A stretch of DNA of 64,000 bases from an uncultured Acidovorax sp. (GTDB lineage: Bacteria > Pseudomonadota > Gammaproteobacteria > Burkholderiales > Burkholderiaceae_C): positions 1-64,000 of the forward strand of contig CAJYHL010000036.1 of NCBI GenBank assembly GCA_913774625.1, in the 5' to 3' direction. Position numbers and translations under genes: made by a program. Positions 1 to 64,000 of the stretch are shown here, piece after piece (position 1 is the first letter of the stretch; every line of letters begins with the position of its first letter). Below the pieces are notes generated by a model. It was not told where the DNA came from. It saw only the letters and a program-made list of their open reading frames with translations, and searched no databases.

Positions 1-2
1 AG

Positions 3-2264
3 GCCAATGGCGACACCGCCACCCAGGTCAAGCCGGGCGACACGGTGCAGTTCAAGGATGGCCAGAACATCAAGGTCACGCGGACGGGCACGGACATCAC
101 CGTGGCGACGGCCGATGATCTGAAGGCCACCTCGATCACCACGGGCAACGCCAAGCTGGACACCAATGGCCTGGCCATTGCGAACGGCCCGAGCGTGCTG
201 GCTTCCGGCATCGATGCGGGTGACAAGAAGATCACCAACGTCGCCAACGGCGACCTGTCCGCCGCCTCCAAGGATGCGGTCAGCGGCTCGCAGCTGTATT
301 CGACGAACCAGAGCATCGACACGGTCGCTTCCAACACCAGCAAGTATCTGGGGGGCGGCGCGGATGTGAGGAATGGCAAGGCACCCCAGTACTCCGTCGG
401 GGGGGCGACTTACAACACCATCGGCGATGCGTTCTCCGCCATCGAAGGTGGCGCTGGCGGAGTGGTGCAGCGCACGGGCGAAGCCGACGTGACGGTGCTG
501 ACGGCCCGGGGCGGCACGGCGGCCAATCCTGGCAATGCCCAGCGGCTGAGCAATCTGGCAGCCGGTGCGGTGTCCTCGTCCTCCACCGATGCGGTGAACG
601 GTTCGCAGCTGTATGCGGTCGAGCAGAAGGCCGGCGCGGGCTGGAGCATCTCTGCGCAGGGCGGCAACACGACCAATGTGGCGCCGGGCGCTGCGGTGGA
701 TCTGAAGAACAGCGACGGCAATATCGTGGTGCGCAAGAACGGGTCCAGCAACGACGTGACCTTCGATCTGGCCAAGTCGCTGACGCTGGAGAGCCTGACC
801 CTCGGCAATACCTCCATCAACAGCTTCGGTGTGAGGGTCGGCAGCGACGTGGCGCTGGGTAGCACCGGCCTCGTCATCGCCAACGGCCCCAGCGTGACCC
901 GTTCCGGCATGGATGCTGGCGGCACGAGGATTGCCAATGTGGCTGCCGGCTCGGCCGCCACGGATGCTGTCAACGTCGCTCAGCTGCAGGCGGCAGTTTC
1001 CGATCAGCTGCAGGCGGCGGTGTCCGGAATGCGGTCGCACTACTACGGTGCCAATGACGGTGGCCAGCACGGTGGAAACTACAACGGCGAGGGCGCAACG
1101 GGCAGCCAGGCGCTGGCTGCAGGGAGCGGAACCACGGCCTCCGGCGCAGGCGCCTCGGCGGTGGGCTCTGGCGCCTCGGCCTCCGGCGCAGGCGCCGTCG
1201 CTCTGGGCCGCAATGCCAGTGCCAGCGCTGACGGCAGCGTGGCGCTGGGCAACGGCGCCAGCGATGGAGGCCGCGGTGCGGAGCGCTACAGCGGCAGGTA
1301 CTCGGGCGTGCAGAACGACACGGCTGGCACGGTTTCGATCGGCAACGCCAGCGCCGGCCAGACGCGCACGCTGAGCAATGTGGCCGATGCGCGGGAGGCT
1401 ACCGATGCGGTCAATCTGCGCCAGCTCGACGGAGCGGTGCGGCAGGCCAATGCCTATACCGACGACGCGGTTCAACTGGTGAGCCGGCAAGCGGTGCAGA
1501 ACACGACCAACGTGCAGAACTTACGCGACGGCAAGGACGGGTTTTTCCAGGTCAACAACACCGATGGCAAGGCCAAGCCTTCAGCGACCGGCAGCAATGC
1601 CGCCGCCGGCGGAAGCGGTGCGGTGGCCTCGGGTGACCGTAGTCTGGCGCTGGGCACCGATGCGCAGGCGACTGCGAACAACGCCGTGGCGCTGGGAAGC
1701 GGCGCCGTGGCCGACCGGGCCAATAGCGTGTCGGTCGGTGCGGCGGGGCGTGAGCGGCAGGTCACCAATGTGGCGGCGGGTTCGGCCGACACGGATGCGG
1801 TCAACGTGAGCCAGCTCCGGTCGTCGCAGCAGGGAACGGTGCGCTACGACACCAACCCCGATGGCACCAGCAACTACAGCCGGATCACCATGGGCAACGG
1901 CCAGGGGCCGACCACGATCTCCAACGTGGCGCCCGGCGTGGCAGGCACAGATGCCGTCAACGTGGACCAGCTGAACCAGGGCCTGGCCGAGCAGCGTGCC
2001 TATACGGACCGTGCGGTGAACACGGTGCGGCGCGAGGCCAATGCCGGCATCGCCGCGGCGATCGCCACGGCCAACCTGCCGCAGGCGTACGCGCCGGGCA
2101 GGGGGATGACGTCGGCGGCCATCGGGACCTACGGCGGCCAGGCGGCGATCGCGGTCGGCGCCTCGGTGCTCTCGGACAGCGGACGCTGGATCTTCAAGTT
2201 CAGCGGGTCGGCGACCACCCGGGGCAAGGTGGGCGTAGGCGGCGGCGTGGGCTTCGCGTGGTGA
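3..2264 (+). CDS. Trimeric autotransporter adhesin (YadA/Hia-like), 5' truncated
   Basis: This is the C-terminal 753 residues of a surface adhesin; the open frame runs in from the window edge, so the signal peptide and N-terminal head are not seen. Trimeric autotransporters form fibrous stalks on the outer membrane and bind host or surface ligands. Visible family marks are at least six DAVNxxQL-type neck motifs (DAVSGSQL, DAVNGSQL, DAVNVAQL, DAVNLRQL, DAVNVSQL, DAVNVDQL). Two YadA-head repeat patches rich in ALGxxASA and VALGxGA also stand out, around residues 355-405 and 525-575. The last ~75 residues are a YadA anchor barrel, with AAIGTYGGQAAIAVGAS and a final GVGFAW ending in an aromatic residue. 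The next gene, an OmpA/BamE-like lipoprotein, is a common neighbour of such adhesins. Confidence 0.93.
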   Translation, partial: ANGDTATQVKPGDTVQFKDGQNIKVTRTGTDITVATADDLKATSITTGNAKLDTNGLAIANGPSVLASGIDAGDKKITNVANGDLSAASKDAVSGSQLYSTNQSIDTVASNTSKYLGGGADVRNGKAPQYSVGGATYNTIGDAFSAIEGGAGGVVQRTGEADVTVLTARGGTAANPGNAQRLSNLAAGAVSSSSTDAVNGSQLYAVEQKAGAGWSISAQGGNTTNVAPGAAVDLKNSDGNIVVRKNGSSNDVTFDLAKSLTLESLTLGNTSINSFGVRVGSDVALGSTGLVIANGPSVTRSGMDAGGTRIANVAAGSAATDAVNVAQLQAAVSDQLQAAVSGMRSHYYGANDGGQHGGNYNGEGATGSQALAAGSGTTASGAGASAVGSGASASGAGAVALGRNASASADGSVALGNGASDGGRGAERYSGRYSGVQNDTAGTVSIGNASAGQTRTLSNVADAREATDAVNLRQLDGAVRQANAYTDDAVQLVSRQAVQNTTNVQNLRDGKDGFFQVNNTDGKAKPSATGSNAAAGGSGAVASGDRSLALGTDAQATANNAVALGSGAVADRANSVSVGAAGRERQVTNVAAGSADTDAVNVSQLRSSQQGTVRYDTNPDGTSNYSRITMGNGQGPTTISNVAPGVAGTDAVNVDQLNQGLAEQRAYTDRAVNTVRREANAGIAAAIATANLPQAYAPGRGMTSAAIGTYGGQAAIAVGASVLSDSGRWIFKFSGSATTRGKVGVGGGVGFAW

Positions 2265-2331
2265 GGGCCTGACGGCGCCGAGCCGGTGTGATTGCAGCGC
2301 GGACGGAGAGCCGTTCGCGCCTTGGGGTAGG

Positions 2332-2394
2332 GGCGGCTTTTTAGCCGCCGCGGCTCTGCACAGCAATCTGCTGCCCCGCCCCCGCAGGGGGCGG
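2332..2394. other. Two hairpins in the adhesin-lipoprotein gap
   Basis: The 155-base gap after the adhesin holds two perfect inverted repeats. The first has 7-base arms GGCGGCT/AGCCGCC around TTTT (2332-2349). The second has 8-base arms CCGCCCCC/GGGGGCGG around GCA (2376-2394). Neither is followed by a T run, so they are not classical intrinsic terminators. They may be a transcript-stabilising or rho-related structure between the adhesin and the downstream gene. Confidence 0.4.
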
Positions 2395-2419
2395 CCATCC
2401 AGGATCAAAGGAATTCATC

Positions 2420-3334
2420 ATGAAAGAACAGAACAGGTTCATGCCGCGCGCCGCCAAGGCCGTGGCCGTTACCACCACGGCCTTGCTGCTCGCGGCTTGC
2501 GGCACCCTGAGCCAGGGCATCAGCCAGGATGGCGCTCAGGCGCAGCAATTGGTATGGCCGACGCCGCAGGACACCAACGGGCTTCATTCTCAGGGGACCT
2601 ATCCGACGCCGGAGGCCATCGCCTTGATCCGCCCAGGCATGAACAAGTCGCAGCTGCAGGCGCTGATCGGTCCGCCGCACTTCGGCGAAGCCTATGGGAC
2701 GCGGGAATGGGACTATCTCTTCCACCTGCGTATGCCTGGACAGAAGGACTTCGTGGTCTGCCAGCTGAAGTTGCTGTATGGCGAGGATGGCACGGTGGGC
2801 AGCCAGTACTGGCGGCCGGCCGGCTGCGCGCCGCAGGAGCGCGCTGAACCGGTGGCGGCCGCCCCTGCAGCGCCTCCGGCGCCAGAGCCTTTACCTGCAG
2901 TGACCAAAGCGCCGGCCGCGCCCGCCGAACCGGAGCGCCGCGCGCTGCGCGCCAGCGCGCTGTTCCGCTTCAACGGTTCCTCCGTGGCGGAGATCCAGCC
3001 TGAAGGCCGGCGCGAGCTGCAGGCGCTGTCGGCGCTGCTGCTGGACCCGCAGCGCCGCCTGGCGTCGGTACGGGTGCTGGCCTATACCGACCGGCTGGGT
3101 GCCGCAGCCTACAACCAGGCACTGTCGCAGCAGCGGGCTGCCAGCGTCGCCGAATACCTGCGCCAGCGCGGAGTGGACCCGGCGCGGATCGCCGCGGTCG
3201 GCCTGGGCGCCAGCGACCCGGTCAGCGTGGGTTGCGAGAAGAAAGCGAAGGCGTCGCGCCAGGCGCTGATCGACTGCCTGGCGCCTGACCGGCGCGTGGT
3301 GTTCGAGATCCGCTGGCAGCCGGCGCCAGTGTGA
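2420..3334 (+). CDS. OmpA-family lipoprotein with BamE/SmpA-like N-terminal domain
   Basis: This is a probable outer-membrane lipoprotein that holds peptidoglycan through an OmpA C-terminal domain. A signal peptide ends in the lipobox LLAAC (Cys27). Residues ~70-130 resemble the BamE/SmpA fold, with IRPGMNKSQLQALIGPP followed by the TREWDY pattern. A Pro/Ala linker follows (~145-175). Residues ~180-300 are an OmpA domain, with the F-x-F-x-x-x-S start, VLAYTDRLG, NQALSQQRAASVAEYL and GLGASDP motifs. The start is supported by AAGGA ten bases upstream. It lies 155 bases behind the trimeric adhesin and is probably co-expressed with it; a role in assembling or anchoring the adhesin is an inference. 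Confidence 0.85.
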   Translation: MKEQNRFMPRAAKAVAVTTTALLLAACGTLSQGISQDGAQAQQLVWPTPQDTNGLHSQGTYPTPEAIALIRPGMNKSQLQALIGPPHFGEAYGTREWDYLFHLRMPGQKDFVVCQLKLLYGEDGTVGSQYWRPAGCAPQERAEPVAAAPAAPPAPEPLPAVTKAPAAPAEPERRALRASALFRFNGSSVAEIQPEGRRELQALSALLLDPQRRLASVRVLAYTDRLGAAAYNQALSQQRAASVAEYLRQRGVDPARIAAVGLGASDPVSVGCEKKAKASRQALIDCLAPDRRVVFEIRWQPAPV

Positions 3335-3370
3335 TGGCGGGGGCGCTGCGCGCTCCCGCCCGTATTCCTG

Positions 3371-4102
3371 ATGACAACGATGAAGAACGAAAGCGAAGCA
3401 ATGCAATATTCCCATTCTTTTCCGACCGCCCCAGGCTCCCGCCAGCAGCGCCACAGCCCCTGGTGGCTGGTTGCCTCTGTGCTGCTGCTGCTGGTGCTGG
3501 TGCTGGTGCTGGTGCTGGCAGATGCCGGCCCGGCGCTGGCCCAGAACCGGCCAGCGGAAGTACCCGCCGCGGCAAGGCAGGGCGCTGTCGCTGCCACGCC
3601 CGGGGCCGCTGTTGAGGCGGCCGCTGCGGCGGGGGCCAGCACCGAGCGCTTCCAGGAGTGGCTCATCAGCTGCGAAGGGCCCGCCAATGGCCGCTATTGC
3701 ATGCTGACACAGGAGCTGCGCCGCCGCGAGGACAACCGCCGGCTGGTGCTGCTCGAGGTCAAGCCCGAGAGCATGGACAGCGCGCTCGCTGGGCTGACGC
3801 TGCCCTTGGGGCTCGATCTGCGCGCGGGGTTGGCGCTGCAGATCGACGATGGCCCTGCGGTGCAGGGCGTGCCCTATCGCACCTGCCTGCAGCAAGGATG
3901 CCAGGTGTCTATGCGTTTCGATCAGGGGACGCTGGAAGGCATTCGCACGGGCAAGCTGCTCAAAGTGCGTGTGGGTGTGGCGTCGGGCGGCGTGGCGGAC
4001 TTCCAGCTGCCGCTGGCCGGCTTCGCCCAGGCCTACGCGCGCATGGTGGCCTTGGGGACTACGGCCCCGGCGAACCCCGCCAAGCCTGGCAGGCGCCCCT
4101 GA
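3371..4102 (+). CDS. IalB-like (invasion-associated locus B) secreted protein
   Basis: This is a predicted periplasmic or secreted protein of the IalB family, whose biochemical role is poorly known. The N-terminus has a long hydrophobic signal (WWLVASVLLLLVLVLVLVL, then ALAQ). A low-complexity Ala/Pro stretch follows, then the IalB-type core from ~residue 95: ERFQEWLISCEG, a second Cys in RYCMLTQEL, and a YRTCLQQGCQVSMRFD element with two more Cys. The four Cys fit the disulfide pattern of the family. The signal core is encoded by a run of CTG/GTG repeats. Three in-frame ATGs (3371, 3380, 3401) are possible starts and none has a clear ribosome binding site. It sits 36 bases after the OmpA-like gene. 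Confidence 0.72.
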   Translation: MTTMKNESEAMQYSHSFPTAPGSRQQRHSPWWLVASVLLLLVLVLVLVLADAGPALAQNRPAEVPAAARQGAVAATPGAAVEAAAAAGASTERFQEWLISCEGPANGRYCMLTQELRRREDNRRLVLLEVKPESMDSALAGLTLPLGLDLRAGLALQIDDGPAVQGVPYRTCLQQGCQVSMRFDQGTLEGIRTGKLLKVRVGVASGGVADFQLPLAGFAQAYARMVALGTTAPANPAKPGRRP

Positions 4103-4165
4103 CGTGGCTTGTCCCCGATCCGCATTCCCAGCCTCCTGCGCGGGGCATGACATTCAAGGAGAAGC

Positions 4166-4918
4166 ATGATGGTGTTGAGCAAACGTATGGGGGCCGAGTG
4201 CCTGGGCACGTTCTGGCTGGTGCTGGGAGGCTGCGGCAGCGCCTTGCTGGCGGTGCATACCGGCGGCGCGGGCAATGCGGCAGGCCTCGGATTGCTGGGC
4301 GTGTCGCTGGCCTTCGGCCTGGCCTTGCTGACCGGCATCTGCGCCTTCGGTCCGATCTCGGGCGGGCATTTCAACCCCGCGGTGACGCTGGGCCTGTGGG
4401 CCGGCGGGCGTTTCGACGCGCGCGACGTGCTGCCCTATTGGCTGGCGCAGGTGGTCGGCGGCCTGCTGGCAGGGGGCCTGCTGGCGTATTTCGTCGACTT
4501 GCCGCAGCCGCTGGCATGGCTGACCGGTAGCGGCGGGCCGCAGCAGGCCCTGTCTCCGATGCAGGCCGGGGCCTTCGCCAGCAATGGCTACGGCACATGG
4601 TCGCCGGACGGCTATCCGATGGGCACGGCCTTCCTGTGCGAGGCCTTGATGACCGCGATGTTCGTGATCGTCATCATGGGGGCGACGCATTGGAGTGCGC
4701 CGGCCGCCATGGCGCCGGTGTCGATCGGCCTGACGTTGACGCTGATCCATATAGTCAGCATTCCCATCACCAACACCTCGGTGAATCCGGCGCGTTCCAC
4801 AGGGGTGGCGCTGTTCGCCGGCAGCGCGGCCGTGCAGCAGTTGTGGCTGTTCTGGCTCGCGCCGCTGACCGGCGCGCTGGGCGGCGGTCTGCTGTATCGC
4901 TGGCTGGAAGAGCGTTGA
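4166..4918 (+). CDS. aqpZ: Aquaporin Z, water channel
   Basis: This is an inner-membrane water channel of the MIP family. Its 250 residues match the usual AqpZ length of ~230-250 with six membrane helices. The two half-helix signatures are present: HFNPAVTLG near residue 70 and [10 protein letters not shown] near residue 200. The His in [19 protein letters not shown] and the Arg after the second NPA form the narrow, water-selective filter typical of AqpZ rather than glycerol channels. AAGGAG lies seven bases before the first of two adjacent ATGs (4166 and 4169), so either could initiate. The downstream gene is convergent. The 152 bases between them show no strong terminator. Confidence 0.95.
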
Positions 4919-5070
4919 GAGGCTGCCGCTGTCTCTGCGTCCAGGGCAGGGGGCCGGGGCCGCTGCACCGTCAGGCAGGGCCGGCTCCCTGGCGGTGCCC
5001 CCGTGTTTGCCGGCCTCGCCTGCGATGGAGCATGGCTGGCCACGCCCAGGGTGTGCCGCTCATCAGCGCT

Positions 5071-5697
5071 TCAGCGCAATTGGCCGGAGGTGGGCGCATC
5101 GCCGGCCGCCGCGGCGGAACTGTTCTTGGCGGCATGCCCGGCATGTTCGTCCGCGGGCGGCGCGGCGCTGCCCTCGCGCTTGCCGCCAGGGCCAGGGTAG
5201 TGCTGGAACACGCGGGTGCTGCCGTCGCGCGCCACCAGCAGCACGTCGAAGGCGTCGCGCCGGCCGCCGTAGATCGCGCCGTCCATGCCGGGCGCGCCCA
5301 CCGGCATGCCGGGCACGGCCAGGCCCAGGGCCTGGGGCTGCTCGCGCAGCAGGCGCCGCACGTCGGTGGCGGGCACATGGCCTTCGATGACGTAGCCGCC
5401 CACCAGTGCGGTGTGGCAGGAGCCCAGCCGGGCCGGCAGGCCCAGGCGCTGGCGGATGGCCGCGTTGCCCATGTCGTGGACGCCGACGTTGAAGCCCGCA
5501 GTCTGCATGTGCGCCACCCAGTCCTTGCAGCAGCCGCAGTTCGGGTCTTTCCAGACCTCCATGTCGGCCGGCACCGGGATGGCGGATGAGGTGGTGATTG
5601 GGGCTGCGGCACGGGCCAGCGCGGGCAGGGCGCCGAGGGTGGCTGCGGCCAGCGCGCCTTGCAGCCAGTGGCGGCGGGGAAGGGGCCGGTGGTTCAT
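5071..5697 (-). CDS. DUF411 protein, probable exported copper-binding protein
   Basis: This is a 208-residue exported protein of the DUF411 family, found next to copper resistance genes and thought to bind or traffic metal. The N-terminus has a twin-arginine-like signal (PRRHWLQG, then a hydrophobic Ala/Leu stretch to ALARA). The family core is VWKDPNCGCCKDWVAHM with Cys54, Cys56 and Cys57, followed by GFNVGVHD, a conserved CHTALVGGY and EGHVPA. The C-terminal tail has a short HAGHA metal-type motif. I chose the ATG at 5697 because it places the signal peptide at the N-terminus; an upstream ATG at 5778 would add 27 residues just after the oxidase stop. It is the last gene of the minus-strand copper cluster. 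Confidence 0.82.
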   Translation of the reverse strand: MNHRPLPRRHWLQGALAAATLGALPALARAAAPITTSSAIPVPADMEVWKDPNCGCCKDWVAHMQTAGFNVGVHDMGNAAIRQRLGLPARLGSCHTALVGGYVIEGHVPATDVRRLLREQPQALGLAVPGMPVGAPGMDGAIYGGRRDAFDVLLVARDGSTRVFQHYPGPGGKREGSAAPPADEHAGHAAKNSSAAAAGDAPTSGQLR

Positions 5698-5781
5698 GGT
5701 GGGCAGTGTGCTTGATGGAGTTGGCGGGGTGGCTGCAGACCCCTTTTGGCCAGGGCCTGCAGTGGTGGTGTCGATCATCGG

Positions 5782-7179
5782 TCAGTGGCCGGAATGCCCT
5801 GCGCCCGGCTTGCGCACGCGCGGCGCGCCTTTGCCCGCGCTGGGCGGCGGCAGGCTGGTGGGCCGCTGCGCCGCGGGCAGCGCAGCGGGCTCGCCGGTCC
5901 ATTCCCAGGCGCGGGTGCCGGGCGGCTGGACGTAGTCGCCGGGGTCGCGGAAGTCGCCGCGCGCCAGGCCCTCGCGTACCTTCAGCACGCTGAACATGCC
6001 GCCCATCTCCAGCGGGCCGAAGGGGCCTCTGCCGGCCATCATGGGCAGGGTGTTGTCCGGCAGGGGCATGTCCATCGCTCCCATGTCGCCCATGCCGGTG
6101 CTGCCCATGGCCATGTAGTCGGGCACGATGCGGCGGATCTTCTCCACCAGGTCGGCCTGCTGCACGCCGATCATGGTCGGCACGGCGTGGCCCATGGGAC
6201 CCATGGTGTGGTGGCTCTTGTGGCAGTGGACGGCCCAGTCGCCGGGCTCGTCGGCGATGAATTCGATCTGCCGCATCTGGCCCACGGCCACGTCGGTGGT
6301 CACCTCGGGCCAGCGGGCTCCTTTCGGCACGGAGCCGCCGTCGGTGCCGGTCACCTCGAATTCGTGGCCGTGGACATGGATGGGGTGGTTGGTCATGGTC
6401 AGGTTGCCCATGCGCAGCCGCACCCGGTCGCCGCGCCGCGCGACGAAGGGGTCGATGCCGGGGAAGACGCGGCTGTTCCAGGCCCAGATGTTGAAGTCGG
6501 TCATCTCGTTCACGCGCGGCGTGCGGGTGCCGGGATCGACGGCGAAGGCGTTCAGCAAAAAGGCGTAGTCGCGGTCCACCGTGGCGATCTGGGGATGCGC
6601 ACCCAGGGGGTGGGTGATCCACAGGCCCATCAGGCCCATGGCCATCTGCAGCATCTCGTCGGCATGCGGGTGGTACATGAAGGTGCCGGCCCGGCGCGCG
6701 GTGAATTCATAGACGAAGGTCTTGCCCGGCGCGATGGCGGGCTGGTTCAGGCCCGAGACGCCATCCATGCCGTTGGGCAGGCGCTGGCCGTGCCAGTGCA
6801 CGCTGGTGGGTTCAGGCAGCCGGTTGGTGACGAAGAGGCGCACCCGGTCGCCTTCGACCACCTCGATGGTGGGGCCCGGGCTCTGGCCGTTGTAGCCCCA
6901 GAGGTTGACCACGAAGCCGGGCGCGAATTCGCGCACCACGGGCTCGGCGACCAGGTGGAATTCCTTGACCCCGGCGTTCATGCGCCAGGGCAGGCTCCAG
7001 CCGTTGAGGGTGACGACCGGCTGGAACGGCCGGCCGCTGGGCGGCGGCGGGGGCACGGCGGTGCCGGTGCCGTCCTGCAGGGCGATCTCGGGCAGCGCGG
7101 CCAGGGCGCTGCGGCCCACGGCGGCGCCGGCCACGGCCGTGGCGGCGCCGGTGGCTGCGAAGAAGTTGCGGCGGTTCAT
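5782..7179 (-). CDS. Multicopper oxidase, Tat-exported (CopA/CueO-like)
   Basis: This is a 465-residue periplasmic oxidase likely to oxidise Cu(I) or an organic substrate with reduction of O2 to water. A Tat signal (NRRNFFAATGAA) starts the protein. All copper ligand motifs are visible in order: HWHG (128-131), HPH in MYHPHADE (170-172), HVHGHEF, and HCHKSHHTMGPM, the HCHxxxHxxxxM pattern that holds type 1 and type 3 copper. A Met/Gly-rich tail (MAMGSTGMGDMGAMDMPL) follows and may bind extra copper. The ATG at 7179 lies one base after the TolC-like stop, so the genes are coupled. The open frame extends further upstream but that part is a shadow of the TolC gene. Confidence 0.92.
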   Translation of the reverse strand: MNRRNFFAATGAATAVAGAAVGRSALAALPEIALQDGTGTAVPPPPPSGRPFQPVVTLNGWSLPWRMNAGVKEFHLVAEPVVREFAPGFVVNLWGYNGQSPGPTIEVVEGDRVRLFVTNRLPEPTSVHWHGQRLPNGMDGVSGLNQPAIAPGKTFVYEFTARRAGTFMYHPHADEMLQMAMGLMGLWITHPLGAHPQIATVDRDYAFLLNAFAVDPGTRTPRVNEMTDFNIWAWNSRVFPGIDPFVARRGDRVRLRMGNLTMTNHPIHVHGHEFEVTGTDGGSVPKGARWPEVTTDVAVGQMRQIEFIADEPGDWAVHCHKSHHTMGPMGHAVPTMIGVQQADLVEKIRRIVPDYMAMGSTGMGDMGAMDMPLPDNTLPMMAGRGPFGPLEMGGMFSVLKVREGLARGDFRDPGDYVQPPGTRAWEWTGEPAALPAAQRPTSLPPPSAGKGAPRVRKPGAGHSGH

Positions 7180-7180
7180 G

Positions 7181-8629
7181 TCAATGGCCTGCGGTGGAGG
7201 TGGAAGAGGGGAGAAGCGATGCCGTGGCAGAGCCGGGCATGGGGCCGGGCGGGCCGGCGGTGATGGCGAGCTGCAGGTCCGTATCGGCCAGCCAGAAGTC
7301 GCGCTGCGCCTGGGTGGCCTGGGCCACGGCGGCAGTGCTGGCGCGGGCTTCGGCCAGCAGGTCCCACACGCTGGCGAGCATGCCGTTGTAGCGCAGCAGG
7401 GTTTCATCCTGGATGGCACGGCGCAGCGGCACCACGGCATCGGCCTGCTGGCGGGCCAGGTCCCAGGCGGTGCGGTAGGCCAGCCAGCGGGTGCGGACCT
7501 CGCTGCGCGCGGCCAGGGCGGTGTGCTGCAGCTCGGCGGCGCTTTGCTGCGTGAGGGCCCGTGCCCGGGCGCTGGCGGCGCCGCCCCAGTCGAAGAGCGG
7601 CAGGGGCAGCGCCAGCTCCCAGCCGCGCTGCACGTCGCTGCGGGCCGCGGCATCGCGGCCGGTGGTGGTGTTGCGCTGGTAGCGCAGGCCGATCTCGCCG
7701 AACACGCTGGCGATGCCGCTCGTGCCCTGCCGGTCGGCCGTGCGCTCCAGCGCCAGGCGCGCGGCCTGCACGTCGAGCCGCTCGCGCAGCGCGCGCGTCT
7801 CGATGCCGTCCGCAGGCAGAGGCTGGGCGGGCAGGTCGGGCAAGCGATCGGGCAGGGTGAACTGCGCCGCGGCGCCCCAGAGGCCCAGGGCGCTGGCCAG
7901 CTCCTCGCGTGCCGCGCCGGCCGCCAGCCGGGCCTGGGCCAGCTGTGCGGCGCTGGCGGCCAGCGCGGCCTGCTCGCGCGCCTGCTGCAGGCGGCTCCAG
8001 TGGCCCACATGCGCCATGCGGCGGGCCAGCTCGGCACCGGCCTCGGCCGCTTCATGCATGCGCTCGTGCGCGGCCAGCACCTGCTGCGCGGCCACGGCGG
8101 CGATCCAGGCGCGGCGCGCATCGGTGGCACGGCGGGCCACCTCCTGCGCCGCGCCCAGCGTGGCCTGCTGCAGGGCCTGCTCCTGCCAGCGGCTGCGCCA
8201 GGGCAGGGTGACCAGGTCGATCAGGCCGAAGGAGAGGCTGCGCTCGATCTCGCGCTCACGGCCGTTCACCAGCCGGCCCAGGCCCAGCGTGGGGTTGGGT
8301 AGCGTGAGGGCGCGCACGCGGTCGGCGTCCTGCACGCCCAGCTGCGCCAGCCGCGCCTGCAGGCCCGGGTGGTTGAGCAGGGCGATGCGCACGGCGGCGT
8401 CGGCTGTGAGCGGCTCGGCCAGCCAGCGTTGGATGGCGGCCTGCGCCTCGGCCTGGGCGGCCGCATCCGCTGCGAGCAGCGCAGGCGCATCGACCCCGGC
8501 CGTGCGGCCTTGCGCGAGCGCCTGCACCTCGGATCGCAGGCCGTCGGGCGATACGCTGGCGCAGCCGGCCAGCAGCGTGGCCGACACGGCCAGCGCGGCT
8601 GTGCGGGAGCGGTGGGTGCGGGGCTTCAT
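7181..8629 (-). CDS. TolC-family outer membrane lipoprotein
   Basis: This is a 482-residue outer-membrane efflux lipoprotein, of the kind that forms the exit duct in RND or related export systems. The lipobox LLAGC places the acylated Cys at residue 23. The body consists of two Ala/Arg/Gln-rich coiled-coil repeats, with LPNPTLGLG in the first and LPLPLFDWGGAASARARALTQQSAAEL in the second, as in OEP-family proteins. No inner-membrane pump or adaptor gene is present beside it, so its partner must be elsewhere or it works alone with the oxidase. Its ATG overlaps the stop of the preceding His-rich gene (ATGA), and its stop lies one base from the oxidase start, so the three form a tight operon. 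Confidence 0.88.
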   Translation of the reverse strand: MKPRTHRSRTAALAVSATLLAGCASVSPDGLRSEVQALAQGRTAGVDAPALLAADAAAQAEAQAAIQRWLAEPLTADAAVRIALLNHPGLQARLAQLGVQDADRVRALTLPNPTLGLGRLVNGREREIERSLSFGLIDLVTLPWRSRWQEQALQQATLGAAQEVARRATDARRAWIAAVAAQQVLAAHERMHEAAEAGAELARRMAHVGHWSRLQQAREQAALAASAAQLAQARLAAGAAREELASALGLWGAAAQFTLPDRLPDLPAQPLPADGIETRALRERLDVQAARLALERTADRQGTSGIASVFGEIGLRYQRNTTTGRDAAARSDVQRGWELALPLPLFDWGGAASARARALTQQSAAELQHTALAARSEVRTRWLAYRTAWDLARQQADAVVPLRRAIQDETLLRYNGMLASVWDLLAEARASTAAVAQATQAQRDFWLADTDLQLAITAGPPGPMPGSATASLLPSSTSTAGH

Positions 8630-8976
8630 GGCCGGGCCTCCGCGCCATGGCCGTGGTGCATGCCGTGGTGGTGGCTGTGTTCGCCGGGCGCGGCAGCGGC
8701 TCCGGCAGGGCTTGCATGGCTGCCGTGGCTGTCGTGGCTGTCATGGCTTTCAGGGCCCGAAATGCCCGGCGCCACGGCCTGGTTGGCGGCGCGCCAGTCG
8801 GCAGGGGCGGCATCCAGCCCTGCCTCCAGGTGGGGCGGGTTTGGCAGAGCCAGCGGGGCTGTAGGTGCTGCCGGGTCGGCTGCCGGCGCCGAGGCGATGG
8901 ACTGAGCCATCAGCGGCGAAACGGCCAGCGAAAGAAGGACGACGAGGATGGGAACGGAACGTGGCGGGGCACGCAT
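8626..8976 (-). CDS. Small His-rich exported protein in copper cluster
   Basis: This is a 116-residue protein of unrecognised family. It has a signal peptide (VPILVVLLSLAVSPLMAQS) and an Ala/Pro-rich middle. The C-terminus is unusually rich in His, with ESHDSHDSHGSHA and then HSHHHGMHHGHG, as in metal-buffering proteins. The position as first gene of the coupled unit with a TolC-like lipoprotein and a multicopper oxidase suggests periplasmic copper binding; this is inference. AGGAG lies six bases before the ATG at 8976. A second ATG two codons upstream (8982) abuts the same AGGAG and is less likely. Confidence 0.68.
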   Translation of the reverse strand: MRAPPRSVPILVVLLSLAVSPLMAQSIASAPAADPAAPTAPLALPNPPHLEAGLDAAPADWRAANQAVAPGISGPESHDSHDSHGSHASPAGAAAAPGEHSHHHGMHHGHGAEARP

Positions 8977-9126
8977 GGGCATCTCCTGAAGCGATGGGCA
9001 AGGCGCGAGGGCGTGCGCGAGGCACCCGCATCCGCCGGCCGGGCCGCGGAAGGGGCCATCGCGCGGACGCGCCCGCATGGACAGGCGGGTAGGGCAGGCG
9101 CTATGGCAGCGCCCGGCGCGTCGGCT

Positions 9127-9606
9127 TCAGGAGGAAATGGGGGGCTTGAGGGGCAGGGCCGAGCCTGCGCTGGCGAAGCGCGTGTCGGCTGCAGGCAGGC
9201 GGCCGGCATGGCGGGCCGCGAGGGCCGGGGTGATCGTGCCCGGTGCCAGCAGCACGGTGTGGCAGATCTCGCAGTCCGCGCAGGCCGTGTGGGCGTGCGG
9301 GGATGCAGAAGAAGAGGTGGGCGCGTCGCCGGCCTGCTGCGCCGTGCAGCCGCCGTGGCAGTGCCCGTCGGAAGTGGCGTGGACCATGGAAGCGCTGCCC
9401 ACGCCGTGGTCATGGCCCTGCATGGCGTGGCCCAGGCCTTCTTCCTTTTCCTCTTCTTCTCCCGGCTCTTCCACGGCCATGGCGGCGTGGACGGAGCCGG
9501 CCGCCATCTGCGGCAGCGCCATGCCCGCGCCCATGGCCGGGCCGACGAGCCCGCGCAGGGCCGTGAGCACGATCAGGAGCAGCAGGAGGCGTGAGCTGGA
9601 GCGCAT
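9127..9606 (-). CDS. DUF2946-like small metal-associated protein
   Basis: This is a 159-residue predicted exported protein. It opens with a hydrophobic signal (SSSRLLLLLIVLTALRGLVG), followed by an acidic run (EEPGEEEEKEEG), a His-rich patch (HAMQGHDHG, then DGHCHGGC) and a CADCEICHTVLL motif. This layout resembles DUF2946-type proteins found beside copper resistance genes, but the match is from memory only. The longer upstream reading frame is a shadow of the YitT gene. It is probably transcribed with the downstream His-rich gene across a 150-base gap. Confidence 0.6.
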   Translation of the reverse strand: MRSSSRLLLLLIVLTALRGLVGPAMGAGMALPQMAAGSVHAAMAVEEPGEEEEKEEGLGHAMQGHDHGVGSASMVHATSDGHCHGGCTAQQAGDAPTSSSASPHAHTACADCEICHTVLLAPGTITPALAARHAGRLPAADTRFASAGSALPLKPPISS

Positions 9607-9644
9607 GTCAGGTCGGATGATACGCAGACAGAGTCTCGGGCGGC

Positions 9645-10271
9645 TCAGACGGCCGTATAGCGCCCGGGCCGGTGGTTGAGCGCCAGCACCAGGTTCAGCG
9701 CCACCGCGCCCACGATGGAATAGGCCACGCGCAGCGGCTCCACCGTGAGCAGGGCCAGCAGCACAATGCAGCAATCGACGCCCATCTGCACCTTGCCGGC
9801 GCGCCAGCCGTAGCGGTCCTGCAGGTACAGCGCCAGGATGCCCACCCCGCCCAGGCTGCAGCGGTGGCGGAACAGCACCAGAAAGCCCGTGCCGGTGACG
9901 AGCCCGCCCGCCGCGGCGGCGTAGAGCGGCTGCAGCTGCGCGAACTGCAGGAAGTGCGGCTGCAGCGTGGTCAGCACCGACAGCAGCAGCACGGCGGCGA
10001 AGGTCTTGAAGGTGAAGCTGCGCCCCATCTTGCGCCAGGCCAGCCAGTAGAAGGGCAGGTTCAGCACGAAGAACAGGGCGCCGAAGCCCATGCCCGTGGC
10101 GTAATGGACCAGGAAGGCCAGCCCGGCCGTGCCGCCCGTGAGCAGGCCGGCGCTGGTGAAGAAGGCCACGCCGATGGAGATCAGCAGCACGCCGGTGAAG
10201 AGCGCGAGCGCGTCTTCCGTCGGGGAATGGGGAGCGGGGGCAGGAACGGGTGCGGAGATGGAGCGGCTCAT
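9645..10271 (-). CDS. YitT family membrane protein
   Basis: This is a 208-residue inner-membrane protein of the YitT (DUF161) family, transport-related but with no settled substrate. About five hydrophobic helices are visible. The family pattern near the first helices is LLISIGVAFFTSAGLLTGGTAGLAFL, followed by FFVLNLPFYWLAW. A later conserved stretch is TGTGFLVLFRHRCSLGGVGILALYLQDRYGWRAGKVQM. It ends 38 bases before the DUF2946-like gene on the same strand. Whether it belongs to the copper cluster is unclear. Confidence 0.85.
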   Translation of the reverse strand: MSRSISAPVPAPAPHSPTEDALALFTGVLLISIGVAFFTSAGLLTGGTAGLAFLVHYATGMGFGALFFVLNLPFYWLAWRKMGRSFTFKTFAAVLLLSVLTTLQPHFLQFAQLQPLYAAAAGGLVTGTGFLVLFRHRCSLGGVGILALYLQDRYGWRAGKVQMGVDCCIVLLALLTVEPLRVAYSIVGAVALNLVLALNHRPGRYTAV

Positions 10272-10388
10272 GGAACGAAGGCGCTGCCGGCACCGGCAGC
10301 CCTGGCCTCAGGGTTTTTACCAGGCTCCGATTGCACCACAAGCCTGCCCCCGCGCAAGGCCTGCTGCCGTGTCCAGAGGCCCGAGGCG

Positions 10389-11282
10389 TCACGCGGCGGG
10401 CGGGCCCTGCTCGAACACCAGGCTGATCGCCGGGGCGTATTTCTCGCCGTGGCCGGCCTCGATGGCCTTCTGCAGCGTGGCCAGCAGGTTGCGCGCGCCG
10501 GTGGGATCGACGCCTACCTGCTCGCCCAGGGCGACGGCATACGAGATGTCCTTCTTGGCGTAGGTGACGGGGAAGGCCTTTTCGGGGAACTGCTGAGGCG
10601 CGATGGCCTTCATGCCATGGTTGCGCAGCGCGAAGCTGTCGGCCGAGCCGGTGGAGAAGGCCTGGAACAGCACGTCCGGCTGCACGCCCGCGCGCCGGCC
10701 GATGGCGGCGGCCTCGGAGAGCGCGAGCACGGTTTCGTAGAGCACCATGTTGTTGAGGATCTTCACCACCTGGCCGGCGCTGACGCCGCCGGCATGCGTG
10801 ACGTCCGAGGCGAAGGTGCGGATGAAGTGCTCGATGCGCCCGAACACCTCGGGGCTGGCGCCGACCGGCACGGCCAGGGTGCCGGCCTCGGCGGCGGCGC
10901 GCGTGCGCATGACGGGCGCGTCGGCGAAGGCGATGCCCTTGTCCTGCAGCAGCCGGGCCACTTCGAGCGTGACGTCGACCGACGAGGTGCTCAGGTCCAC
11001 CAGGGTGGTGCCGGGGCGCAGGCGCTCGGCCAGACCGCCGGGCGCGGCCACGACCTGCTTCATGACTTCGCCCGAAGGCAGCGACATGAACACGATGTCG
11101 GCCTGCGCGGTCAGTTCCTGCAGCGCCACGGTGCGCACGCCGTGTTCCGCGAGGCGCGCGAGCGGTTCCGCATTCAGGTCGGACGCGATCACGGGCGCGC
11201 CGCCCTTCGTTGCGATGTGCCGGCAGATGGGCTCGCCCATGACGCCGACGCCGATGAAACCCACGGTGGGGTGCTGCTGCAT
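10389..11282 (-). CDS. 3-hydroxyisobutyrate dehydrogenase-like NAD(P)-dependent oxidoreductase
   Basis: This is a 297-residue member of the beta-hydroxyacid dehydrogenase family, which oxidises 3-hydroxy acids or reduces the corresponding semialdehydes with NAD(P). The Rossmann motif GFIGVGVMGEPICRHI is at the N-terminus, followed by VFMSLPSGEVMKQV and the substrate-binding block DAPVMRTRAAAEAGTL. The catalytic lysine lies in AGQVVKILNNMV. AAGGAG sits seven bases before the ATG. It is the last gene of the catabolic cluster, 48 bases after the aldehyde dehydrogenase. A hydroxyacid/semialdehyde pair acting in sequence is plausible, but the substrate cannot be told from sequence. Confidence 0.88.
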   Translation of the reverse strand: MQQHPTVGFIGVGVMGEPICRHIATKGGAPVIASDLNAEPLARLAEHGVRTVALQELTAQADIVFMSLPSGEVMKQVVAAPGGLAERLRPGTTLVDLSTSSVDVTLEVARLLQDKGIAFADAPVMRTRAAAEAGTLAVPVGASPEVFGRIEHFIRTFASDVTHAGGVSAGQVVKILNNMVLYETVLALSEAAAIGRRAGVQPDVLFQAFSTGSADSFALRNHGMKAIAPQQFPEKAFPVTYAKKDISYAVALGEQVGVDPTGARNLLATLQKAIEAGHGEKYAPAISLVFEQGPPAA

Positions 11283-11330
11283 GTCTTGCTCCTTGTGTCT
11301 TGCTCTGTGCCGATAGCCGTTCCGGCCGGT

Positions 11331-12824
11331 TCAGCCCTGGATGTTGGCGGGGTTCATGCTCCAGTAGATGCCCTTGCTCTGCTGGTAGAGGCGCACGCCG
11401 GTCACGCCCTTCTCGCGGCCGATGCCGCTTTCCTTGAAGCCGCCGAAGGGCGTGGCGATCGACAGCTGCTTGTAGGTGTTGATCCAGACCAGGCCCGTTT
11501 CCAGCGCCCGGGCCACGCGCCAGGCGCGCTGGTAGTTGGCGGTCCAGATGCCGGAGGCCAGGCCGAAGGCCGTGTCGTTGGCCTGGGCGATCAGGTCGTC
11601 CTCGTCGTCGAAGGGCAGCACACAGAGCACGGGGCCGAAGATCTCCTCGCGCACGGCGGTGGCGCGGTTGTCCAGGCCGGCGATCACGGTGGGGCGGTAG
11701 AAGGCGCCGGCTGCCAGGCGGTCCTCTTCAGGGCGGGCGCCGCCGGCCAGGATCTGGCCGCCTTCGCGGCGGGCGCTGTCCACGATGGATTCGATGCGCT
11801 CGCGGTGCCGGAAGCCGGCCACCGGGCCCATCTGCGCGCCGGGCGCATCGGGCAGATCGACGCGCAGGCCGTTGGCGCGCTCCACCAGCATGGCGAGCAC
11901 GCGGTCCAGCACCTTGCGCTGCACGAAGAGGCGCGAGCCCGCCACGCAGGACTGGCCGCTGCCTTCGAAGATGCCGTCCACCACGCCGGCGACGGCCGCA
12001 TCCAGCTGGGCGTCGTCGAAGATGATGTGCGGCGACTTGCCCCCCAGTTCCAGCGCCACGGGAATCAGCCGCTGCGCAGCCACGGTGGCGATGTTGCGCC
12101 CGGTCTGCGTGCCGCCGGTGAAGGACACCATGCGCACGCCCGGGTGGTGGAGGATGGCGTTGCCCGTGACCGCGCCGGTGCCGGGCAGCACGTTGAGGAT
12201 GCCTGGCGGCAGGCCCGCCTCCTGGGCGATGCGCGCTACCGCCAGGCCCACGCTGGGAGTGACCTCGGAGGGCTTGAGCAGCACGGCGTTGCCCGCTGCC
12301 AGGGCCGGTGCGACCTTCTGCGCTTCCATGGTCATGGGCGAATTCCAGGGCGTGATGGCGGCCACCACGCCGTAGGGCTCGTAGGCCGTCATGGAGAGAT
12401 AGTCGCCGCGCGAGGGTGTCACCTCCGCACCCAGCGTCTCGCACACGGCGGCGTAGTAGCGGTAGGTGGCGGCGGCGCCGGCGACCTGCGTTTTGCATTC
12501 GCTCAGCACCTTGCCGTTCTCGATCATCTGCAGGTGCGCGAGTTCGTCCGCATTCGCGCGGATGCCGTCCGAGATCCGGCCCAGGATCTGCGCCCGCAGG
12601 TGCGGCAGCATGTCGCGCCAGCTTCTGGCCGATGCAGCGTCGCGCGCCGCCGTCACGGCGTCGTCCACCTGGGCGGCGCTGGCGGCGGTCACGCGGCAGT
12701 TGATGCGGCCGTTGGCCGGGTTGACGGAGTCGATGGCTCCGTCCTCGCTGCTGATCCACTGGCCGCCGATGAGCATCGGCTTGAGTTCGGGCGTTGTCGT
12801 CGTCATTGTTGTTTCCATGGGCAT
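11331..12824 (-). CDS. NAD(P)-dependent aldehyde dehydrogenase
   Basis: This is a ~497-residue class 1/2-type aldehyde dehydrogenase that oxidises an aldehyde to its acid. The active-site features are in order: the oxyanion Asn in ITPWNSPM, the NAD-binding FTGGTQTGR, the general base Glu in VALELGGKSPHIIFDDA, and the nucleophile Cys in GSGQSCVAGSRL. EIFGPVL and PFGGFKESGIGRE are also present. Three in-frame ATGs within 20 bases (12824, 12818, 12806) are possible starts; none has a strong ribosome binding site. The neighbours are a Bug receptor upstream and a hydroxyacid dehydrogenase downstream. Confidence 0.92.
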   Translation of the reverse strand: MPMETTMTTTTPELKPMLIGGQWISSEDGAIDSVNPANGRINCRVTAASAAQVDDAVTAARDAASARSWRDMLPHLRAQILGRISDGIRANADELAHLQMIENGKVLSECKTQVAGAAATYRYYAAVCETLGAEVTPSRGDYLSMTAYEPYGVVAAITPWNSPMTMEAQKVAPALAAGNAVLLKPSEVTPSVGLAVARIAQEAGLPPGILNVLPGTGAVTGNAILHHPGVRMVSFTGGTQTGRNIATVAAQRLIPVALELGGKSPHIIFDDAQLDAAVAGVVDGIFEGSGQSCVAGSRLFVQRKVLDRVLAMLVERANGLRVDLPDAPGAQMGPVAGFRHRERIESIVDSARREGGQILAGGARPEEDRLAAGAFYRPTVIAGLDNRATAVREEIFGPVLCVLPFDDEDDLIAQANDTAFGLASGIWTANYQRAWRVARALETGLVWINTYKQLSIATPFGGFKESGIGREKGVTGVRLYQQSKGIYWSMNPANIQG

Positions 12825-12922
12825 GGGAAGATCTTTTCTGTCGCGCGTCGAGAAGAGGAGGAAAGAAAGAAGGACGGAGTGAATGAGTGCGGCAGGCGGG
12901 GCAAGGGCGGGGGACTGGCCGG

Positions 12923-13909
12923 CTAGCTGATCACGGCGCCCGACTGCTTCACGATGTCCTGCCACTTGCGGAACTCGGCCTGCATGAAAGCGCTGAAGGC
13001 GGCCGGGTCGCTGGAGACCACCTCGCCGCCCAGGTCGATGAGCTTGGCCTTCAGCTCGGGCTGGTCCACCACCGCGCGGATGTCGCTCGAGATGCGGCCT
13101 TGCAGCGCGGTAGGCATCGATGCCGGCGCCAGGACGCCGAACCAGGTCGCGGCCTCGAAATGCGGCAGGCCCTGTTCCGCGAAGGTGGGAATCTCGGGCA
13201 CCTTCTCGACGCGCTTGCCGTTGGCGAGCGCGATCGCGCGCAGCTTGCCCGAGGCGATGTGCGGCAGCACCACCGTCAGCGTGGCGAACATGGCATCGAC
13301 GGAGCCACCCAGCAGGTCGGTGATGGCCGGCGCGTCGCCCCGGTAGGGCACGTGCAGCATGCGGGTCTTCATCGCGGCGTTGAACATTTCGCCGGTCAGC
13401 TGCTGGGCCGTGCCGTTGCCGGGCGACGCGAAGCTGGCCTTGTCGGGATTGGCGCGGACGTAGCGGGTGAATTCGTCCAGCGTCTTCACGTTCAGCGTGG
13501 GTCGCACGACCAGCACCAGCGGCACCTTGGCGATCAGGCTGAGCGGCGCGAAGTCCTTGACCGGGTCGTAGCCGAGCTTGGGGTAGATGAGTGCGCTCAC
13601 TACGTGCGCCGAGGTGGTCATGTAGAGCTGGTAGCCGTCGCCGGGCACGCGCGCCATCTGCGCGGCGGCCAGCGTCGTGCCTGCGCCCGGCTTGTTCTCG
13701 ACGATCACGGGCTGGCTCCAGCGCGGGCCCAGCTTGTCCGCGACCGCGCGGGCCACGATGTCGGTGGCGCCGCCGGCCGCATAGGGCACGACCATGCGCA
13801 CGGGCTCGGACGGGTACTTGGGTGCGGCCTGGGCCAGCGCCACGCCGGGCAGGGCGAGAGCCTGCAGCATGCCGCCCAGGGCCTGCCGCCGGTTGAAGTG
13901 GGTTGTCAT
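12923..13909 (-). CDS. Bug-family (TctC-like) periplasmic solute-binding protein
   Basis: This is a 328-residue periplasmic receptor of the tripartite tricarboxylate transporter family, which binds carboxylates, amino acids or aromatic acids. It has a Tat-like signal (FNRRQALGGMLQALALPGVALAQ). The Bug core follows: YPSEPVRMVVPYAAGGATDIVAR, then VENKPGAGTTLAA, FASPGNGTAQQLTGEMF, MLHVPYRGDAPAITDLLGG and VPTFAEQG-like motifs. AAGGAG lies eight bases before the ATG at 13909. No TctA or TctB membrane genes are in the cluster, which is common for orphan Bug proteins in Comamonadaceae and Bordetella; some act as sensors instead. Confidence 0.93.
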   Translation of the reverse strand: MTTHFNRRQALGGMLQALALPGVALAQAAPKYPSEPVRMVVPYAAGGATDIVARAVADKLGPRWSQPVIVENKPGAGTTLAAAQMARVPGDGYQLYMTTSAHVVSALIYPKLGYDPVKDFAPLSLIAKVPLVLVVRPTLNVKTLDEFTRYVRANPDKASFASPGNGTAQQLTGEMFNAAMKTRMLHVPYRGDAPAITDLLGGSVDAMFATLTVVLPHIASGKLRAIALANGKRVEKVPEIPTFAEQGLPHFEAATWFGVLAPASMPTALQGRISSDIRAVVDQPELKAKLIDLGGEVVSSDPAAFSAFMQAEFRKWQDIVKQSGAVIS

Positions 13910-13947
13910 CGTGGGTCTCCTTGTGTGTGCGGTGGGCGTGGCGGGGA

Positions 13948-14994
13948 TCAGATGCGGTAGAAGCGCGCGGCGCTGTCGTGGTAGAGCCAGCGCTTGTCGT
14001 CTTCGGGCAGGTCGGCCGTGATGCGCTTGAAGGCATTCCACAGCACGGCGTAGCTGCAGCTGCCCTTGTCCACCGGGAAGTTGCTCTCGAACATGCAGCG
14101 CCGGGGGCCGAAGAGCTCGATGCATTCGCGGATGTAGGGGCCCCAGGCCTGCGCCAGCTGGGCGGAGGTGGGCGGCGTCGGCTGCAGGTGGAAGGGAAAG
14201 CCGATCACGCTCATGCCCAGGCCGCCCAGCTTGACGGAGACGTTGGGCAGCTCGGCGATGCGGCGCATTTCGTTCCTCCATTCCGCGAAGACCTCGTCGC
14301 GGCGCCCGGCATAGGGGCCTGCGCCGACCGGTGCGCCCACATGGTCGATCACCACCGGCGTTTCGGGAAAGGCCCGCGCCAGGTCGGCGAGTTCTTCCAG
14401 CTGGGTGTGGTAGGCCCAGGAGTCGAAGCTCAGCCCGAACCGGGCGAGCCGCGAGAAGCCGTCGCGGAAGGCCCGGTCCATGTAGAGGTGCAGCGGCGGC
14501 GCCTGCATCACGCCGTACTGGAAGCGGTCGTGCGCAGCCGCATGGCAGCGGATGCCGCGGAAGCGCCCGGCTCCGGCCTCCAGATGGGCGGCCAGCACCT
14601 CCTCGACGGCTGCGCCCAGCGACAGGTCGGCGAAGCCGACGATGCCGGCGCACAGCTGCGTGGGGGGCAGCGCGGCCTGCTGTGCCAGCCCCGCCTCGCG
14701 GGCGATCTGCACCACCCGCTCGGTCTCGCCCACCGGGCGCAGGTGTTCCGGCCCGCTGTCGCGGTAGGCGAAGCCCACCTGGATGAAGACCGTGGACTCG
14801 ATGCGGTGGCCCGAGCCCAGGTCGGCCAGCAGGTCGCCTGCCAGGTAGCCGCCCCAGCCATGGTCCGAAAGGTGGTGGTGCGGGTCGATGATGGCGAGAT
14901 CGGGCTCCAGCGCCGCTTCGGTGTATTGAGCCAGCCAGGCCGGGCGCACCTCGGCGCGCGGGATGACGGGCAGGGAGGCGGTCTGTGGATTCAT
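13948..14994 (-). CDS. Amidohydrolase-family protein (amidohydrolase_2)
   Basis: This is a 348-residue metal-dependent hydrolase of the amidohydrolase_2 group, which includes lactonases such as 2-pyrone-4,6-dicarboxylate lactonase and decarboxylases. The N-terminal metal motif is IIDPHHHLSDHGWGGYL. Later barrel-strand motifs are RGIRCHAAAHD, PVVIDHVGAPVG, VSVKLGGLGMS and RCMFESNFPVDKG, giving the expected His, His and Asp/Glu ligands. The gene lies between livF and the Bug receptor. A ring-opening or lactone-hydrolysing step is likely; the exact substrate is unknown. Confidence 0.85.
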   Translation of the reverse strand: MNPQTASLPVIPRAEVRPAWLAQYTEAALEPDLAIIDPHHHLSDHGWGGYLAGDLLADLGSGHRIESTVFIQVGFAYRDSGPEHLRPVGETERVVQIAREAGLAQQAALPPTQLCAGIVGFADLSLGAAVEEVLAAHLEAGAGRFRGIRCHAAAHDRFQYGVMQAPPLHLYMDRAFRDGFSRLARFGLSFDSWAYHTQLEELADLARAFPETPVVIDHVGAPVGAGPYAGRRDEVFAEWRNEMRRIAELPNVSVKLGGLGMSVIGFPFHLQPTPPTSAQLAQAWGPYIRECIELFGPRRCMFESNFPVDKGSCSYAVLWNAFKRITADLPEDDKRWLYHDSAARFYRI

Positions 14995-15018
14995 CGGAGG
15001 ATCTCCATGCCTGTGGCG

Positions 15019-15732
15019 TCAGATGCCGAGGAAGGCCTTCTGCACGAAGGCGTCGTTCAGCAGTTCCTGCCCCGAGCCCGAGCGGATCACGCGGCCCTGC
15101 TCGAACACATAGGCGTCGTGCGACATCTTCAGGGCCAGCCGTGCGTTCTGCTCCACCAGGATGACCGAGATGCCGGTCTCCTCGTTCAGCGTGCGGATGG
15201 CTTGCGCGATCTCCGAGACGATCTTGGGCGCGATGCCCAGCGAGGGCTCATCCAGCATCAGGATCTGCGGGTGGGACATCATGGCCCGGCCGATGGCCAC
15301 CATCTGCTGCTCGCCGCCCGAGAGCGATCCGGCCATCTGCTCGCGGCGCTCCTTCACGCGCGGGAAGAGCGCATAGACCAGATCCAGCGACTGCCGGCGC
15401 TGCGCTGCCGAGCGCACCGTGTGCGCGCCCACCATCAGGTTCTCCCAGACCGACATGCGCGGAAAGAGCCGCCGGCCCTCTGGCGAGAGAGCGATGCCCA
15501 GGCCCACGCGCTGCGCGGCGTGCGTGCCGTGGATGGGCTGGCCGTCCAGCAGCAGCGCGCCGGAGCTCAGGGGCTTGAGGCCCATCAGCGCCTTGAGCGT
15601 GGTGCTCTTGCCGGCGCCGTTGGAGCCGATGAGGGCAACGATCTTCCCTGCCGCGATGCGGAAGCTCACGCCGTGCAGGGCCTGCACCAGTCCGTAGTGG
15701 ACGACGATGTCCTTGACCTCAAGCGTGCGCAT
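15019..15732 (-). CDS. livF: Branched-chain amino acid-type ABC transporter ATPase LivF
   Basis: This is one of two ATPases that power a Liv-type ABC importer. The 237 residues show Walker [15 protein letters not shown], signature [16 protein letters not shown], Walker [12 protein letters not shown] and the H-loop [12 protein letters not shown], which has Gln in place of the common His as LivF proteins do. I prefer the ATG at 15732 because GGGAG lies nine bases upstream; an ATG two codons earlier (15738) has poorer spacing. The intact livG frame would overlap this start by about 14 bases, so the genes are normally translationally coupled. Confidence 0.93.
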
Positions 15733-16496
15733 CTTCATCCACTCCCAGGTAGGCCTCAATCACGACGGGGCTGTTGCGGATCTCTTCGGCCGTGCCCTGC
15801 GCGATCTTCTGTCCATGGACCAGAACGATGATCTTGTCGCGTTCCCATCACCAGCGCCATGTGGTGTTCCACGAAGAGCAGCGAGATGCGGTGCTCGTCG
15901 CGCAGCGTCTTCAGCAGCCGGCCGAACTCGGCGCATTCTTCGGGGTTGAGGCCGGCGGCCGGCTCGTCGAGCAGCAGCAGCCTCGGACGCGTGGCGAGAC
16001 CGATGGCTACGCCGATGCGCTTCTGGTGCCCGTAGGCCAGCGCGCCCGCGATCTCGTGCCGCAGGGGGGCGAGGCCGGTGATTTCCAGCACCTTGTCCAC
16101 TGCCTCGCGCACCCGGCGGCGTGCGTCGCGGTAGGCCGCTGTCTGCGCGATCTGGGCCCAGACGGGCACGTCGAAGTGGCAAAGTGCCCCCCGGTAGATG
16201 TTCTCTTCCACCGTCGATTGCGGATAGACCGTGGCCGACTGGAAGGTGCGTGCCAGGCCGTGGCGCACGACCTGGCTGGGCTTGCGGCCGGTGATGTCCG
16301 TGCCGGCGAAGACGATGCGGCCGGCCGAGGGCGCCAGCGCGCCGCTGATCATGCCGAAGGCCGTGCTCTTGCCGGCGCCGTTCGGGCCGATCAGGCCGAC
16401 GATCTCGCCTTCGTTCAGCGTGAAGCTCAGGTCGCGCACGGCAGCCAGGCCGCCGAAGTTCTTGCCCAGGCCTTCGATGGTGAGCAGTGCGGTCAT
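15719..16496 (-). pseudogene. livG: Liv-type ABC transporter ATPase LivG, frameshifted near its 3' end
   Basis: The second importer ATPase. The first ~214 residues are normal: Walker A GPNGAGKSTAFGM, the long LivG insert, signature ALAYGHQKRIGVAIGLA (a weak signature, normal for LivG), Walker B LLLLDEPAAGLNP and H-loop [13 protein letters not shown]. Then the frame breaks at about 15844-15850. The frame as read ends at 15756 with an unrelated tail ([16 protein letters not shown]), while another frame carries the expected LivG end, [20 protein letters not shown] and then VIEAYLGVD, down to a stop at 15719. The pattern fits loss of two bases. All ATP-binding motifs lie before the break, so residual function is possible. 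A sequencing error cannot be excluded. Confidence 0.75.
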
Positions 16497-17503
16497 CGCG
16501 CGCCTCCCTTGCTGCCGCGCAGGCGGGCGGCTATGCCGACCAGCCCCATGGGCAGGAACTTGAGCACCAGGATCAGCGTGATGCCGTACAGGATGTTCTG
16601 CGTCTCGATCGCGCTGCGGAACAGCTCCGGCAGCGGCGTCATGATCAGCGCGCCCAGGATGGGGCCCAGCACCGAGGCCCGCCCGCCGATCACCAGCATG
16701 ATGATGGCCGCCACCGACACGTGCTGGCTGAACGATTCGGGCGACACGAAGCCCAGGTAGTGCGCCAGCAGCGCGCCGGCAAAGCCGGCCATGGCGCTGC
16801 CCAGCAGGAAGGCGAACATCTGCGAGCCCTGGATGCCGATGCCGCTGGCCTCGGCCAGCTCGGGGTTGTCGCCCACGGCATCCAGCGAATGTCCCCGGGG
16901 CGTCTTGAACAGCGCGACCAGCAGCACGGTGGAGGCGAAGGCGCAGGCCGCTGCAAGGACGTAGAACGACAGCTTGCTGTCCAGCGCCACGCCGAAGAGG
17001 CTGGCCGGCGGGATGTTCGCGATGCCGTTGGCGCCGCCCGTGAGGTCGCCGCCTTCGAGCAGCACTAACCGGAACAGCTCGCCGAAGCAGAAGGTGACCA
17101 GCACGAAGTACACGCCCTGCAGCCGCAGGATCACGGCGCCCAGCAGCCAGGCCACCAGCGTGGCCGTGCCCATGCCCGCCAGCACCGAAACGGCGAAGGG
17201 CGTGTGCAGGCGCGTGCTGCAGATCACGGACGCGAACGCACCCATGCCCATGAAGGCGGCATGGCAGAACGACAGCTGGCCGGTGCGGCTGATGAGCGAC
17301 AGCCCGTTCACGAAGATGATGTTGATGCAGATCAGCACCGCCAGGTGGACGTAGAACGGGTTGCCTGCCAGCAGCGGCGGAATGGCGAAGAGCACGAGCA
17401 GCGCCGGGATCCAGGCCTTCCAGGCGCCGCCGGGCGTGGCGGCAGGGGCCAGTGCGGGTGCCTTCGCGCCGGAGGGGTGTTGCATGGTGGAAGCGTTGTC
17501 CAT
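16493..17503 (-). CDS. livM: Liv-type ABC transporter permease LivM
   Basis: This is one of the two membrane subunits of the importer. The 336 residues have about ten hydrophobic segments, with a cytoplasmic N-terminal stretch of ~35 residues and the LivM-type motifs LLAGNPFYVHLAVLICINIIFVNGLSLISRTGQLSFCHAAFMGMGA and SLDAVGDNPELAEASGI, the latter being the ATPase-contacting loop. Its stop overlaps the livG start by four bases (ATGA), and its start is three bases after the livH stop, so the set is one operon. Substrates of this family include amino acids, urea and aromatic acids. Confidence 0.94.
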   Translation of the reverse strand: MDNASTMQHPSGAKAPALAPAATPGGAWKAWIPALLVLFAIPPLLAGNPFYVHLAVLICINIIFVNGLSLISRTGQLSFCHAAFMGMGAFASVICSTRLHTPFAVSVLAGMGTATLVAWLLGAVILRLQGVYFVLVTFCFGELFRLVLLEGGDLTGGANGIANIPPASLFGVALDSKLSFYVLAAACAFASTVLLVALFKTPRGHSLDAVGDNPELAEASGIGIQGSQMFAFLLGSAMAGFAGALLAHYLGFVSPESFSQHVSVAAIIMLVIGGRASVLGPILGALIMTPLPELFRSAIETQNILYGITLILVLKFLPMGLVGIAARLRGSKGGAR

Positions 17504-17506
17504 GGT

Positions 17507-18376
17507 TCAGCGGCCCGCCTTTCCGAGCAGGCCCGAGGGGCGGAAGATCAGCATGAGGATCACGAAGCCGAAGAGCAGCATGTCGGAGAAGCTGCTCGAC
17601 ATGAAGGTGTTGGCCACGCTCTCGAACACGCCCAGCAGCAGCGCCGCCAGCGCCGCGCCCGGAATGCTGCCCAGGCCGCCCAGGATCACCACGATGAAGG
17701 CCTTGAGCAGCGGCGTGGAGCCGATGCCGGGCGACACCGAGAAGACGGGCGCCATGAGTGCGCCGGCCACGGCCGCCAGCGCGACGCCGATGCCGAAGCC
17801 CAGCGGATACATGAACTGCGAGCGGATGCCCTGGGCGTTGGCGATCTCGATGTCCTGCACCACCGCCCGCAGGGCGCGGCCGCCGCGGCTGTGCATCAGG
17901 AAGCCGTAGAGCAGCGCCAGCACCACCAGTGAGAACGCCACCACGTAGAGGCGCGACATGGGCAGCATCACCGGCCCGAGCGACACCACGCCCTCGGCCA
18001 CGGCGGGCATGGATTGCGGATCGGGCCCGAAGACCATCAGGGCACCGTTCTGCAGGATCATCGCCAGCCCGATGGTGGCGATCATCCCGTTGAGCTCGTC
18101 TCCCCGGAAGCTTTTGAGCACCACGACCTCGATCACCCAGCCGGCGACCAGGGTGAGCGCGAAGGTGGCGAGCACCGCAGCCAGGAAGGGCAGCTGCAGC
18201 CTGGTGACGCATACATAGGCGGAGAAGGCGCCCAGCATGTAGAACTCGCCATGCGCGAAGTTGACCACGCGCATGACGCCGAAGACCAGCGTGAAGCCGA
18301 TGGCCATCAGCAGGTAGAGCAGCCCGATGATGAGCCCGTTGCTCAAAGCCTGGCCCAGCAGGAAGGTGAAATCCAC
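17507..18376 (-). CDS. livH: Liv-type ABC transporter permease LivH
   Basis: This is the other membrane subunit, 289 residues with about eight hydrophobic helices. LivH motifs are GLIIGLLYLLMAIGFTLVFGVMRVVNFAHGEFYMLGA at the N-terminus, GGRALRAVVQDIEIANAQGI as the coupling helix, and VVILGGLGSIPGAALAALLLG toward the end. It follows livK by 33 bases and is followed directly by livM. The length and helix pattern are normal, so apart from livG the importer looks complete. Confidence 0.94.
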   Translation of the reverse strand: MDFTFLLGQALSNGLIIGLLYLLMAIGFTLVFGVMRVVNFAHGEFYMLGAFSAYVCVTRLQLPFLAAVLATFALTLVAGWVIEVVVLKSFRGDELNGMIATIGLAMILQNGALMVFGPDPQSMPAVAEGVVSLGPVMLPMSRLYVVAFSLVVLALLYGFLMHSRGGRALRAVVQDIEIANAQGIRSQFMYPLGFGIGVALAAVAGALMAPVFSVSPGIGSTPLLKAFIVVILGGLGSIPGAALAALLLGVFESVANTFMSSSFSDMLLFGFVILMLIFRPSGLLGKAGR

Positions 18377-18409
18377 GGCGGTGTTCCCGAAGCGGCGCTC
18401 AGCGCCGGA

Positions 18410-19564
18410 TCACTTGCAGCCCGTGAGCGTGCAGCTGGCCTCGACCACTTCCTGGCCGTCCTGCACGCGGGCGATGTAGAAGGGTGCGTCGATCTGGTGG
18501 GCAATCCCATAGACGCCCGCGCCCGTCCAGTTCAGCGTGCCCAGGATGCCCTTGTAGTCCTTGATGTTCTCCAGGGCCACGCGCACCTTGTCGGTGCCGG
18601 TCGCAGTGCCGGCGGTGGACATGGCCTGCAGCAGCATGTGCGTGCCGTCGTAGAAGGCCGGGCTGAAGCCGTTCATGCGCTTCTTGTACTTGGCGAAGTA
18701 GCGTTCGGCATAGGCCTTGACGGCAGGGTTGGCCGGATCGATCGGCGTGTTGACCAGCATGCCGTTGGTGGCGGCGGCACCCGCCACGTTCACGATCTCG
18801 GGCGTGGCCGGGCCGCCGCTGCGGATGATGAGGCCCTTGAAGCCCAGTTCGCGCGCCTGCTTGACGATGAGGCCCGCGGTGCCGGGCGCGTTGCCGTCCA
18901 GCTCGATGGCGTCCACGCCCTTGGCCATCAGGCGGGTGAGCAGCGGCATCATGTCCACGCGCTCGCGCTCGAAGAATTCCTTGGCGTTCAGCTGGGCGCC
19001 GGCCTTGCCGTAGGCCTTTTCCAGGTCCTGCGCGATCTGCTGGCCGGTTTCGTCGTTGGGGAACAGCCCGCCCACCTTCTTGATGCCCTTGGCCTTCACG
19101 ATCCAGTCGATCTGGGGCTGGGACGTCTCCATGGTCGTCAGGTTGGGGCGGAAGTTGAACGGCTTGTCCTTGCCCAGGGCCTTGTCGGTGAAGCCCAGCG
19201 TGAGCATCACCACCTTGTTCTTGTTCACGATGGGCGACACCGCCAGCGCGGCGGCGGATCCCACCGGGCCGATGATGTACTTCACCTTGTCTTCGAAGAT
19301 CAGGCGGTTTGCCGCCGTCACGGCTTCGCCTGCCTGGTACTTGTCGTCGTAGGCCACCACCTTGACGGGGTACTTCTTGCCGCCCACCTCCAGCCCGCCC
19401 TTGGCGTTCACGTCCTCGGCCGCGAGCTCGGTGGCGTAGAGCATGGCCTGGCCCCAGGCCGCGCCAGCGCCTGAAAGGGTGACGATGGCGCCGATCTTGA
19501 TGTCTTCCTGGGCGGATGCTGTGCCGGCGAGGCACAGGGCGGCGATGGCGATGATCTTCTTCAT
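18410..19564 (-). CDS. Liv-type periplasmic substrate-binding protein
   Basis: This is a 384-residue receptor for the ABC importer. A signal peptide (KKIIAIAALCLAGTASAQ) is followed by the type 1 periplasmic-binding fold: IKIGAIVTLSGAGAAWGQ, then GLEVGGKKYPVKVVAYDDKYQ, VKYIIGPVGSAAALAVSPIV and FYDGTHMLLQAM. AGGAG lies nine bases before the ATG. A pair of Cys at the C-terminus (ASCTLTGC) could form a disulfide. In this gene neighbourhood the ligand is more likely a carboxylic or aromatic acid linked to the Tcu enzymes than a branched-chain amino acid; that is inference. Confidence 0.92.
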   Translation of the reverse strand: MKKIIAIAALCLAGTASAQEDIKIGAIVTLSGAGAAWGQAMLYATELAAEDVNAKGGLEVGGKKYPVKVVAYDDKYQAGEAVTAANRLIFEDKVKYIIGPVGSAAALAVSPIVNKNKVVMLTLGFTDKALGKDKPFNFRPNLTTMETSQPQIDWIVKAKGIKKVGGLFPNDETGQQIAQDLEKAYGKAGAQLNAKEFFERERVDMMPLLTRLMAKGVDAIELDGNAPGTAGLIVKQARELGFKGLIIRSGGPATPEIVNVAGAAATNGMLVNTPIDPANPAVKAYAERYFAKYKKRMNGFSPAFYDGTHMLLQAMSTAGTATGTDKVRVALENIKDYKGILGTLNWTGAGVYGIAHQIDAPFYIARVQDGQEVVEASCTLTGCK

Positions 19565-19618
19565 GGTCTTGTCTCCTGGAGGTTTCGTTCGTCGTAGTCG
19601 GGGGCGGGACAGGGGGCG

Positions 19619-20488
19619 CTAGCCTTGCGCGATGGCCTGCAGCACGGGGCCGATGTATTTCTTGAACTGCGCGGGGTTCTCGCTCATGGGGAAGTGGCCC
19701 AGTTCCTTCATGACCACGGCCTGCGCGCCTGGAATGCCGCGCGCGGTGCGCAGGGTGTCTTCGGGGCTGCAAGAGAAGTCGTATTCGCCGGTCAGCAGGT
19801 AGAGCGGCGTGCGGGCGGTATCGATGCCGCCCAGCCGGCCGCGCAGGTCGGAATCGACGCGGTAGAAGTACAGGTCGCCGCGGAAGATGCCGGGGCCGCT
19901 CTGCTGGTACTGCCACAGGGTTTCATGGCGGTACTGCGCGGGGCTCTGCGGCGCGACCAGGCCCGAGACCAGCGCGGCGCAGACCTCGCCCCCGTGCACG
20001 TCGGGACGGTTCAGCCAGCTCGTGTCGTACCAGGGCTGCTGGTGGTCGGCGCCTTCGAGGCCGATGAGCGCGCGGAACTCCCCGCCGTGGGCGTGCGCCA
20101 GCTGCAGCACGATGCGCCCGCCGATCGAGCAGCCCATGACCACCGGCCGGTCCAGCCCCAGCGCCGCGATGAACGCGCGGATGGTGGCCACGTAGCGCTC
20201 GGTGGTCAGCTCGTAGTCGCGGTCCTGGAAGCCGACGGGCGGGTAGGACTTGCCGTGCCAGGGCATGTCGAACGCGATCACGCGGAAGCGCGAGGTGATG
20301 TCCTCGTCGCACAGCAGGTGGCGGAACTGGCGGCCGTCCGAGCCGGCGGTGTGCAGGCAGAGCAGCGGGATGCCTTCGCCGCATTCCTCGAAGTACACGC
20401 GGCAGGTCTCGCCCAGGATGTCCACATGGACATAGCGGCCCACGATGGGCTCCAGGGTGGCTTGCATGGCTTTTCCTTGCGTCGGCAT
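19619..20488 (-). CDS. Alpha/beta-fold hydrolase
   Basis: This is a 289-residue cytoplasmic hydrolase. The nucleophile elbow is GCSIGG with Ser121, the acid is in LLTGEYDFSC and the base His in ELGHFPM, a complete Ser-Asp-His triad. LLCLHTAGSDGRQF carries the oxyanion-hole region. The family includes enol-lactone, C-C bond and ester hydrolases. The ATG at 20488 overlaps the stop of the preceding gene (TGATG). A second ATG seven codons in (20467) has a better ribosome binding site (AAGGA, six bases). It lies between the SCP2-like gene and livK, so import and hydrolysis are encoded together. Confidence 0.88.
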   Translation of the reverse strand: MPTQGKAMQATLEPIVGRYVHVDILGETCRVYFEECGEGIPLLCLHTAGSDGRQFRHLLCDEDITSRFRVIAFDMPWHGKSYPPVGFQDRDYELTTERYVATIRAFIAALGLDRPVVMGCSIGGRIVLQLAHAHGGEFRALIGLEGADHQQPWYDTSWLNRPDVHGGEVCAALVSGLVAPQSPAQYRHETLWQYQQSGPGIFRGDLYFYRVDSDLRGRLGGIDTARTPLYLLTGEYDFSCSPEDTLRTARGIPGAQAVVMKELGHFPMSENPAQFKKYIGPVLQAIAQG

Positions 20489-20877
20489 CAGTGGGCGCCC
20501 CGGGCCTGGCGGGGTGCGGCCAGCACATCCTTCAGGTACTGCAGGTGGGCGAACAGCAGCTGCGAATCGCCCTCGATGCCCATGGCCCCGCGCTTGGTCA
20601 GCGCGAAGAGGTCGTGCCAGCCGGCCTGCGGTACAGGCTCCCAGAGGGCCTCCCAGGCCGCTTCCGCCGCGCGGATGGTCAGGGTCGCCGGCGCGAAAAG
20701 GGGCATCTGCCGGGACAGGCTTTCCACCCGGCCGCTGCGGATGCTCAGCAGATAGGGCACCTCGCCCAGCACCACCTTCAGGTCGGCGTTCAGGTAGCGG
20801 CCGCGGTGCACCAGACGGGCATCGGCGTTCACGCGCGGCGCGATGGATTCGAAGCGCTGCTGCAGGGATTCGGTCAT
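20488..20877 (-). CDS. Small SCP2-like protein of unknown function
   Basis: This is a 129-residue soluble protein. I do not recognise it with certainty. The pattern (LSIRSGRVESLSRQM, LTIRAAEAAWEALW, then GIEGDSQLLFAHLQYLKDVL) resembles the SCP2 sterol-carrier fold, which binds acyl or other hydrophobic ligands. It lies between tcuB and the hydrolase with a one-base overlap to the latter. A role in holding a hydrophobic substrate or acyl thioester for the hydrolase is possible but not shown. Confidence 0.55.
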   Translation of the reverse strand: MTESLQQRFESIAPRVNADARLVHRGRYLNADLKVVLGEVPYLLSIRSGRVESLSRQMPLFAPATLTIRAAEAAWEALWEPVPQAGWHDLFALTKRGAMGIEGDSQLLFAHLQYLKDVLAAPRQARGAH

Positions 20878-20902
20878 GCCGGTTCCTTTCGCGGGGGGCT
20901 GC

Positions 20903-22111
20903 TCAGTCCGCGCCCAGGCCGATCGGGCTGGGCTGGCGCTTTTCGGTTGTGTGGCGCAGCAGGGCGGCGCTGCGGAAGATGCCGTGGGCGAACTTGCCGT
21001 AGGGCAGGGTGGCGAAGAGCGCGATCACCGCGCCCAGGTGCAGGCACAGCAGCAGGGCCAGGGCCGGGGTGGCGCGCGCCAGCCAAAGCGCCATGCCGCT
21101 GGCGGCCACGAGGAAGAGCAGGGCGATGAACCCCAGGTCCATGGGTTTCTGGCGTGGATCGCCGTGCAGCGGGTGGCGGCGCTGGCGCAGCGTCCAGAGG
21201 CCCGCGGTGCCGGCCATCAGGGCCAGGCCGCCCGCCGCGCCCAGCAGCTTGGGCAGGCTGGGCAGTTCGTAGGGGGCGACCCAGCCAAACAGGTAGTGGT
21301 AGAGCGTGCCGGTGGCCGTGGCGGCGAAGCACAGCAGGAAGCCGTAGAAGGTCAGATGGTGGAAGCGCCGGCGCTGCAAGGTGTAGGCGTCGTCCTCGTT
21401 GTTGCAGCCCTCGCCGTGGCCGCCGCCCAGGTATCTGAGGCGCAGCACGTCGGAGGCGGCCTCGGCGGCGGCGGGCGCGTCCACGTCCACGCCGCTGGTC
21501 GCGGGCTTCACGTCCTTCCAGAAGCGGCGCACGCCCATCGCCAGAGCGAACACCGCGAAGAGGAACACCGGCGCGAAGAGGCCCGCCAGCAGGTTGTGCG
21601 GGAACAGGTGGTAGAAGTTGTTGCCCAGGCCGCCGTCCCACAAGCGCCCGACGCCGCCCTGCAGCGCCACGGCCAGCGCCAGGAAGAGAAAGAGGCCCGC
21701 CGCCAGCGCCAGCGACAGCGTGAGGCCGTTGCGCTGGTAGAGCCGGCCCAGGGCGGGCGGCCAGGCGTAGTCCACGTAGGTCTGGCCGCGCACCTCGGCC
21801 ATGGCCTGGGGGATGTTCACGCCGAATTCATGTGGCGGCGCGTACTGGCAGGCATGCAGGCAGGCGCCGCAGTTGTGGCAGAGGTTGGCGAGGTAATGCA
21901 CGTCGGCCTTGCCGAACTCCAGCCGCCGCGTCATGGCGGGGAACACCGCGCAGAAGCCTTCGCAGTAGCGGCAGGCATTGCAGATCTGCAGGGCGCGGGC
22001 CACCTCGGCCTCCGCGGCGGTCTCGGTGGGCGCGGGGAGGATGGGAATGACCTGGCGCGCTGCGGGCGCCCGGTCCTGAAGCGCGTCGGCCATGATGTTC
22101 TGTTGCTGCAT
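20903..22111 (-). CDS. tcuB: TcuB-like Fe-S/membrane electron carrier (CitB/TcuB family)
   Basis: This is a 402-residue membrane protein that re-oxidises the FADH2 of TcuA and passes electrons to the quinone pool. The N-terminal part has two Cys clusters, [11 protein letters not shown] and [13 protein letters not shown], each the CxxCxxCxxxC pattern of iron-sulfur sites. About six hydrophobic helices follow, with His residues in [20 protein letters not shown] and [10 protein letters not shown] suitable for haem or quinone contact. The start at 22111 lies five bases after the tcuA stop. In Salmonella TcuAB convert tricarballylate to cis-aconitate; the substrate here may differ. Confidence 0.88.
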
Positions 22112-22116
22112 GTCTG

Positions 22117-23559
22117 TCAGGCCCCGTGGTGGTCGTTCACAGCGCCGCGCAGGGCGGGCTTGCCGGCTGCGGCCAGCGCTGCATTGCGCCCGGCGATGCG
22201 GCCGAAGGCCGTGCCGATGGACATGCCCACGCCGGCCGTGTAGCCCTTGCCCAGCACGTTGCCGGCCATCATTTCGCCCGCCACGAACAGGTTGGCGCTG
22301 GGCTGGCCGTCGAAGCGCACGGCGGCCGTGTCGTCGGTCTTCAGGCCCAGATAGGTGAATGTGATGCCCGGGCGCAGCGCATAGCCGTAGAAGGGCGGCG
22401 TGTCGATCGGGCGGGCCCAGTGCGTCTTGGCGGGCGCGACGTCCTCGGTGCGGCAGTCGTCCAGCGCCGTGTGGTCGAAGCGCCCGGGCCGGCAGCCGGC
22501 GTTGTAGGCGTCCAGGGTCTGCATGAAGCGCTCCACGTCCAGGCCGAGCTTGGAGGCCAGTTCGGGCAGCGAGCCGGCCTGCTCGCCCGGGAACACCGGC
22601 GGCATGAAGCGGCCGATGGCCTTGGCGTCGATGACCGAATAGGCGATCTGCCCCGGCTGCTGGGCCACCAGGCGCCCCCAGATGGCATAGCGCTTGGGCC
22701 AGAAGTCTTCGCCCTCGTCGTAGAAGCGCTGGGCGTCCTGGTTGACCACCACGCCCAGCGAGACGCAGTCGATGCGCGTGCAGATGCCGCCGTCGTAGAG
22801 CGGCGCCCGCGCGTCGATGGCCACCATGTGGGCCTGCGTGGGGTCGCCGATGCCGTCGGCCTGCTGCTGCAGCATGTGCTGGAGCAGCACGCCCTGGTTG
22901 AAGGCCGTGCCCCGTATCAGGAAGTTGTCGGCCGGCCATTCGCCGCGCTCGTTGCGGCCCCAGGCCTCGCGCAGCCATTCGCGGTTGGACTCGAAGCCGC
23001 CCGCGGCCAGCACGCAGCTGCGCGCTGTGATGCGTTGCTCGCCGGTCCAGGCCGCCTTGAATTCGCCGCCCTCGATCTCCAGCCGCTGCACGGGCGCGTC
23101 GTAGCGCACCTGCACGCCCAGGGCTTCGGCGCTGCGGTAATAGGCGTTCACCAGGGCCTTGCCGCCGCCCATGAAGAAGGCATTGGTGCGCGCCACGTGC
23201 AGCGCGCCCGACAGCGGCGGCTGGAAATGCACGCCGTGGCGGCGCATCCAGCCGCGGCAGGTGGACGAGGCACGGATCACCATGCGGGCCAGGTGCTCGT
23301 CGGTGAGGCCGCCCGTCACCTTCAGCAGGTCCTGCCAGAACTCCTCTTCGGAATAGGCCTCGACCAGCACGTCCTGCGGTGCGTCGTGCATGCAGCGCAG
23401 GTTGCGGGTGTGGGCCGAATTGCCGCCTCGCCAGGCGCGCGGAGCCGCTTCCAGCAGCAGCACCCGGGCTCCGGCTTCTCGCGCCATCAGAGCGGCGCAC
23501 AGGGCGGCATTGCCGCCACCGATGACCAGGACATCGGTGTCGAAGTTGTCTCGCTTCAT
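22117..23559 (-). CDS. tcuA: TcuA-like FAD-dependent dehydrogenase (tricarballylate dehydrogenase family)
   Basis: This is a 480-residue flavoprotein of the fumarate reductase/succinate dehydrogenase superfamily. The FAD motif is [22 protein letters not shown], with the second dinucleotide contact in [19 protein letters not shown]-terminal family motifs are [50 protein letters not shown] (conserved Gly-rich FAD contact). In Salmonella TcuA oxidises tricarballylate to cis-aconitate and needs TcuB to be re-oxidised. Here it is the first gene of the unit behind the LysR box, with tcuB five bases later. Confidence 0.9.
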
Positions 23560-23619
23560 CTTGGGCAGCGACAGGCGCGAGGCCGGCCGCAGTTCGACGT
23601 TTTGTTGGTGTTGCGCCGG

Positions 23620-23684
23620 ACTATAGGAATCGCTGCCGCCCCTGAGCAGGGGCTCGACCTTATGGGGGTATCACGTTATGTGAT
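23620..23684 (-). promoter_or_regulatory. Predicted tcuA promoter with LysR-type operator
   Basis: An inverted repeat ATCAC-N5-GTGAT (23670-23684) contains the T-N11-A form of a LysR-type binding box. It overlaps the lysR stop codon. A good -10 element, TATAGT, lies at 23620-23625 on the minus strand, with no clear -35, as expected of an activator-dependent promoter. If transcription starts near 23613, the box is centred at about -64, the usual place for the LysR recognition site. The tcuA start follows about 55 bases later. Confidence 0.6.
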
Positions 23685-24630
23685 GGGTCGGGCGCTCGGT
23701 CAGCGTGGCGCCGATCCACTCGCCCGAGCGCACCAGCCGCCGGGCGCAGTCGATCATCACCACGCGCGCCGCCAGCCCGGCCGGCGAGAGTTCGTCGTCC
23801 GACAGGCTGCACAGCGCCGCGTCGCGCCGGACCTTGTCGTCGGCGATCTCCGACCACTGGAAGCGCTCGGCAGCGTCCTGGTGCAGCGCCACGGCCGACC
23901 AGGGCTGCACCGTGGCGCCGAAGCCCGAGGCCACGGCCTCCATCAGCACCGGCAGCGAGTCGATCTCCATCGCCATCGGTGGCTGCACGCCCGCGCTGGC
24001 GAACGAAGCCATCACCGTGCTGCGCAGGCCGTGGCTGCCAGAAGGCATGATGAGCGGCACCGTGCCGAGCTGCGCCAGGCGCACGGGCTGGGCGTGGGCG
24101 ATGCCGGGCGCCACGGGCTGGCGGCGCGACTGGATGAGGAACAGGCGTTCCTCCAGCAGCGGGATCACGCTCCAGCGCCGGCCGCTGTGGGTGTCGAACA
24201 GGATGGCCAGGTCCAGCTGCCGCGCGTTGAGCAGGCCCGTGAGATGCCCCGACAGTGCCGAGACGACGTGCAGCCGCACGTCCGGATAGCGCTCCTGCAT
24301 GGCGCGCAGCAGCGGCATGCCCAGCACCGAGGCGATGGTGGGCGACAGGCCCATGCTCACCGCGCCCGACAGCCGCGCCTGCTGGGCCGCCAGGACGGCC
24401 TGGTCGGCATGGCGCAGCGTGAGCTGGGCCTCGTGGAAGAAGGCCTGGCCCGCTTCGGTGGGCATGACCCCGCGCGGCGTGCGCTGAAGCAGCCGCGTGG
24501 AGAGTTCCGATTCCAGTCGCGCGATCTGCTGGCTCAGGGCGGACTGCACGAGATCCAGGTCCAGCGCGGCGCGGCTCATGGAGCCCAGCTCGACGATGCG
24601 CACGAAGTAGCGGAGTTGTCTCAGTTCCAT
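23671..24630 (-). CDS. LysR-family transcriptional regulator of the tcu-like cluster
   Basis: This is a 319-residue regulator. The helix-turn-helix is at the N-terminus: MELRQLRYFVRIVELGSMSRAALDLDLVQSALSQQIARLESEL, followed by the linker and the effector domain from ~residue 90 (GAVSMGLSPTIASVLGMPLL). The TcuR role, activation of tcuAB in response to substrate, is the natural assignment. Unlike many LysR genes it is encoded on the same strand directly upstream of its target rather than divergently. Its stop codon lies inside the predicted operator for tcuA. Confidence 0.9.
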   Translation of the reverse strand: MELRQLRYFVRIVELGSMSRAALDLDLVQSALSQQIARLESELSTRLLQRTPRGVMPTEAGQAFFHEAQLTLRHADQAVLAAQQARLSGAVSMGLSPTIASVLGMPLLRAMQERYPDVRLHVVSALSGHLTGLLNARQLDLAILFDTHSGRRWSVIPLLEERLFLIQSRRQPVAPGIAHAQPVRLAQLGTVPLIMPSGSHGLRSTVMASFASAGVQPPMAMEIDSLPVLMEAVASGFGATVQPWSAVALHQDAAERFQWSEIADDKVRRDAALCSLSDDELSPAGLAARVVMIDCARRLVRSGEWIGATLTERPTHHIT

Positions 24631-24695
24631 CTTGTCCCGGCCGGTGTGGCGCGTGCTCTGCTGCGGTCGCGCATTCTAGGGAGCAGGACGCCTGC

Positions 24696-26801
<2,106 letters not shown>

Positions 26802-26851
26802 GGCGGGGTGATCCTCTGTGCTGCGGCCCGCTCCCTGCGGGCCATGCCATG

Positions 26852-26882
26852 ATTGAAAACCTTGAAGCCGCTCGAAGGTCAA
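26852..26882 (-). promoter_or_regulatory. cadA promoter with CadR (MerR-type) operator
   Basis: On the minus strand a -35 element TTGACC (26877-26882) is separated by 19 bases from TTCAAT (26852-26857). This over-long spacer is the hallmark of MerR-controlled promoters. The spacer is filled by an imperfect 21-base dyad with outer arms ACCTT and AAGGT (26859-26879), matching the form of known ZntR/CadR/PbrR sites. The dyad lies seven bases upstream of the cadR ATG, so it probably also controls cadR. Confidence 0.82.
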
Positions 26883-26885
26883 GCC

Positions 26886-27344
26886 ATGTCCGCCCCAAGT
26901 CCCCACTACCGTATCGGCGATGCGGCCCGTCTCTCGGGCGTTTCGGCCGCCAACATCCGCTATTACGACAAGGAAGGCCTGCTGCCGGCCCAGGCCCGGG
27001 GCGAGAACAGCTACCGGCTCTACGGCGAAGACGACGTGCATCGCCTGCGCTTCATCCGCCTGTGCCGGGCCATGGACATGTCGCTGGACGAGGTGCGCTC
27101 CCTGCTGGCCATGGACGTGCATAGCGCCGAAGCCGACCACGCCGCCTGCGCCACGCTGGACGAGCATCTGAGCCATGTCCGCACCCGGCTGGAAGAGCTG
27201 CGCGTGCTGGAGGCCGAGCTGCTGTCGCTGCGCGGGCGCTGCACGGGCCAGGGCGCCCATTGCCGCGTGATCGAGGCCCTGCACGAACGCGCCGACGCCC
27301 AGCCCGCGCCGGCGCCCGGGCCGGCCAGCCGCCGGCATGTGTGA
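26886..27344 (+). CDS. cadR: MerR-family Cd/Zn/Pb-responsive regulator CadR
   Basis: This is a 152-residue activator. The MerR DNA-binding start YRIGDAARLSGVSAANIRYYDKEGLL is followed by the coiled-coil dimer helix and metal site residues: a Cys in ADHAACATLDEHLSHV (the usual Cys79 position) and further Cys and His in RGRCTGQGAHCRVIEAL. This set is typical of CadR/PbrR rather than MerR. I chose the ATG at 26886; an upstream ATG (26853) lies inside the promoter and would add an unrelated peptide. It is divergent from cadA. Confidence 0.93.
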   Translation: MSAPSPHYRIGDAARLSGVSAANIRYYDKEGLLPAQARGENSYRLYGEDDVHRLRFIRLCRAMDMSLDEVRSLLAMDVHSAEADHAACATLDEHLSHVRTRLEELRVLEAELLSLRGRCTGQGAHCRVIEALHERADAQPAPAPGPASRRHV

Positions 27345-27360
27345 CGGAGCTGCTGGCCAC

Positions 27361-27415
27361 TACGGAATTGATAGCTGGCTGCGCAGGCGAATCAAGCGCT
27401 GCAGGCGTTTTTGTT
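27361..27415 (+). repeat. Comamonadaceae-type interspersed short repeat
   Basis: The gap between cadR and the permease holds a stretch of the form GATAGCTG, then TGCGC, then AATCAAGCGCT and a T run (27369-27415). From memory this matches a short dispersed repeat frequent in Acidovorax and Delftia relatives. Its T run (GTTTTTG) after a GCGCT inverted section could also end cadR transcription. No second clear full-length copy was seen in this window. Confidence 0.45.
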
Positions 27416-27452
27416 ACGAGATTTCCGGGCGGCTGCCCCTATCATCGGCCCG

Positions 27453-28271
27453 ATGCCGAGCCGCACCCTGCCTGTCTCCCCGCTGAACCTGGCCGAACGC
27501 CTGGGCCGGGCCGCGCGGCAGCGGGCGCTGGCCTGGTGGCGCATCGTCCATCTGGCGGCGGTGGTGGCGGTGCTGGTGCTCTCGCCCTCCAGCTGGGGCC
27601 GGGCGGCGCGCTGGCGCATGGCGCGGCACGTGGTGCAGGGCACGGCGCCCATTCTGCTGGGCTTCACGGCCCTGGCCGCGCTGCTCAGCCTGGTCATCAC
27701 GCGCATCGTGGTGGTCACCGCGCTGAGCTACGGCCTTTCGCGCTACGCGCTGGAGATGGTCATCCGCGTGCTGGTGCTGGAGCTGATCCCGCTCACCGCC
27801 GCGCTCTTCGTGGCCCTGCGCGCCACCATTCCCAGCGGCACGCAGCTCGCGCTGATGCGCCAGTCCGGCCGCTTCGAGGCCCTGCGCCGCCATGGTGCCG
27901 ATCCGGTGCGGGTGGAGATATTGCCGCGCGTGGTGGCCGGAGTGCATGCCAGCGTCACGCTGGCCGCGCTCTCCTGCGTGGTGGCGGTGGTCACCGCGTA
28001 CCTGGCCGTCTATGGCTTCAACACGGCGGAACTGCCCGGCTACACCCGCATGTTCGGCCAGGTGTTCTCGCCGCAGGTCACCCTGGTCTTCGTGCTCAAG
28101 ACGCTTTTCTTCAGCCTGGCCGTGGCGCTCATTCCCATGGCCGCCGGCCTGCACGAAAGCGGCGACGCGCGCACCGCGCTGCAGCCCGCGTCCGAGCTGG
28201 GCGGCCTGGCGCGCATGTTCGCCGTGCTGCTGCTGATCGAAGTCGCTTCCCTGGTGGGCAACTATTACTGA
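27453..28271 (+). CDS. MlaE-family ABC transporter permease
   Basis: This is a 272-residue inner-membrane permease for lipid (phospholipid or related) transport across the envelope. Conserved MlaE features are the amphipathic elbow helix, the helix pair with YALEMVIRVLVLELIPLTAALFVALR, the cytoplasmic coupling motif EALRRHGADPVRVEILPRVVAGV, and the last helices FFSLAVALIPMA and LIEVASLVGNYY. The ATG at 27453 is chosen since the upstream extension (from 27411) overlaps the repeat. An MCE protein gene follows 21 bases later. The ATPase gene usually found next to it is absent here. Confidence 0.88.
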   Translation: MPSRTLPVSPLNLAERLGRAARQRALAWWRIVHLAAVVAVLVLSPSSWGRAARWRMARHVVQGTAPILLGFTALAALLSLVITRIVVVTALSYGLSRYALEMVIRVLVLELIPLTAALFVALRATIPSGTQLALMRQSGRFEALRRHGADPVRVEILPRVVAGVHASVTLAALSCVVAVVTAYLAVYGFNTAELPGYTRMFGQVFSPQVTLVFVLKTLFFSLAVALIPMAAGLHESGDARTALQPASELGGLARMFAVLLLIEVASLVGNYY

Positions 28272-28292
28272 TCCGATACCTCCTGCTCCGCG

Positions 28293-29309
28293 ATGACCAG
28301 CTCCTCAGATCCTTCCACGCCGCCGCCTTCGGCTCCGTCCGAAGCGCCCGACGAATTGCTGCTGCTGCGCCCGGTGGCCCATCTGGAGCGCAAGGCCGCC
28401 GCGCTGCTGGCCCTCACCCTGGCGCTGGTGGTGGGCGCGGCGCTTTACCTGATGTATGCGCGCGGCGTGTTCGAGCCCACCCAGCGCCTGGTGCTCATGG
28501 CCGACGATTCCGAAGGCGTGGCCGTGGGCATGGACATGACCTTCTCCGGCTTTCCCATCGGCCGGGTGCGCAGCATCGAGCTGGCGCCTGACGGCAACGT
28601 GCGCATCGCCATCGACGTGGCCCGGCGCGACGCGCACTGGCTGCGCCAGTCCAGCGTATTCACCCTGGTGCGCGGCATCGTGGGCGGCACCACCATCAAG
28701 GCCTACAGCGGCATCCTGACCGATCCGCCCCTGCCCGATGGCGCCGAGCGCCCCGTGCTGCGCGGCGACGCCACGGCCGAGATCCCGCAGCTCATGGCCT
28801 CCGCGCGAGAGCTGATGGGCAACCTGAGCGCCATGACGGCCGAAGGCTCGGCCCTGAACGGCACCGTGGGCAACCTGCGCACGCTGACCGAGCGCGTCAA
28901 CGCGCCCGGCGGCGCGCTCGGCGTGCTGATGGGCAGCGAGGCCGATGCGAAGAAGATCGCCGTCACGCTGGAGCGCACCAACCAGCTGCTGGCCCGCATC
29001 GACGGCATGGCCGCCAAGGCCGACCGCCAGGTGTTCGGCGCGGGCGGCGACCCGGGCCTGGTGCCCGAGGTGCGCGCCACCGTGGTTCAGCTGAACGGCC
29101 TGCTGGCCGACACGCGCCAGAGCCTGAAAAAGGTCGATGCCGTGCTGGCCGAGGCCCAGGCCGTGGGCGCCAACACCCGCGAAGCCACGGCCGACCTGGG
29201 CACGCTGCGCGCCGAGGTGGAGGCCAGCCTGCGCAAGGTCGAGGGCCTGGTGAACGACATCCAGCGCAAGTGGCCCTTCGCCCGCGACACCGAACTGAAA
29301 CTGCCATGA
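28293..29309 (+). CDS. MlaD-like MCE-domain lipid transport protein
   Basis: This is a 338-residue periplasmic protein anchored by one N-terminal helix (ALLALTLALVVGAALYLMYARGV). The MCE domain follows at ~62-155: QRLVLMADDSEGVAVGMDMTFSGFPIGRVRSIEL and GIVGGTTIKAYSG. The remaining half has long helical, coiled-coil segments with heptads (ERTNQLLARIDGMAAKAD and a C-terminal VEASLRKVEGLVNDI). It forms the ring or tube through which lipid passes, working with the upstream permease. Its stop overlaps the next start by four bases. Confidence 0.9.
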   Translation: MTSSSDPSTPPPSAPSEAPDELLLLRPVAHLERKAAALLALTLALVVGAALYLMYARGVFEPTQRLVLMADDSEGVAVGMDMTFSGFPIGRVRSIELAPDGNVRIAIDVARRDAHWLRQSSVFTLVRGIVGGTTIKAYSGILTDPPLPDGAERPVLRGDATAEIPQLMASARELMGNLSAMTAEGSALNGTVGNLRTLTERVNAPGGALGVLMGSEADAKKIAVTLERTNQLLARIDGMAAKADRQVFGAGGDPGLVPEVRATVVQLNGLLADTRQSLKKVDAVLAEAQAVGANTREATADLGTLRAEVEASLRKVEGLVNDIQRKWPFARDTELKLP

Positions 29310-29995
29310 AGCGACCGATCCGTCCGCTGCCTGCACTGATCCTGCTGTCCCTGTGCCTGTTGGCCGGCTGCGCCAGCCGCCCGCCCGAGCCCGGCTGGGC
29401 GCTGGACGCCCAAGCCGCCGCCGGCCGGGCCACCGAGGCCTATCTGTCGGGCGACACCCGCGTGGCCGATCTGGAATGGTCGCGCGCCCGCGCCGAGGTG
29501 GCCCGCACCGGCCGGCCCGATCTGCTGGCGCGGGTGGAACTGCTGCGCTGCGCGGCGCAGAAGGCGGCGCTGGACCTGCAGGCCTGCCCGGCCTTCGAGG
29601 CCCTGCGGCCCGATGCCGCGCCACCCGAGCGCGCCTATGCCGACTATCTGGCGGGCCGGCTGGCCCCGGCCGATGCCGCGCTGCTGCCGCCCGCCCAGCG
29701 GCAGGCCGCGTCCGCCGCCCAGGCCGGCGCAGGCGCTATCGCCATCGCGGGCATCGAAGACCCGCTGTCCAGGCTGGTGGCCGCCGCCGTGGCTGTTCAG
29801 GCCGGGCATGCCGACGATGCCCTGCTGGCGTCCGCGGCAGAGGCCGCATCGGCGCGTGGCTGGCGCCGTCCGCTGCTGGCCTGGCTGGGCCTGCGCGCCC
29901 GGCTGGCTGCCGAGCGTGGCGATGGGGCCGGCGCCGCCGCCCTGCAGCGCCGCATCGCGCTGGTGGAAAGCCAGGGTGCACCGCCCCGGCGCTGA
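29306..29995 (+). CDS. Lipoprotein in Mla-type operon, unknown role
   Basis: This is a 229-residue lipoprotein. A signal peptide ends in the lipobox LLAGC (Cys22). The rest is Ala/Arg-rich helix suggestive of TPR-like repeats (e.g. ATEAYLSGDTRVADLEWSRARAEVARTGRPDLLARVELL). It overlaps mlaD by ATGA, so it belongs to the same operon. A role as the outer-membrane or auxiliary lipoprotein of the transporter is an inference; it does not obviously match PqiC or VacJ. The operon ends here. Confidence 0.75.
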   Translation: MKRPIRPLPALILLSLCLLAGCASRPPEPGWALDAQAAAGRATEAYLSGDTRVADLEWSRARAEVARTGRPDLLARVELLRCAAQKAALDLQACPAFEALRPDAAPPERAYADYLAGRLAPADAALLPPAQRQAASAAQAGAGAIAIAGIEDPLSRLVAAAVAVQAGHADDALLASAAEAASARGWRRPLLAWLGLRARLAAERGDGAGAAALQRRIALVESQGAPPRR

Positions 29996-30018
29996 AGCAA
30001 GCCGCGGGCGCCGGACGC

Positions 30019-30046
30019 AAAAACGCCGCCCTGCAGGGGACGGCGT
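30019..30046 (-). terminator. Intrinsic terminator of the small minus-strand gene
   Basis: On the minus strand this reads as a hairpin with arms ACGCCG(T)CCC and GGGCGGCGT around CTGCA, followed by a run of five T. It lies 33 bases after the stop of the 62-residue membrane peptide gene. For the plus-strand lipoprotein gene it offers only a hairpin without a T run. Confidence 0.65.
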
Positions 30047-30078
30047 GTTCGCCTGAGCCTTGGATGCTGCCGTGCCGC

Positions 30079-30267
30079 TCAGTTCACCACGTCGGACGGC
30101 AGGATGGCGTCGAGATGGCTGGGCAGGCTGACCATCGAATCCGCCATCTGCGCCGTTTCTTCGGGCACCAGGGTCATCGCCGTGGCGGCAACGGCCAGCA
30201 GCACGGTCACGGCGAAGGCGGTGAGCGCGGTGAACGCGCGGAATCCGGAAGGAAGATGGCGTTTCAT
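30079..30267 (-). CDS. Small single-span membrane or exported protein
   Basis: This is a 62-residue peptide that I do not recognise. It has a basic start (MKRHLPSGFR), one hydrophobic segment (FTALTAFAVTVLLAVAATAMTLV) and a short acidic/polar tail (PEETAQMADSMVSLPSHL). It may be an exported peptide or a membrane anchor. A downstream intrinsic terminator on the same strand supports a real transcription unit. An upstream ATG at 30330 would add 21 residues that do not look coding. Confidence 0.55.
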   Translation of the reverse strand: MKRHLPSGFRAFTALTAFAVTVLLAVAATAMTLVPEETAQMADSMVSLPSHLDAILPSDVVN

Positions 30268-30500
30268 GGCGGTGTCCTGGTGGAAAGGCGGGGGCTCGGA
30301 TGCCCATGGGGCGGGGTGGAATGAGCCCATTAAACGCCTCGAAACGCCCGGAATTTGTCGGACAAACAGCCTGGGACACGTGCGTTGACCGCACTTACCT
30401 TTGATTGCATGAAGCCGGCAGATGTATACATTCCGCGGCCTTCGGCAACGCTTTTCCCGGCAGGTTGGCGACCGAAAGCCGGATGCTGCTGCGCGGCCCG
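30268..30500. other. 233-base gene-free stretch with 13-base palindrome
   Basis: No gene is visible. It holds the promoter region of the small membrane peptide (transcribed leftward). A perfect palindrome TTTGTC-G-GACAAA lies at 30354-30366, 87 bases upstream of that start codon, and could be an operator. The rest, toward the 3' end of the NAD(P)HX repair gene, shows no strong feature. Confidence 0.35.
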
Positions 30501-32042
30501 TCAGGGTGCCAGAGCCCTCGCCAGGGCCGATGCGGTCAGCGCCCGGCCTGCCGGCCAGGCATCGGCTGCGGCGCCATGCAGCCAGCAGGCCCGCAGCGCT
30601 GCCTCGAAGGCCGCCGCGGGCGTGTCTTGTGGCTGGCCGGCCAGCAGGGCGCCGAGCAGCCCCGCCAGCACGTCGCCCGTGCCGCCGGTGGCGAGCAGTC
30701 CGTTGCCGGTGGCGTTGATGCGCGGCAGTTGCCCCGGCGCCGCCACCACGCTGCCCGAGCCCTTGAGGACCACGGCGCAGCGGTAGCGCTTTGCCAGGGC
30801 GGTGGCGGCGGCCAGGCGGTCGGCCTGCACGCTGCGGGTATCGCAGCCCAGCAGGCGGGCGGCCTCCAGCGGATGGGGCGTGATCACGGTGGCGCCGCTG
30901 CCCTGGCGATCCGCCCGGCCGGCGAGCTGGTTCTGCAGGGCCGGGTCTTCTGCCACGGCATTGAGCGCATCGGCATCCAGCACCAGCCGCTGCGCATGCT
31001 GCAGCACCTGGGGCAGCACGGCACGCACGGCGAAACCGCCGCCGCAGCCGCAGACGGAGGTGACCTTATCGAGCGCCAGTGCATCGAAGCGGCGCAGCAT
31101 GCATTCGGGCTGCAGCAGGTCGGCCTGCAGGACTCCGCTGTCCAGCAGGCTGAGCATCACGCGGCCGGCGCCGCCGTGCAGCGCGGCCGAGGCGGCCAGC
31201 AGCGCCGCGCCGGTCATGCCCATGCCGCGCGCGGCCAGGCCTTCGCCGCCCACCACGGCGACGTCGCCATGGCTGCCCTTGTGGCTGGCGTGCGCGCGCG
31301 GAGTACTGGCAGGCGGTGCCGACAGCAGCGCGATGGGGGCTTCGTCCGCCGCCGGCACGTCCAGGTCGTCGAACCAGACCGTGCCGGCCTCGTCGCGGCC
31401 CAGGGCGGTGAACAGCCCGGCGTGCAGCGTCAGCAGCGACAGCGTGCAGCGCGGCGAACGCGGTGGCGCAGCAGGCTCTGCGGCATCCGGCTCCAGGCCG
31501 GACGCGAACTGGCCGGTGTCCGCGACCAGGCCCGAAGGCAGGTCCACGCACAGCACGGGCGCCGCCGTGGCGCGCAGCCGGCCCAGCGCGCGCAGCAGGG
31601 CGCCCTGGTGTACGCGGCCCGGGCGATCGGCCGACAGGCCTATGCCCAGCAGCGCGTCGATGCAGAGATCCTGCGGCCCGAGCTGCGCCGGGGCGTCGTC
31701 CGAAAACTCCACTCCGGCCGCGCAGGCGCGCCGCCAGGACGCCAGTGCATCCGCCGGGGCAGCATCGGGACTGCCCAGCCAGGTCGCCACCACCCGCCGG
31801 CCGGCCTGGCGCAGCAGGGCCGCGGCTTCCAGTCCGTCGCCGCCGTTGTTGCCGGGCCCGCAGGCCACCCAGATGGTGTCGGCATGGGGCGCCAGGGCCT
31901 GGGCCAGCTGAGCGACGGCACGGCCCGCCCGCTGCATGAGGGTGTGGGCCGGCCAGCGCGCGAGCGCCGTGGCTTCCAGCAGGCGGGTGGCGGCCGTGCC
32001 GTGCAGGGGATGGGGGCGGTCGAAGGCGAGGCGCTGGAGCAT
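30501..32042 (-). CDS. nnrD: Bifunctional NAD(P)HX epimerase/dehydratase
   Basis: This is a 513-residue repair enzyme that restores hydrated NADH and NADPH. The N-terminal ~230 residues are the epimerase (YjeF_N) with WVACGPGNNGGDGLEAAALLRQAG, ALLGIGLSADRPG and CVDLPSGLVADTG. The C-terminal ~280 residues are the ADP/ATP-dependent dehydratase (ribokinase-like) with GKGSHGDVAVVGG-like HKGSHGDVAVVGGEG, VITPHPLEAARLLG and NGLLATGGTGDVLAGLLGALLAGQ, where GTGD holds the catalytic Asp. The start at 32042 is the first ATG that gives the full epimerase domain. It follows the DadA-like gene by 53 bases. Confidence 0.92.
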   Translation of the reverse strand: MLQRLAFDRPHPLHGTAATRLLEATALARWPAHTLMQRAGRAVAQLAQALAPHADTIWVACGPGNNGGDGLEAAALLRQAGRRVVATWLGSPDAAPADALASWRRACAAGVEFSDDAPAQLGPQDLCIDALLGIGLSADRPGRVHQGALLRALGRLRATAAPVLCVDLPSGLVADTGQFASGLEPDAAEPAAPPRSPRCTLSLLTLHAGLFTALGRDEAGTVWFDDLDVPAADEAPIALLSAPPASTPRAHASHKGSHGDVAVVGGEGLAARGMGMTGAALLAASAALHGGAGRVMLSLLDSGVLQADLLQPECMLRRFDALALDKVTSVCGCGGGFAVRAVLPQVLQHAQRLVLDADALNAVAEDPALQNQLAGRADRQGSGATVITPHPLEAARLLGCDTRSVQADRLAAATALAKRYRCAVVLKGSGSVVAAPGQLPRINATGNGLLATGGTGDVLAGLLGALLAGQPQDTPAAAFEAALRACWLHGAAADAWPAGRALTASALARALAP

Positions 32043-32095
32043 GCGCGCATTGTGGCGCGCGGCCCGCCGGGCGAGCGCTGAGCGTGTTCGTGCAG

Positions 32096-33349
32096 TCAGA
32101 AGCGCCGCAGCGCCAGCGCCTGCACGTCGATGGCCGGCGCACGCTGGGCCAGCAGGTCGGCCAGCACGCGCGCGCTGCCGCAGGCCTGGGCCCAGCCGGC
32201 CGCGCCGTGGCCGGCGTTCACCCACACGCCCGGCACGCCGCTGGCGCCCAGCACGGGCGCGCCGTCGGGCAGGGTGGGGCGGGCGCCGCGCCAGACCTGT
32301 ACCTGGGGCGAGGACAGCTGCGTGCCGCCCGGGAACCAGCCCGAGAGCGTGTGATAGAGCTGCTGCAGCGTGGCGTCGTGGTGCGTCGCACCTCCGGGGC
32401 CCAGTTCGGCGCCGCCGGACACGCGGATGCGCTGCCCCTGCCGCGTGATGGTGATGCGGTGCTGCGGGTCGATCACCGCGCCCTGCGGCGCATGGCATTC
32501 GTCGCGCAGCGGCGCGCTGATCGAATAGCCGTGCAGCGCCGCCATGGGCAGGGGCAGGCCCAGCGGCTGCAGCAGCCGGGCGCTGGCCGTGCCCGCGCAC
32601 ACCACGACGGCATCGAAGCGGCGCGGCTCGCCCGCGGAGGCGCCCGCCATCCGCAGCCCGACGGGGGCGTGCGTGATGGCCTGCACCTGCGACTGGAACT
32701 GGAAGCGCGCCCCGCGTTCCTGCGCCGCGTGGCGCAGCATCTGGGCGAAGAGGCGGCAGTTGCCCGCTTCGCCGTCCCTGGCGTGGAGGGCGCCTGCCAG
32801 CGGCACTTCGGCGCTGAGGCCGGGCTCGATCAGGCGGGCGGTATCGGCGTCCACCAGGTCCACCGCAACGCCCGCGTCGCGCAGCACCTGCACGGCCGGC
32901 TGCATCAGGGTATCGACCTCCTGCTCGCTGCGCAGCAGCACCAGGGTGCCGCGGCTGCTCTCTGCGTCCAGCTCCATGTCGGCCGCGATCTGGCGCGTGC
33001 GTTCCAGGCTGTACTGGCCCAGGCGGGCCAGCGTGGCCAGCCGGGAGGGCGCGCCGGCCGATCGCCCGGCCTGCCGCCAGCGCCAGAGCCATCCCAGCCC
33101 GGCGCGGCCTGCGCCCGCCAGCCGCAGCGTGGGCTGCGATCCCCAGATCTGGCGGTAGAGCGGCCCGCCCATGCCGGGCGTGGCCCAGGGGATGAGCAGG
33201 GAGGGCGCCAGCACGCCGGGTATGGCGAAGCTGGATTCCTCCGCTGCGGCGCTGCGCTGTTCGAAAACGGTGACGGAATGGCCGTCGCGGGCCAGTTCAA
33301 GGGCGGTGGCGGTGCCGACGATGCCGGCTCCGACGATGGCGATCTGCAT
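32096..33349 (-). CDS. DadA-like FAD-dependent amino acid dehydrogenase
   Basis: This is a 417-residue flavoenzyme of the D-amino acid dehydrogenase/glycine oxidase group, probably membrane-associated and feeding electrons to the respiratory chain. It opens with the FAD fold QIAIVGAGIVGTATALELARDGHSVTVFEQ, then the DadA-like SSFAIPGVLAPSLLIPWATPGM. Late motifs are WRGARPTLPDGAPVLGASGVPGVWVNAGHGAAGWAQACGSARVLADLL. The likely job is deamination of D-amino acids; the exact amino acid is not clear. It is divergent from the rpsB operon, with 290 bases between. Confidence 0.85.
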   Translation of the reverse strand: MQIAIVGAGIVGTATALELARDGHSVTVFEQRSAAAEESSFAIPGVLAPSLLIPWATPGMGGPLYRQIWGSQPTLRLAGAGRAGLGWLWRWRQAGRSAGAPSRLATLARLGQYSLERTRQIAADMELDAESSRGTLVLLRSEQEVDTLMQPAVQVLRDAGVAVDLVDADTARLIEPGLSAEVPLAGALHARDGEAGNCRLFAQMLRHAAQERGARFQFQSQVQAITHAPVGLRMAGASAGEPRRFDAVVVCAGTASARLLQPLGLPLPMAALHGYSISAPLRDECHAPQGAVIDPQHRITITRQGQRIRVSGGAELGPGGATHHDATLQQLYHTLSGWFPGGTQLSSPQVQVWRGARPTLPDGAPVLGASGVPGVWVNAGHGAAGWAQACGSARVLADLLAQRAPAIDVQALALRRF

Positions 33350-33464
33350 GGGAGGGATTATCCGCCTGCGCCGCCTGTCGATGGGCGCCTGCAGCTATTG
33401 TTTTGGTAGTGGAGCCGGAAGAGGGAGGGCGCCGGCCGGCGGCAGATGGTGCCTGCCGCTGTGC

Positions 33465-33639
33465 TAGAATCCCTGGGTTTTGCTGATGACTGCAGGCCGA
33501 TCGGGCCATGCGGCATGAGGCAAGACAAATCGCAAACCAGCCCTCCCAAGGTGTCGCGCCTCATTGCCATGAACGAATGCATGGCGGCGGCCGCGAATGT
33601 CGGGGCTGGATTTTAGACCCAACCTTCTGGAGTATTCCT
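33465..33639 (+). promoter_or_regulatory. rpsB promoter and long 5' leader
   Basis: An extended -10 element TGCTAGAAT (TAGAAT at 33465-33470) lacks a good -35. A start near 33477 would give a leader of about 160 bases before rpsB. In E. coli, ribosomal protein S2 represses rpsB-tsf through its own leader. A leader of this length fits such control here, but I could not fold it. The start codon is preceded by CTGGAG at an acceptable distance. Confidence 0.5.
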
Positions 33640-34392
33640 ATGTCCGTCACCATGCGCGAAATGCTGGAAGCCGGTGTCCACTTCGGCCACCAAACCCGCT
33701 TCTGGAACCCCAAGATGGCTCCGTACATCTTCGGCCATCGCAACAAGATCCACATCATCAACCTGGAAAAGTCGCTGCCGATGTTCCAGGAGGCGCAGAA
33801 GTTCGCCAAGCAGCTGGCTGCCAACCGCGGCACCATCCTGATGGTCGGCACGAAGCGCCAGGCCCGCGAGCTGGTGGCTGCCGAAGCCCAGCGCGCCGGC
33901 GTGCCCTACGTCGACCAGCGCTGGCTGGGCGGCATGCTGACCAACTTCAAGACCGTCAAGACCTCCATCAAGCGCCTGAAGGACATGAAGGCCCAGCTCG
34001 AAGGCGGCCTCGACAGCCTGAGCAAGAAGGAACAGCTGACCTTCACCCGCGAGATCGAGAAGCTCGAGCGCGACATCGGCGGCATCCAGGACATGACCGC
34101 TCTGCCCGACGCCATCTTCATCATCGACGTGGGCTTCCACAAGATCGCCGTCGCCGAAGCCAAGAAGCTGGGCATCCCCCTGATCGGCGTGGTGGACTCC
34201 AACCACTCGCCCGAAGGCATCGACTACGTGATCCCCGGTAACGACGACTCGGCCAAGGCCGTGACGCTGTACGCCCGCGGCATCGCCGACGCCATCATCG
34301 AAGGCCGTGCCAACGCCGTGAACGACGTGGTCAAGGCCGTGGCCAAGGAAGGCTCGGACGAATTCGTGGAAGTGGAAGAAACCGCTGCCTGA
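33640..34392 (+). CDS. rpsB: 30S ribosomal protein S2
   Basis: This is a 250-residue protein of the small ribosomal subunit. It has the full family pattern: [22 protein letters not shown] and [19 protein letters not shown] at the N-terminus, [46 protein letters not shown] and [25 protein letters not shown]. The ATG at 33640 fits the conserved N-terminus; an upstream open frame is leader sequence. It heads the rpsB-tsf-pyrH-frr operon, with a hairpin behind it. Confidence 0.98.
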
Positions 34393-34427
34393 AGTCCCGG
34401 CCGCGCGACGTCGTCGCGAATGAAAGC

Positions 34428-34454
34428 GGGGCTTCTGTGAGCCCCCTTTTTTTT
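34428..34454 (+). terminator. Terminator or attenuator between rpsB and tsf
   Basis: A hairpin with 6-base arms GGGGCT and AGCCCC around TCTGTG is followed by a run of eight T. It has the form of an intrinsic terminator, 35 bases after rpsB and 44 bases before tsf. Partial read-through would set a lower transcript level for tsf than for rpsB. Confidence 0.85.
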
Positions 34455-34498
34455 AGCCTTTTAGTCTGTAACGAACCGAACCCAACTGGAGAGAATCG

Positions 34499-35425
34499 AT
34501 GGCTGCAATTACCGCAAGCATGGTCGCTGAACTGCGCGCGAAGACCGATGCCCCGATGATGGAATGCAAGAAGGCCCTGACGGAAGCCGACGGCGACCTG
34601 GCCAAGGCCGAAGAGCTGCTGCGCGTCAAGCTGGGCACCAAGGCTGGCAAGGCCGCCGCCCGCATCACCGCTGAAGGCGTGGTCGCCAGCTTCATCGAAG
34701 GCACGACCGGCGGCCTGATCGAAGTCAACAGCGAAACCGACTTCGTCAGCAAGAACGACAGCTTCATCGGCCTGGCCAAGGCTGCTGCCGAACTGATCGC
34801 CAAGCACAACCCCGCCGACGTGGAAGCCCTGGGCGCGCTGCCCTACAGCCAGGACGGCTTCGGCCCCACGCTGGAAGAAGTGCGCAAGGGCCTGATCGGC
34901 AAGATCGGCGAGAACATGTCCTTCCGCCGCTTCAAGCACTTCTCCGGCTCCAAGCTGGCTTCCTACCTGCACGGCACGCGCATCGGCGTGGTGGTCGAGT
35001 TCGAAGGCGACGAAGCCGCCGCCAAGGACGTGGCCATGCACATCGCCGCCATGAAGCCCGTGGCCCTGACCAGCGCCGACGTGCCCGCCGAGCTGATCGC
35101 CAAGGAACGCGCCGTCGCCGAAGGCAAGGCCGACGAAGCCAACAAGGAACTGGTCGCTGCCGGCAAGCCCGCGCAAAGCGCTGAAATCACCGCCAAGCGC
35201 ATCGACGGCGCCGTGCAGAAGTACCTGAAGGAAGTCTCGCTGGCCGACCAGGTCTTCGTGAAGGCCGCCGACGGCAAGCAGACCGTTGCCCAGATGCTCA
35301 AGGCTGCCAACACCACCGTGAAGGGCTTCACCCTGTACGTCGTGGGCGAAGGCATCGAGAAGAAGGTGGACGACTTCGCGGCCGAAGTGGCCGCCCAGGT
35401 CGCCGCCGCCAAGTCCGCCGCCTGA
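34499..35425 (+). CDS. tsf: Translation elongation factor Ts
   Basis: This is a 308-residue guanine-nucleotide exchange factor that recycles EF-Tu. The N-terminal UBA-like domain reads [43 protein letters not shown]; the core has [20 protein letters not shown] with the TDFV exchange motif, [27 protein letters not shown], and [21 protein letters not shown] near the C-terminus. The length is slightly above the E. coli protein (283). The start is preceded by GGAGAG. It is partly insulated from rpsB by the hairpin at 34428. Confidence 0.98.
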
Positions 35426-35483
35426 TCGGCGTTCCGGTTCCAATCCCTTTCAGAAACCCGCATTGCCTCACGGAGAAACTCCC

Positions 35484-36206
35484 ATGACCCTCGCCGCTCC
35501 AGCCCATAAGCGCATTCTGCTCAAGTTGTCTGGAGAGGCCCTCATGGGTGATGACGCGTTCGGCATCAACCGCGCCACCATCGTCCGCATGGTCGAGGAG
35601 ATCGCCGAGGTCACCCGCCTGGGCGTGGAGGTGGCCGTGGTGATCGGCGGGGGCAACATCTTCCGCGGCGTGGCCGGCGGCTCGGTCGGCATGGACCGGG
35701 CCACCGCCGACTACATGGGCATGCTGGCCACGGTCATGAATGCCCTGGCGCTGGCCGATGCCATGGACAAGCAGGGCCTCACGGCCCGCGTGATGTCCGC
35801 CATCGGCATCGAGCAGGTGGTCGAGCCCTACGTGCGTCCCAAGGCGCTGCAGTATCTGGAAGAGGGCAAGGTGGTGGTGTTCGCCGCCGGAACCGGCAAC
35901 CCCTTCTTCACCACCGATACGGCCGCCGCGCTGCGCGGCGCCGAGATCGGTGCGGAAGTCGTGCTCAAGGCGACCAAGGTGGATGGCGTCTATACGGCCG
36001 ACCCGATGAAGGACCCGTCCGCGACGCGCTACACCCAGCTGTCGTTCGACGAAGCCATGTCCCGCAACCTGGGCATTCTGGATGCGACGGCTTTCGCGCT
36101 GTGCCGCGACCAGAAGCTGCCCATCCGCGTCTTCTCCATCGTCAAGCACGGCGCACTCAAGCGCGTCGTCATGGGTGAAGACGAAGGCACGCTGGTGTAC
36201 GCTTGA
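35484..36206 (+). CDS. pyrH: Uridylate kinase (UMP kinase)
   Basis: This 240-residue enzyme phosphorylates UMP to UDP, the first step toward UTP and CTP; it is usually regulated by GTP and UTP. Family motifs are [40 protein letters not shown], and [48 protein letters not shown]. The ATG at 35484 has GGAG ten bases upstream; an earlier alternative start codon (35463) is not needed. It is 58 bases after tsf in the conserved operon. Confidence 0.98.
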
Positions 36207-36257
36207 AGAACGGGCTTAGCACCCTTTGGGGTGCGGGCCCATGCCAAGGAACACAAC

Positions 36258-36818
36258 ATGACCATCGCCGACATCAAGAAGAACGCAGAAGCCAAGATGG
36301 ACCAGTCCATCGCGGCCTTCAAGAACAATCTGTCCAAGATCCGCACCGGCCGCGCCAACCCCGCGCTGCTCGATTCGGTGCAGGTCGAGTACTACGGCTC
36401 TTTCGTACCGCTGTCCCAGGTGGCCAACGTCTCGCTCATCGATTCGCGCACCATCAGCGTGCAGCCCTGGGAAAAGGGCATGGGCGCGAAGATCGAGAAG
36501 GCCATCCGCGAAAGCGACCTGGGCCTGAATCCCGCGTCCATGGGCGATCTGATCCGCGTGCCCATGCCGCCCATGAGCGAAGAGCGCCGCAAGGAAATGA
36601 CCAAGCTGGTGCGCAACGAAGGCGAAGGCGCCAAGGTGGCCGTGCGCAACCTGCGCCGCGACGCCAACGAAGGCGTGAAGAAGCTCGTCAAGGACAAGCT
36701 GGCTTCGGAAGACGAGCAGAAGCGCTCCGAAACCGAGATCCAGAAGGTCACGGACAAGCACATCGCCGAGATCGATTCCCTGGTGGCCGCCAAGGAACAG
36801 GAAATCATGGCGGTCTGA
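36258..36818 (+). CDS. frr: Ribosome recycling factor
   Basis: This is a 186-residue factor that, with EF-G, splits the post-termination ribosome. The typical three-helix-bundle pattern is present: [59 protein letters not shown], then [28 protein letters not shown] and [20 protein letters not shown]. Length matches the family (185). The ATG at 36258 has AAGGA eight bases upstream. The uppS gene follows after 13 bases. Confidence 0.98.
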
Positions 36819-36831
36819 AGCCGCCGCGTCG

Positions 36832-37611
<780 letters not shown>

Positions 37612-37666
37612 GCCTCGCGGCGCGCTCCCCGCATCCATCCACCATCCCATCTTCAAGGGGCGTTCC

Positions 37667-38521
37667 ATGCTCAAACAGCGTGTCATCACGGCCCTGGTGC
37701 TGCTGGCCATCCTGCTGCCGGCCCTGTTCTATCCTTCTCCCGTTCCGTTCACCATCGTCGTGCTGGCGCTGATGGCGGCCGGCGCCTGGGAATGGGCGCG
37801 CCTGAACGGCATCCACGGCGCCGGCGCCGTGGCGGTGGGCGCCGCCTGCGTCGCGATGTGCGGACTGACCTGGGCGCTGGGCGGGCTGGCGCAGCCGCTG
37901 TCCTGGCTCTGGGCCATCGGCGGCGCTGCCTGGGTGCTGGGCTCCGCCTGGCTGCTGCATGCCGGCGTGCCCGGCTGGCCGCGCGTGCCACGCGCAGTGC
38001 GGCTCGCAGGCGGCCTGCTGGCGCTGTGGATGGCCTGGGTGGCGGTGGTGCAGGCCCGCATGGCCGGCATCAACTTCCTGCTGTCCATCCTGGTGCTGGT
38101 CTGGGTGGCGGACATCTTCGCCTACTTCGCCGGCCGCACCTTCGGCCTGCGCTTCACGCGCCGCAAGCTCGCGCCCGCCATCAGTCCCGGCAAGAGCTGG
38201 GAGGGTGCCTGGGGCGGCATGGCGGGCGTGCTGGTGCTGGCCTGCGCCTGGGTGGCGGCCGATGCGCACTTCCAGGCGGCCGTGCCCAGCCTCTACACGC
38301 GCCTGGCGGCTTCCGGCTGGTGGCTGCTGCTGATCGGCTCCCTGTTCATGGCGACCATGAGCGTGGTGGGCGACCTGGTGGAGTCGCTCATCAAGCGCAG
38401 CGCCGGGGTCAAGGACAGCAGCGCCTTGCTGCCGGGCCACGGCGGCGTGCTCGATCGCGTGGATGCGCTGCTGCCCACGCTGCCGCTGGCCATGATGCTT
38501 TCTCACTTCGCTCTCGCATGA
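37667..38521 (+). CDS. cdsA: Phosphatidate cytidylyltransferase
   Basis: This is a 284-residue inner-membrane enzyme that makes CDP-diacylglycerol from phosphatidate and CTP, the branch point of phospholipid synthesis. There are about eight hydrophobic helices. The family signature near the C-terminus is SLIKRSAGVKDSSALLPGHGGVLDRVD, preceded by WVADIFAYFAGRTFG and SPGKSWEGAWGG. The ATG at 37667 fits the conserved start (MLKQRVITAL). The stop overlaps the dxr start by four bases (ATGA). Confidence 0.96.
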   Translation: MLKQRVITALVLLAILLPALFYPSPVPFTIVVLALMAAGAWEWARLNGIHGAGAVAVGAACVAMCGLTWALGGLAQPLSWLWAIGGAAWVLGSAWLLHAGVPGWPRVPRAVRLAGGLLALWMAWVAVVQARMAGINFLLSILVLVWVADIFAYFAGRTFGLRFTRRKLAPAISPGKSWEGAWGGMAGVLVLACAWVAADAHFQAAVPSLYTRLAASGWWLLLIGSLFMATMSVVGDLVESLIKRSAGVKDSSALLPGHGGVLDRVDALLPTLPLAMMLSHFALA

Positions 38522-39702
38522 AACAACGCCTCACCGTTCTGGGATCGACGGGCTCCATCGGTACCAGCACGCTCGACGTGGTGGGCCGCCACCCCGACCG
38601 CTACGAAGTCTTCGCCCTGAGCGCCGCCACGCAGGTCGATCAGATGCTGGCGCAATGCGCGCGCTTCAGTCCCCGCTTCGCCGTCATGGCCAGCGCGGAG
38701 CATGCCCGCCTGCTGGCCGAAAAGCTGCAGGCCAACGGGCTCGCGACCGAAGTCATCCAGGCGCCTGATGCTCTTGAAACCATAGCATCCCACCCTGACG
38801 CCGATCTGGTCATGGCCGCCATCGTGGGCGCCGCTGGGCTGGCACCCTGCCTGGCCGCGGCCCGCGCCGGCAAGCGCCTGCTGCTGGCCAACAAGGAGGC
38901 GCTGGTGGTGGGCGGCGAGGTGTTCATGTCGGCCGTGAAGGCCGGCGGCGCGACCCTGCTGCCCATCGACAGCGAGCATTCGGCCATCTTCCAGAGCCTG
39001 CCGGAAGACGCTTCCACCTGGGCGCGCCGCATCGACCATGTGCTGCTCACCGCGTCCGGCGGCCCGTTCCGCACGCGCGATCCGGCCATGCTGCGGGCCG
39101 TCACGCCCGAGGAGGCTTGCGCCCATCCCAATTTCTCGATGGGCCGCAAGATCTCCGTCGATTCGGCCACCATGATGAACAAGGCGCTGGAGGTGATCGA
39201 GGCGCGCTGGCTGTTCGATCTGGCGCCCGAGCAGATCAAGGTGGTGATCCATCCGCAGCAGATCATCCATTCGATGGTGCAGTTCGTCGATGCGTCCATC
39301 ATCGCCCAGCTGGGCACGCCCGACATGCGCGTGCCCATCGCCTGCGGCCTGGCCTGGCCCGAGCGCATCGAAAGCGGCGCGGCGCGCCTGGACTTCGCCG
39401 CGCTGGCGGGGCTCACGTTCGAGGAGGCCGATGCGGCCCGCTTCCCCGGCCTGCATCTTTCCTGGCAGGCCCTGCGTTCCGCGCCGGGGACCACCGCCGT
39501 CCTGAATGCGGCCAACGAAGTGGCGGTGGAGGCCTTCCTCGGCCGCCGCATCCGCTTCGACCAGATCCACCAGCTCAATCTTGCAACTTTGGAGGCGGTG
39601 CCCCCCTCCAAGCCGGATTCGCTCGAAGCCCTGCTGGCGCTGGACGCCCAGGCCCGTAGCGCGGCCCGTCTTGTGGCGGACCGGCTGGCTTCGTCCTCCT
39701 GA
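38518..39702 (+). CDS. dxr: 1-deoxy-D-xylulose 5-phosphate reductoisomerase
   Basis: This 394-residue enzyme makes 2-C-methyl-D-erythritol 4-phosphate with NADPH in the MEP isoprenoid pathway, which supplies the precursors for UppS. Motifs are the NADPH-binding VLGSTGSIGTSTLDVV, NKEALVVGG, the metal and substrate block PIDSEHSAIFQSL, TASGGPFR, HPNFSMGRKISVDSATMMNKALEVIEA, and the C-terminal FPGLHLSWQALRSAPGTTAVLNAANEVAV. It overlaps cdsA by four bases and is followed by rseP after 35 bases. Confidence 0.97.
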   Translation: MKQRLTVLGSTGSIGTSTLDVVGRHPDRYEVFALSAATQVDQMLAQCARFSPRFAVMASAEHARLLAEKLQANGLATEVIQAPDALETIASHPDADLVMAAIVGAAGLAPCLAAARAGKRLLLANKEALVVGGEVFMSAVKAGGATLLPIDSEHSAIFQSLPEDASTWARRIDHVLLTASGGPFRTRDPAMLRAVTPEEACAHPNFSMGRKISVDSATMMNKALEVIEARWLFDLAPEQIKVVIHPQQIIHSMVQFVDASIIAQLGTPDMRVPIACGLAWPERIESGAARLDFAALAGLTFEEADAARFPGLHLSWQALRSAPGTTAVLNAANEVAVEAFLGRRIRFDQIHQLNLATLEAVPPSKPDSLEALLALDAQARSAARLVADRLASSS

Positions 39703-39737
39703 TCCTTTTTTTTCCTTCGTCGCGGGAAGATCCTCAC

Positions 39738-41102
39738 ATGCTGTTGACCCTGGTGGCTTTCGTCGTCGCGCTGGGATTGCTGATCGCGGTGCATGAATAC
39801 GGCCATTACCGCGTGGCCGTGGCCTGCGGCGTCAAGGTGCTGCGCTTTTCCATCGGCTTCGGCAAGCCTCTGCTGCGCTGGCAGCCCGCCGGCTCGCCCA
39901 CCGAGTTCGTGATCGGCGCCATTCCGCTGGGCGGCTATGTGCGCATGCTCGACGAGCGTGAGGCCCCAGTGCCCGAGGACGAGCGCCATCTGGCCTTCAA
40001 CAACAAGCCGCTGCGCGCACGCGCTGCCATCGTGGCGGCGGGGCCCGTGGCCAATCTGCTGCTGGCGGTGGCGCTCTACGCAGCCGTCAACTGGCTGGGC
40101 ATCGAAGAGCCCAAGGCCTATCTGGCGAGCCCCGTGGCCGGTTCGGTGGCCGAGCGCGCCGGCCTGCAGGGCGGCGAACTGGTGCTTTCCGGCGCGCTGG
40201 ACGGCGAGGATTCCGAACCCGTGCGCTCCTTCGAAGACCTGCGCTGGATGCTCACGCGCGGCGCGCTGGAAGGCAGCAACCTGCGGCTGAACGTGCAGCC
40301 GGCACCGGGCGCGGCCGCGCGCGAATACGTGCTGGAGCTGTCGCAGATACCCACCCGCGAGGCCGATGCGCAGCTCTTTCGCAAGATCGGCATCGTCGGG
40401 CCGTGGACGCGTCCGGTGCTGGGCAGCGTGATGGCCGGCGGGCCTGCCGAGCGTGCGGGCCTGCGCGAAGGCGACCTGGTGCGGCGGATCGGGGCGAACG
40501 CCGTGGTGGACGGCCAGCAACTGCGCGAACTCATCCGGGCCTCCGTGCGCAACGGCAAGCCCCTGGCCCAGCCCTGGCAGATCGAGCGCGACGGCCGCGC
40601 CATGATCCTGGAGGTCACGCCCGAGCTGCATCAGGAGGCCGGCAGCTCGGTCGGCCGCATCGCCGCCTATGTAGGCGCGCCGCCGGCATTCGTCCTCGTG
40701 CGCAGCGGCCCCCTCGAAGGACTGTGGAAGGGCGCCGCTCGGACCTGGGAGGTGTCGCTGCTCACGCTCAAGATGATGGGGCGCATGGTCGTCGGAGAGG
40801 CGTCGCTGAAGAACCTCAGCGGGCCGCTCACCATCGCCGATTACGCGGGCCGCTCCGCCAGCCTGGGACTGACGCAGTACCTCGCCTTCCTGGCGCTCAT
40901 CAGCGTCAGCCTGGGCGTGCTGAACCTGCTCCCGCTGCCCGTCCTCGATGGGGGGCACCTGATGTATTATCTTTGGGAGGGGGTGACGGGCAAGGGCGTG
41001 TCGGAAGCCTGGATGGAACGGCTGCAGCGCGGGGGTGTTGCGGTGCTGCTTCTGATGATGTCCATTGCCCTTTTCAACGATGTCACCCGCCTGTTTGGCT
41101 AA
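39738..41102 (+). CDS. rseP: Intramembrane zinc metalloprotease RseP
   Basis: This is a 454-residue site-2 protease. In E. coli it cuts the anti-sigma factor RseA during envelope stress and removes remnant signal peptides. The zinc motif HEYGH (residues 19-23) lies in the first membrane helix. Two PDZ domains are in the middle (LASPVAGSVAERAGLQGGELVLSG and SVMAGGPAERAGLREGDLVRRIGAN). The third zinc ligand lies in NLLPLPVLDGGHLMYY. It sits before bamA, as in most proteobacteria. Confidence 0.97.
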   Translation: MLLTLVAFVVALGLLIAVHEYGHYRVAVACGVKVLRFSIGFGKPLLRWQPAGSPTEFVIGAIPLGGYVRMLDEREAPVPEDERHLAFNNKPLRARAAIVAAGPVANLLLAVALYAAVNWLGIEEPKAYLASPVAGSVAERAGLQGGELVLSGALDGEDSEPVRSFEDLRWMLTRGALEGSNLRLNVQPAPGAAAREYVLELSQIPTREADAQLFRKIGIVGPWTRPVLGSVMAGGPAERAGLREGDLVRRIGANAVVDGQQLRELIRASVRNGKPLAQPWQIERDGRAMILEVTPELHQEAGSSVGRIAAYVGAPPAFVLVRSGPLEGLWKGAARTWEVSLLTLKMMGRMVVGEASLKNLSGPLTIADYAGRSASLGLTQYLAFLALISVSLGVLNLLPLPVLDGGHLMYYLWEGVTGKGVSEAWMERLQRGGVAVLLLMMSIALFNDVTRLFG

Positions 41103-41147
41103 CTTCATGCCGCGTCTGCCACACAGCACCGGCTTCAGCTTCATTTC

Positions 41148-43445
41148 ATGAAAAATCACATCAATCGCACGGGGGTGCGCAGAGCGGTGGCCGTGGCCGC
41201 CATGGTCCTCGCCGCCAACGCAGCCTGGGCGCTGGAACCCTTCAAGGTTCAGGATATTCGCGTCGAAGGCCTGCAGCGCGTGGAGCCCGGCACGATCTTC
41301 GCGTCCCTGCCCCTGCGCGTGGGTGACGAGTACAACGACGAAAAGGGCGCCGCGGCGATCCGCGCCCTGTTCGCCCTGGGGCTCTTCAAGGACGTGCGCC
41401 TGGAAGCTTCCGGCAACGTGCTGGTGGTGGTGGTCGAAGAACGTCCCACCATCGCCGACGTCGATTTCGTCGGCACCAAGGAATTCGACAAGGACACGCT
41501 GAAGAAGGCCATGCGCGACGTGGGCCTGGCCGATGGCCGGCCCTACGACAAGGCCCTGGCCGACCGCGCAGAGCAGGAACTCAAGCGCCAGTACCTCAAC
41601 AAGAGCTTCTACGGCGTGGACGTGGTCACCACCCTCACGCCCATCGAACGCAACCGCGTGAATCTCACCTTCACCGTGACCGAAGGCGAGCCGGCCAAGA
41701 TCAAGGACATCCGCATCGTCGGTGCCAAGGCGTTCAGCGAATCCACGCTCAAGGGCCTGTTCGACCAGGACACGGGCGGCTGGCTGAGCTGGTACACCAA
41801 GTCGGACCGCTATTCGCGTGCCAAGCTCAACGCCGACCTCGAAACCCTGCGCTCCTACTACCTGTCGCGCGGCTACCTCGAATTCCGCATCGAATCCACC
41901 CAGGTCGCCATCTCCCCCGACAAGCAGGACATCTCGATCACGATCAACGTGAACGAGGGCCAGAAGTACGTGGTGTCGGGCGTCAAGCTCGAAGGCAACT
42001 ACCTGGACCGCGAGGACGAATTCAAGTCGCTCGTCACCATCCGCCCGGGCGAGCCCTACAACGCCGACACCGTGGCCGAGACCACCAAGGCCTTCACCGA
42101 CCACTTCGGCAACTTCGGCTTCGCCTTTGCGCGCGTCGAGGCCGTGCCCGAGATCGACCGCGAGAACAATCGCGTGGCCCTGGTGCTCAAGGCCGAACCC
42201 TCGCGCCGCGCCTATGTGCGCCGCATCAACGTGAGCGGCAACAACCGCACCCGCGACGAAGTGATCCGCCGCGAATTCCGCCAGTACGAAGCCTCCTGGT
42301 ACGACGGCGACAAGATCAAGCTCTCGCGCGACCGCGTGGACCGCCTGGGCTATTTCACCGAAGTGAACGTCGAGACGCAGGAAGTGCCCGGCTCGCCCGA
42401 CCAGGTGGACCTGGTCATCAACGTGGCCGAGAAGCCCACCGGCTCGCTGCAGCTGGGCGCCGGCTTCTCCAGCGCCGAGAAGGTGTCGGTGTCGTTCAGC
42501 ATCAAGCAGGAAAACGTCTTCGGCTCGGGCAACTACCTGGGCGTGGACGTGAACACCAGCAAGTACCGCCGCACCCTGGTGTTCAGCACGACCGATCCGT
42601 ACTTCACCAAGGACGGCATCTCCCGCACCCTGGACCTCTACTACCGCACCGACAAGCCCTACGAGGACCAGGGCGGCAACTACAAGCTGGTGACGGCCGG
42701 CACCAGCGTGCGCTTCGGCGTGCCCTTCAGCGAGACCGACACGGTGTTCTTCGGCGGCGGCCTGGAGCGCACCGAGATCAAGGCCGGCACCAACATCCCG
42801 GCGGCCTACCTCGCGTATTCCGACACCTACGGCGCGACGAGCTACGCCGTGCCGCTGACCATCGGCTGGTCCCGCGACGACCGCGACAGCGCCCTCGCGC
42901 CCAATTCCGGCCGCTACCAGCGCTTGAACTCCGACTGGTCCGTGGCGGGCGATGCGCGCTATGTCCGCGCCAACTACCAGGTCCAGCAGTACGTGCCGCT
43001 GAACAAGAAGTTCACGCTGGCCTTCAACGGCGAACTGGGCTGGGGCTCGGGCCTCAACGGCCGTCCCTATCCGGTGTTCAAGAACTACTACTCCGGCGGC
43101 CTGGGCTCCGTGCGCGGTTTCGACCAGGGCACGCTGGGTCCGCGCGACGTGACCGGCGCCTCACTGGGCGGCCCGAAGAAGGTCACGCTGAACGCCGAAT
43201 TCATCGCGCCGTTCCCCGGCGCGGGCAACGACCGCACGCTGCGCGTCTTCACCTTCGTGGATGCGGGCAACGTCTATGGCGAGAACGACAAGGTCGATCT
43301 GAGCCAGATGCGGGTCTCCACGGGCCTCGGCCTGAGCTGGATCTCGCCGCTCGGCCCGCTGCGTCTCGCCTATGCGCAGCCGGTGCGCAAGTTCGCCGGC
43401 GATAGAATCCAGAAACTGCAATTCCAGATCGGAACGTCTTTCTAA
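41148..43445 (+). CDS. bamA: Outer membrane protein assembly factor BamA
   Basis: This is a 765-residue outer-membrane insertase for beta-barrel proteins. A signal peptide (AVAVAAMVLAANAAWA) is followed by five POTRA domains (~28-425; e.g. FKVQDIRVEGLQRVEPGTIFASLPLRVGDEY). A 16-strand barrel follows, with the conserved VRGF sequence in GGLGSVRGFDQGTLGPRD near residue 660. The final residue is Phe, as needed for barrel recognition. It also serves the trimeric adhesin of this window. The stop overlaps the skp start by one base (TAATG). Confidence 0.98.
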   Translation: MKNHINRTGVRRAVAVAAMVLAANAAWALEPFKVQDIRVEGLQRVEPGTIFASLPLRVGDEYNDEKGAAAIRALFALGLFKDVRLEASGNVLVVVVEERPTIADVDFVGTKEFDKDTLKKAMRDVGLADGRPYDKALADRAEQELKRQYLNKSFYGVDVVTTLTPIERNRVNLTFTVTEGEPAKIKDIRIVGAKAFSESTLKGLFDQDTGGWLSWYTKSDRYSRAKLNADLETLRSYYLSRGYLEFRIESTQVAISPDKQDISITINVNEGQKYVVSGVKLEGNYLDREDEFKSLVTIRPGEPYNADTVAETTKAFTDHFGNFGFAFARVEAVPEIDRENNRVALVLKAEPSRRAYVRRINVSGNNRTRDEVIRREFRQYEASWYDGDKIKLSRDRVDRLGYFTEVNVETQEVPGSPDQVDLVINVAEKPTGSLQLGAGFSSAEKVSVSFSIKQENVFGSGNYLGVDVNTSKYRRTLVFSTTDPYFTKDGISRTLDLYYRTDKPYEDQGGNYKLVTAGTSVRFGVPFSETDTVFFGGGLERTEIKAGTNIPAAYLAYSDTYGATSYAVPLTIGWSRDDRDSALAPNSGRYQRLNSDWSVAGDARYVRANYQVQQYVPLNKKFTLAFNGELGWGSGLNGRPYPVFKNYYSGGLGSVRGFDQGTLGPRDVTGASLGGPKKVTLNAEFIAPFPGAGNDRTLRVFTFVDAGNVYGENDKVDLSQMRVSTGLGLSWISPLGPLRLAYAQPVRKFAGDRIQKLQFQIGTSF

Positions 43446-43981
43446 TGAAATCTCTCTCCCGCCATATTCCCCTGGTCCTCCTGCTGGGCACGCTGTCCGC
43501 TGCAGTGCCAGCCCATGCCGACGATTTCAAGGCCGGTTTCGTGAACACCGACCGCATCTTCCGCGAAGCCAACACGGCCAAGGCCGCCCAGGCCAAGCTC
43601 GAGCAGGAATTCTCCCGCCGCGAGAAGGATCTCGTCGATCAAGGCAATGCCCTGAAGGCCGCCACCGAGAAGTTCGAGCGTGACGCTCCCACCATGGCCG
43701 AAAGCCAGCGCACGGCCCGCCAGCGCCAGCTGGTGGACCAGGACCGCGACTTCCAGCGCAAGCGCCGCGAATTCCAGGAAGACCTGAGCTCGCGCAAGAA
43801 CGAAGAGCTGAGCCAGGTGCTCGAGCGCGCCAACCGCGTGGTCAAGCAAGTGGCCGAAACCGAGAAGTACGACGTGATCCTGCAGGAAGCCGTCTACATC
43901 AACCCCAAGTACGACATCACCGACAAGGTGATCAAGGCCTTGAACGCCGCAGCTACCACCAATGGCGCAGCAGCCAAGTAA
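43445..43981 (+). CDS. skp: Periplasmic chaperone Skp/OmpH
   Basis: This is a 178-residue chaperone that carries unfolded outer-membrane proteins to BamA. It has a signal peptide ending AVPAHA, then FKAGFVNTDRIFREANTAKAAQAKLEQEF and a long charged coiled-coil that forms the tentacles (RRKREFQEDLSSRKNEELSQVLERANRVVKQVAE). A C-terminal beta segment reads YDVILQEAVYINPKYDITDKVIKAL. The start overlaps the bamA stop, so the two are translated together. Confidence 0.95.
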   Translation: MKSLSRHIPLVLLLGTLSAAVPAHADDFKAGFVNTDRIFREANTAKAAQAKLEQEFSRREKDLVDQGNALKAATEKFERDAPTMAESQRTARQRQLVDQDRDFQRKRREFQEDLSSRKNEELSQVLERANRVVKQVAETEKYDVILQEAVYINPKYDITDKVIKALNAAATTNGAAAK

Positions 43982-43999
43982 GCCGGCCTGCGGGGCGGG

Positions 44000-44992
44000 T
44001 TGCCGCTCGTGAGCCTGTCGCTTGAGACGATCGTCGATGCGCTGGGTGGGACGCTGGAAGGCGGCGATGGCAGGGTGGAGATCCTGCGCATCGCGCCGCT
44101 CGACTCCGCCGGTCCGGGCGATCTGTCCTTCCTGAACAACCCGCGATACCAGCCGCAACTGGCCGCCTCCCGGGCGGCCTGTGTCATTGTGGCACCCGCG
44201 ATGCGGGAAGCGGCTTTGGCGCGCGGTGCATGCATCGTGACCGACGAGCCCTACGTGTACTTCGCGCGGGCGACGCAGCTCTGGAAGCGCGCCCATGCCC
44301 CGCAGCAGCAAGGTGGCGTGCATCCGTCCGCCGTGGTGGACGAGGCCGCCGAGGTGCATCCTACGGCCGTCATCGGCCCGCTGTGCGTGGTCGAGCGCGG
44401 TGCGCGCATCGGCGCGCAGACGGTGCTGAAGTCGCGGGTGACGGTGGGGGAGGGCTGCCAGATCGGCGAGCGCTGTCTGCTGCATCCCGGCGTGGTGATC
44501 GGCGCCGACGGTTTCGGCTTCGCGCCGCGCCGCGGCGAGTGGGTCAAGATCGAGCAGCTGGGCGCCGTGCGCATCGGCGACGACGTGGAGATCGGGGCCA
44601 ACACCTGCATCGACCGTGGCGCGCTGGAAGACACGGTGATCGAAGACGGCGTCAAGCTCGACAACCTGATTCAGATCGCGCACAACGTCCGCATCGGGCG
44701 GCACACGGCCATGGCCGGGTGCTCGGGCGTGGCGGGCAGCACGACCATCGGCGCGCATTGCACGATCGGCGGAGCGGCCTCCATCCTGGGACACCTGGAA
44801 CTGGCCGACCATGTGCATGTGTCCACCAATACGGTGGTCACCCATTCGCTCACGCGGCCCGGCCAGTACACCGGGGTGTACCCGATGGACGAAAATGCCA
44901 AGTGGGAAAAGAACGCGGCCACGCTTCGCAACCTGCACTCGCTGCGCGAACGTATCAAGGCCCTGGAAAAACAAACTCGAAAGGACGGCTAG
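44000..44992 (+). CDS. lpxD: UDP-3-O-(3-hydroxyacyl)glucosamine N-acyltransferase
   Basis: This 330-residue enzyme adds the second 3-hydroxyacyl chain in lipid A synthesis. The N-terminal uridine-binding domain ([23 protein letters not shown]-like) precedes about ten left-handed beta-helix hexapeptide turns ([81 protein letters not shown]). The catalytic His is in IQIAHNV. There is no ATG near the start; candidates are TTG at 44000 and GTG at 44009, and the GTG has a GGCGGG-like site upstream. Confidence 0.95.
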
Positions 44993-45004
44993 GCCGCTCC
45001 AGCA

Positions 45005-45445
45005 ATGATGGACATTCACCAAATTCTCAAGCTCCTGCCCCACCGTTATCCGTTTCTGCTGGTGGACCGGGTGGTCGAGCTCGAACGGGGCAAGCGCATC
45101 CGTGCGCTCAAGAACGTGACCATCAACGAGCCCTTCTTCACGGGGCATTTCCCCGCGCGCCCGGTGATGCCCGGCGTGCTGATCCTCGAAGCGCTGGCCC
45201 AGGCGGCCGGGCTGCTGTCGTTCGACATGATGGGCGAGGCGCCCGGCGACGACAAGGTGTTCTACTTCGTGGGCATCGACGGCGCGCGCTTCAAGCGGCC
45301 CGTGGAGCCGGGCGACCAGCTCATGCTGGACATCGATCTCGACCGCATCAAGGGCGGCATCTACAAGTTCAAGGGCGTGGCCCGCGTGGGCGACAGCGTG
45401 GCCTGCGAAGCCGAGATCATGTGCACCATGCGCAGCGTGGTCTGA
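45005..45445 (+). CDS. fabZ: 3-hydroxyacyl-ACP dehydratase FabZ
   Basis: This 146-residue hot-dog-fold enzyme removes water from 3-hydroxyacyl-ACP in fatty acid synthesis; it competes with LpxA for the same substrate type. Motifs are [17 protein letters not shown] at the N-terminus and the active-site block [23 protein letters not shown] with the catalytic His and Glu. Two adjacent ATGs (45005, 45008) are possible starts. It stands between lpxD and lpxA, the conserved order. Confidence 0.97.
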
Positions 45446-45466
45446 CGGGTTGAGGGCGGCTGCTGC

Positions 45467-46258
45467 ATGAGCACCACCATCCATCCCACGGCCATCGTCG
45501 ATCCTGCCGCCGAACTGGACGCATCGGTCAGCGTTGGCCCCTATGCCGTGATCGGCCCCAAGGTCCGCATCGGGGCCGGCACGCGCGTCGGCCCGCATTG
45601 CGTCATCGAAGGCCGCACCACCATCGGCCGCGACAACCAGATCTTCCAGTTCGCCTCGCTGGGCGCCATCCCGCAGGACAAGAAGTACGCGGGCGAGGAC
45701 ACCAGCCTCGTGATCGGCGACCGCAATACGATCCGCGAATTCTGCACGTTCAACACCGGCACGACGCAGGACCGGTCGGTGACCACCATCGGCGACGACA
45801 ACTGGATCATGGCCTATGTGCATATCGCGCACGACTGCGTTGTGGGCAACCACACCGTGCTGGCCAACAACGCGACGCTCGCCGGCCACGTCACCGTCGG
45901 TCACCACGCCATCATCGGCGGCTTGACGGGCATCCATCAGTTCACCCATGTCGGTGCGCATGTGATGGCCGGCTTCGCCAGCCATATTTCGCAGGACGTG
46001 CCGCCCTTCATGATGGTGGACGGCAATCCGCTCGCCGTTCGCGGCCTGAACGTGGAGGGCTTGCGCCGGCGAGGCTTCTCGCCCGAGCGCATCGCGGCGA
46101 TCAAGCAGGCGCACCGTGTGCTCTACCGCCAGGGGCTGACTCTGGAGGCCGCGCTGAAGGCCCTGGAGGCGCTGCCGGCTGAGCACCCTGAAGCAGCCGG
46201 CGACATCGCCCAGCTGCTGGACTTCATCGCCCATTCCACCCGCGGCATCGCCCGCTGA
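45467..46258 (+). CDS. lpxA: UDP-N-acetylglucosamine acyltransferase
   Basis: This 263-residue enzyme is the first in lipid A synthesis, moving a 3-hydroxyacyl chain from ACP to UDP-GlcNAc. The protein opens with hexapeptide repeats ([27 protein letters not shown]) and has the substrate loop [42 protein letters not shown], and the catalytic His in [26 protein letters not shown]. The C-terminal helical domain ends at residue ~255. lpxB follows at once. Confidence 0.97.
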
Positions 46259-46275
46259 CCGTGGAGCGCTTCGCC

Positions 46276-47445
46276 ATGCAAGACACCGCCCCGCGCATCG
46301 CGATGGTGGCCGGAGAGACTTCCGGCGACCTGCTGGCCGGCCTGCTGCTGGACGGGCTGCGCGAGAAGTGGCCCGGCCTCGTGGCCCGGGGCATCGGCGG
46401 CCCGCAGATGCAGCGGCGCGGTTTCGAGGCCTGGTGGCCCAGCGAACGGCTGGCCGTTCACGGCTACAGCATCGAGCTGGTGCGCAAGCTGCTGGGCATC
46501 CTGGCCATCCGCAAGCAGCTGCGGCAGCGCCTGCAGGCGCCTGGCGGGCGTCCCGACGTGTTCATCGGCGTCGATGCGCCGGATTTCAACCTGGGCCTGG
46601 AGGCCGCGCTGCGCGAAGGCGGCGTGAAGACGGTGCATTTCGTCTGCCCATCGATCTGGGCCTGGCGGGCCGAGCGGGTCGAGAAGATCCGCCGCAGCGC
46701 CGACCACGTGCTGTGCATCTTCCCGTTCGAGCCCGAACTGCTGGCCCGTCACGGCATCGCCGCGACCTATGTGGGCCATCCGCTCGCCAACGTGATCCCG
46801 ATGGAGCCCGACCGCCTCGCCGCGCGCGCGCAGCTGGGCTTGCCGGCCGAGGGCGAAGTGCTGGCCGTGCTGCCGGGCAGCCGCTCGGCCGAGGTGGCCT
46901 ACATCGCCAGGCCCTTCTTCCAGGCAGCGGCCCTTCTTCTGCAGGCGCGGCCCGCCATCAAGATCGTGGTGCCCGCCGTGCCTGCGCTGCATGCGCGCAT
47001 CGAGGCCATCGCGCGCGAATGCGGCGTGGCCGGCGCGGTGCAGATCGTGGCCGGGCAGTCGCATACCGTGCTCGCGGCCTGCGACTGCACCCTGATCGCC
47101 AGCGGCACCGCCACGCTGGAGGCGGCGCTCTTCAAGCGGCCCATGGTCATCGGCTACCACATGCATCCGGTCAGCTGGCGGCTGATGCGCCGCAAGCAGC
47201 TGCAGCCCTGGGTGGGCCTGCCCAACATCCTCTGCCGCGACTTCGTGGTGCCCGAACTGCTGCAGGATGCAGCCACGCCCGAGGCGCTGGCCGCGGCCGT
47301 GACGCGCTGGCTCGATGCGCCCGCCAGAGAGCCTCAGGCCCTGCAGTCGCTGCAGCAGCGCTTCGCCGCGCTGCACGAGAGCCTGCGCCGCGACACCCCC
47401 CGATTGGCTGCCGATGCGATCCAGAAAATCCTTGGCACTGCCTGA
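46276..47445 (+). CDS. lpxB: Lipid A disaccharide synthase
   Basis: This 389-residue GT19 glycosyltransferase joins UDP-diacylglucosamine and lipid X. Motifs are [83 protein letters not shown], and [11 protein letters not shown] prefer ATG 46276, which has GGAG eleven bases upstream; a GTG at 46261 just after lpxA is the alternative. Its last 32 bases overlap the start of rnhB. Confidence 0.95.
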
Positions 47446-48136
47446 GCAGTGCGCCCTGCCGTGGCATCCGCCAGGGCTGCTCGCCGGGGTGGACGAGGCC
47501 GGCCGCGGCCCGCTGGCCGGGCCCGTGGTGGCGGCGGCCGTGATCCTGGACGACCTCAATCCCATTGCGGGACTGGCCGACTCCAAGGTGCTGACGGCCG
47601 CCCGCCGCGAGGCGCTCTACGACGAGATCCGCGCCAAGGCCCTGTGCTGCAGCGTGGCCGAGGCCAGCGTCGAGGAGATCGACCGCATCAACATCCTGCA
47701 GGCGACCATGCTCGCCATGCGCCGGGCCGTGCAGGGCCTGCGCCTGAAGCCGGTGCGCGTGCTGGTGGACGGCAACCGCATTCCGCCGCTGGACGTTCCC
47801 GCGGAGGCCATCGTGAAGGGCGACGCCCTGGTGCAGGCGATTTCCGCCGCTTCGATCCTGGCCAAGGTGGAGCGCGACCGCTGGTGTGCCCAGCTGCACG
47901 AAAGCTACCCCCAATACGGCTTCGCCGGACACAAGGGCTACGGCACGGCTGAGCACCTGGCAGCCCTGCGCCTGCACGGTGCCTGCCCCGAACATCGGCG
48001 GACCTTCGCGCCGGTGGCGCGGGTGCTGTCGGCGACCATCGCCACCGCCTCCACCGTTCCCCCGGACTTGGCCGCACAGGAAACGGACGGCTCGGGGCGC
48101 CTGACCGCATCGCCCCGGCCGCCGCTGCTCGCATGA
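47414..48136 (+). CDS. rnhB: Ribonuclease HII
   Basis: This 240-residue nuclease cuts RNA in RNA-DNA hybrids and removes misincorporated ribonucleotides. The catalytic residues are in [22 protein letters not shown] (Asp, Glu), [11 protein letters not shown] and VLVDGN; the late [29 protein letters not shown] block is also present. The usual length is ~200; the C-terminal ~35 residues are a low-complexity tail. The ATG at 47414 lies inside lpxB, giving a 32-base overlap; no later ATG precedes the active site. Confidence 0.94.
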
Positions 48137-48246
48137 GGCAGCCTTTCACCGAACCGTTCTGCCGCTGCTGACAAGCGCCCGCTACCTGTCTCCCTGCAAC
48201 CATCGGCCGTCCGATCCCTGGCAGCCTGGCTCGACCTTTCCATCGC

Positions 48247-49020
48247 ATGACCGCTCCGCTGACTCCCATCCGTTCCCGCGACAACGCCTTCGTCAAGGAT
48301 CTGCGCCGCCTGGCGCAAGACAGCACGGCCTACCGCAAGCAGGGCCGTATCTGGCTGGAGGGCGACCACCTCTGCCGTGCTGCGCTCGACCGGGGTCAGC
48401 GGCCCGCGGTGGCTGTGTTCGCAGAGTCTTTCTGGCCGCAGGCCCAGGTGGAGTACGGGCAGGTTGCTACTAAAACCATGGTGATCGACGACGCGCTGTG
48501 GACCGACATCAGCGGCCTGGAATCCCCCCCGCGCATGGGCTTCCTGGTGGAGCTGCCCGCCGCCCAGACACTGGCGCCGGGCCTGGCCACGGTGGTGCTG
48601 GACCGCCTGCAGGACGCCGGCAATGTGGGCTCCATCCTGCGCAGTGCCTCGGCCTTCGGCTTCGGCCAGATCGCGGCCCTGAAGGGCACGGCGGCGCTCT
48701 GGAGCGGCAAGGTGCTGCGCGCCGGCATGGGTGCGCATTTCGCCCTGCGCCTGGTCGAAGGGCTGGAGCCGGCGGACATCGACGCGCTCGGCCTGCCGCT
48801 GCTGGCCACCAGCTCGCATCAGGGCAGCTACCTGCACCAGGCAGCGCTTCCCTGGCCCTGCGGCTGGATCATGGGGCACGAAGGGCAGGGCGTCTCGGCC
48901 GCGCTGCAGGAGCGCGCCGCGCAGCACATCCGCATCGTGCAGCCGGGCGGGGAGGAGTCGCTCAACGTCGGCGCCGCCGCCGCCATCTGCCTGCACGCCA
49001 GCGCCGCCGCGCGTCACTGA
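48247..49020 (+). CDS. TrmH/SpoU-family RNA 2'-O-ribose methyltransferase
   Basis: This is a 257-residue SAM-dependent methyltransferase with the knotted SpoU fold, which modifies tRNA or rRNA. An N-terminal substrate-binding region (SRDNAFVKDLRRLAQDSTAYRKQGRIWLEG) is followed by the three SPOUT motifs: LDRLQDAGNVGSILRSASAFG, GWIMGHEGQGVS, and IVQPGGEESLNVGAAAAICL. The layout resembles the rRNA 2'-O-methyltransferases of the RlmB/TsnR kind. The exact target cannot be told. The start ATG 48247 is preceded by no clear ribosome binding site. It ends the plus-strand block. Confidence 0.88.
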   Translation: MTAPLTPIRSRDNAFVKDLRRLAQDSTAYRKQGRIWLEGDHLCRAALDRGQRPAVAVFAESFWPQAQVEYGQVATKTMVIDDALWTDISGLESPPRMGFLVELPAAQTLAPGLATVVLDRLQDAGNVGSILRSASAFGFGQIAALKGTAALWSGKVLRAGMGAHFALRLVEGLEPADIDALGLPLLATSSHQGSYLHQAALPWPCGWIMGHEGQGVSAALQERAAQHIRIVQPGGEESLNVGAAAAICLHASAAARH

Positions 49021-49078
49021 AGGCGGCGGCTGCGGGGAGCAGGTCGCAAATTTCGCGACGCCGCTCTGCTTGGGGCGA

Positions 49079-49885
49079 TTACTGATTGCGCAGGAACTGC
49101 TGCACGAAGTCGCCCTGGTTGGGCGCATCTTCCTGCGTGGTGAAGACCAGTTGCCGGCCTTCGGTGCGCAGCTTCAGCTCGGGGCCGAAACGGCAGGCGA
49201 TCTGGCCGAGGTCGCCCGCCTTGGCCTTGAAGGCGGGCGTGCTGTTGCACAGGGCGCCCAGCTGCGTGGCGACCTCGCCGCAGTAGCCCGCGATGCTCAG
49301 CGTCTTGAATTGCTGCTCGGAGATGGAGGACCAGTCCACGCTGGTCTTCACCTGGCTGCCGCAGGATTCGCTGGCCGTCTCGTCCTTGCGCTGCAGTGCG
49401 GCCTTGGCCTGGGCGATGCTCTTGTCCTTGTCGAAGCGCGCCAGCAGGTTCTGCACGCCTTCTCGGTTCTGCTGCTCGTAGGTGGCCAGCAGCGCGGCGG
49501 GCTGCAGCGCCTTGCTCTTCTTTTCGTCGTAGCTCAGCGCGACGCCGCCGGCCTGCCCGGGCAGGTAGGCCGTGGTCTGGTCGCCGCCGTAGGCACTGCG
49601 CTGCTTCTGCACCAGGGCATAGGGCCGGCCGTCCAGCTGGGTGACGAAGGACTCGGCGCCGTTGCCACGCTGCTCGCGCTGGCTCAGCAGAACGACGGAA
49701 TCGATGGGATGGTTCACGCCGGTCACGCGCACAAGCGCTTCCTTGCCGTCGCGGCTGGGTGCCAGCGCCACTTCCAGGCCCTCGGGCCCGCTGAACACTT
49801 GCGGATATTTGGCGAGCTCCAGCGCCGAAGCGCCGCAGGAAACGAATGCCGCGCAGCAGAGCGCGGCGGAAGCCTTGAAGAACAT
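49079..49885 (-). CDS. Secreted protein of unknown function
   Basis: This is a 268-residue protein that I do not recognise. It has a signal peptide (FFKASAALCCAAFVSCGASA), then a mainly polar mature part with conserved-looking segments (PQVFSGPEGLEVALAPSRDGKEALVRVTGVNHPIDSVVLLSQRE; LDGRPYALVQKQRS). Three Cys in ESCGSQVKTSV, GYCGEVATQLGALC and IACRFG suggest disulfides. AGGAG lies ten bases before the ATG at 49885; longer upstream starts run into the tRNA terminator region. It lies between TrmH-like (convergent) and tRNA-Thr. Confidence 0.72.
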   Translation of the reverse strand: MFFKASAALCCAAFVSCGASALELAKYPQVFSGPEGLEVALAPSRDGKEALVRVTGVNHPIDSVVLLSQREQRGNGAESFVTQLDGRPYALVQKQRSAYGGDQTTAYLPGQAGGVALSYDEKKSKALQPAALLATYEQQNREGVQNLLARFDKDKSIAQAKAALQRKDETASESCGSQVKTSVDWSSISEQQFKTLSIAGYCGEVATQLGALCNSTPAFKAKAGDLGQIACRFGPELKLRTEGRQLVFTTQEDAPNQGDFVQQFLRNQ

Positions 49886-50031
49886 GCGAATCAAACTCCT
49901 GTGCTGCATCCCGGAGGACGAGGGTGGAAGTCTAGCCCGTGGCATGGGGTGGCCCGTGTGGCCGGCTGTGCGCAGCGCCGGGTCTTTTCCTTGAGGGCTT
50001 GCGATATAGATAAGGAAAAAGGCAGGCAACG

Positions 50032-50067
50032 AAAAAAGCCCTGACTCTTGCGAATCAGGGCTTTTTT
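50032..50067 (-). terminator. Intrinsic terminator after tRNA-Thr
   Basis: A near-perfect hairpin with stem AAAAAAGCCCTGA and TCAGGGCTTTTTT lies directly behind the tRNA gene. The A run on one side and T run on the other let it act in both directions, though no plus-strand transcript is expected here. Confidence 0.88.
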
Positions 50068-50070
50068 GTT

Positions 50071-50146
50071 TGGTGCCGGAGAGATGAATCGAACACCCGA
50101 CCTTCTCATTACGAATGAGCTGCTCTACCGACTGAGCTACACCGGC
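50071..50146 (-). tRNA. tRNA-Thr (anticodon CGT)
   Basis: A 76-base tRNA with CCA encoded in the gene. On the minus strand it begins GCCGGTG and ends CCGGCACCA. It has the D-arm AGCTCAGTCGGTAGAGC, the anticodon loop TTCGTAA with anticodon CGT, and the T-arm GGTGTTCGATTC. It closely follows the E. coli thrW pattern. It reads codon ACG. It lies 12 bases after the fbp stop and has its own terminator; no phage or integrase gene is next to it. Confidence 0.96.
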
Positions 50147-50157
50147 GAAGACTTGAA

Positions 50158-51165
50158 TTATATACCGGAATGGTAGCTCGTCACACGTTCCACTTCATTT
50201 TTCGAGCCCAGGATGACGCTGACGCGCTGGTGCAGCTGGGTGGGCTGGATGTCCAGGATGCGCTGGCGGCCGTCGGTGGCGGCGCCGCCGGCCTGTTCGA
50301 TCAGCCAGCTCATGGGGTTGGCTTCGTACATCAGGCGCAGCTTGCCGGGCTTGTTGGGTTCGCGCTTGTCCCAAGGGTAGAGGAACACGCCGCCGCGCGT
50401 CAGGATGCGATGCACATCGGCCACCATGCTGGCGATCCAGCGCATGTTGAAGTCCTTGCCGCGCGGGCCTTCGGTGCCTTCCAGGCATTCGTCGATGTAG
50501 CGCTTCACGGGGGCGTCCCAGTGGCGCATGTTGCTCATGTTGATCGCGAATTCCTTGGTGTCGGCGGGGATCTTCACGTTCTCTTCGACCAGCACGAAGG
50601 AGCCTTGCTCGCGGTCCAGCGTGAACATGGCCACGCCGTCGCCCACGGTCAGCACCAGCGTGGTCTGCGGGCCGTAGATGCAGTAGCCGGCCGCGACCTG
50701 CTTGGTGCCGGCCTGCAGGAAGTCTTCGGTGGTCACGCCGGGATGGCCTTCGGGCTTCTTCAGCACGCTGAAGATGGTGCCGATGCTGACGTTCACATCG
50801 ATGTTGGAGGAGCCGTCCAGGGGATCGAACAGCAGCAGGTATTCGCCCTGCGGATAGCGGTTGGGCACCACGTAGATGCTGTCCATTTCTTCCGAAGCCA
50901 TGGCCGCCAGGTGGCCGCCCCATTCGTTGGCTTCGATCAGCACTTCGTTGGCGATGATGTCCAGCTTCTTCTGGACCTCGCCCTGCACGTTCTCGCTGCT
51001 CGCCGAGCCCAGCACGCCGCCCAGGGCGCCTTTGTTCACGGCATGGCTGATGTGCTTGCAGGCGCGGGCCACCACCTCCAGCAGCAGACGCAGCTGGGAG
51101 GGGATGAGGCCATCGACGCGCTGCTGCTCGACGAGGTAGCGGGTCAGGCTGATTTTCTGTGCCAT
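50158..51165 (-). CDS. fbp: Fructose-1,6-bisphosphatase, class I
   Basis: This 335-residue enzyme makes fructose 6-phosphate in gluconeogenesis or the Calvin cycle. Family motifs are [11 protein letters not shown] at the start, [24 protein letters not shown] (metal and phosphate site), [17 protein letters not shown], and [42 protein letters not shown]. The ATG at 51165 gives the normal N-terminus. pepN lies 86 bases upstream on the same strand. Confidence 0.97.
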
Positions 51166-51251
51166 GAAGAAGACTCTTTCGTAGCGTGGGTGGATTGAAA
51201 GAAGAAAGAAGAACAGGGTGGGGCGGGGCGCTGCCGTAAGGGATGGGCTGA

Positions 51252-53963
51252 TCAGCCGGCCAGCGCCCGCGTGACGACTTCGCGCACGTCGTTGGAGAGC
51301 GCCGGCCGGGCGGCCACCCGCTCGATGGCCTGGCGGGCAGCGGCGCGGTAGGGCTCGGCCAGCTTGCTCCAGCGGTCCAGGCTGCGGGCCAGCCGGGCGG
51401 CGACCTGCGGATTGATGGCGTCCAGCTCCAGCACGCGGTCGGCCCAGAAGGCGTAGCCCGCGCCGTCGGCCCGGTGGAAGCCGCCGGGGTTGGCGTTGCA
51501 GTAGCTGAAGATCACGCTGCGGGCGCGGTTGGGATTCTTCAGGCTGAAGTCGGGGTGGGCCATCAGGGCCTTGGCCGCCGCCAGCGACTGGCCGCCGCGG
51601 TCGGGCGCGCTGGCCTGCAGGGCGAACCACTTGTCGAGCACCAGTGCGTCGTCCTTGAACATGGCGTGGAAGCGCGCCAGCGCCTGTTCCGCCAGCGGCT
51701 GGCCGCTGACCACCAGGGCGCTCAGGGCGTTGAAGCGGTCGGTCATGTTGCCCGCGTCCTTGAAGCGCTGGTAGGCGCGGCCGGGCCAGACGGTGTCGCC
51801 CGATTCGCGGGCGGCCACGCACAGCATGGCCAGGGCCATGCCGGCGAGCGCACGGCGGCCCGACGAGAGGGCGTCGGGGCGGTAGGCGCCGGTGTCGTGG
51901 TGCTGTTCCCAGGCGGCTTCCCATTCGGGGCGCAGGGCCACGGCCAGCTGCGTGCGCAGTGCCTCGCGCACGGCGTGGATGCGCTGCGGGTCCACCACGT
52001 CGAGCTGTTCGGCGATGTAGCCCTCGGAGGGCAGGGCCAGCACCAGTTCCTTGAAGGCCGCGTCCAGCGTGGGGTGGCGCAGCACGTCGCGCATGGCGGC
52101 GATGAAGCGTTCGGGCAGCAGATTCGGGCCGATCGGGGCGGCAGCGCCAGCATCGCCTGCGCCTGCTGCTATGGCATTGATAGCGATGCGCAGCGCCAGG
52201 CGCTGGCCGGCTTCCCAGCGGTTGAAGGCGTCGGTGTCGTGCGCCAGCAGGGCCAGCAGCTCTTCGTCGGTGTAGTCGATGTCCAGATGCACCGGCGCGC
52301 TGAAGCCGCGCAGCAGCGAGGGCACGGGCGCCGAATCGACGTTGACGAAGGTGTAGCTGTGGCTGGGCTCGGTCAGCACCACGGTGCGGTCGGCGGCGCC
52401 GGGTGCGGCTTCGCCTTCGAGCTGCAGCGCGACGGGCTGGCCGGCAGCGTCCAGCAGGCCCAGGGCCACTGGGATGACCATGGGCAGCTTCTCGGGCTGG
52501 CCGGGCGTGGGGGCGAGCGACTGGCTCAGCGTGAGGCGGTAGCTGCGCGTGGCCGCGTCGTAGGCGCCTTCGGCGCGCACGCGCGGCGTGCCGGCCTGTG
52601 AGTACCAGTGCTTGAACTGGGGCAGCAGGCGGGCCAGGTCGCTGTCCGGATTGGCGTCGGCGATGGCCTGGGCGAAGTCGTCGCAGGTCACGGCTTGGCC
52701 GTCGTGGCGCTCGAAGTAGAGCTTCATGCCCCTGGCGAAGCCTTCGCGGCCCACCAGGGTGTGCTGCATGCGCACGACTTCCGCGCCCTTTTCGTAGATG
52801 GTGACGGTGTAGAAGTTGTTGATCTCGACGTAGCTGTCGGGCCGCACCGGGTGGGCCATGGGGCCGGCATCCTCGGGGAACTGCACGGTGCGCAGCACGC
52901 GCACGTCCTCGATGCGCTTGACGGCGCGGGCCGACGGGCTGCCGGCCAGGTCTAGGCTGAATTCCTGGTCGCGGAAGACGGTCAGGCCTTCCTTCAGCGA
53001 CAGCTGGAACCAGTCGCGACAGGTGACGCGGTTGCCGGTCCAGTTGTGGAAGTATTCGTGGCCGACCACCGATTCGATGTTGGCGAAGTCCACATCGGTG
53101 GCCGTCGCCTGGCTGGCCAGCACGTACTTGGTGTTGAAGATGTTCAGGCCCTTGTTCTCCATCGCACCCATGTTGAAGTCGCTGGTGGCGACGATCATGA
53201 AGCGCTCCAGGTCCAGCGGCAGGCCGAAGCGGGCTTCGTCCCAGGCGATGCTGGCCATGAGGGAGTTCATCGCGTGCTCGGTCTTCTCCAGGTCGCCCGG
53301 GCGCACGTAGATCTGCAGCAGGTGGTCTGTTCCGGTGCGGGCGCGGATGCGCTGCTCGCGCGCCACCAGCTTGCCGGCCACCAGCGCGAACAGGTAGCAG
53401 GGCTTCTTGTGCGGGTCCTGCCAGCGGGCGAAGTGGCGGCCGTCTTCCAGGTCACCCTGCTCGACCAGGTTGCCGTTGGACAGCAGCACCGGGTACTGGG
53501 CCTTGTCGGCGCGCAGCAGCACGGTGTAGCTGGCCATGACGTCGGGCCGGTCGAGGAAGTAGGTGATGCGGCGGAAGCCCTCGGCCTCGCACTGCGTGAA
53601 GAAGGTGCGCTGGCTCACGTAGAGGCCGGACAGCTGCGTGTTCTTCTCGGGGCAGCAGGTGGTGAAGATCTCCAGCGCGAAGGGCTCTTCGCCCTCGGGC
53701 AGGTTCTCCAGCACCAGGCAGCTGCCGTCCATCTTGAACGACGTCCCGGCGCCGTTGACCAGCACGCGGGCCAGGTTCAGCTCGTCGCCGTGCAGGCGCA
53801 GCGGTGCGGCGGGAACGCCGGGGTTGCGGCGCACCTGCATCCTGTTGAGGACGCGGGTCTTGGCCGGGTCCAGGTCGAACGTGAGATCCACGGTGTCGAT
53901 CCAGTACGCCGGGGCGGCGTAGTCGGCACGGTGGATGGCGGTGGCTTGTCCTTCTCGCATCAT
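51252..53963 (-). CDS. pepN: Aminopeptidase N
   Basis: This is a 903-residue M1-family zinc aminopeptidase, cytoplasmic, that trims peptides from the N-terminus. The exopeptidase motif GAMENKGL and the zinc motif HEYFHNW (His302) with the downstream Glu in [14 protein letters not shown] are present. The C-terminal helical domain is complete. An Ala/Gly-rich insertion near residue 600 ([20 protein letters not shown]) is coded by a GCTATGGCATTGATAGC-like stretch that resembles the interspersed repeat seen after cadR. Adjacent ATGs at 53963 and 53960 are alternative starts. Confidence 0.96.
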
Positions 53964-53994
53964 GGCTTGGGGCTTTCCGGGCGCGTTGCTTGGT

Positions 53995-55099
53995 TTACAC
54001 GCCCTGCTTGAGGGAGGCTTCGATGAAGGCGTCGAGGTCGCCGTCCAGAACCTTCTGGGTGGCGGAGATTTCGACGTTGGTGCGCAGGTCCTTGATACGG
54101 CTGTTGTCCAGCACGTAGCTGCGGATCTGGTGGCCCCAGCCCACATCGGTCTTGGTGTCTTCGAGCTTCTGCTGCTCTTCCATGCGCTTGCGCATTTCGA
54201 AGTCGTAGAGGCGCGAGCGCAGGCGCTGCCAGGCGACGTCGCGGTTGCTGTGCTGGCTGCGGCCGTCCTGGCACTGCACGACGATGCCGGTCGGGATGTG
54301 CGTCAGGCGCACGGCCGAATCGGTCTTGTTGATGTGCTGGCCGCCGGCGCCGGAGGCGCGGTAGGTGTCGGTGCGCACGTCGGCCGGGTTGATGTTGATC
54401 TCGATGGAGTCGTCGATCTCGGGATAGACGAAGAGCGAGGCGAACGAGGTGTGGCGTCCGCCGGACGAGTCGAACGGGCTCTTGCGCACCAGTCGGTGGA
54501 CGCCGGTTTCGGTGCGCAGCAGGCCATAGGCGTATTCGCCCTCGATCTTGATCGTGGCGCTCTTGATGCCGGCCACGTCGCCCGGGGTCTCTTCTTCCAC
54601 CGTGGCCTTGAAGCCCTTGCGCTCGGCGTACTTCAGGTACTGGCGCAGCAGCATGCTGGCCCAGTCGCAGGCCTCGGTGCCGCCGGCGCCGGCCTGGATG
54701 TCCACGAAGCAGTTGAGCGGGTCGGCCTCGTTGCTGAACATGCGGCGGAATTCCAGCTCTTCGATCAGCGGGCGCAGCTTGGCGGTCTCGGCCTCGATGG
54801 TCTCCAGGCCCGCTTCGTCGCCTTCTTCCTTGCTCATGTCATAGAGCTCGGTGTTGTCGGCCAGCTCGCGGGTGAGCTTGTCCAGCGTGACGACCACGCT
54901 GGAGAGCGACTTCTGTTCCTTGCCCAGTTCCTGGGCCTTCTTCGGGTCGTTCCAGACGGCCGGGTCTTCCAGGGAGGCGTTTACCGTGCGCAGGCGTTCG
55001 AATTTGGCATCGAAGTCAAAGATACCTCCGTAGCTCTTGCGTGCGCAGAGCCAGGTCTTGGAGGGTGGTGCCGATGAGGTTGATGCGTTCTGCGTCCAT
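53995..55099 (-). CDS. prfB: Peptide chain release factor 2, with programmed +1 frameshift
   Basis: RF2 ends translation at UGA and UAA. The product is 367 residues: 27 codons from ATG 55099, then a UGA, then a +1 shift into the main frame. The second part has the [10 protein letters not shown] anticodon-like tripeptide SPF and the catalytic GGQ in [16 protein letters not shown]. The frameshift signal is a GGAGG element followed by TAT CTT TGA C, as in E. coli. Low RF2 lets the ribosome shift, so RF2 controls its own level. AAGGA precedes the ATG by ten bases. pepN follows after 31 bases. Confidence 0.97.
55015..55030 (-). promoter_or_regulatory. Programmed +1 frameshift site in prfB
   Basis: The minus strand reads CGG AGG TAT CTT TGA C. 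The in-frame stop TGA is codon 28 (55016-55018). The internal Shine-Dalgarno-like GGAGG three bases before the CTT slip codon pushes the ribosome forward by one base onto GAC. The element matches the textbook autoregulatory site. Confidence 0.95.
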
Positions 55100-55213
55100 G
55101 GTGCGGGTGTCCTTGTTCTTTCGATGAATCAACCCGCGATCTTCTCATGAGACGGCCGGCCCTGTTCGGGTGCCAGCCCACTGAAGGATGGCACTCGAAG
55201 TGGTTTCCGGCTC

Positions 55214-57109
55214 TTACGCTGGCAACGGAAGGCCTTGGGGCGAACTACGCATTTGGCCCGCCAAGTCTGAGGCTACCATCTGCAGCATATAGCCACTTTG
55301 CGATGCGGGAGGTGCACTCATGGTGACCAGCCATGTGTCAAGCTCGCCGTTTTGGTTCATCGGGGCGGTAATGAAGACATCGGCGAGATATCTCCAGCTA
55401 TTGGTGGATATGTCCAGGCAATACGGAGAAAATCGGTGGCCGGGTGTGATTTTAGACATATCCTTGGCCCCGGCCATGGTGCCAGACTCCACGAACCAGC
55501 GGATAACCAGTTGTTCGTTGGTAGAGCCTGTGGCTGTCAATACACCTGCCTTCAGATTTTCCGGATCGCTGACATTCATTACTGGAATATAGTAAAGCGT
55601 GTTGTCCACAGGGTCGTCCTGCATTATCGTGACCAGCTCACCCTGAACCAATGGCCAGCGCTGAGGATTTTGAAGGCTGAGTTGCTGTTTCTGCACGGTA
55701 GCCGGTTGCATGGAGATGGCTAGGCCATTGGCGACGAGCGCGCAAAAGCCCTCGTCGAATGGGCGTTCCAGTACTGGCAGGGCTTTTTGCATGCTGGGAC
55801 GGGGCATGACTGTCACATCCGCCAAGACGGCGCCGTTTTGGAGACGGGGCGTGCTGATCTGGATATACGGCAACTGTTCGCTGGAGGCGAAGTTGGTGTA
55901 GCTTTCGATGAGCGCGTGATACATGGCCGAAAACGGAACCTTGCTGTACTTGCTAAGTATCTCGGAATTCAGTGTGGAATACAGAGGGAAGTACATCATC
56001 AAGCCGTAGGCGCTGTCTTCGCCTGCATCAGAAAACACCACCATGTCGCTGAAGGCCGCTTCAAACCGGCGCACTAAGGACTCTGGCAGAATGTCCACTG
56101 CTTTCAATTGGTAGATCCAGGATTTCACGTCCACCAAGTCGTATTGCCTGGAGAAAATGTTGCTCTGGAAGTCCTGTGCGGTGCGTCGCGCCAAAGCAAT
56201 GGCCCACCAAGCCTCCAATCCCTTGCTGGCGAGGGCGCTTTGCAATGTTATGGCAATTTGGTCAAGAACGGCAGTCAAGGCCTTGGCCTGGTCCAACTTC
56301 GAGACGGAGTAGGCCGTGAAACCGATGTTCTGATCTGTCGTGAATGACTTGTAGCTGTTCACGATGGCGCGACCGAAAGCATCGCCTTGAGGCTGGGGAT
56401 GCGTGGCGAGGTAGTCCAGCACTGCGGTCCAGTCCCAGCCCGTCGTCACCTCTTCGGATGCCACGAGATAGCGGCTGTATGGAGCCAGCGCAGCCGCGAC
56501 TTCCAGGCTGGCCATGAGGCAGCAATCGAAACCTATGAGTTCGAATGGGATGCCCGCGTTCTTCAGCGCAGAGGCGATGCCGCTCAATGGCATCATTCCA
56601 GCACCCTCTCCCTTGACATCATCGGCTCCAAATCCATGGATAGGGCCGCCGCCGTGGTCCCACAGGGCCAAGGCATACCGCTCTGCCGGGAATTGGGCTG
56701 TGCCCCACTGGATGAACTCTTGCAGGGTCTGCGGCAGATTCATGGCGACGATAGGAACTTGCTGCGTTTCCGGCAAGGGCTGCAGCGTCCAGCCCACCGT
56801 GGTGCCTGTATTAGGCACTAGGCTGTAGCGCCGCATTTGCTGCATATCCACCCCGGGAAAGTTGCCTGGCTCTGCGCCTCCGCCAATCTGTAGTACCACG
56901 TTCACGTTGGAACTGTTGTTGGCCTTGACCATATTCCACAAATCTCTTACTGCTCCGCCTATCAGATCGGAGGCCGTCAGGTAAACCAGCAAAGTGGTTT
57001 TGGACTGCTGTGGTACCGGGGGGCTGCTTTCCCCGCCGCCGCCGCAGGCAGCGAGAATGCTCAAAAGGGGGAGGGTGCCGGTGTGCTGAAGGAGGGTGCG
57101 CCGTTTCAT
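55214..57109 (-). CDS. Clostripain-like cysteine peptidase lipoprotein (C11)
   Basis: This is a 631-residue predicted surface or periplasmic lipoprotein. The lipobox ILAAC gives Cys22, followed by a Gly-rich spacer. The clostripain fold is at ~36-400, with catalytic His152 in ALALWDHGGG and Cys197 in LIGFDCCLMASLEVA, the FDxCLMA pattern. The remaining ~230 residues have no recognised domain. Clostripain-type enzymes cut after Arg and often mature by self-cleavage. It follows a 184-residue exported protein and a subtilase in the same direction, in a more AT-rich segment. Confidence 0.85.
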   Translation of the reverse strand: MKRRTLLQHTGTLPLLSILAACGGGGESSPPVPQQSKTTLLVYLTASDLIGGAVRDLWNMVKANNSSNVNVVLQIGGGAEPGNFPGVDMQQMRRYSLVPNTGTTVGWTLQPLPETQQVPIVAMNLPQTLQEFIQWGTAQFPAERYALALWDHGGGPIHGFGADDVKGEGAGMMPLSGIASALKNAGIPFELIGFDCCLMASLEVAAALAPYSRYLVASEEVTTGWDWTAVLDYLATHPQPQGDAFGRAIVNSYKSFTTDQNIGFTAYSVSKLDQAKALTAVLDQIAITLQSALASKGLEAWWAIALARRTAQDFQSNIFSRQYDLVDVKSWIYQLKAVDILPESLVRRFEAAFSDMVVFSDAGEDSAYGLMMYFPLYSTLNSEILSKYSKVPFSAMYHALIESYTNFASSEQLPYIQISTPRLQNGAVLADVTVMPRPSMQKALPVLERPFDEGFCALVANGLAISMQPATVQKQQLSLQNPQRWPLVQGELVTIMQDDPVDNTLYYIPVMNVSDPENLKAGVLTATGSTNEQLVIRWFVESGTMAGAKDMSKITPGHRFSPYCLDISTNSWRYLADVFITAPMNQNGELDTWLVTMSAPPASQSGYMLQMVASDLAGQMRSSPQGLPLPA

Positions 57110-57229
57110 GGGAAATACCTCTAAATGATGGAATGAGCGTGTTCGAACGAGCCCCTTTGGGGGAGGCAGCTGGCAGCCGGGTGTCTCATGTGCGAGTACA
57201 CACAGCGGTGCCGCTGCATGGCCCGAGGA

Positions 57230-57784
57230 TTACTGCGGGCGCCTGATGTTGACGATGATCGGGAGTCCCACTGCGGCCTTGGGCAAGGCTGCCCGGATCT
57301 GCGGCAAGGCGGCGGCGGCTTGTTGAATATCTGCGAAGCGCAGAATACTGACGTTGCCGTCGTCGTAATACCGGACGGATTGCGCTTTGCCGATGATCGC
57401 CGCCAGCTGCTGGCGCACCTCTGCGGTGGGCTGTTCGCTGATCAAGATTTCATTGAAGCTTTGCGCAACGACGCCATCAGGCCCCAGCAATTGGCTGGCA
57501 CTGCGCCCATCCGCGCTCTTGACGGCTCCGATGATTTGATAGGAGCGTCCATCGATATCGACCTTGCCGAGTGGCGCCAGCTTCTCGATTTGTGCCTGGC
57601 TGAGTTTCTTCCCCACAGGCTGAGGTGATGTGGAGGCGCGTGCCGGAATGCTTTCCATCATCAACGTGCAGACCAGTGCTGTTGCAATGGCCACCCCTTG
57701 GATTGCAGGCTGGCTGGTGGACTTTTTTGCTGCGAATGGCATGGGGTGTAGAGGTGCTGCGGTTTGAAAGAAGTTCATTGTCAT
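57230..57784 (-). CDS. Exported protein of unknown family, subtilase operon partner
   Basis: This is a 184-residue protein that I do not recognise. A long N-region precedes a hydrophobic signal (AIQGVAIATALVCTLMM, cut near ARA at residue 50). The mature ~134 residues contain KKLSQAQIEKLAPLGKVDIDGRSYQIIGAV, then LLGPDGVVAQSFNEILIS and ADIQQAAAALPQIRAALPKAAVGLPIIVNI. It is small, lacks Cys in the mature part and starts only ten bases after the subtilase stop, with AAGGAG six bases before the ATG. A protease inhibitor, propeptide-like chaperone or adaptor for the neighbouring protease is possible but unproven. Confidence 0.7.
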   Translation of the reverse strand: MTMNFFQTAAPLHPMPFAAKKSTSQPAIQGVAIATALVCTLMMESIPARASTSPQPVGKKLSQAQIEKLAPLGKVDIDGRSYQIIGAVKSADGRSASQLLGPDGVVAQSFNEILISEQPTAEVRQQLAAIIGKAQSVRYYDDGNVSILRFADIQQAAAALPQIRAALPKAAVGLPIIVNIRRPQ

Positions 57785-57794
57785 ATCGATCTCC

Positions 57795-59813
57795 TTATTG
57801 GGTAATGAGCCGGGCTTCGACGGTGAGATCGACATTTCTTGCAACTGCATCGGGGTCCGGAAGTTGGGCGCAAGTGCGGTCAATTTTCCAGGTGGATGCA
57901 TCCAGATTCGGATTGGATGCTATTGCATATATTTTCCAGGTGCCTTTGCCATTTTCACCATAAAAGGTGTAGCTGCCAGCGCCATAATTTGCGAAATAGC
58001 CGATTTGCAGGAAGGAAAAATGATCGAGAGGCATCTTGAGCAGGGATTTCGTTCCTGACGGGGATTCGACGGCGATGCCCAAAGATCCTAGGCAGATGTT
58101 TTTTCCTGAAAGACGCACTTGAAATTGATCGGCAATTCCGTCGGATGCTTCGAATGTGCCGATGAGGGTGGTTTTTTGGTATTCGAAGGTATCGAGGCGA
58201 TTTACAAGGCTGAATGCAGGCATGGCTTGCTTGGAGGGCTTGCTGCGCGATGGTTCTTTCTTGTAGAGCTTGGCCAGTTCCACGGCCTTGGCTGCGTCGG
58301 GAACCCCGAAGCCATACCAGTTGGAATGCAGATTGCCGGCGGCGTTTTTCGTCCAGCCGAGTTCGAAAGGTACCTGAGAGGCACCGACCGTGATGTCGGC
58401 GCCTGTGCCGCTGGTGCTGGTGAAGGTGTTCGTCTTCAGGTCGAAAAGGGCATTGAATGGCTGATTCAGTTCGTATTTCGTATCTCTGCGTGTTCGTCTT
58501 TCATATCCGAAGTCCACGACCCTTGCGGATTCGCGCAAGATGTCGCGAACGTCCCGCCAGGTCAGATCGGGGTTGGCGCTGAGCATGAGCGCGACTACAC
58601 CGCTGATCGTCGGCGTGGCAGACGAGGTGCCGTTCATGTTGTCGTAGTCGCAATTGGGATTGTCCGGAGTGCCGGCAATCAGCGAAGTCAGGCCCCTCAT
58701 GAATCGGTTATATCGGGACGGATCAGCGTCGCTGCGGCTGTAGCCTTCGGCACATCCGCTGATATCCGTGGATGCGATCGTGGGGCCATCGCCGGTTTTT
58801 CCGCTTGCAGCTTCCTCGCTCGTGATTCCGGACAATTCGCCATAATTGCCCAATGACCCATACTGGCCACCCAGCCCAGTGATCCAGACGACAGAACCAG
58901 CACTGCTGTAGCTCGATGCCTGCCCTTTGGCATTGAGTGCGGCCGTCACGATGGCATTCGGTTCTAGGTTTGTAGAATCGTTGGCGGGATTCGTGCAGTC
59001 ATACGCGCCAGCCAACGGACCGCACGAAATTTCTTGATCTGGTGAATCGAAAGCATTTCCGGCAGCCTTGATGAAGGAAATTCCTTTGCCATTGCGAAGG
59101 GACTTCAGCATGTGCATGCCTATAAGATAGGCGTTTTGCCTCGATTCGTACGTCTCCGGACGGAGGCCTGTACCATAAGACGCATTCATAATGTCGGCCT
59201 TGCGGGACCACTGCGCGCCACCCATAGCATCGATGCTATTTTCGCCGGATTGCGTCCAGGGTTCCTTGTCGAGGATGATGGCGGCGCCGCCTATTTGGGC
59301 CAGTGGTGCGATTCCCATGACGCCCTTGCCGTTTTGGGCTGCCGCTATCATTCCAGCGACATTCGTTCCATGGGCCGCACGACTTGATGTCAGCAAGGGG
59401 TTGGGGTCATTGCTTTGCTGAACGAAATTCCAAGACATGCTGTAGTCGGCATTGGCCTTGAGATCTTCATGCGCCAGATCCACGCCGCTATCGATCACGA
59501 GAACCTTGATGCCCTGGCCCTTGATGCCCTGGCGGTGCACGGGTTCCACATTGAGGTCGATTCCTCCGCCAAAAGCACCGGCATCGGCAATCTTGCTGAA
59601 AATGCTATTGGTGTAGTTCAAGGCCCATTGCAGGGGGTAAAGGGGCTCCGTCTCCCCGGATTTACATGCATAGCTGCCGGTTTCTGCGCAGTTCTTGGCG
59701 ATGCTGCCGTCATTGCCGCCACCGCATCCCGTCAAGCCTGCAGCAGCCAGAGCCAGAAATAATCCAGAGGAACTCCGTGGTGTAAAACGGCGGTGAAACG
59801 ATTTGGCTTTCAT
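57795..59813 (-). CDS. Subtilisin-like serine peptidase (S8) lipoprotein with P domain
   Basis: This is a 672-residue secreted protease. The lipobox GLTGC gives Cys30, followed by a Gly-rich spacer. The S8 catalytic triad is Asp108 (VLVIDSGVD), His148 (AAHGTNVAG) and Ser397 (NGTSSATP), with the oxyanion Asn253 in KAAGNAF. Residues ~540-650 form a proprotein-convertase P domain (LGSLGIAVESPSGTKSLL and YGENGKGTWKIYAIAS). No propeptide domain is seen before the catalytic part. AAGGA lies upstream of the ATG at 59813. Codon use and base composition are visibly lower in GC than in the flanking genes. Confidence 0.92.
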   Translation of the reverse strand: MKAKSFHRRFTPRSSSGLFLALAAAGLTGCGGGNDGSIAKNCAETGSYACKSGETEPLYPLQWALNYTNSIFSKIADAGAFGGGIDLNVEPVHRQGIKGQGIKVLVIDSGVDLAHEDLKANADYSMSWNFVQQSNDPNPLLTSSRAAHGTNVAGMIAAAQNGKGVMGIAPLAQIGGAAIILDKEPWTQSGENSIDAMGGAQWSRKADIMNASYGTGLRPETYESRQNAYLIGMHMLKSLRNGKGISFIKAAGNAFDSPDQEISCGPLAGAYDCTNPANDSTNLEPNAIVTAALNAKGQASSYSSAGSVVWITGLGGQYGSLGNYGELSGITSEEAASGKTGDGPTIASTDISGCAEGYSRSDADPSRYNRFMRGLTSLIAGTPDNPNCDYDNMNGTSSATPTISGVVALMLSANPDLTWRDVRDILRESARVVDFGYERRTRRDTKYELNQPFNALFDLKTNTFTSTSGTGADITVGASQVPFELGWTKNAAGNLHSNWYGFGVPDAAKAVELAKLYKKEPSRSKPSKQAMPAFSLVNRLDTFEYQKTTLIGTFEASDGIADQFQVRLSGKNICLGSLGIAVESPSGTKSLLKMPLDHFSFLQIGYFANYGAGSYTFYGENGKGTWKIYAIASNPNLDASTWKIDRTCAQLPDPDAVARNVDLTVEARLITQ

Positions 59814-60093
59814 GAGTCCTTCTCCCTTGTTGAAAATGAATGGAATTCGTGCCGAATTCAATGGCTAGGGCATTGCCAGGTTTTCCCTGGTGCCTCGGCA
59901 GGAGCCGCTGGCTGCCGAGACGTCGAGGCTGGGCGGTGCCTTATGTCCAGTGGGCTGGGTGCCACGCCGCAACTCATGGAAGTTGCCATTCACCGGACGC
60001 GCAGCATCGGGGCTGGGTGTGAATGCGAGGGTTGGGTGGTGGGGCCTGGCCCGACGAAGAGGCATATGCGGCGCATGGAAGTTGCCCCGGCTG

Positions 60094-60543
60094 TTAATCG
60101 AGCTTCACACGGTCAATGCGGCCGCCGCAGGCCATGAAACACGTCCGCTGGTTCTGTTCGCACCTGGAAGCGGAGAACTGGGTGTCGCAGCGCTTGGGCT
60201 CGATGCACGGGCTGTTGAAGGAGGCGGAACCTTCACACACGGGCTTGGTCGTCCGGTTTCCCCTGGCCTGGAGTTCGATGCTCTCTCGTTGCGTGATGCA
60301 TGACTGCTGGGCCTTGCAGAGGGCATAGGTGTTCATCTGCAGCGCGTAATTGCTCTGGCACTGCTGATAGGCCGACTGCTGACTGAACTGACAGGCCTGC
60401 AGGGCCGCGTTGCAGTTGGCAACGCACATGGTGCCCTCTGGTGTGGATGGCGGCACCCATACATCGCGATGGGTGGCACAACCGGCAACGGCCAGGATCA
60501 GCATCAAGAGGGCAGTCGTGTTCCTGAGGAAGGGTGTTTTCAT
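60094..60543 (-). CDS. Cys-rich lipoprotein of unknown function
   Basis: This is a 149-residue lipoprotein that I do not recognise. The lipobox is LAVAGC, followed by THRDVWVPPSTPEG. The mature part has at least ten Cys in a regular spacing (MCVANCNAALQACQFSQQSAYQQCQSNYALQ; ALCKAQQSCITQRES; PVCEG; SPCIEPKRC; SRCEQNQRTCFMACGG), which suggests a disulfide-stabilised fold. It is upstream of the subtilase by 280 bases on the same strand. It may belong to the same islet. Confidence 0.65.
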   Translation of the reverse strand: MKTPFLRNTTALLMLILAVAGCATHRDVWVPPSTPEGTMCVANCNAALQACQFSQQSAYQQCQSNYALQMNTYALCKAQQSCITQRESIELQARGNRTTKPVCEGSASFNSPCIEPKRCDTQFSASRCEQNQRTCFMACGGRIDRVKLD

Positions 60544-61329
60544 GGCGCTGCGGCAATTCATTGGGGGAGGGATGGTCGATGCATGTTGATACATTTCCCG
60601 CTTGAAATTTACATGTGAATCGCCGCACTAAAATGAGCAAATGTGAGTGCCTGCGCGGAGGCATCGAGAGCGCCCATCCAGGAGGGGAAGGCCGGGACGC
60701 GCGCCGTCGGGTTCGCTGCCAGTGGGCACTGCGGAGCGTCTGCGGCCCGAGCCCGCGGCCACCAGCCTCTTGGCTCCAGCCGTCTGTGACACTGCGGTCC
60801 GTCGTCGGTGCCTGTACGGCGTCTTCCGGCGGGCGCATGCTCGCCCCGCCGGAATGAATGCCACGCGGGCAGTCCGCCGTGGATCGTTCGATCCAGCCAG
60901 GAGTGCTGCTCCGCAAGTCGTGGAGTGCCCGGAAGGCCGCCTTGGCGTCAGGATCTGCCTCGCCATCGAGCAGTGGATGGTCTGCGCCGGCCCGCCCGCT
61001 GCGGCCTCGGAGCCAGCAGCCGCAGATGGCCGTGTCTGAAGGGTCACCCATCCCTGTGGTACCCGGGCGGCATCTCTCAAGGAGGAGCGAAGGGCTCCGG
61101 ACAGGCGCCACAGAGGTGCAGCCGCTGTGCTGGGAGGCTGTTCGGTGTCTTTCGGGGGACCACTTGGCGCTTACGTGATCCCGAAAAGGCTTTCACCCGG
61201 TCCCGAGGGAGGCGAGGTGAAGGGGCAAGAGGCGACGAGAGGGCGATGAGGGTACGAAAAGGGCTGTGGATTGCAGACAGACCCTGGAGCCCGTGAGAGC
61301 AGCGGGCGGTAAGGATGCCAGGGCTCGAG
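60544..61329. other. 786-base stretch without a confident gene
   Basis: Several open frames of 80-290 codons cross this stretch on both strands but all are rich in Arg, Pro and Ser with no recognisable motif, and they overlap one another. One minus-strand frame has a protein-like segment (LLDGEADPDAKAAFRALHDLRS) that may be a remnant of a decayed gene. The left end (60544-60650) is AT-richer and is probably the promoter of the Cys-rich lipoprotein. No tRNA or repeat is seen. Confidence 0.4.
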
Positions 61330-63270
61330 TCAGCCGTCCATCGGCAGCGCAATCCGAAAGCAGACAGGCATCGCGCCGCCTGTGGAGGTTAGGGTCACGC
61401 TGCCTCCCAGCTTGTCCGCAATGCATCGAACGAGATAAAGCCCCAGGCCGACCCCGGGACTATGTCGGGCTGAGCGGCCCCGGTAGTAGCGCTCGAAAAG
61501 CTGTCTTTGATCTTCTGGCGGAATGGGGTCCGCTGCGTTGGCGATGTCGATGGTCACAAGGTCTCCGTCCCGCTCCACGTGCAGCTGCACGGAGCTGTTG
61601 GCTGGCGCATGGCGGTCGGCATTGGCGAGCAGGTTGCGCAGAGCGATGCGCAGCAGCGCTGCGTCGGTGGCGATGTGGCGTGTACCGTGCCCAAACCGGC
61701 AGGCGATGCGACCGGGCCGGAAGTCCTGTGTCAGATCGCGGATCAGCGCGTGCAGATCGCAGGGCGCACGATGCAGCTCGACCAGGTCGGGTTCGGCCAT
61801 CCTGTCATCTGCCAGACAGTCATCGACGAGCGCCAGCATCCGCTTCGTGGCGTTGCGGATGTTGTGGGCCCGCGCCAGCATTTTTTGGGGCGGGGCGGAG
61901 GCGTTGCGTGCCAATTGCTGGGCGCTGGAGTCGATGATGGCCAGCGGCGTGCGGAATTCGTGCGAAACCATGGCGACGAAATCGCGTTGTTCCTGGCGCA
62001 TGCGCCGCTCCAGTTCAAGTGCCCGTTCCAGGGTGTCCTTGCGCTGCTGAGCCTGCGCCAGCTCGGCTTCCAGATAGATTTGCAGGCGGACCTGGGCGTG
62101 ATGCTGGTGTACGTAGGTTCCTATCAGCCACAGGCTGAGAAGCACCATGTGGGCCATGGTGCCCAATGCGGAAATGTGTTCGGTGAGCAGATTGACGGGG
62201 AACACCCCGAGGTTGCGCAGGTAGGCGACGAGAACGCTGAGGTAGAAGAAACCGAACATGAAGACGAAGAACCGAGCGCGTCTGGATCCACGCCTCAGAA
62301 GCCGCAGAGCAAGCCCGATGAGTACGGCCATGAGGAGCAGTCCCATCAGTTGCACGGGCATGATCCCGAGGCCGTAATGGCCGAGCAAAATCAGCGCGGC
62401 GCCGGCTGCCCCTGTCGCGGTGCTCGCAAATATGAGCGTGCGGGCAGTGCGCGGCATGGTTTTCCCCAGGGCCATCTGGGCGCATGCCATGCTGGCCCCG
62501 ATGGGAAGGCTGCACGCGATGCTGACGCCCAGCAGCCTGTCGCTCCAGGCTCCACCGATTCCCGTGATTTGCTGGATCAATCCCAGCGACAGCACTTCGT
62601 TGAGCAAACAGCTGCTCAAGTACGCCAGGAACAGCCCGCTCAACGGCGCAGAGGTCGCCCGCCAGAAGAGCATGTGCAGGCAGATCAGCAGTATGTAGAA
62701 GCCGAAGTAGAGCCCGAACAACAGGCCCTCGCGGCGTGTGTGATTGTCGAAAGCCAGGCGTGGCCAAATGATGAGGCGCGTCGTCAACGCGTTGCGTGTG
62801 GACAGGCGGAGCAGCACGGAGTACTCGCCTGCCTGTGCCAGGTTGAGTTGCAGGGCTGGCGTGCGGAAGTCCACGGGCCAGAGGTGTCGTGGCACACCCT
62901 CTCCGCTGATGCCCATGAACTGCCAGCGGTCACTGCCGGGGGAGCGCATGTACATCTGCACGTCGTCCAGCAGCGCGTTGGAGGGTTGCAGCATCCATTG
63001 CCCGGCCGATGGAGCATCGAGCCGCAGGCGCAGCCACACGACGGCATCGGTGTACCCTGCGCTCAGATTGCCAGGCAGAGACACCCAGTCGGGGGACTGG
63101 CTGGCCTCCAGCGCATCGAGCGTTCCCTTGGGGTCGTCCAGACGCTGCATATCGCCCGCAGCATCAAGCATCTGAGCGCGGGTGGGTAGCAAGAGGGGCG
63201 CTTTTGCCCCGGCATGCCAGGGAATCATCAGCAGCGCTATCAGGAGAATCAGCGCACGGGAGTCCAGCAC
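61330..63270 (-). CDS. Sensor histidine kinase with 7TMR-DISM input domain
   Basis: This is a 646-residue inner-membrane kinase. A signal peptide leads into a periplasmic 7TMR-DISM extracellular (carbohydrate-binding-like) domain (~30-175). Seven membrane helices follow (~180-390), then a coiled linker and the HisKA domain with phospho-acceptor His437 in VSHEFRTPLAII. The HATPase domain has N-box LRNLLANADRHAP and G-box GVGLGLYLV. The start codon is GTG (63270), since a stop lies two codons upstream and no earlier start exists. It is divergent from a response regulator, which is its likely partner; the stimulus is unknown. Confidence 0.93.
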   Translation of the reverse strand: MLDSRALILLIALLMIPWHAGAKAPLLLPTRAQMLDAAGDMQRLDDPKGTLDALEASQSPDWVSLPGNLSAGYTDAVVWLRLRLDAPSAGQWMLQPSNALLDDVQMYMRSPGSDRWQFMGISGEGVPRHLWPVDFRTPALQLNLAQAGEYSVLLRLSTRNALTTRLIIWPRLAFDNHTRREGLLFGLYFGFYILLICLHMLFWRATSAPLSGLFLAYLSSCLLNEVLSLGLIQQITGIGGAWSDRLLGVSIACSLPIGASMACAQMALGKTMPRTARTLIFASTATGAAGAALILLGHYGLGIMPVQLMGLLLMAVLIGLALRLLRRGSRRARFFVFMFGFFYLSVLVAYLRNLGVFPVNLLTEHISALGTMAHMVLLSLWLIGTYVHQHHAQVRLQIYLEAELAQAQQRKDTLERALELERRMRQEQRDFVAMVSHEFRTPLAIIDSSAQQLARNASAPPQKMLARAHNIRNATKRMLALVDDCLADDRMAEPDLVELHRAPCDLHALIRDLTQDFRPGRIACRFGHGTRHIATDAALLRIALRNLLANADRHAPANSSVQLHVERDGDLVTIDIANAADPIPPEDQRQLFERYYRGRSARHSPGVGLGLYLVRCIADKLGGSVTLTSTGGAMPVCFRIALPMDG

Positions 63271-63339
63271 GTTCTAGAATTTTCAGGTTTTCGAGCGGCG
63301 GTGTCGGCTGGTCGCGGCACCCCAATACATCCTTCTACC

Positions 63340-64000
63340 ATGGTTGACGTGATCTTTCTTGAAGACGAGCCCGTGTTGCGCTCCGAACTCGGCGAGTTTT
63401 TGCAAGATATTGGTTATGTGCCGCACTGCGTGGCGACTCTGGCTGAATTCGACAGGCAATTCGATCCGTTGCGCCACCGCATCGCCATCATCGACATCAA
63501 CTTGCCCGATGGCGATGGTTTGGAGTTGATCAGGCGGCTACGGCAATGCGGACAGCAGTTGGGCATCATCGTCTTCAGTGCCTACAACACCGGTGTTGAT
63601 CGCATTCGCGGCCTGGATGGGGGCGCCGATCATTATTTGGGCAAGGGCTGCGACTTGGGTGAACTGGAGGCCGTGCTGGCTTCCCTCGCACGGCGGCTCG
63701 GCCTGCAGAAACGCGAGGCGCGCTGGCGGCTGGAGGTGAGCGCGGGGCGGCTGCTTCCGCCCGCTGCGCCGCCGGTGGCGCTTTCGAGGCAGGATTTGCT
63801 GGTGCTGCAATGTCTGATGAGCGCCGCAGGCGGTGAGGTCAGCCGCCGCCACATCGTGCAGGCCCTGGGCGGCGACTACGTCGAGTACGACCAGCGGCGG
63901 CTGAATACGCACATGCGCCGCCTGCGGACCAAGGTGCAGCAGGAAAGCCGGCTGGATCTGCCTGTGCGTACGGTGCGCGGCAATGGCTACTGCTTCTACG
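63340..64000 (+). CDS. OmpR/PhoB-family response regulator, 3' truncated by window end
   Basis: The visible 220 residues hold a complete receiver domain and most of a winged-helix output domain. The acidic pocket is FLEDEP near residue 8, the phospho-acceptor is Asp52 in IAIIDINLPDGDG, and the conserved Ser and Lys lie in IVFSAYN and HYLGKGCD. The output domain includes LSRQDLLVLQCLMSAAGGEVSRRHIVQALGG and NTHMRRLRTKVQ, with VRTVRGNGYCF as the wing. It starts 69 bases from the divergent kinase gene, and the two form one two-component system. No other functional partner is seen. Confidence 0.93.
   Translation, partial: MVDVIFLEDEPVLRSELGEFLQDIGYVPHCVATLAEFDRQFDPLRHRIAIIDINLPDGDGLELIRRLRQCGQQLGIIVFSAYNTGVDRIRGLDGGADHYLGKGCDLGELEAVLASLARRLGLQKREARWRLEVSAGRLLPPAAPPVALSRQDLLVLQCLMSAAGGEVSRRHIVQALGGDYVEYDQRRLNTHMRRLRTKVQQESRLDLPVRTVRGNGYCFY

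Follow-up and report, generated by a model that had tools for sequence, protein, structure and literature searches.

The window, a stretch of 64,000 nucleotides from an uncultured Acidovorax sp., contains a discrete block of fourteen genes that, as comparison with related genomes shows, is present or absent together at one site. We propose, at a probability of roughly 0.45, that the block is a single catabolic unit in which a lactone route resembling that of BlcABC would lead to tricarballylate, which TcuAB would then convert to cis-aconitate.

Architecture of the block

All fourteen genes lie on the minus strand and span exactly 24630 to 10389 (Table 1). From TcuA through the Bug receptor, intergenic gaps are 54 bp or less, giving a tight run of eleven genes; the gap ahead of the aldehyde dehydrogenase (ALDH) is 116 bp and that ahead of the HIBADH-family enzyme is 48 bp. 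The first-pass annotation had described fourteen co-directional genes of these families, and coordinates, Pfam and NCBIfam bear this out (the SCP2 likeness of p129 comes from a model only). Scans of the block for promoters and terminators were uninformative: one promoter-like site, over the TcuA–TcuB junction, compared with 0.7 in shuffles, and 5 terminator-like sites compared with 5.2.

Table 1. Genes of the block, with window coordinates, strand and basis of assignment
Gene product	Position	Strand	Basis
LysR-type regulator	23671..24630	-	Pfam HTH_1 (PF00126) and LysR_substrate (PF03466)
TcuA, FAD-dependent tricarballylate dehydrogenase	22117..23559	-	NCBIfam NF006130, 764.5 bits (cut-off 369); trees
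TcuB, 4Fe-4S membrane partner of TcuA	20903..22111	-	NCBIfam NF011607, 666.5 bits (cut-off 524)
p129, SCP2-like, putative partner of hydrolase	20488..20877	-	
Alpha/beta hydrolase (ABH), PcaD-like	19619..20467	-	Pfam Abhydrolase_1; S114/D230/H258 invariant in 45/45 rows
LivK-type solute receptor	18410..19564	-	Peripla_BP_6
LivH-type permease	17507..18376	-	BPD_transp_2
LivM-type permease	16493..17503	-	BPD_transp_2
LivG-type ATPase, reading frame lost over its last ~32 codons in this assembly	15756..16496	-	ABC_tran; tail compared with L016–L018
LivF-type ATPase	15019..15738	-	ABC_tran; best NCBIfam model LivF, under its cut-off
Amidohydrolase-2 enzyme, proposed lactonase	13948..14994	-	PF04909 (Amidohydro_2)
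Bug/TctC-type periplasmic receptor	12923..13909	-	PF03401 (TctC)
Aldehyde dehydrogenase (ALDH)	11331..12806	-	PF00171 (Aldedh); C287 and E253 invariant in 27/27 rows
HIBADH-family hydroxyacid dehydrogenase	10389..11282	-	PF03446/PF14833 (NAD_binding_2/NAD_binding_11)

By Pfam, all five parts of the LivKHMGF importer described earlier are present (one receptor, two permeases and two ATPases). Its LivG is not intact, the last ~32 codons being out of frame; in loci L016, L017 and L018 the LivG frame stays open as far as a C terminus of LivG type. The loss of frame may be a draft-assembly error or a real mutation, and the data here fit both. For the Bug receptor, the nearest solved relative is a terephthalate-binding protein.

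A chance cluster is made unlikely by two genomes of the same genus, G088 and G801, which keep both flanks (the P-ATPase/MerR/Mla side and genes of the other side) without any of the 14 genes at the site. Each carries a 30% match to LivF elsewhere in the stretch. In G801, 2.7 kb are filled in at the site. The complete set recurs in the same order in L016 and L017; in Martelella and Palleronia the same set is reordered, an SMP-30 gene stands where the amidohydrolase would be, and neither Bug nor LysR was counted. A core of p129, ABH and LivK was found in 28 further loci, retrieved by p129, ABH or LivK (L181, which starts at LivK, is not among the modules counted). At phylum level, 3 of 398 genomes gave a LivK match at E ≤ 1e-110, and in two of these three the stretch read showed no p129. 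The presence or absence of the block as a whole, the recurrence of the set and the co-occurrence of TcuA described below support the earlier view of one catabolic system over chance neighbours.

TcuAB and its association with the module

Plasmids of Salmonella and E. coli carry genes annotated as tcuA with which the window TcuA shares 79.6% identity over 445 aa, and in trees it nests inside other Burkholderiales TcuA proteins. Given this identity and this placement, tricarballylate is most likely still what TcuAB oxidises, and anything new would lie upstream; the earlier suggestion that the substrate differs is, as applied to TcuAB, unsupported. The same data bear on the possibility that TcuAB dehydrogenates another intermediate before hydrolysis, for example a saturated lactone or a hydroxymethyl or formyl diacid. 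In four loci (L105, L190, L193 and L194), TcuA-like paralogues of 32–34% identity have one or more of Liv, HIBADH and ALDH as neighbours, and the TcuA proteins of Martelella and Palleronia show only ~54% identity, as this possibility would allow. The window TcuA itself, however, falls within the Burkholderiales group and is 84–88% identical to TcuA proteins encoded at a distance from the module, and we regard a changed TcuAB substrate as improbable.

TcuC is an MFS protein, and Pfam scans of the 14 genes gave no MFS or Sugar_tr match. The first-pass annotation had taken Liv and Bug to replace TcuC; the absence holds, the distinctiveness does not. In two of the four annotated tcuA loci examined (Comamonas antarctica and Variovorax), tcuAB is followed by a Bug gene and the gene tables, which are incomplete, list no permease beside it; the missing TcuC is therefore not special to the block. 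We thus rejected Bug in place of TcuC as a special trait. Loci of the form LysR–tcuAB–Bug also occur alone.

Each of 13 genomes selected because they hold a p129 relative also has TcuA, at 76–94% identity, whereas only 6 of the 28 other module loci show TcuA within the stretch read. The stretch of L022 ends at p129, so that any Liv linkage is out of view there and TcuA may lie just beyond. Independent occurrence of the blocks, which the first-pass annotation held to count against a single pathway, is thus seen by half: TcuA is seldom near, but all 10 of the 13 p129-chosen genomes without TcuA in the stretch hold it elsewhere in the genome. In family f4, where modules were detected by LivK at E ≤ 1e-100 and diverged ones may have escaped, TcuA occurred in 15/15 module genomes and 65/136 others (Fisher p 4e-5), or by genus in 9/9 and 16/34 (p 0.006); in the window's family, the figures were 4/4 (own genome included) and 38/146 (p 0.006). 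These tests overstate independence because TcuA is common in both families (80/151 genomes of f4 and 42/150 of the window's family) and goes with genus. In the order sample, TcuA was present in 6 of the 22 p129 genomes in which no Liv module was visible, several of the p129 contigs being short enough that such a module may be hidden; by coordinates, TcuA is not near p129 in any of that sample's 23 other p129 genomes.

On the TcuA tree, supported nodes force at least four changes in adjacency to the module, gains or losses; losses may be included, 59 of 500 label shuffles were equally low, and the alphaproteobacterial TcuA proteins sit on long branches. Such repeated change, the 13/13 count and the presence or absence of all 14 genes as one block argue against a tcuRAB unit that just adjoins an unrelated Liv–lactonase–ALDH module, the two serving different nutrients and sharing a promoter at most. 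That arrangement, favoured by the 22 of 28 module loci that show no TcuA in the stretch read, by the solitary LysR–tcuAB–Bug loci and by the commonness of TcuA in the families concerned, we consider unlikely.

The hydrolases and the proposed lactonase slot

p129 has no Pfam match at E ≤ 0.001. A model of modest confidence, compared by VIA-align, suggests an SCP2 fold; searches by sequence found no SCP2 protein in its own genome. For ABH, PcaD-type models score highest in NCBIfam, yet reach 61 bits against a PcaD cut-off of 255.85. The p129–ABH pair occurs as far from Burkholderiales as plasmids of a Peribacillus and of a haloarchaeon, and on several plasmids it adjoins muconate cycloisomerase or catechol dioxygenase genes. 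Because ABH relatives of roseobacters are located among catechol genes, ABH chemistry may be broader. We do not claim a p129–ABH fusion in Rhodococcus DK180 (L038), the N-terminal part of which gave an hhalign probability of 18% (E 0.0013). The pair would represent a two-protein hydrolase whose small partner lacks a Pfam family.

The amidohydrolase passes no NCBIfam lactonase cut-off; the fuconolactonase model NF052480 gives 66 bits, far under its cut-off of 400. Among the 14 genes there is no Pfam match to Lactamase_B, the MBL-fold type of BlcC. A lactonase-family gene lies near the core in 27 of the 28 further loci (7 amidohydrolase, 18 MBL and 2 SMP-30, three mutually unrelated families), directly after LivF in 24 (7 amidohydrolase and 17 MBL), and an IclR regulator lies near the module in 16; the reference set for these counts includes MBL, SMP-30 and IclR proteins from counted loci, with L020, L023 and L028 matching themselves at 100%. 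The HxHxDH motif is present in 26/26 MBL proteins, and the MBL protein of L023 and the SMP-30 protein of L028 had no NCBIfam match at 1e-25. That three lactonase families stand in for one another beside a single core opens the way to a sharp and cheap biochemical test.

This recurrent slot would be needless if the substrate were simply an ester of tricarballylate and a hydroxy compound, cut by ABH while p129 bound its hydrophobic portion, the alcohol passing to HIBADH and ALDH and the acid to TcuAB. Such a split is in keeping with the co-occurrence of TcuA, with an esterase-fold enzyme in the block and with the predicted SCP2-like partner, which would suit a hydrophobic ligand; two reports on fumonisin esterases, which release tricarballylate side chains (PMC4843849, PMC10204369), give a precedent in principle. 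Besides the lactonase genes, it is opposed by the lack of Pfam matches to aminotransferase or carboxylesterase type B families among the 14 genes and by the 16 of 22 p129 genomes that have neither a visible Liv module nor TcuA, and we judge it quite unlikely. Fumonisin-type catabolism proper is rejected, no FumD/FumI-type family being found in the block; it survives only as this ester variant.

The dehydrogenases

The ALDH and the HIBADH-like enzyme match their Pfam families and fall below every NCBIfam cut-off listed (for ALDH, 25/44 families listed); their catalytic residues are conserved. The nearest solved relative of HIBADH is 2-hydroxymethylglutarate dehydrogenase (3cky). The substrate loop of the block's enzyme reads R-T-R (R126, T127 and R128), invariant, like K174, in 23/23 rows of at least 50% identity; the same loop is [ST]GG in five aligned solved relatives. 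An R-T-R loop fits an extra carboxylate.

Of 14 module genomes searched for HIBADH, 13 gave a match; at E ≤ 1e-60 there was none in Cupriavidus basilensis or in the module-less G088. In four genomes it sits 12–14 kb off. Near the core of the 28 further loci, ALDH (at least 50% identity) is present in 22 and HIBADH (at least 45%) in 20. The stretch read contains no ALDH in six (L018, L120, L121, L169, L171 and L172) and no HIBADH in eight, among them L024, where tblastn did detect HIBADH.

A proposed route to tricarballylate

In the preferred reading, LivKHMGF, perhaps together with Bug, would import a small carboxylated lactone or ester, which the p129–ABH pair and the amidohydrolase would open. 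Opening would release a primary alcohol, from which the HIBADH-like enzyme would form a semialdehyde; ALDH would oxidise this to tricarballylate, and TcuAB would form cis-aconitate for the citric acid cycle. Tricarballylate is carboxymethylsuccinate, which is why the scheme can be seen as BlcABC logic on a carboxymethyl-substituted skeleton. At a guess, the substrate would in the simplest case be a gamma-butyrolactone with a carboxymethyl group at position 2 or 3, or an ester or unsaturated form of such a lactone. The lactone or ester and semialdehyde route of the first-pass annotation thus gains support; we infer the step order and the substrate.

More tentatively, the module may represent a route, widespread yet undescribed, by which a carboxylated lactone reaches the citric acid cycle through tricarballylate, with SCP2-fold p129 and ABH as an obligate pair and three unrelated lactonase families interchangeable. 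If so, tricarballylate dehydrogenase would gain a natural upstream pathway in soil bacteria. Tricarballylate is not known to be a common soil nutrient, and a module that makes it would help to explain the retention of TcuAB.

Comparison with known systems

A literature search, which covered mostly papers outside subscription, found no description of this gene set. With tcuRABC of Salmonella the block shares TcuA and TcuB above their NCBIfam cut-offs and a LysR gene adjoining tcuA; unlike it, the block has no MFS permease and carries a further eleven genes, whose roles would be uptake, hydrolysis and the oxidation of aldehydes. PcaD and the roseobacter cat/ben clusters resemble it in the p129–ABH pair and in the top-scoring PcaD-type models, whereas its ABH is far under the PcaD cut-off and it has no ring-cleavage gene. 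The fum cluster of Sphingopyxis sp. MTA144, compared for fumD and fumI only, likewise has a hydrolase that frees tricarballylate, but combines a carboxylesterase with an aminotransferase where the block has ABH/p129 and a lactonase candidate.

In blcABC (attKLM) of Agrobacterium, BlcB is an iron alcohol dehydrogenase; the block, by contrast, has a HIBADH-like dehydrogenase and an amidohydrolase as its lactonase candidate, and adds ABH, p129, Liv and TcuAB. Among relatives of the module, an MBL-fold enzyme, as in blcABC, is present in 18/28 and an IclR regulator, often found too, in 16/28. What the two systems would have in common is the succession of a lactonase, a dehydrogenase for the hydroxy acid and one for the semialdehyde (PMC5924552), by which BlcABC takes gamma-butyrolactone through hydroxybutyrate and succinic semialdehyde to succinate.

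Architecture and boundaries of the block

The block is a real, conserved catabolic unit, apparently undescribed so far. Gene prediction using a codon model fitted to the window places the block's 14 genes in an unbroken run on the minus strand. Family searches upheld the gene assignments of the first-pass annotation, except that the description of the small protein p129 as SCP2-like stands by fold model and on no other basis; TcuA and TcuB both score above curated cut-offs. No gap between TcuA and the Bug receptor exceeds 54 bp, so these eleven genes are read as one predicted operon; the aldehyde dehydrogenase (ALDH) follows 116 bp after Bug, and the 3-hydroxyisobutyrate-dehydrogenase-like gene (HIBADH) 48 bp after ALDH. 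The C-terminal ~32 codons of LivG are out of frame relative to related loci L016–L018, reflecting either an assembly error or a real mutation.

Coordinates of the block, its flanks and related features
Feature	Position	Remark
Block, 14 genes	24630 to 10389	minus strand
LivG	15756-16496	
Heavy-metal P-type ATPase	24696-26801	flank of block
MerR-family regulator and P-type ATPase	24696-27344	divergent pair
YitT-type membrane protein	9645-10271	other flank of block
Gene with homologues in G088 and G801	9127-9606	
Low-GC region	55000-60000	GC 0.55-0.58 vs 0.68
Split TcuB	L175:7017-8116	
TcuA-like flavoproteins	L105:4938-6437, L190:4326-5843, L194:12016-13536	32-34% identity
Sister array	L189:5747-15839	

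G088 and G801, which belong to the window's genus, keep genes of both flanks at the site and have none of the 14 block genes there (19.9 kb stretches), each stretch containing a 30% LivF match elsewhere. The gene beyond YitT has a homologue within ~200 bp of the ATPase in G088, where YitT is absent; in G801 the two are separated by 2.7 kb of sequence and YitT. The boundaries from this comparison agree with the block limits first proposed. In the rest of the G088 genome, searches at the chosen limits detected no TcuA, p129, LivK or HIBADH. The same set, in the same order and beside the same ATPase, occurs in Paracidovorax oryzae (L016) and an Acidovorax MAG (L017). The MerR–ATPase pair is kept beside the site in relatives. 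Elsewhere in the window, the low-GC region encodes a clostripain-type and a subtilase-type protease.

A conserved core with exchangeable hydrolases

The p129 scan found relatives in 9 genomes, and further genome searches added more; neighbourhoods were inspected in sets of 36 and 29. Among those annotated together, window excluded, 28 loci carry p129, the alpha/beta hydrolase (ABH) and LivK. A lactonase-family gene lies near this core in 27 (Amidohydro_2 in 7, metallo-beta-lactamase-fold (MBL) in 18, SMP-30 in 2), L187 being the sole exception, and in 24 it immediately follows LivF, with the same orientation. ALDH is present in 22 of the 28, HIBADH in 20, Bug and an IclR regulator in 16 each and TcuA in 6, some loci ending at contig ends or at the limit of the 20-kb stretch. 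HIBADH lies 12–14 kb off in G885, G891, G913 and G136; in L024 it was seen by tblastn and missed by the gene caller. In the Alphaproteobacteria Martelella mediterranea and Palleronia, TcuB-TcuA-HIBADH-SMP30 is divergent from p129-ABH-LivKHMGF-ALDH, nearly the block's set in a different order.

The sister array L189 has LivKHMGF of the same type, with an MBL enzyme after LivF, and lacks p129-ABH; L179, L183, L186, L191 and L192 are laid out similarly. L189 also encodes a luciferase-like monooxygenase, AtuA, DUF4387 and MmgE/PrpD. Such arrays perhaps represent a pathway making its own lactone through oxygenation.

Association of TcuA with the module

In a set of 13 genomes picked for having p129 relatives, every one encodes TcuA (76–94% identity), beside the module (the core and its neighbours) in 3 and outside the stretch read around p129 in 10, two stretches (L022 and L024) stopping at contig ends. 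Background frequencies are 40/300 in the order, 42/150 in the window's family and 80/151 in a second sampled family, f4. Within f4, TcuA occurs in 15/15 module genomes versus 65/136 others (p 4e-5), or by genus 9/9 versus 16/34 (p 0.006); in the window's family the counts are 4/4, own genome included, versus 38/146 (p 0.006), kinship inflating all three tests. TcuA accompanies LivK in 19 of 20 LivK-positive f4 genomes, while the remaining genome, G920, carries a 33% TcuA-like gene in its place. Among p129 genomes of the order sample without a visible Liv module, 6/22 have TcuA.

A TcuA tree compared module-adjacent rows (the Acidovorax group, Paraburkholderia unamae, G912 and two alphaproteobacteria) with rows from module genomes having TcuA elsewhere. 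On this tree adjacency requires at least four changes, by gain or loss; 59 of 500 shuffles gave as low a count. The window's TcuA group branches as sister (modest support, 91/71) to the TcuA proteins from three module genomes having it elsewhere, from which we infer that the window's tcuA probably moved next to the module. At the G912 locus (L175), which has TcuA next to the module, TcuB was called as two ORFs, through a broken gene or a sequence error. In L105, L190 and L194, TcuA-like flavoproteins have some of ALDH, HIBADH and the Liv genes as neighbours; the two that were scanned, from L190 and L194, clear the cut-off of one TcuA model and fall short of the other.

Proposed pathway and known systems

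Lactone opening is proposed chiefly because unrelated hydrolases replace each other near one core. Relatives of ABH beside catechol genes suggest enol-lactones or butenolides as its possible substrates. On four roseobacter plasmids (L026, L027, L035, L036), muconate cycloisomerase genes lie near the p129-ABH pair, in three with a catechol/intradiol dioxygenase; there the pair may replace the muconolactone isomerase/enol-lactonase steps. Since tricarballylate is carboxymethylsuccinate, a lactonase, an alcohol dehydrogenase and an aldehyde dehydrogenase acting in turn on a carboxymethyl-butyrolactone would yield the exact TcuAB substrate, tricarballylate. Salmonella TcuA converts tricarballylate to cis-aconitate, as outlined in PMC10468695, and the blcABC operon takes gamma-butyrolactone through hydroxybutyrate to succinic semialdehyde, as outlined in PMC5924552. 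The block has the same kinds of step as blcABC, with TcuAB in addition, and reads as a so far new variant on the lactone and tricarballylate systems already known.
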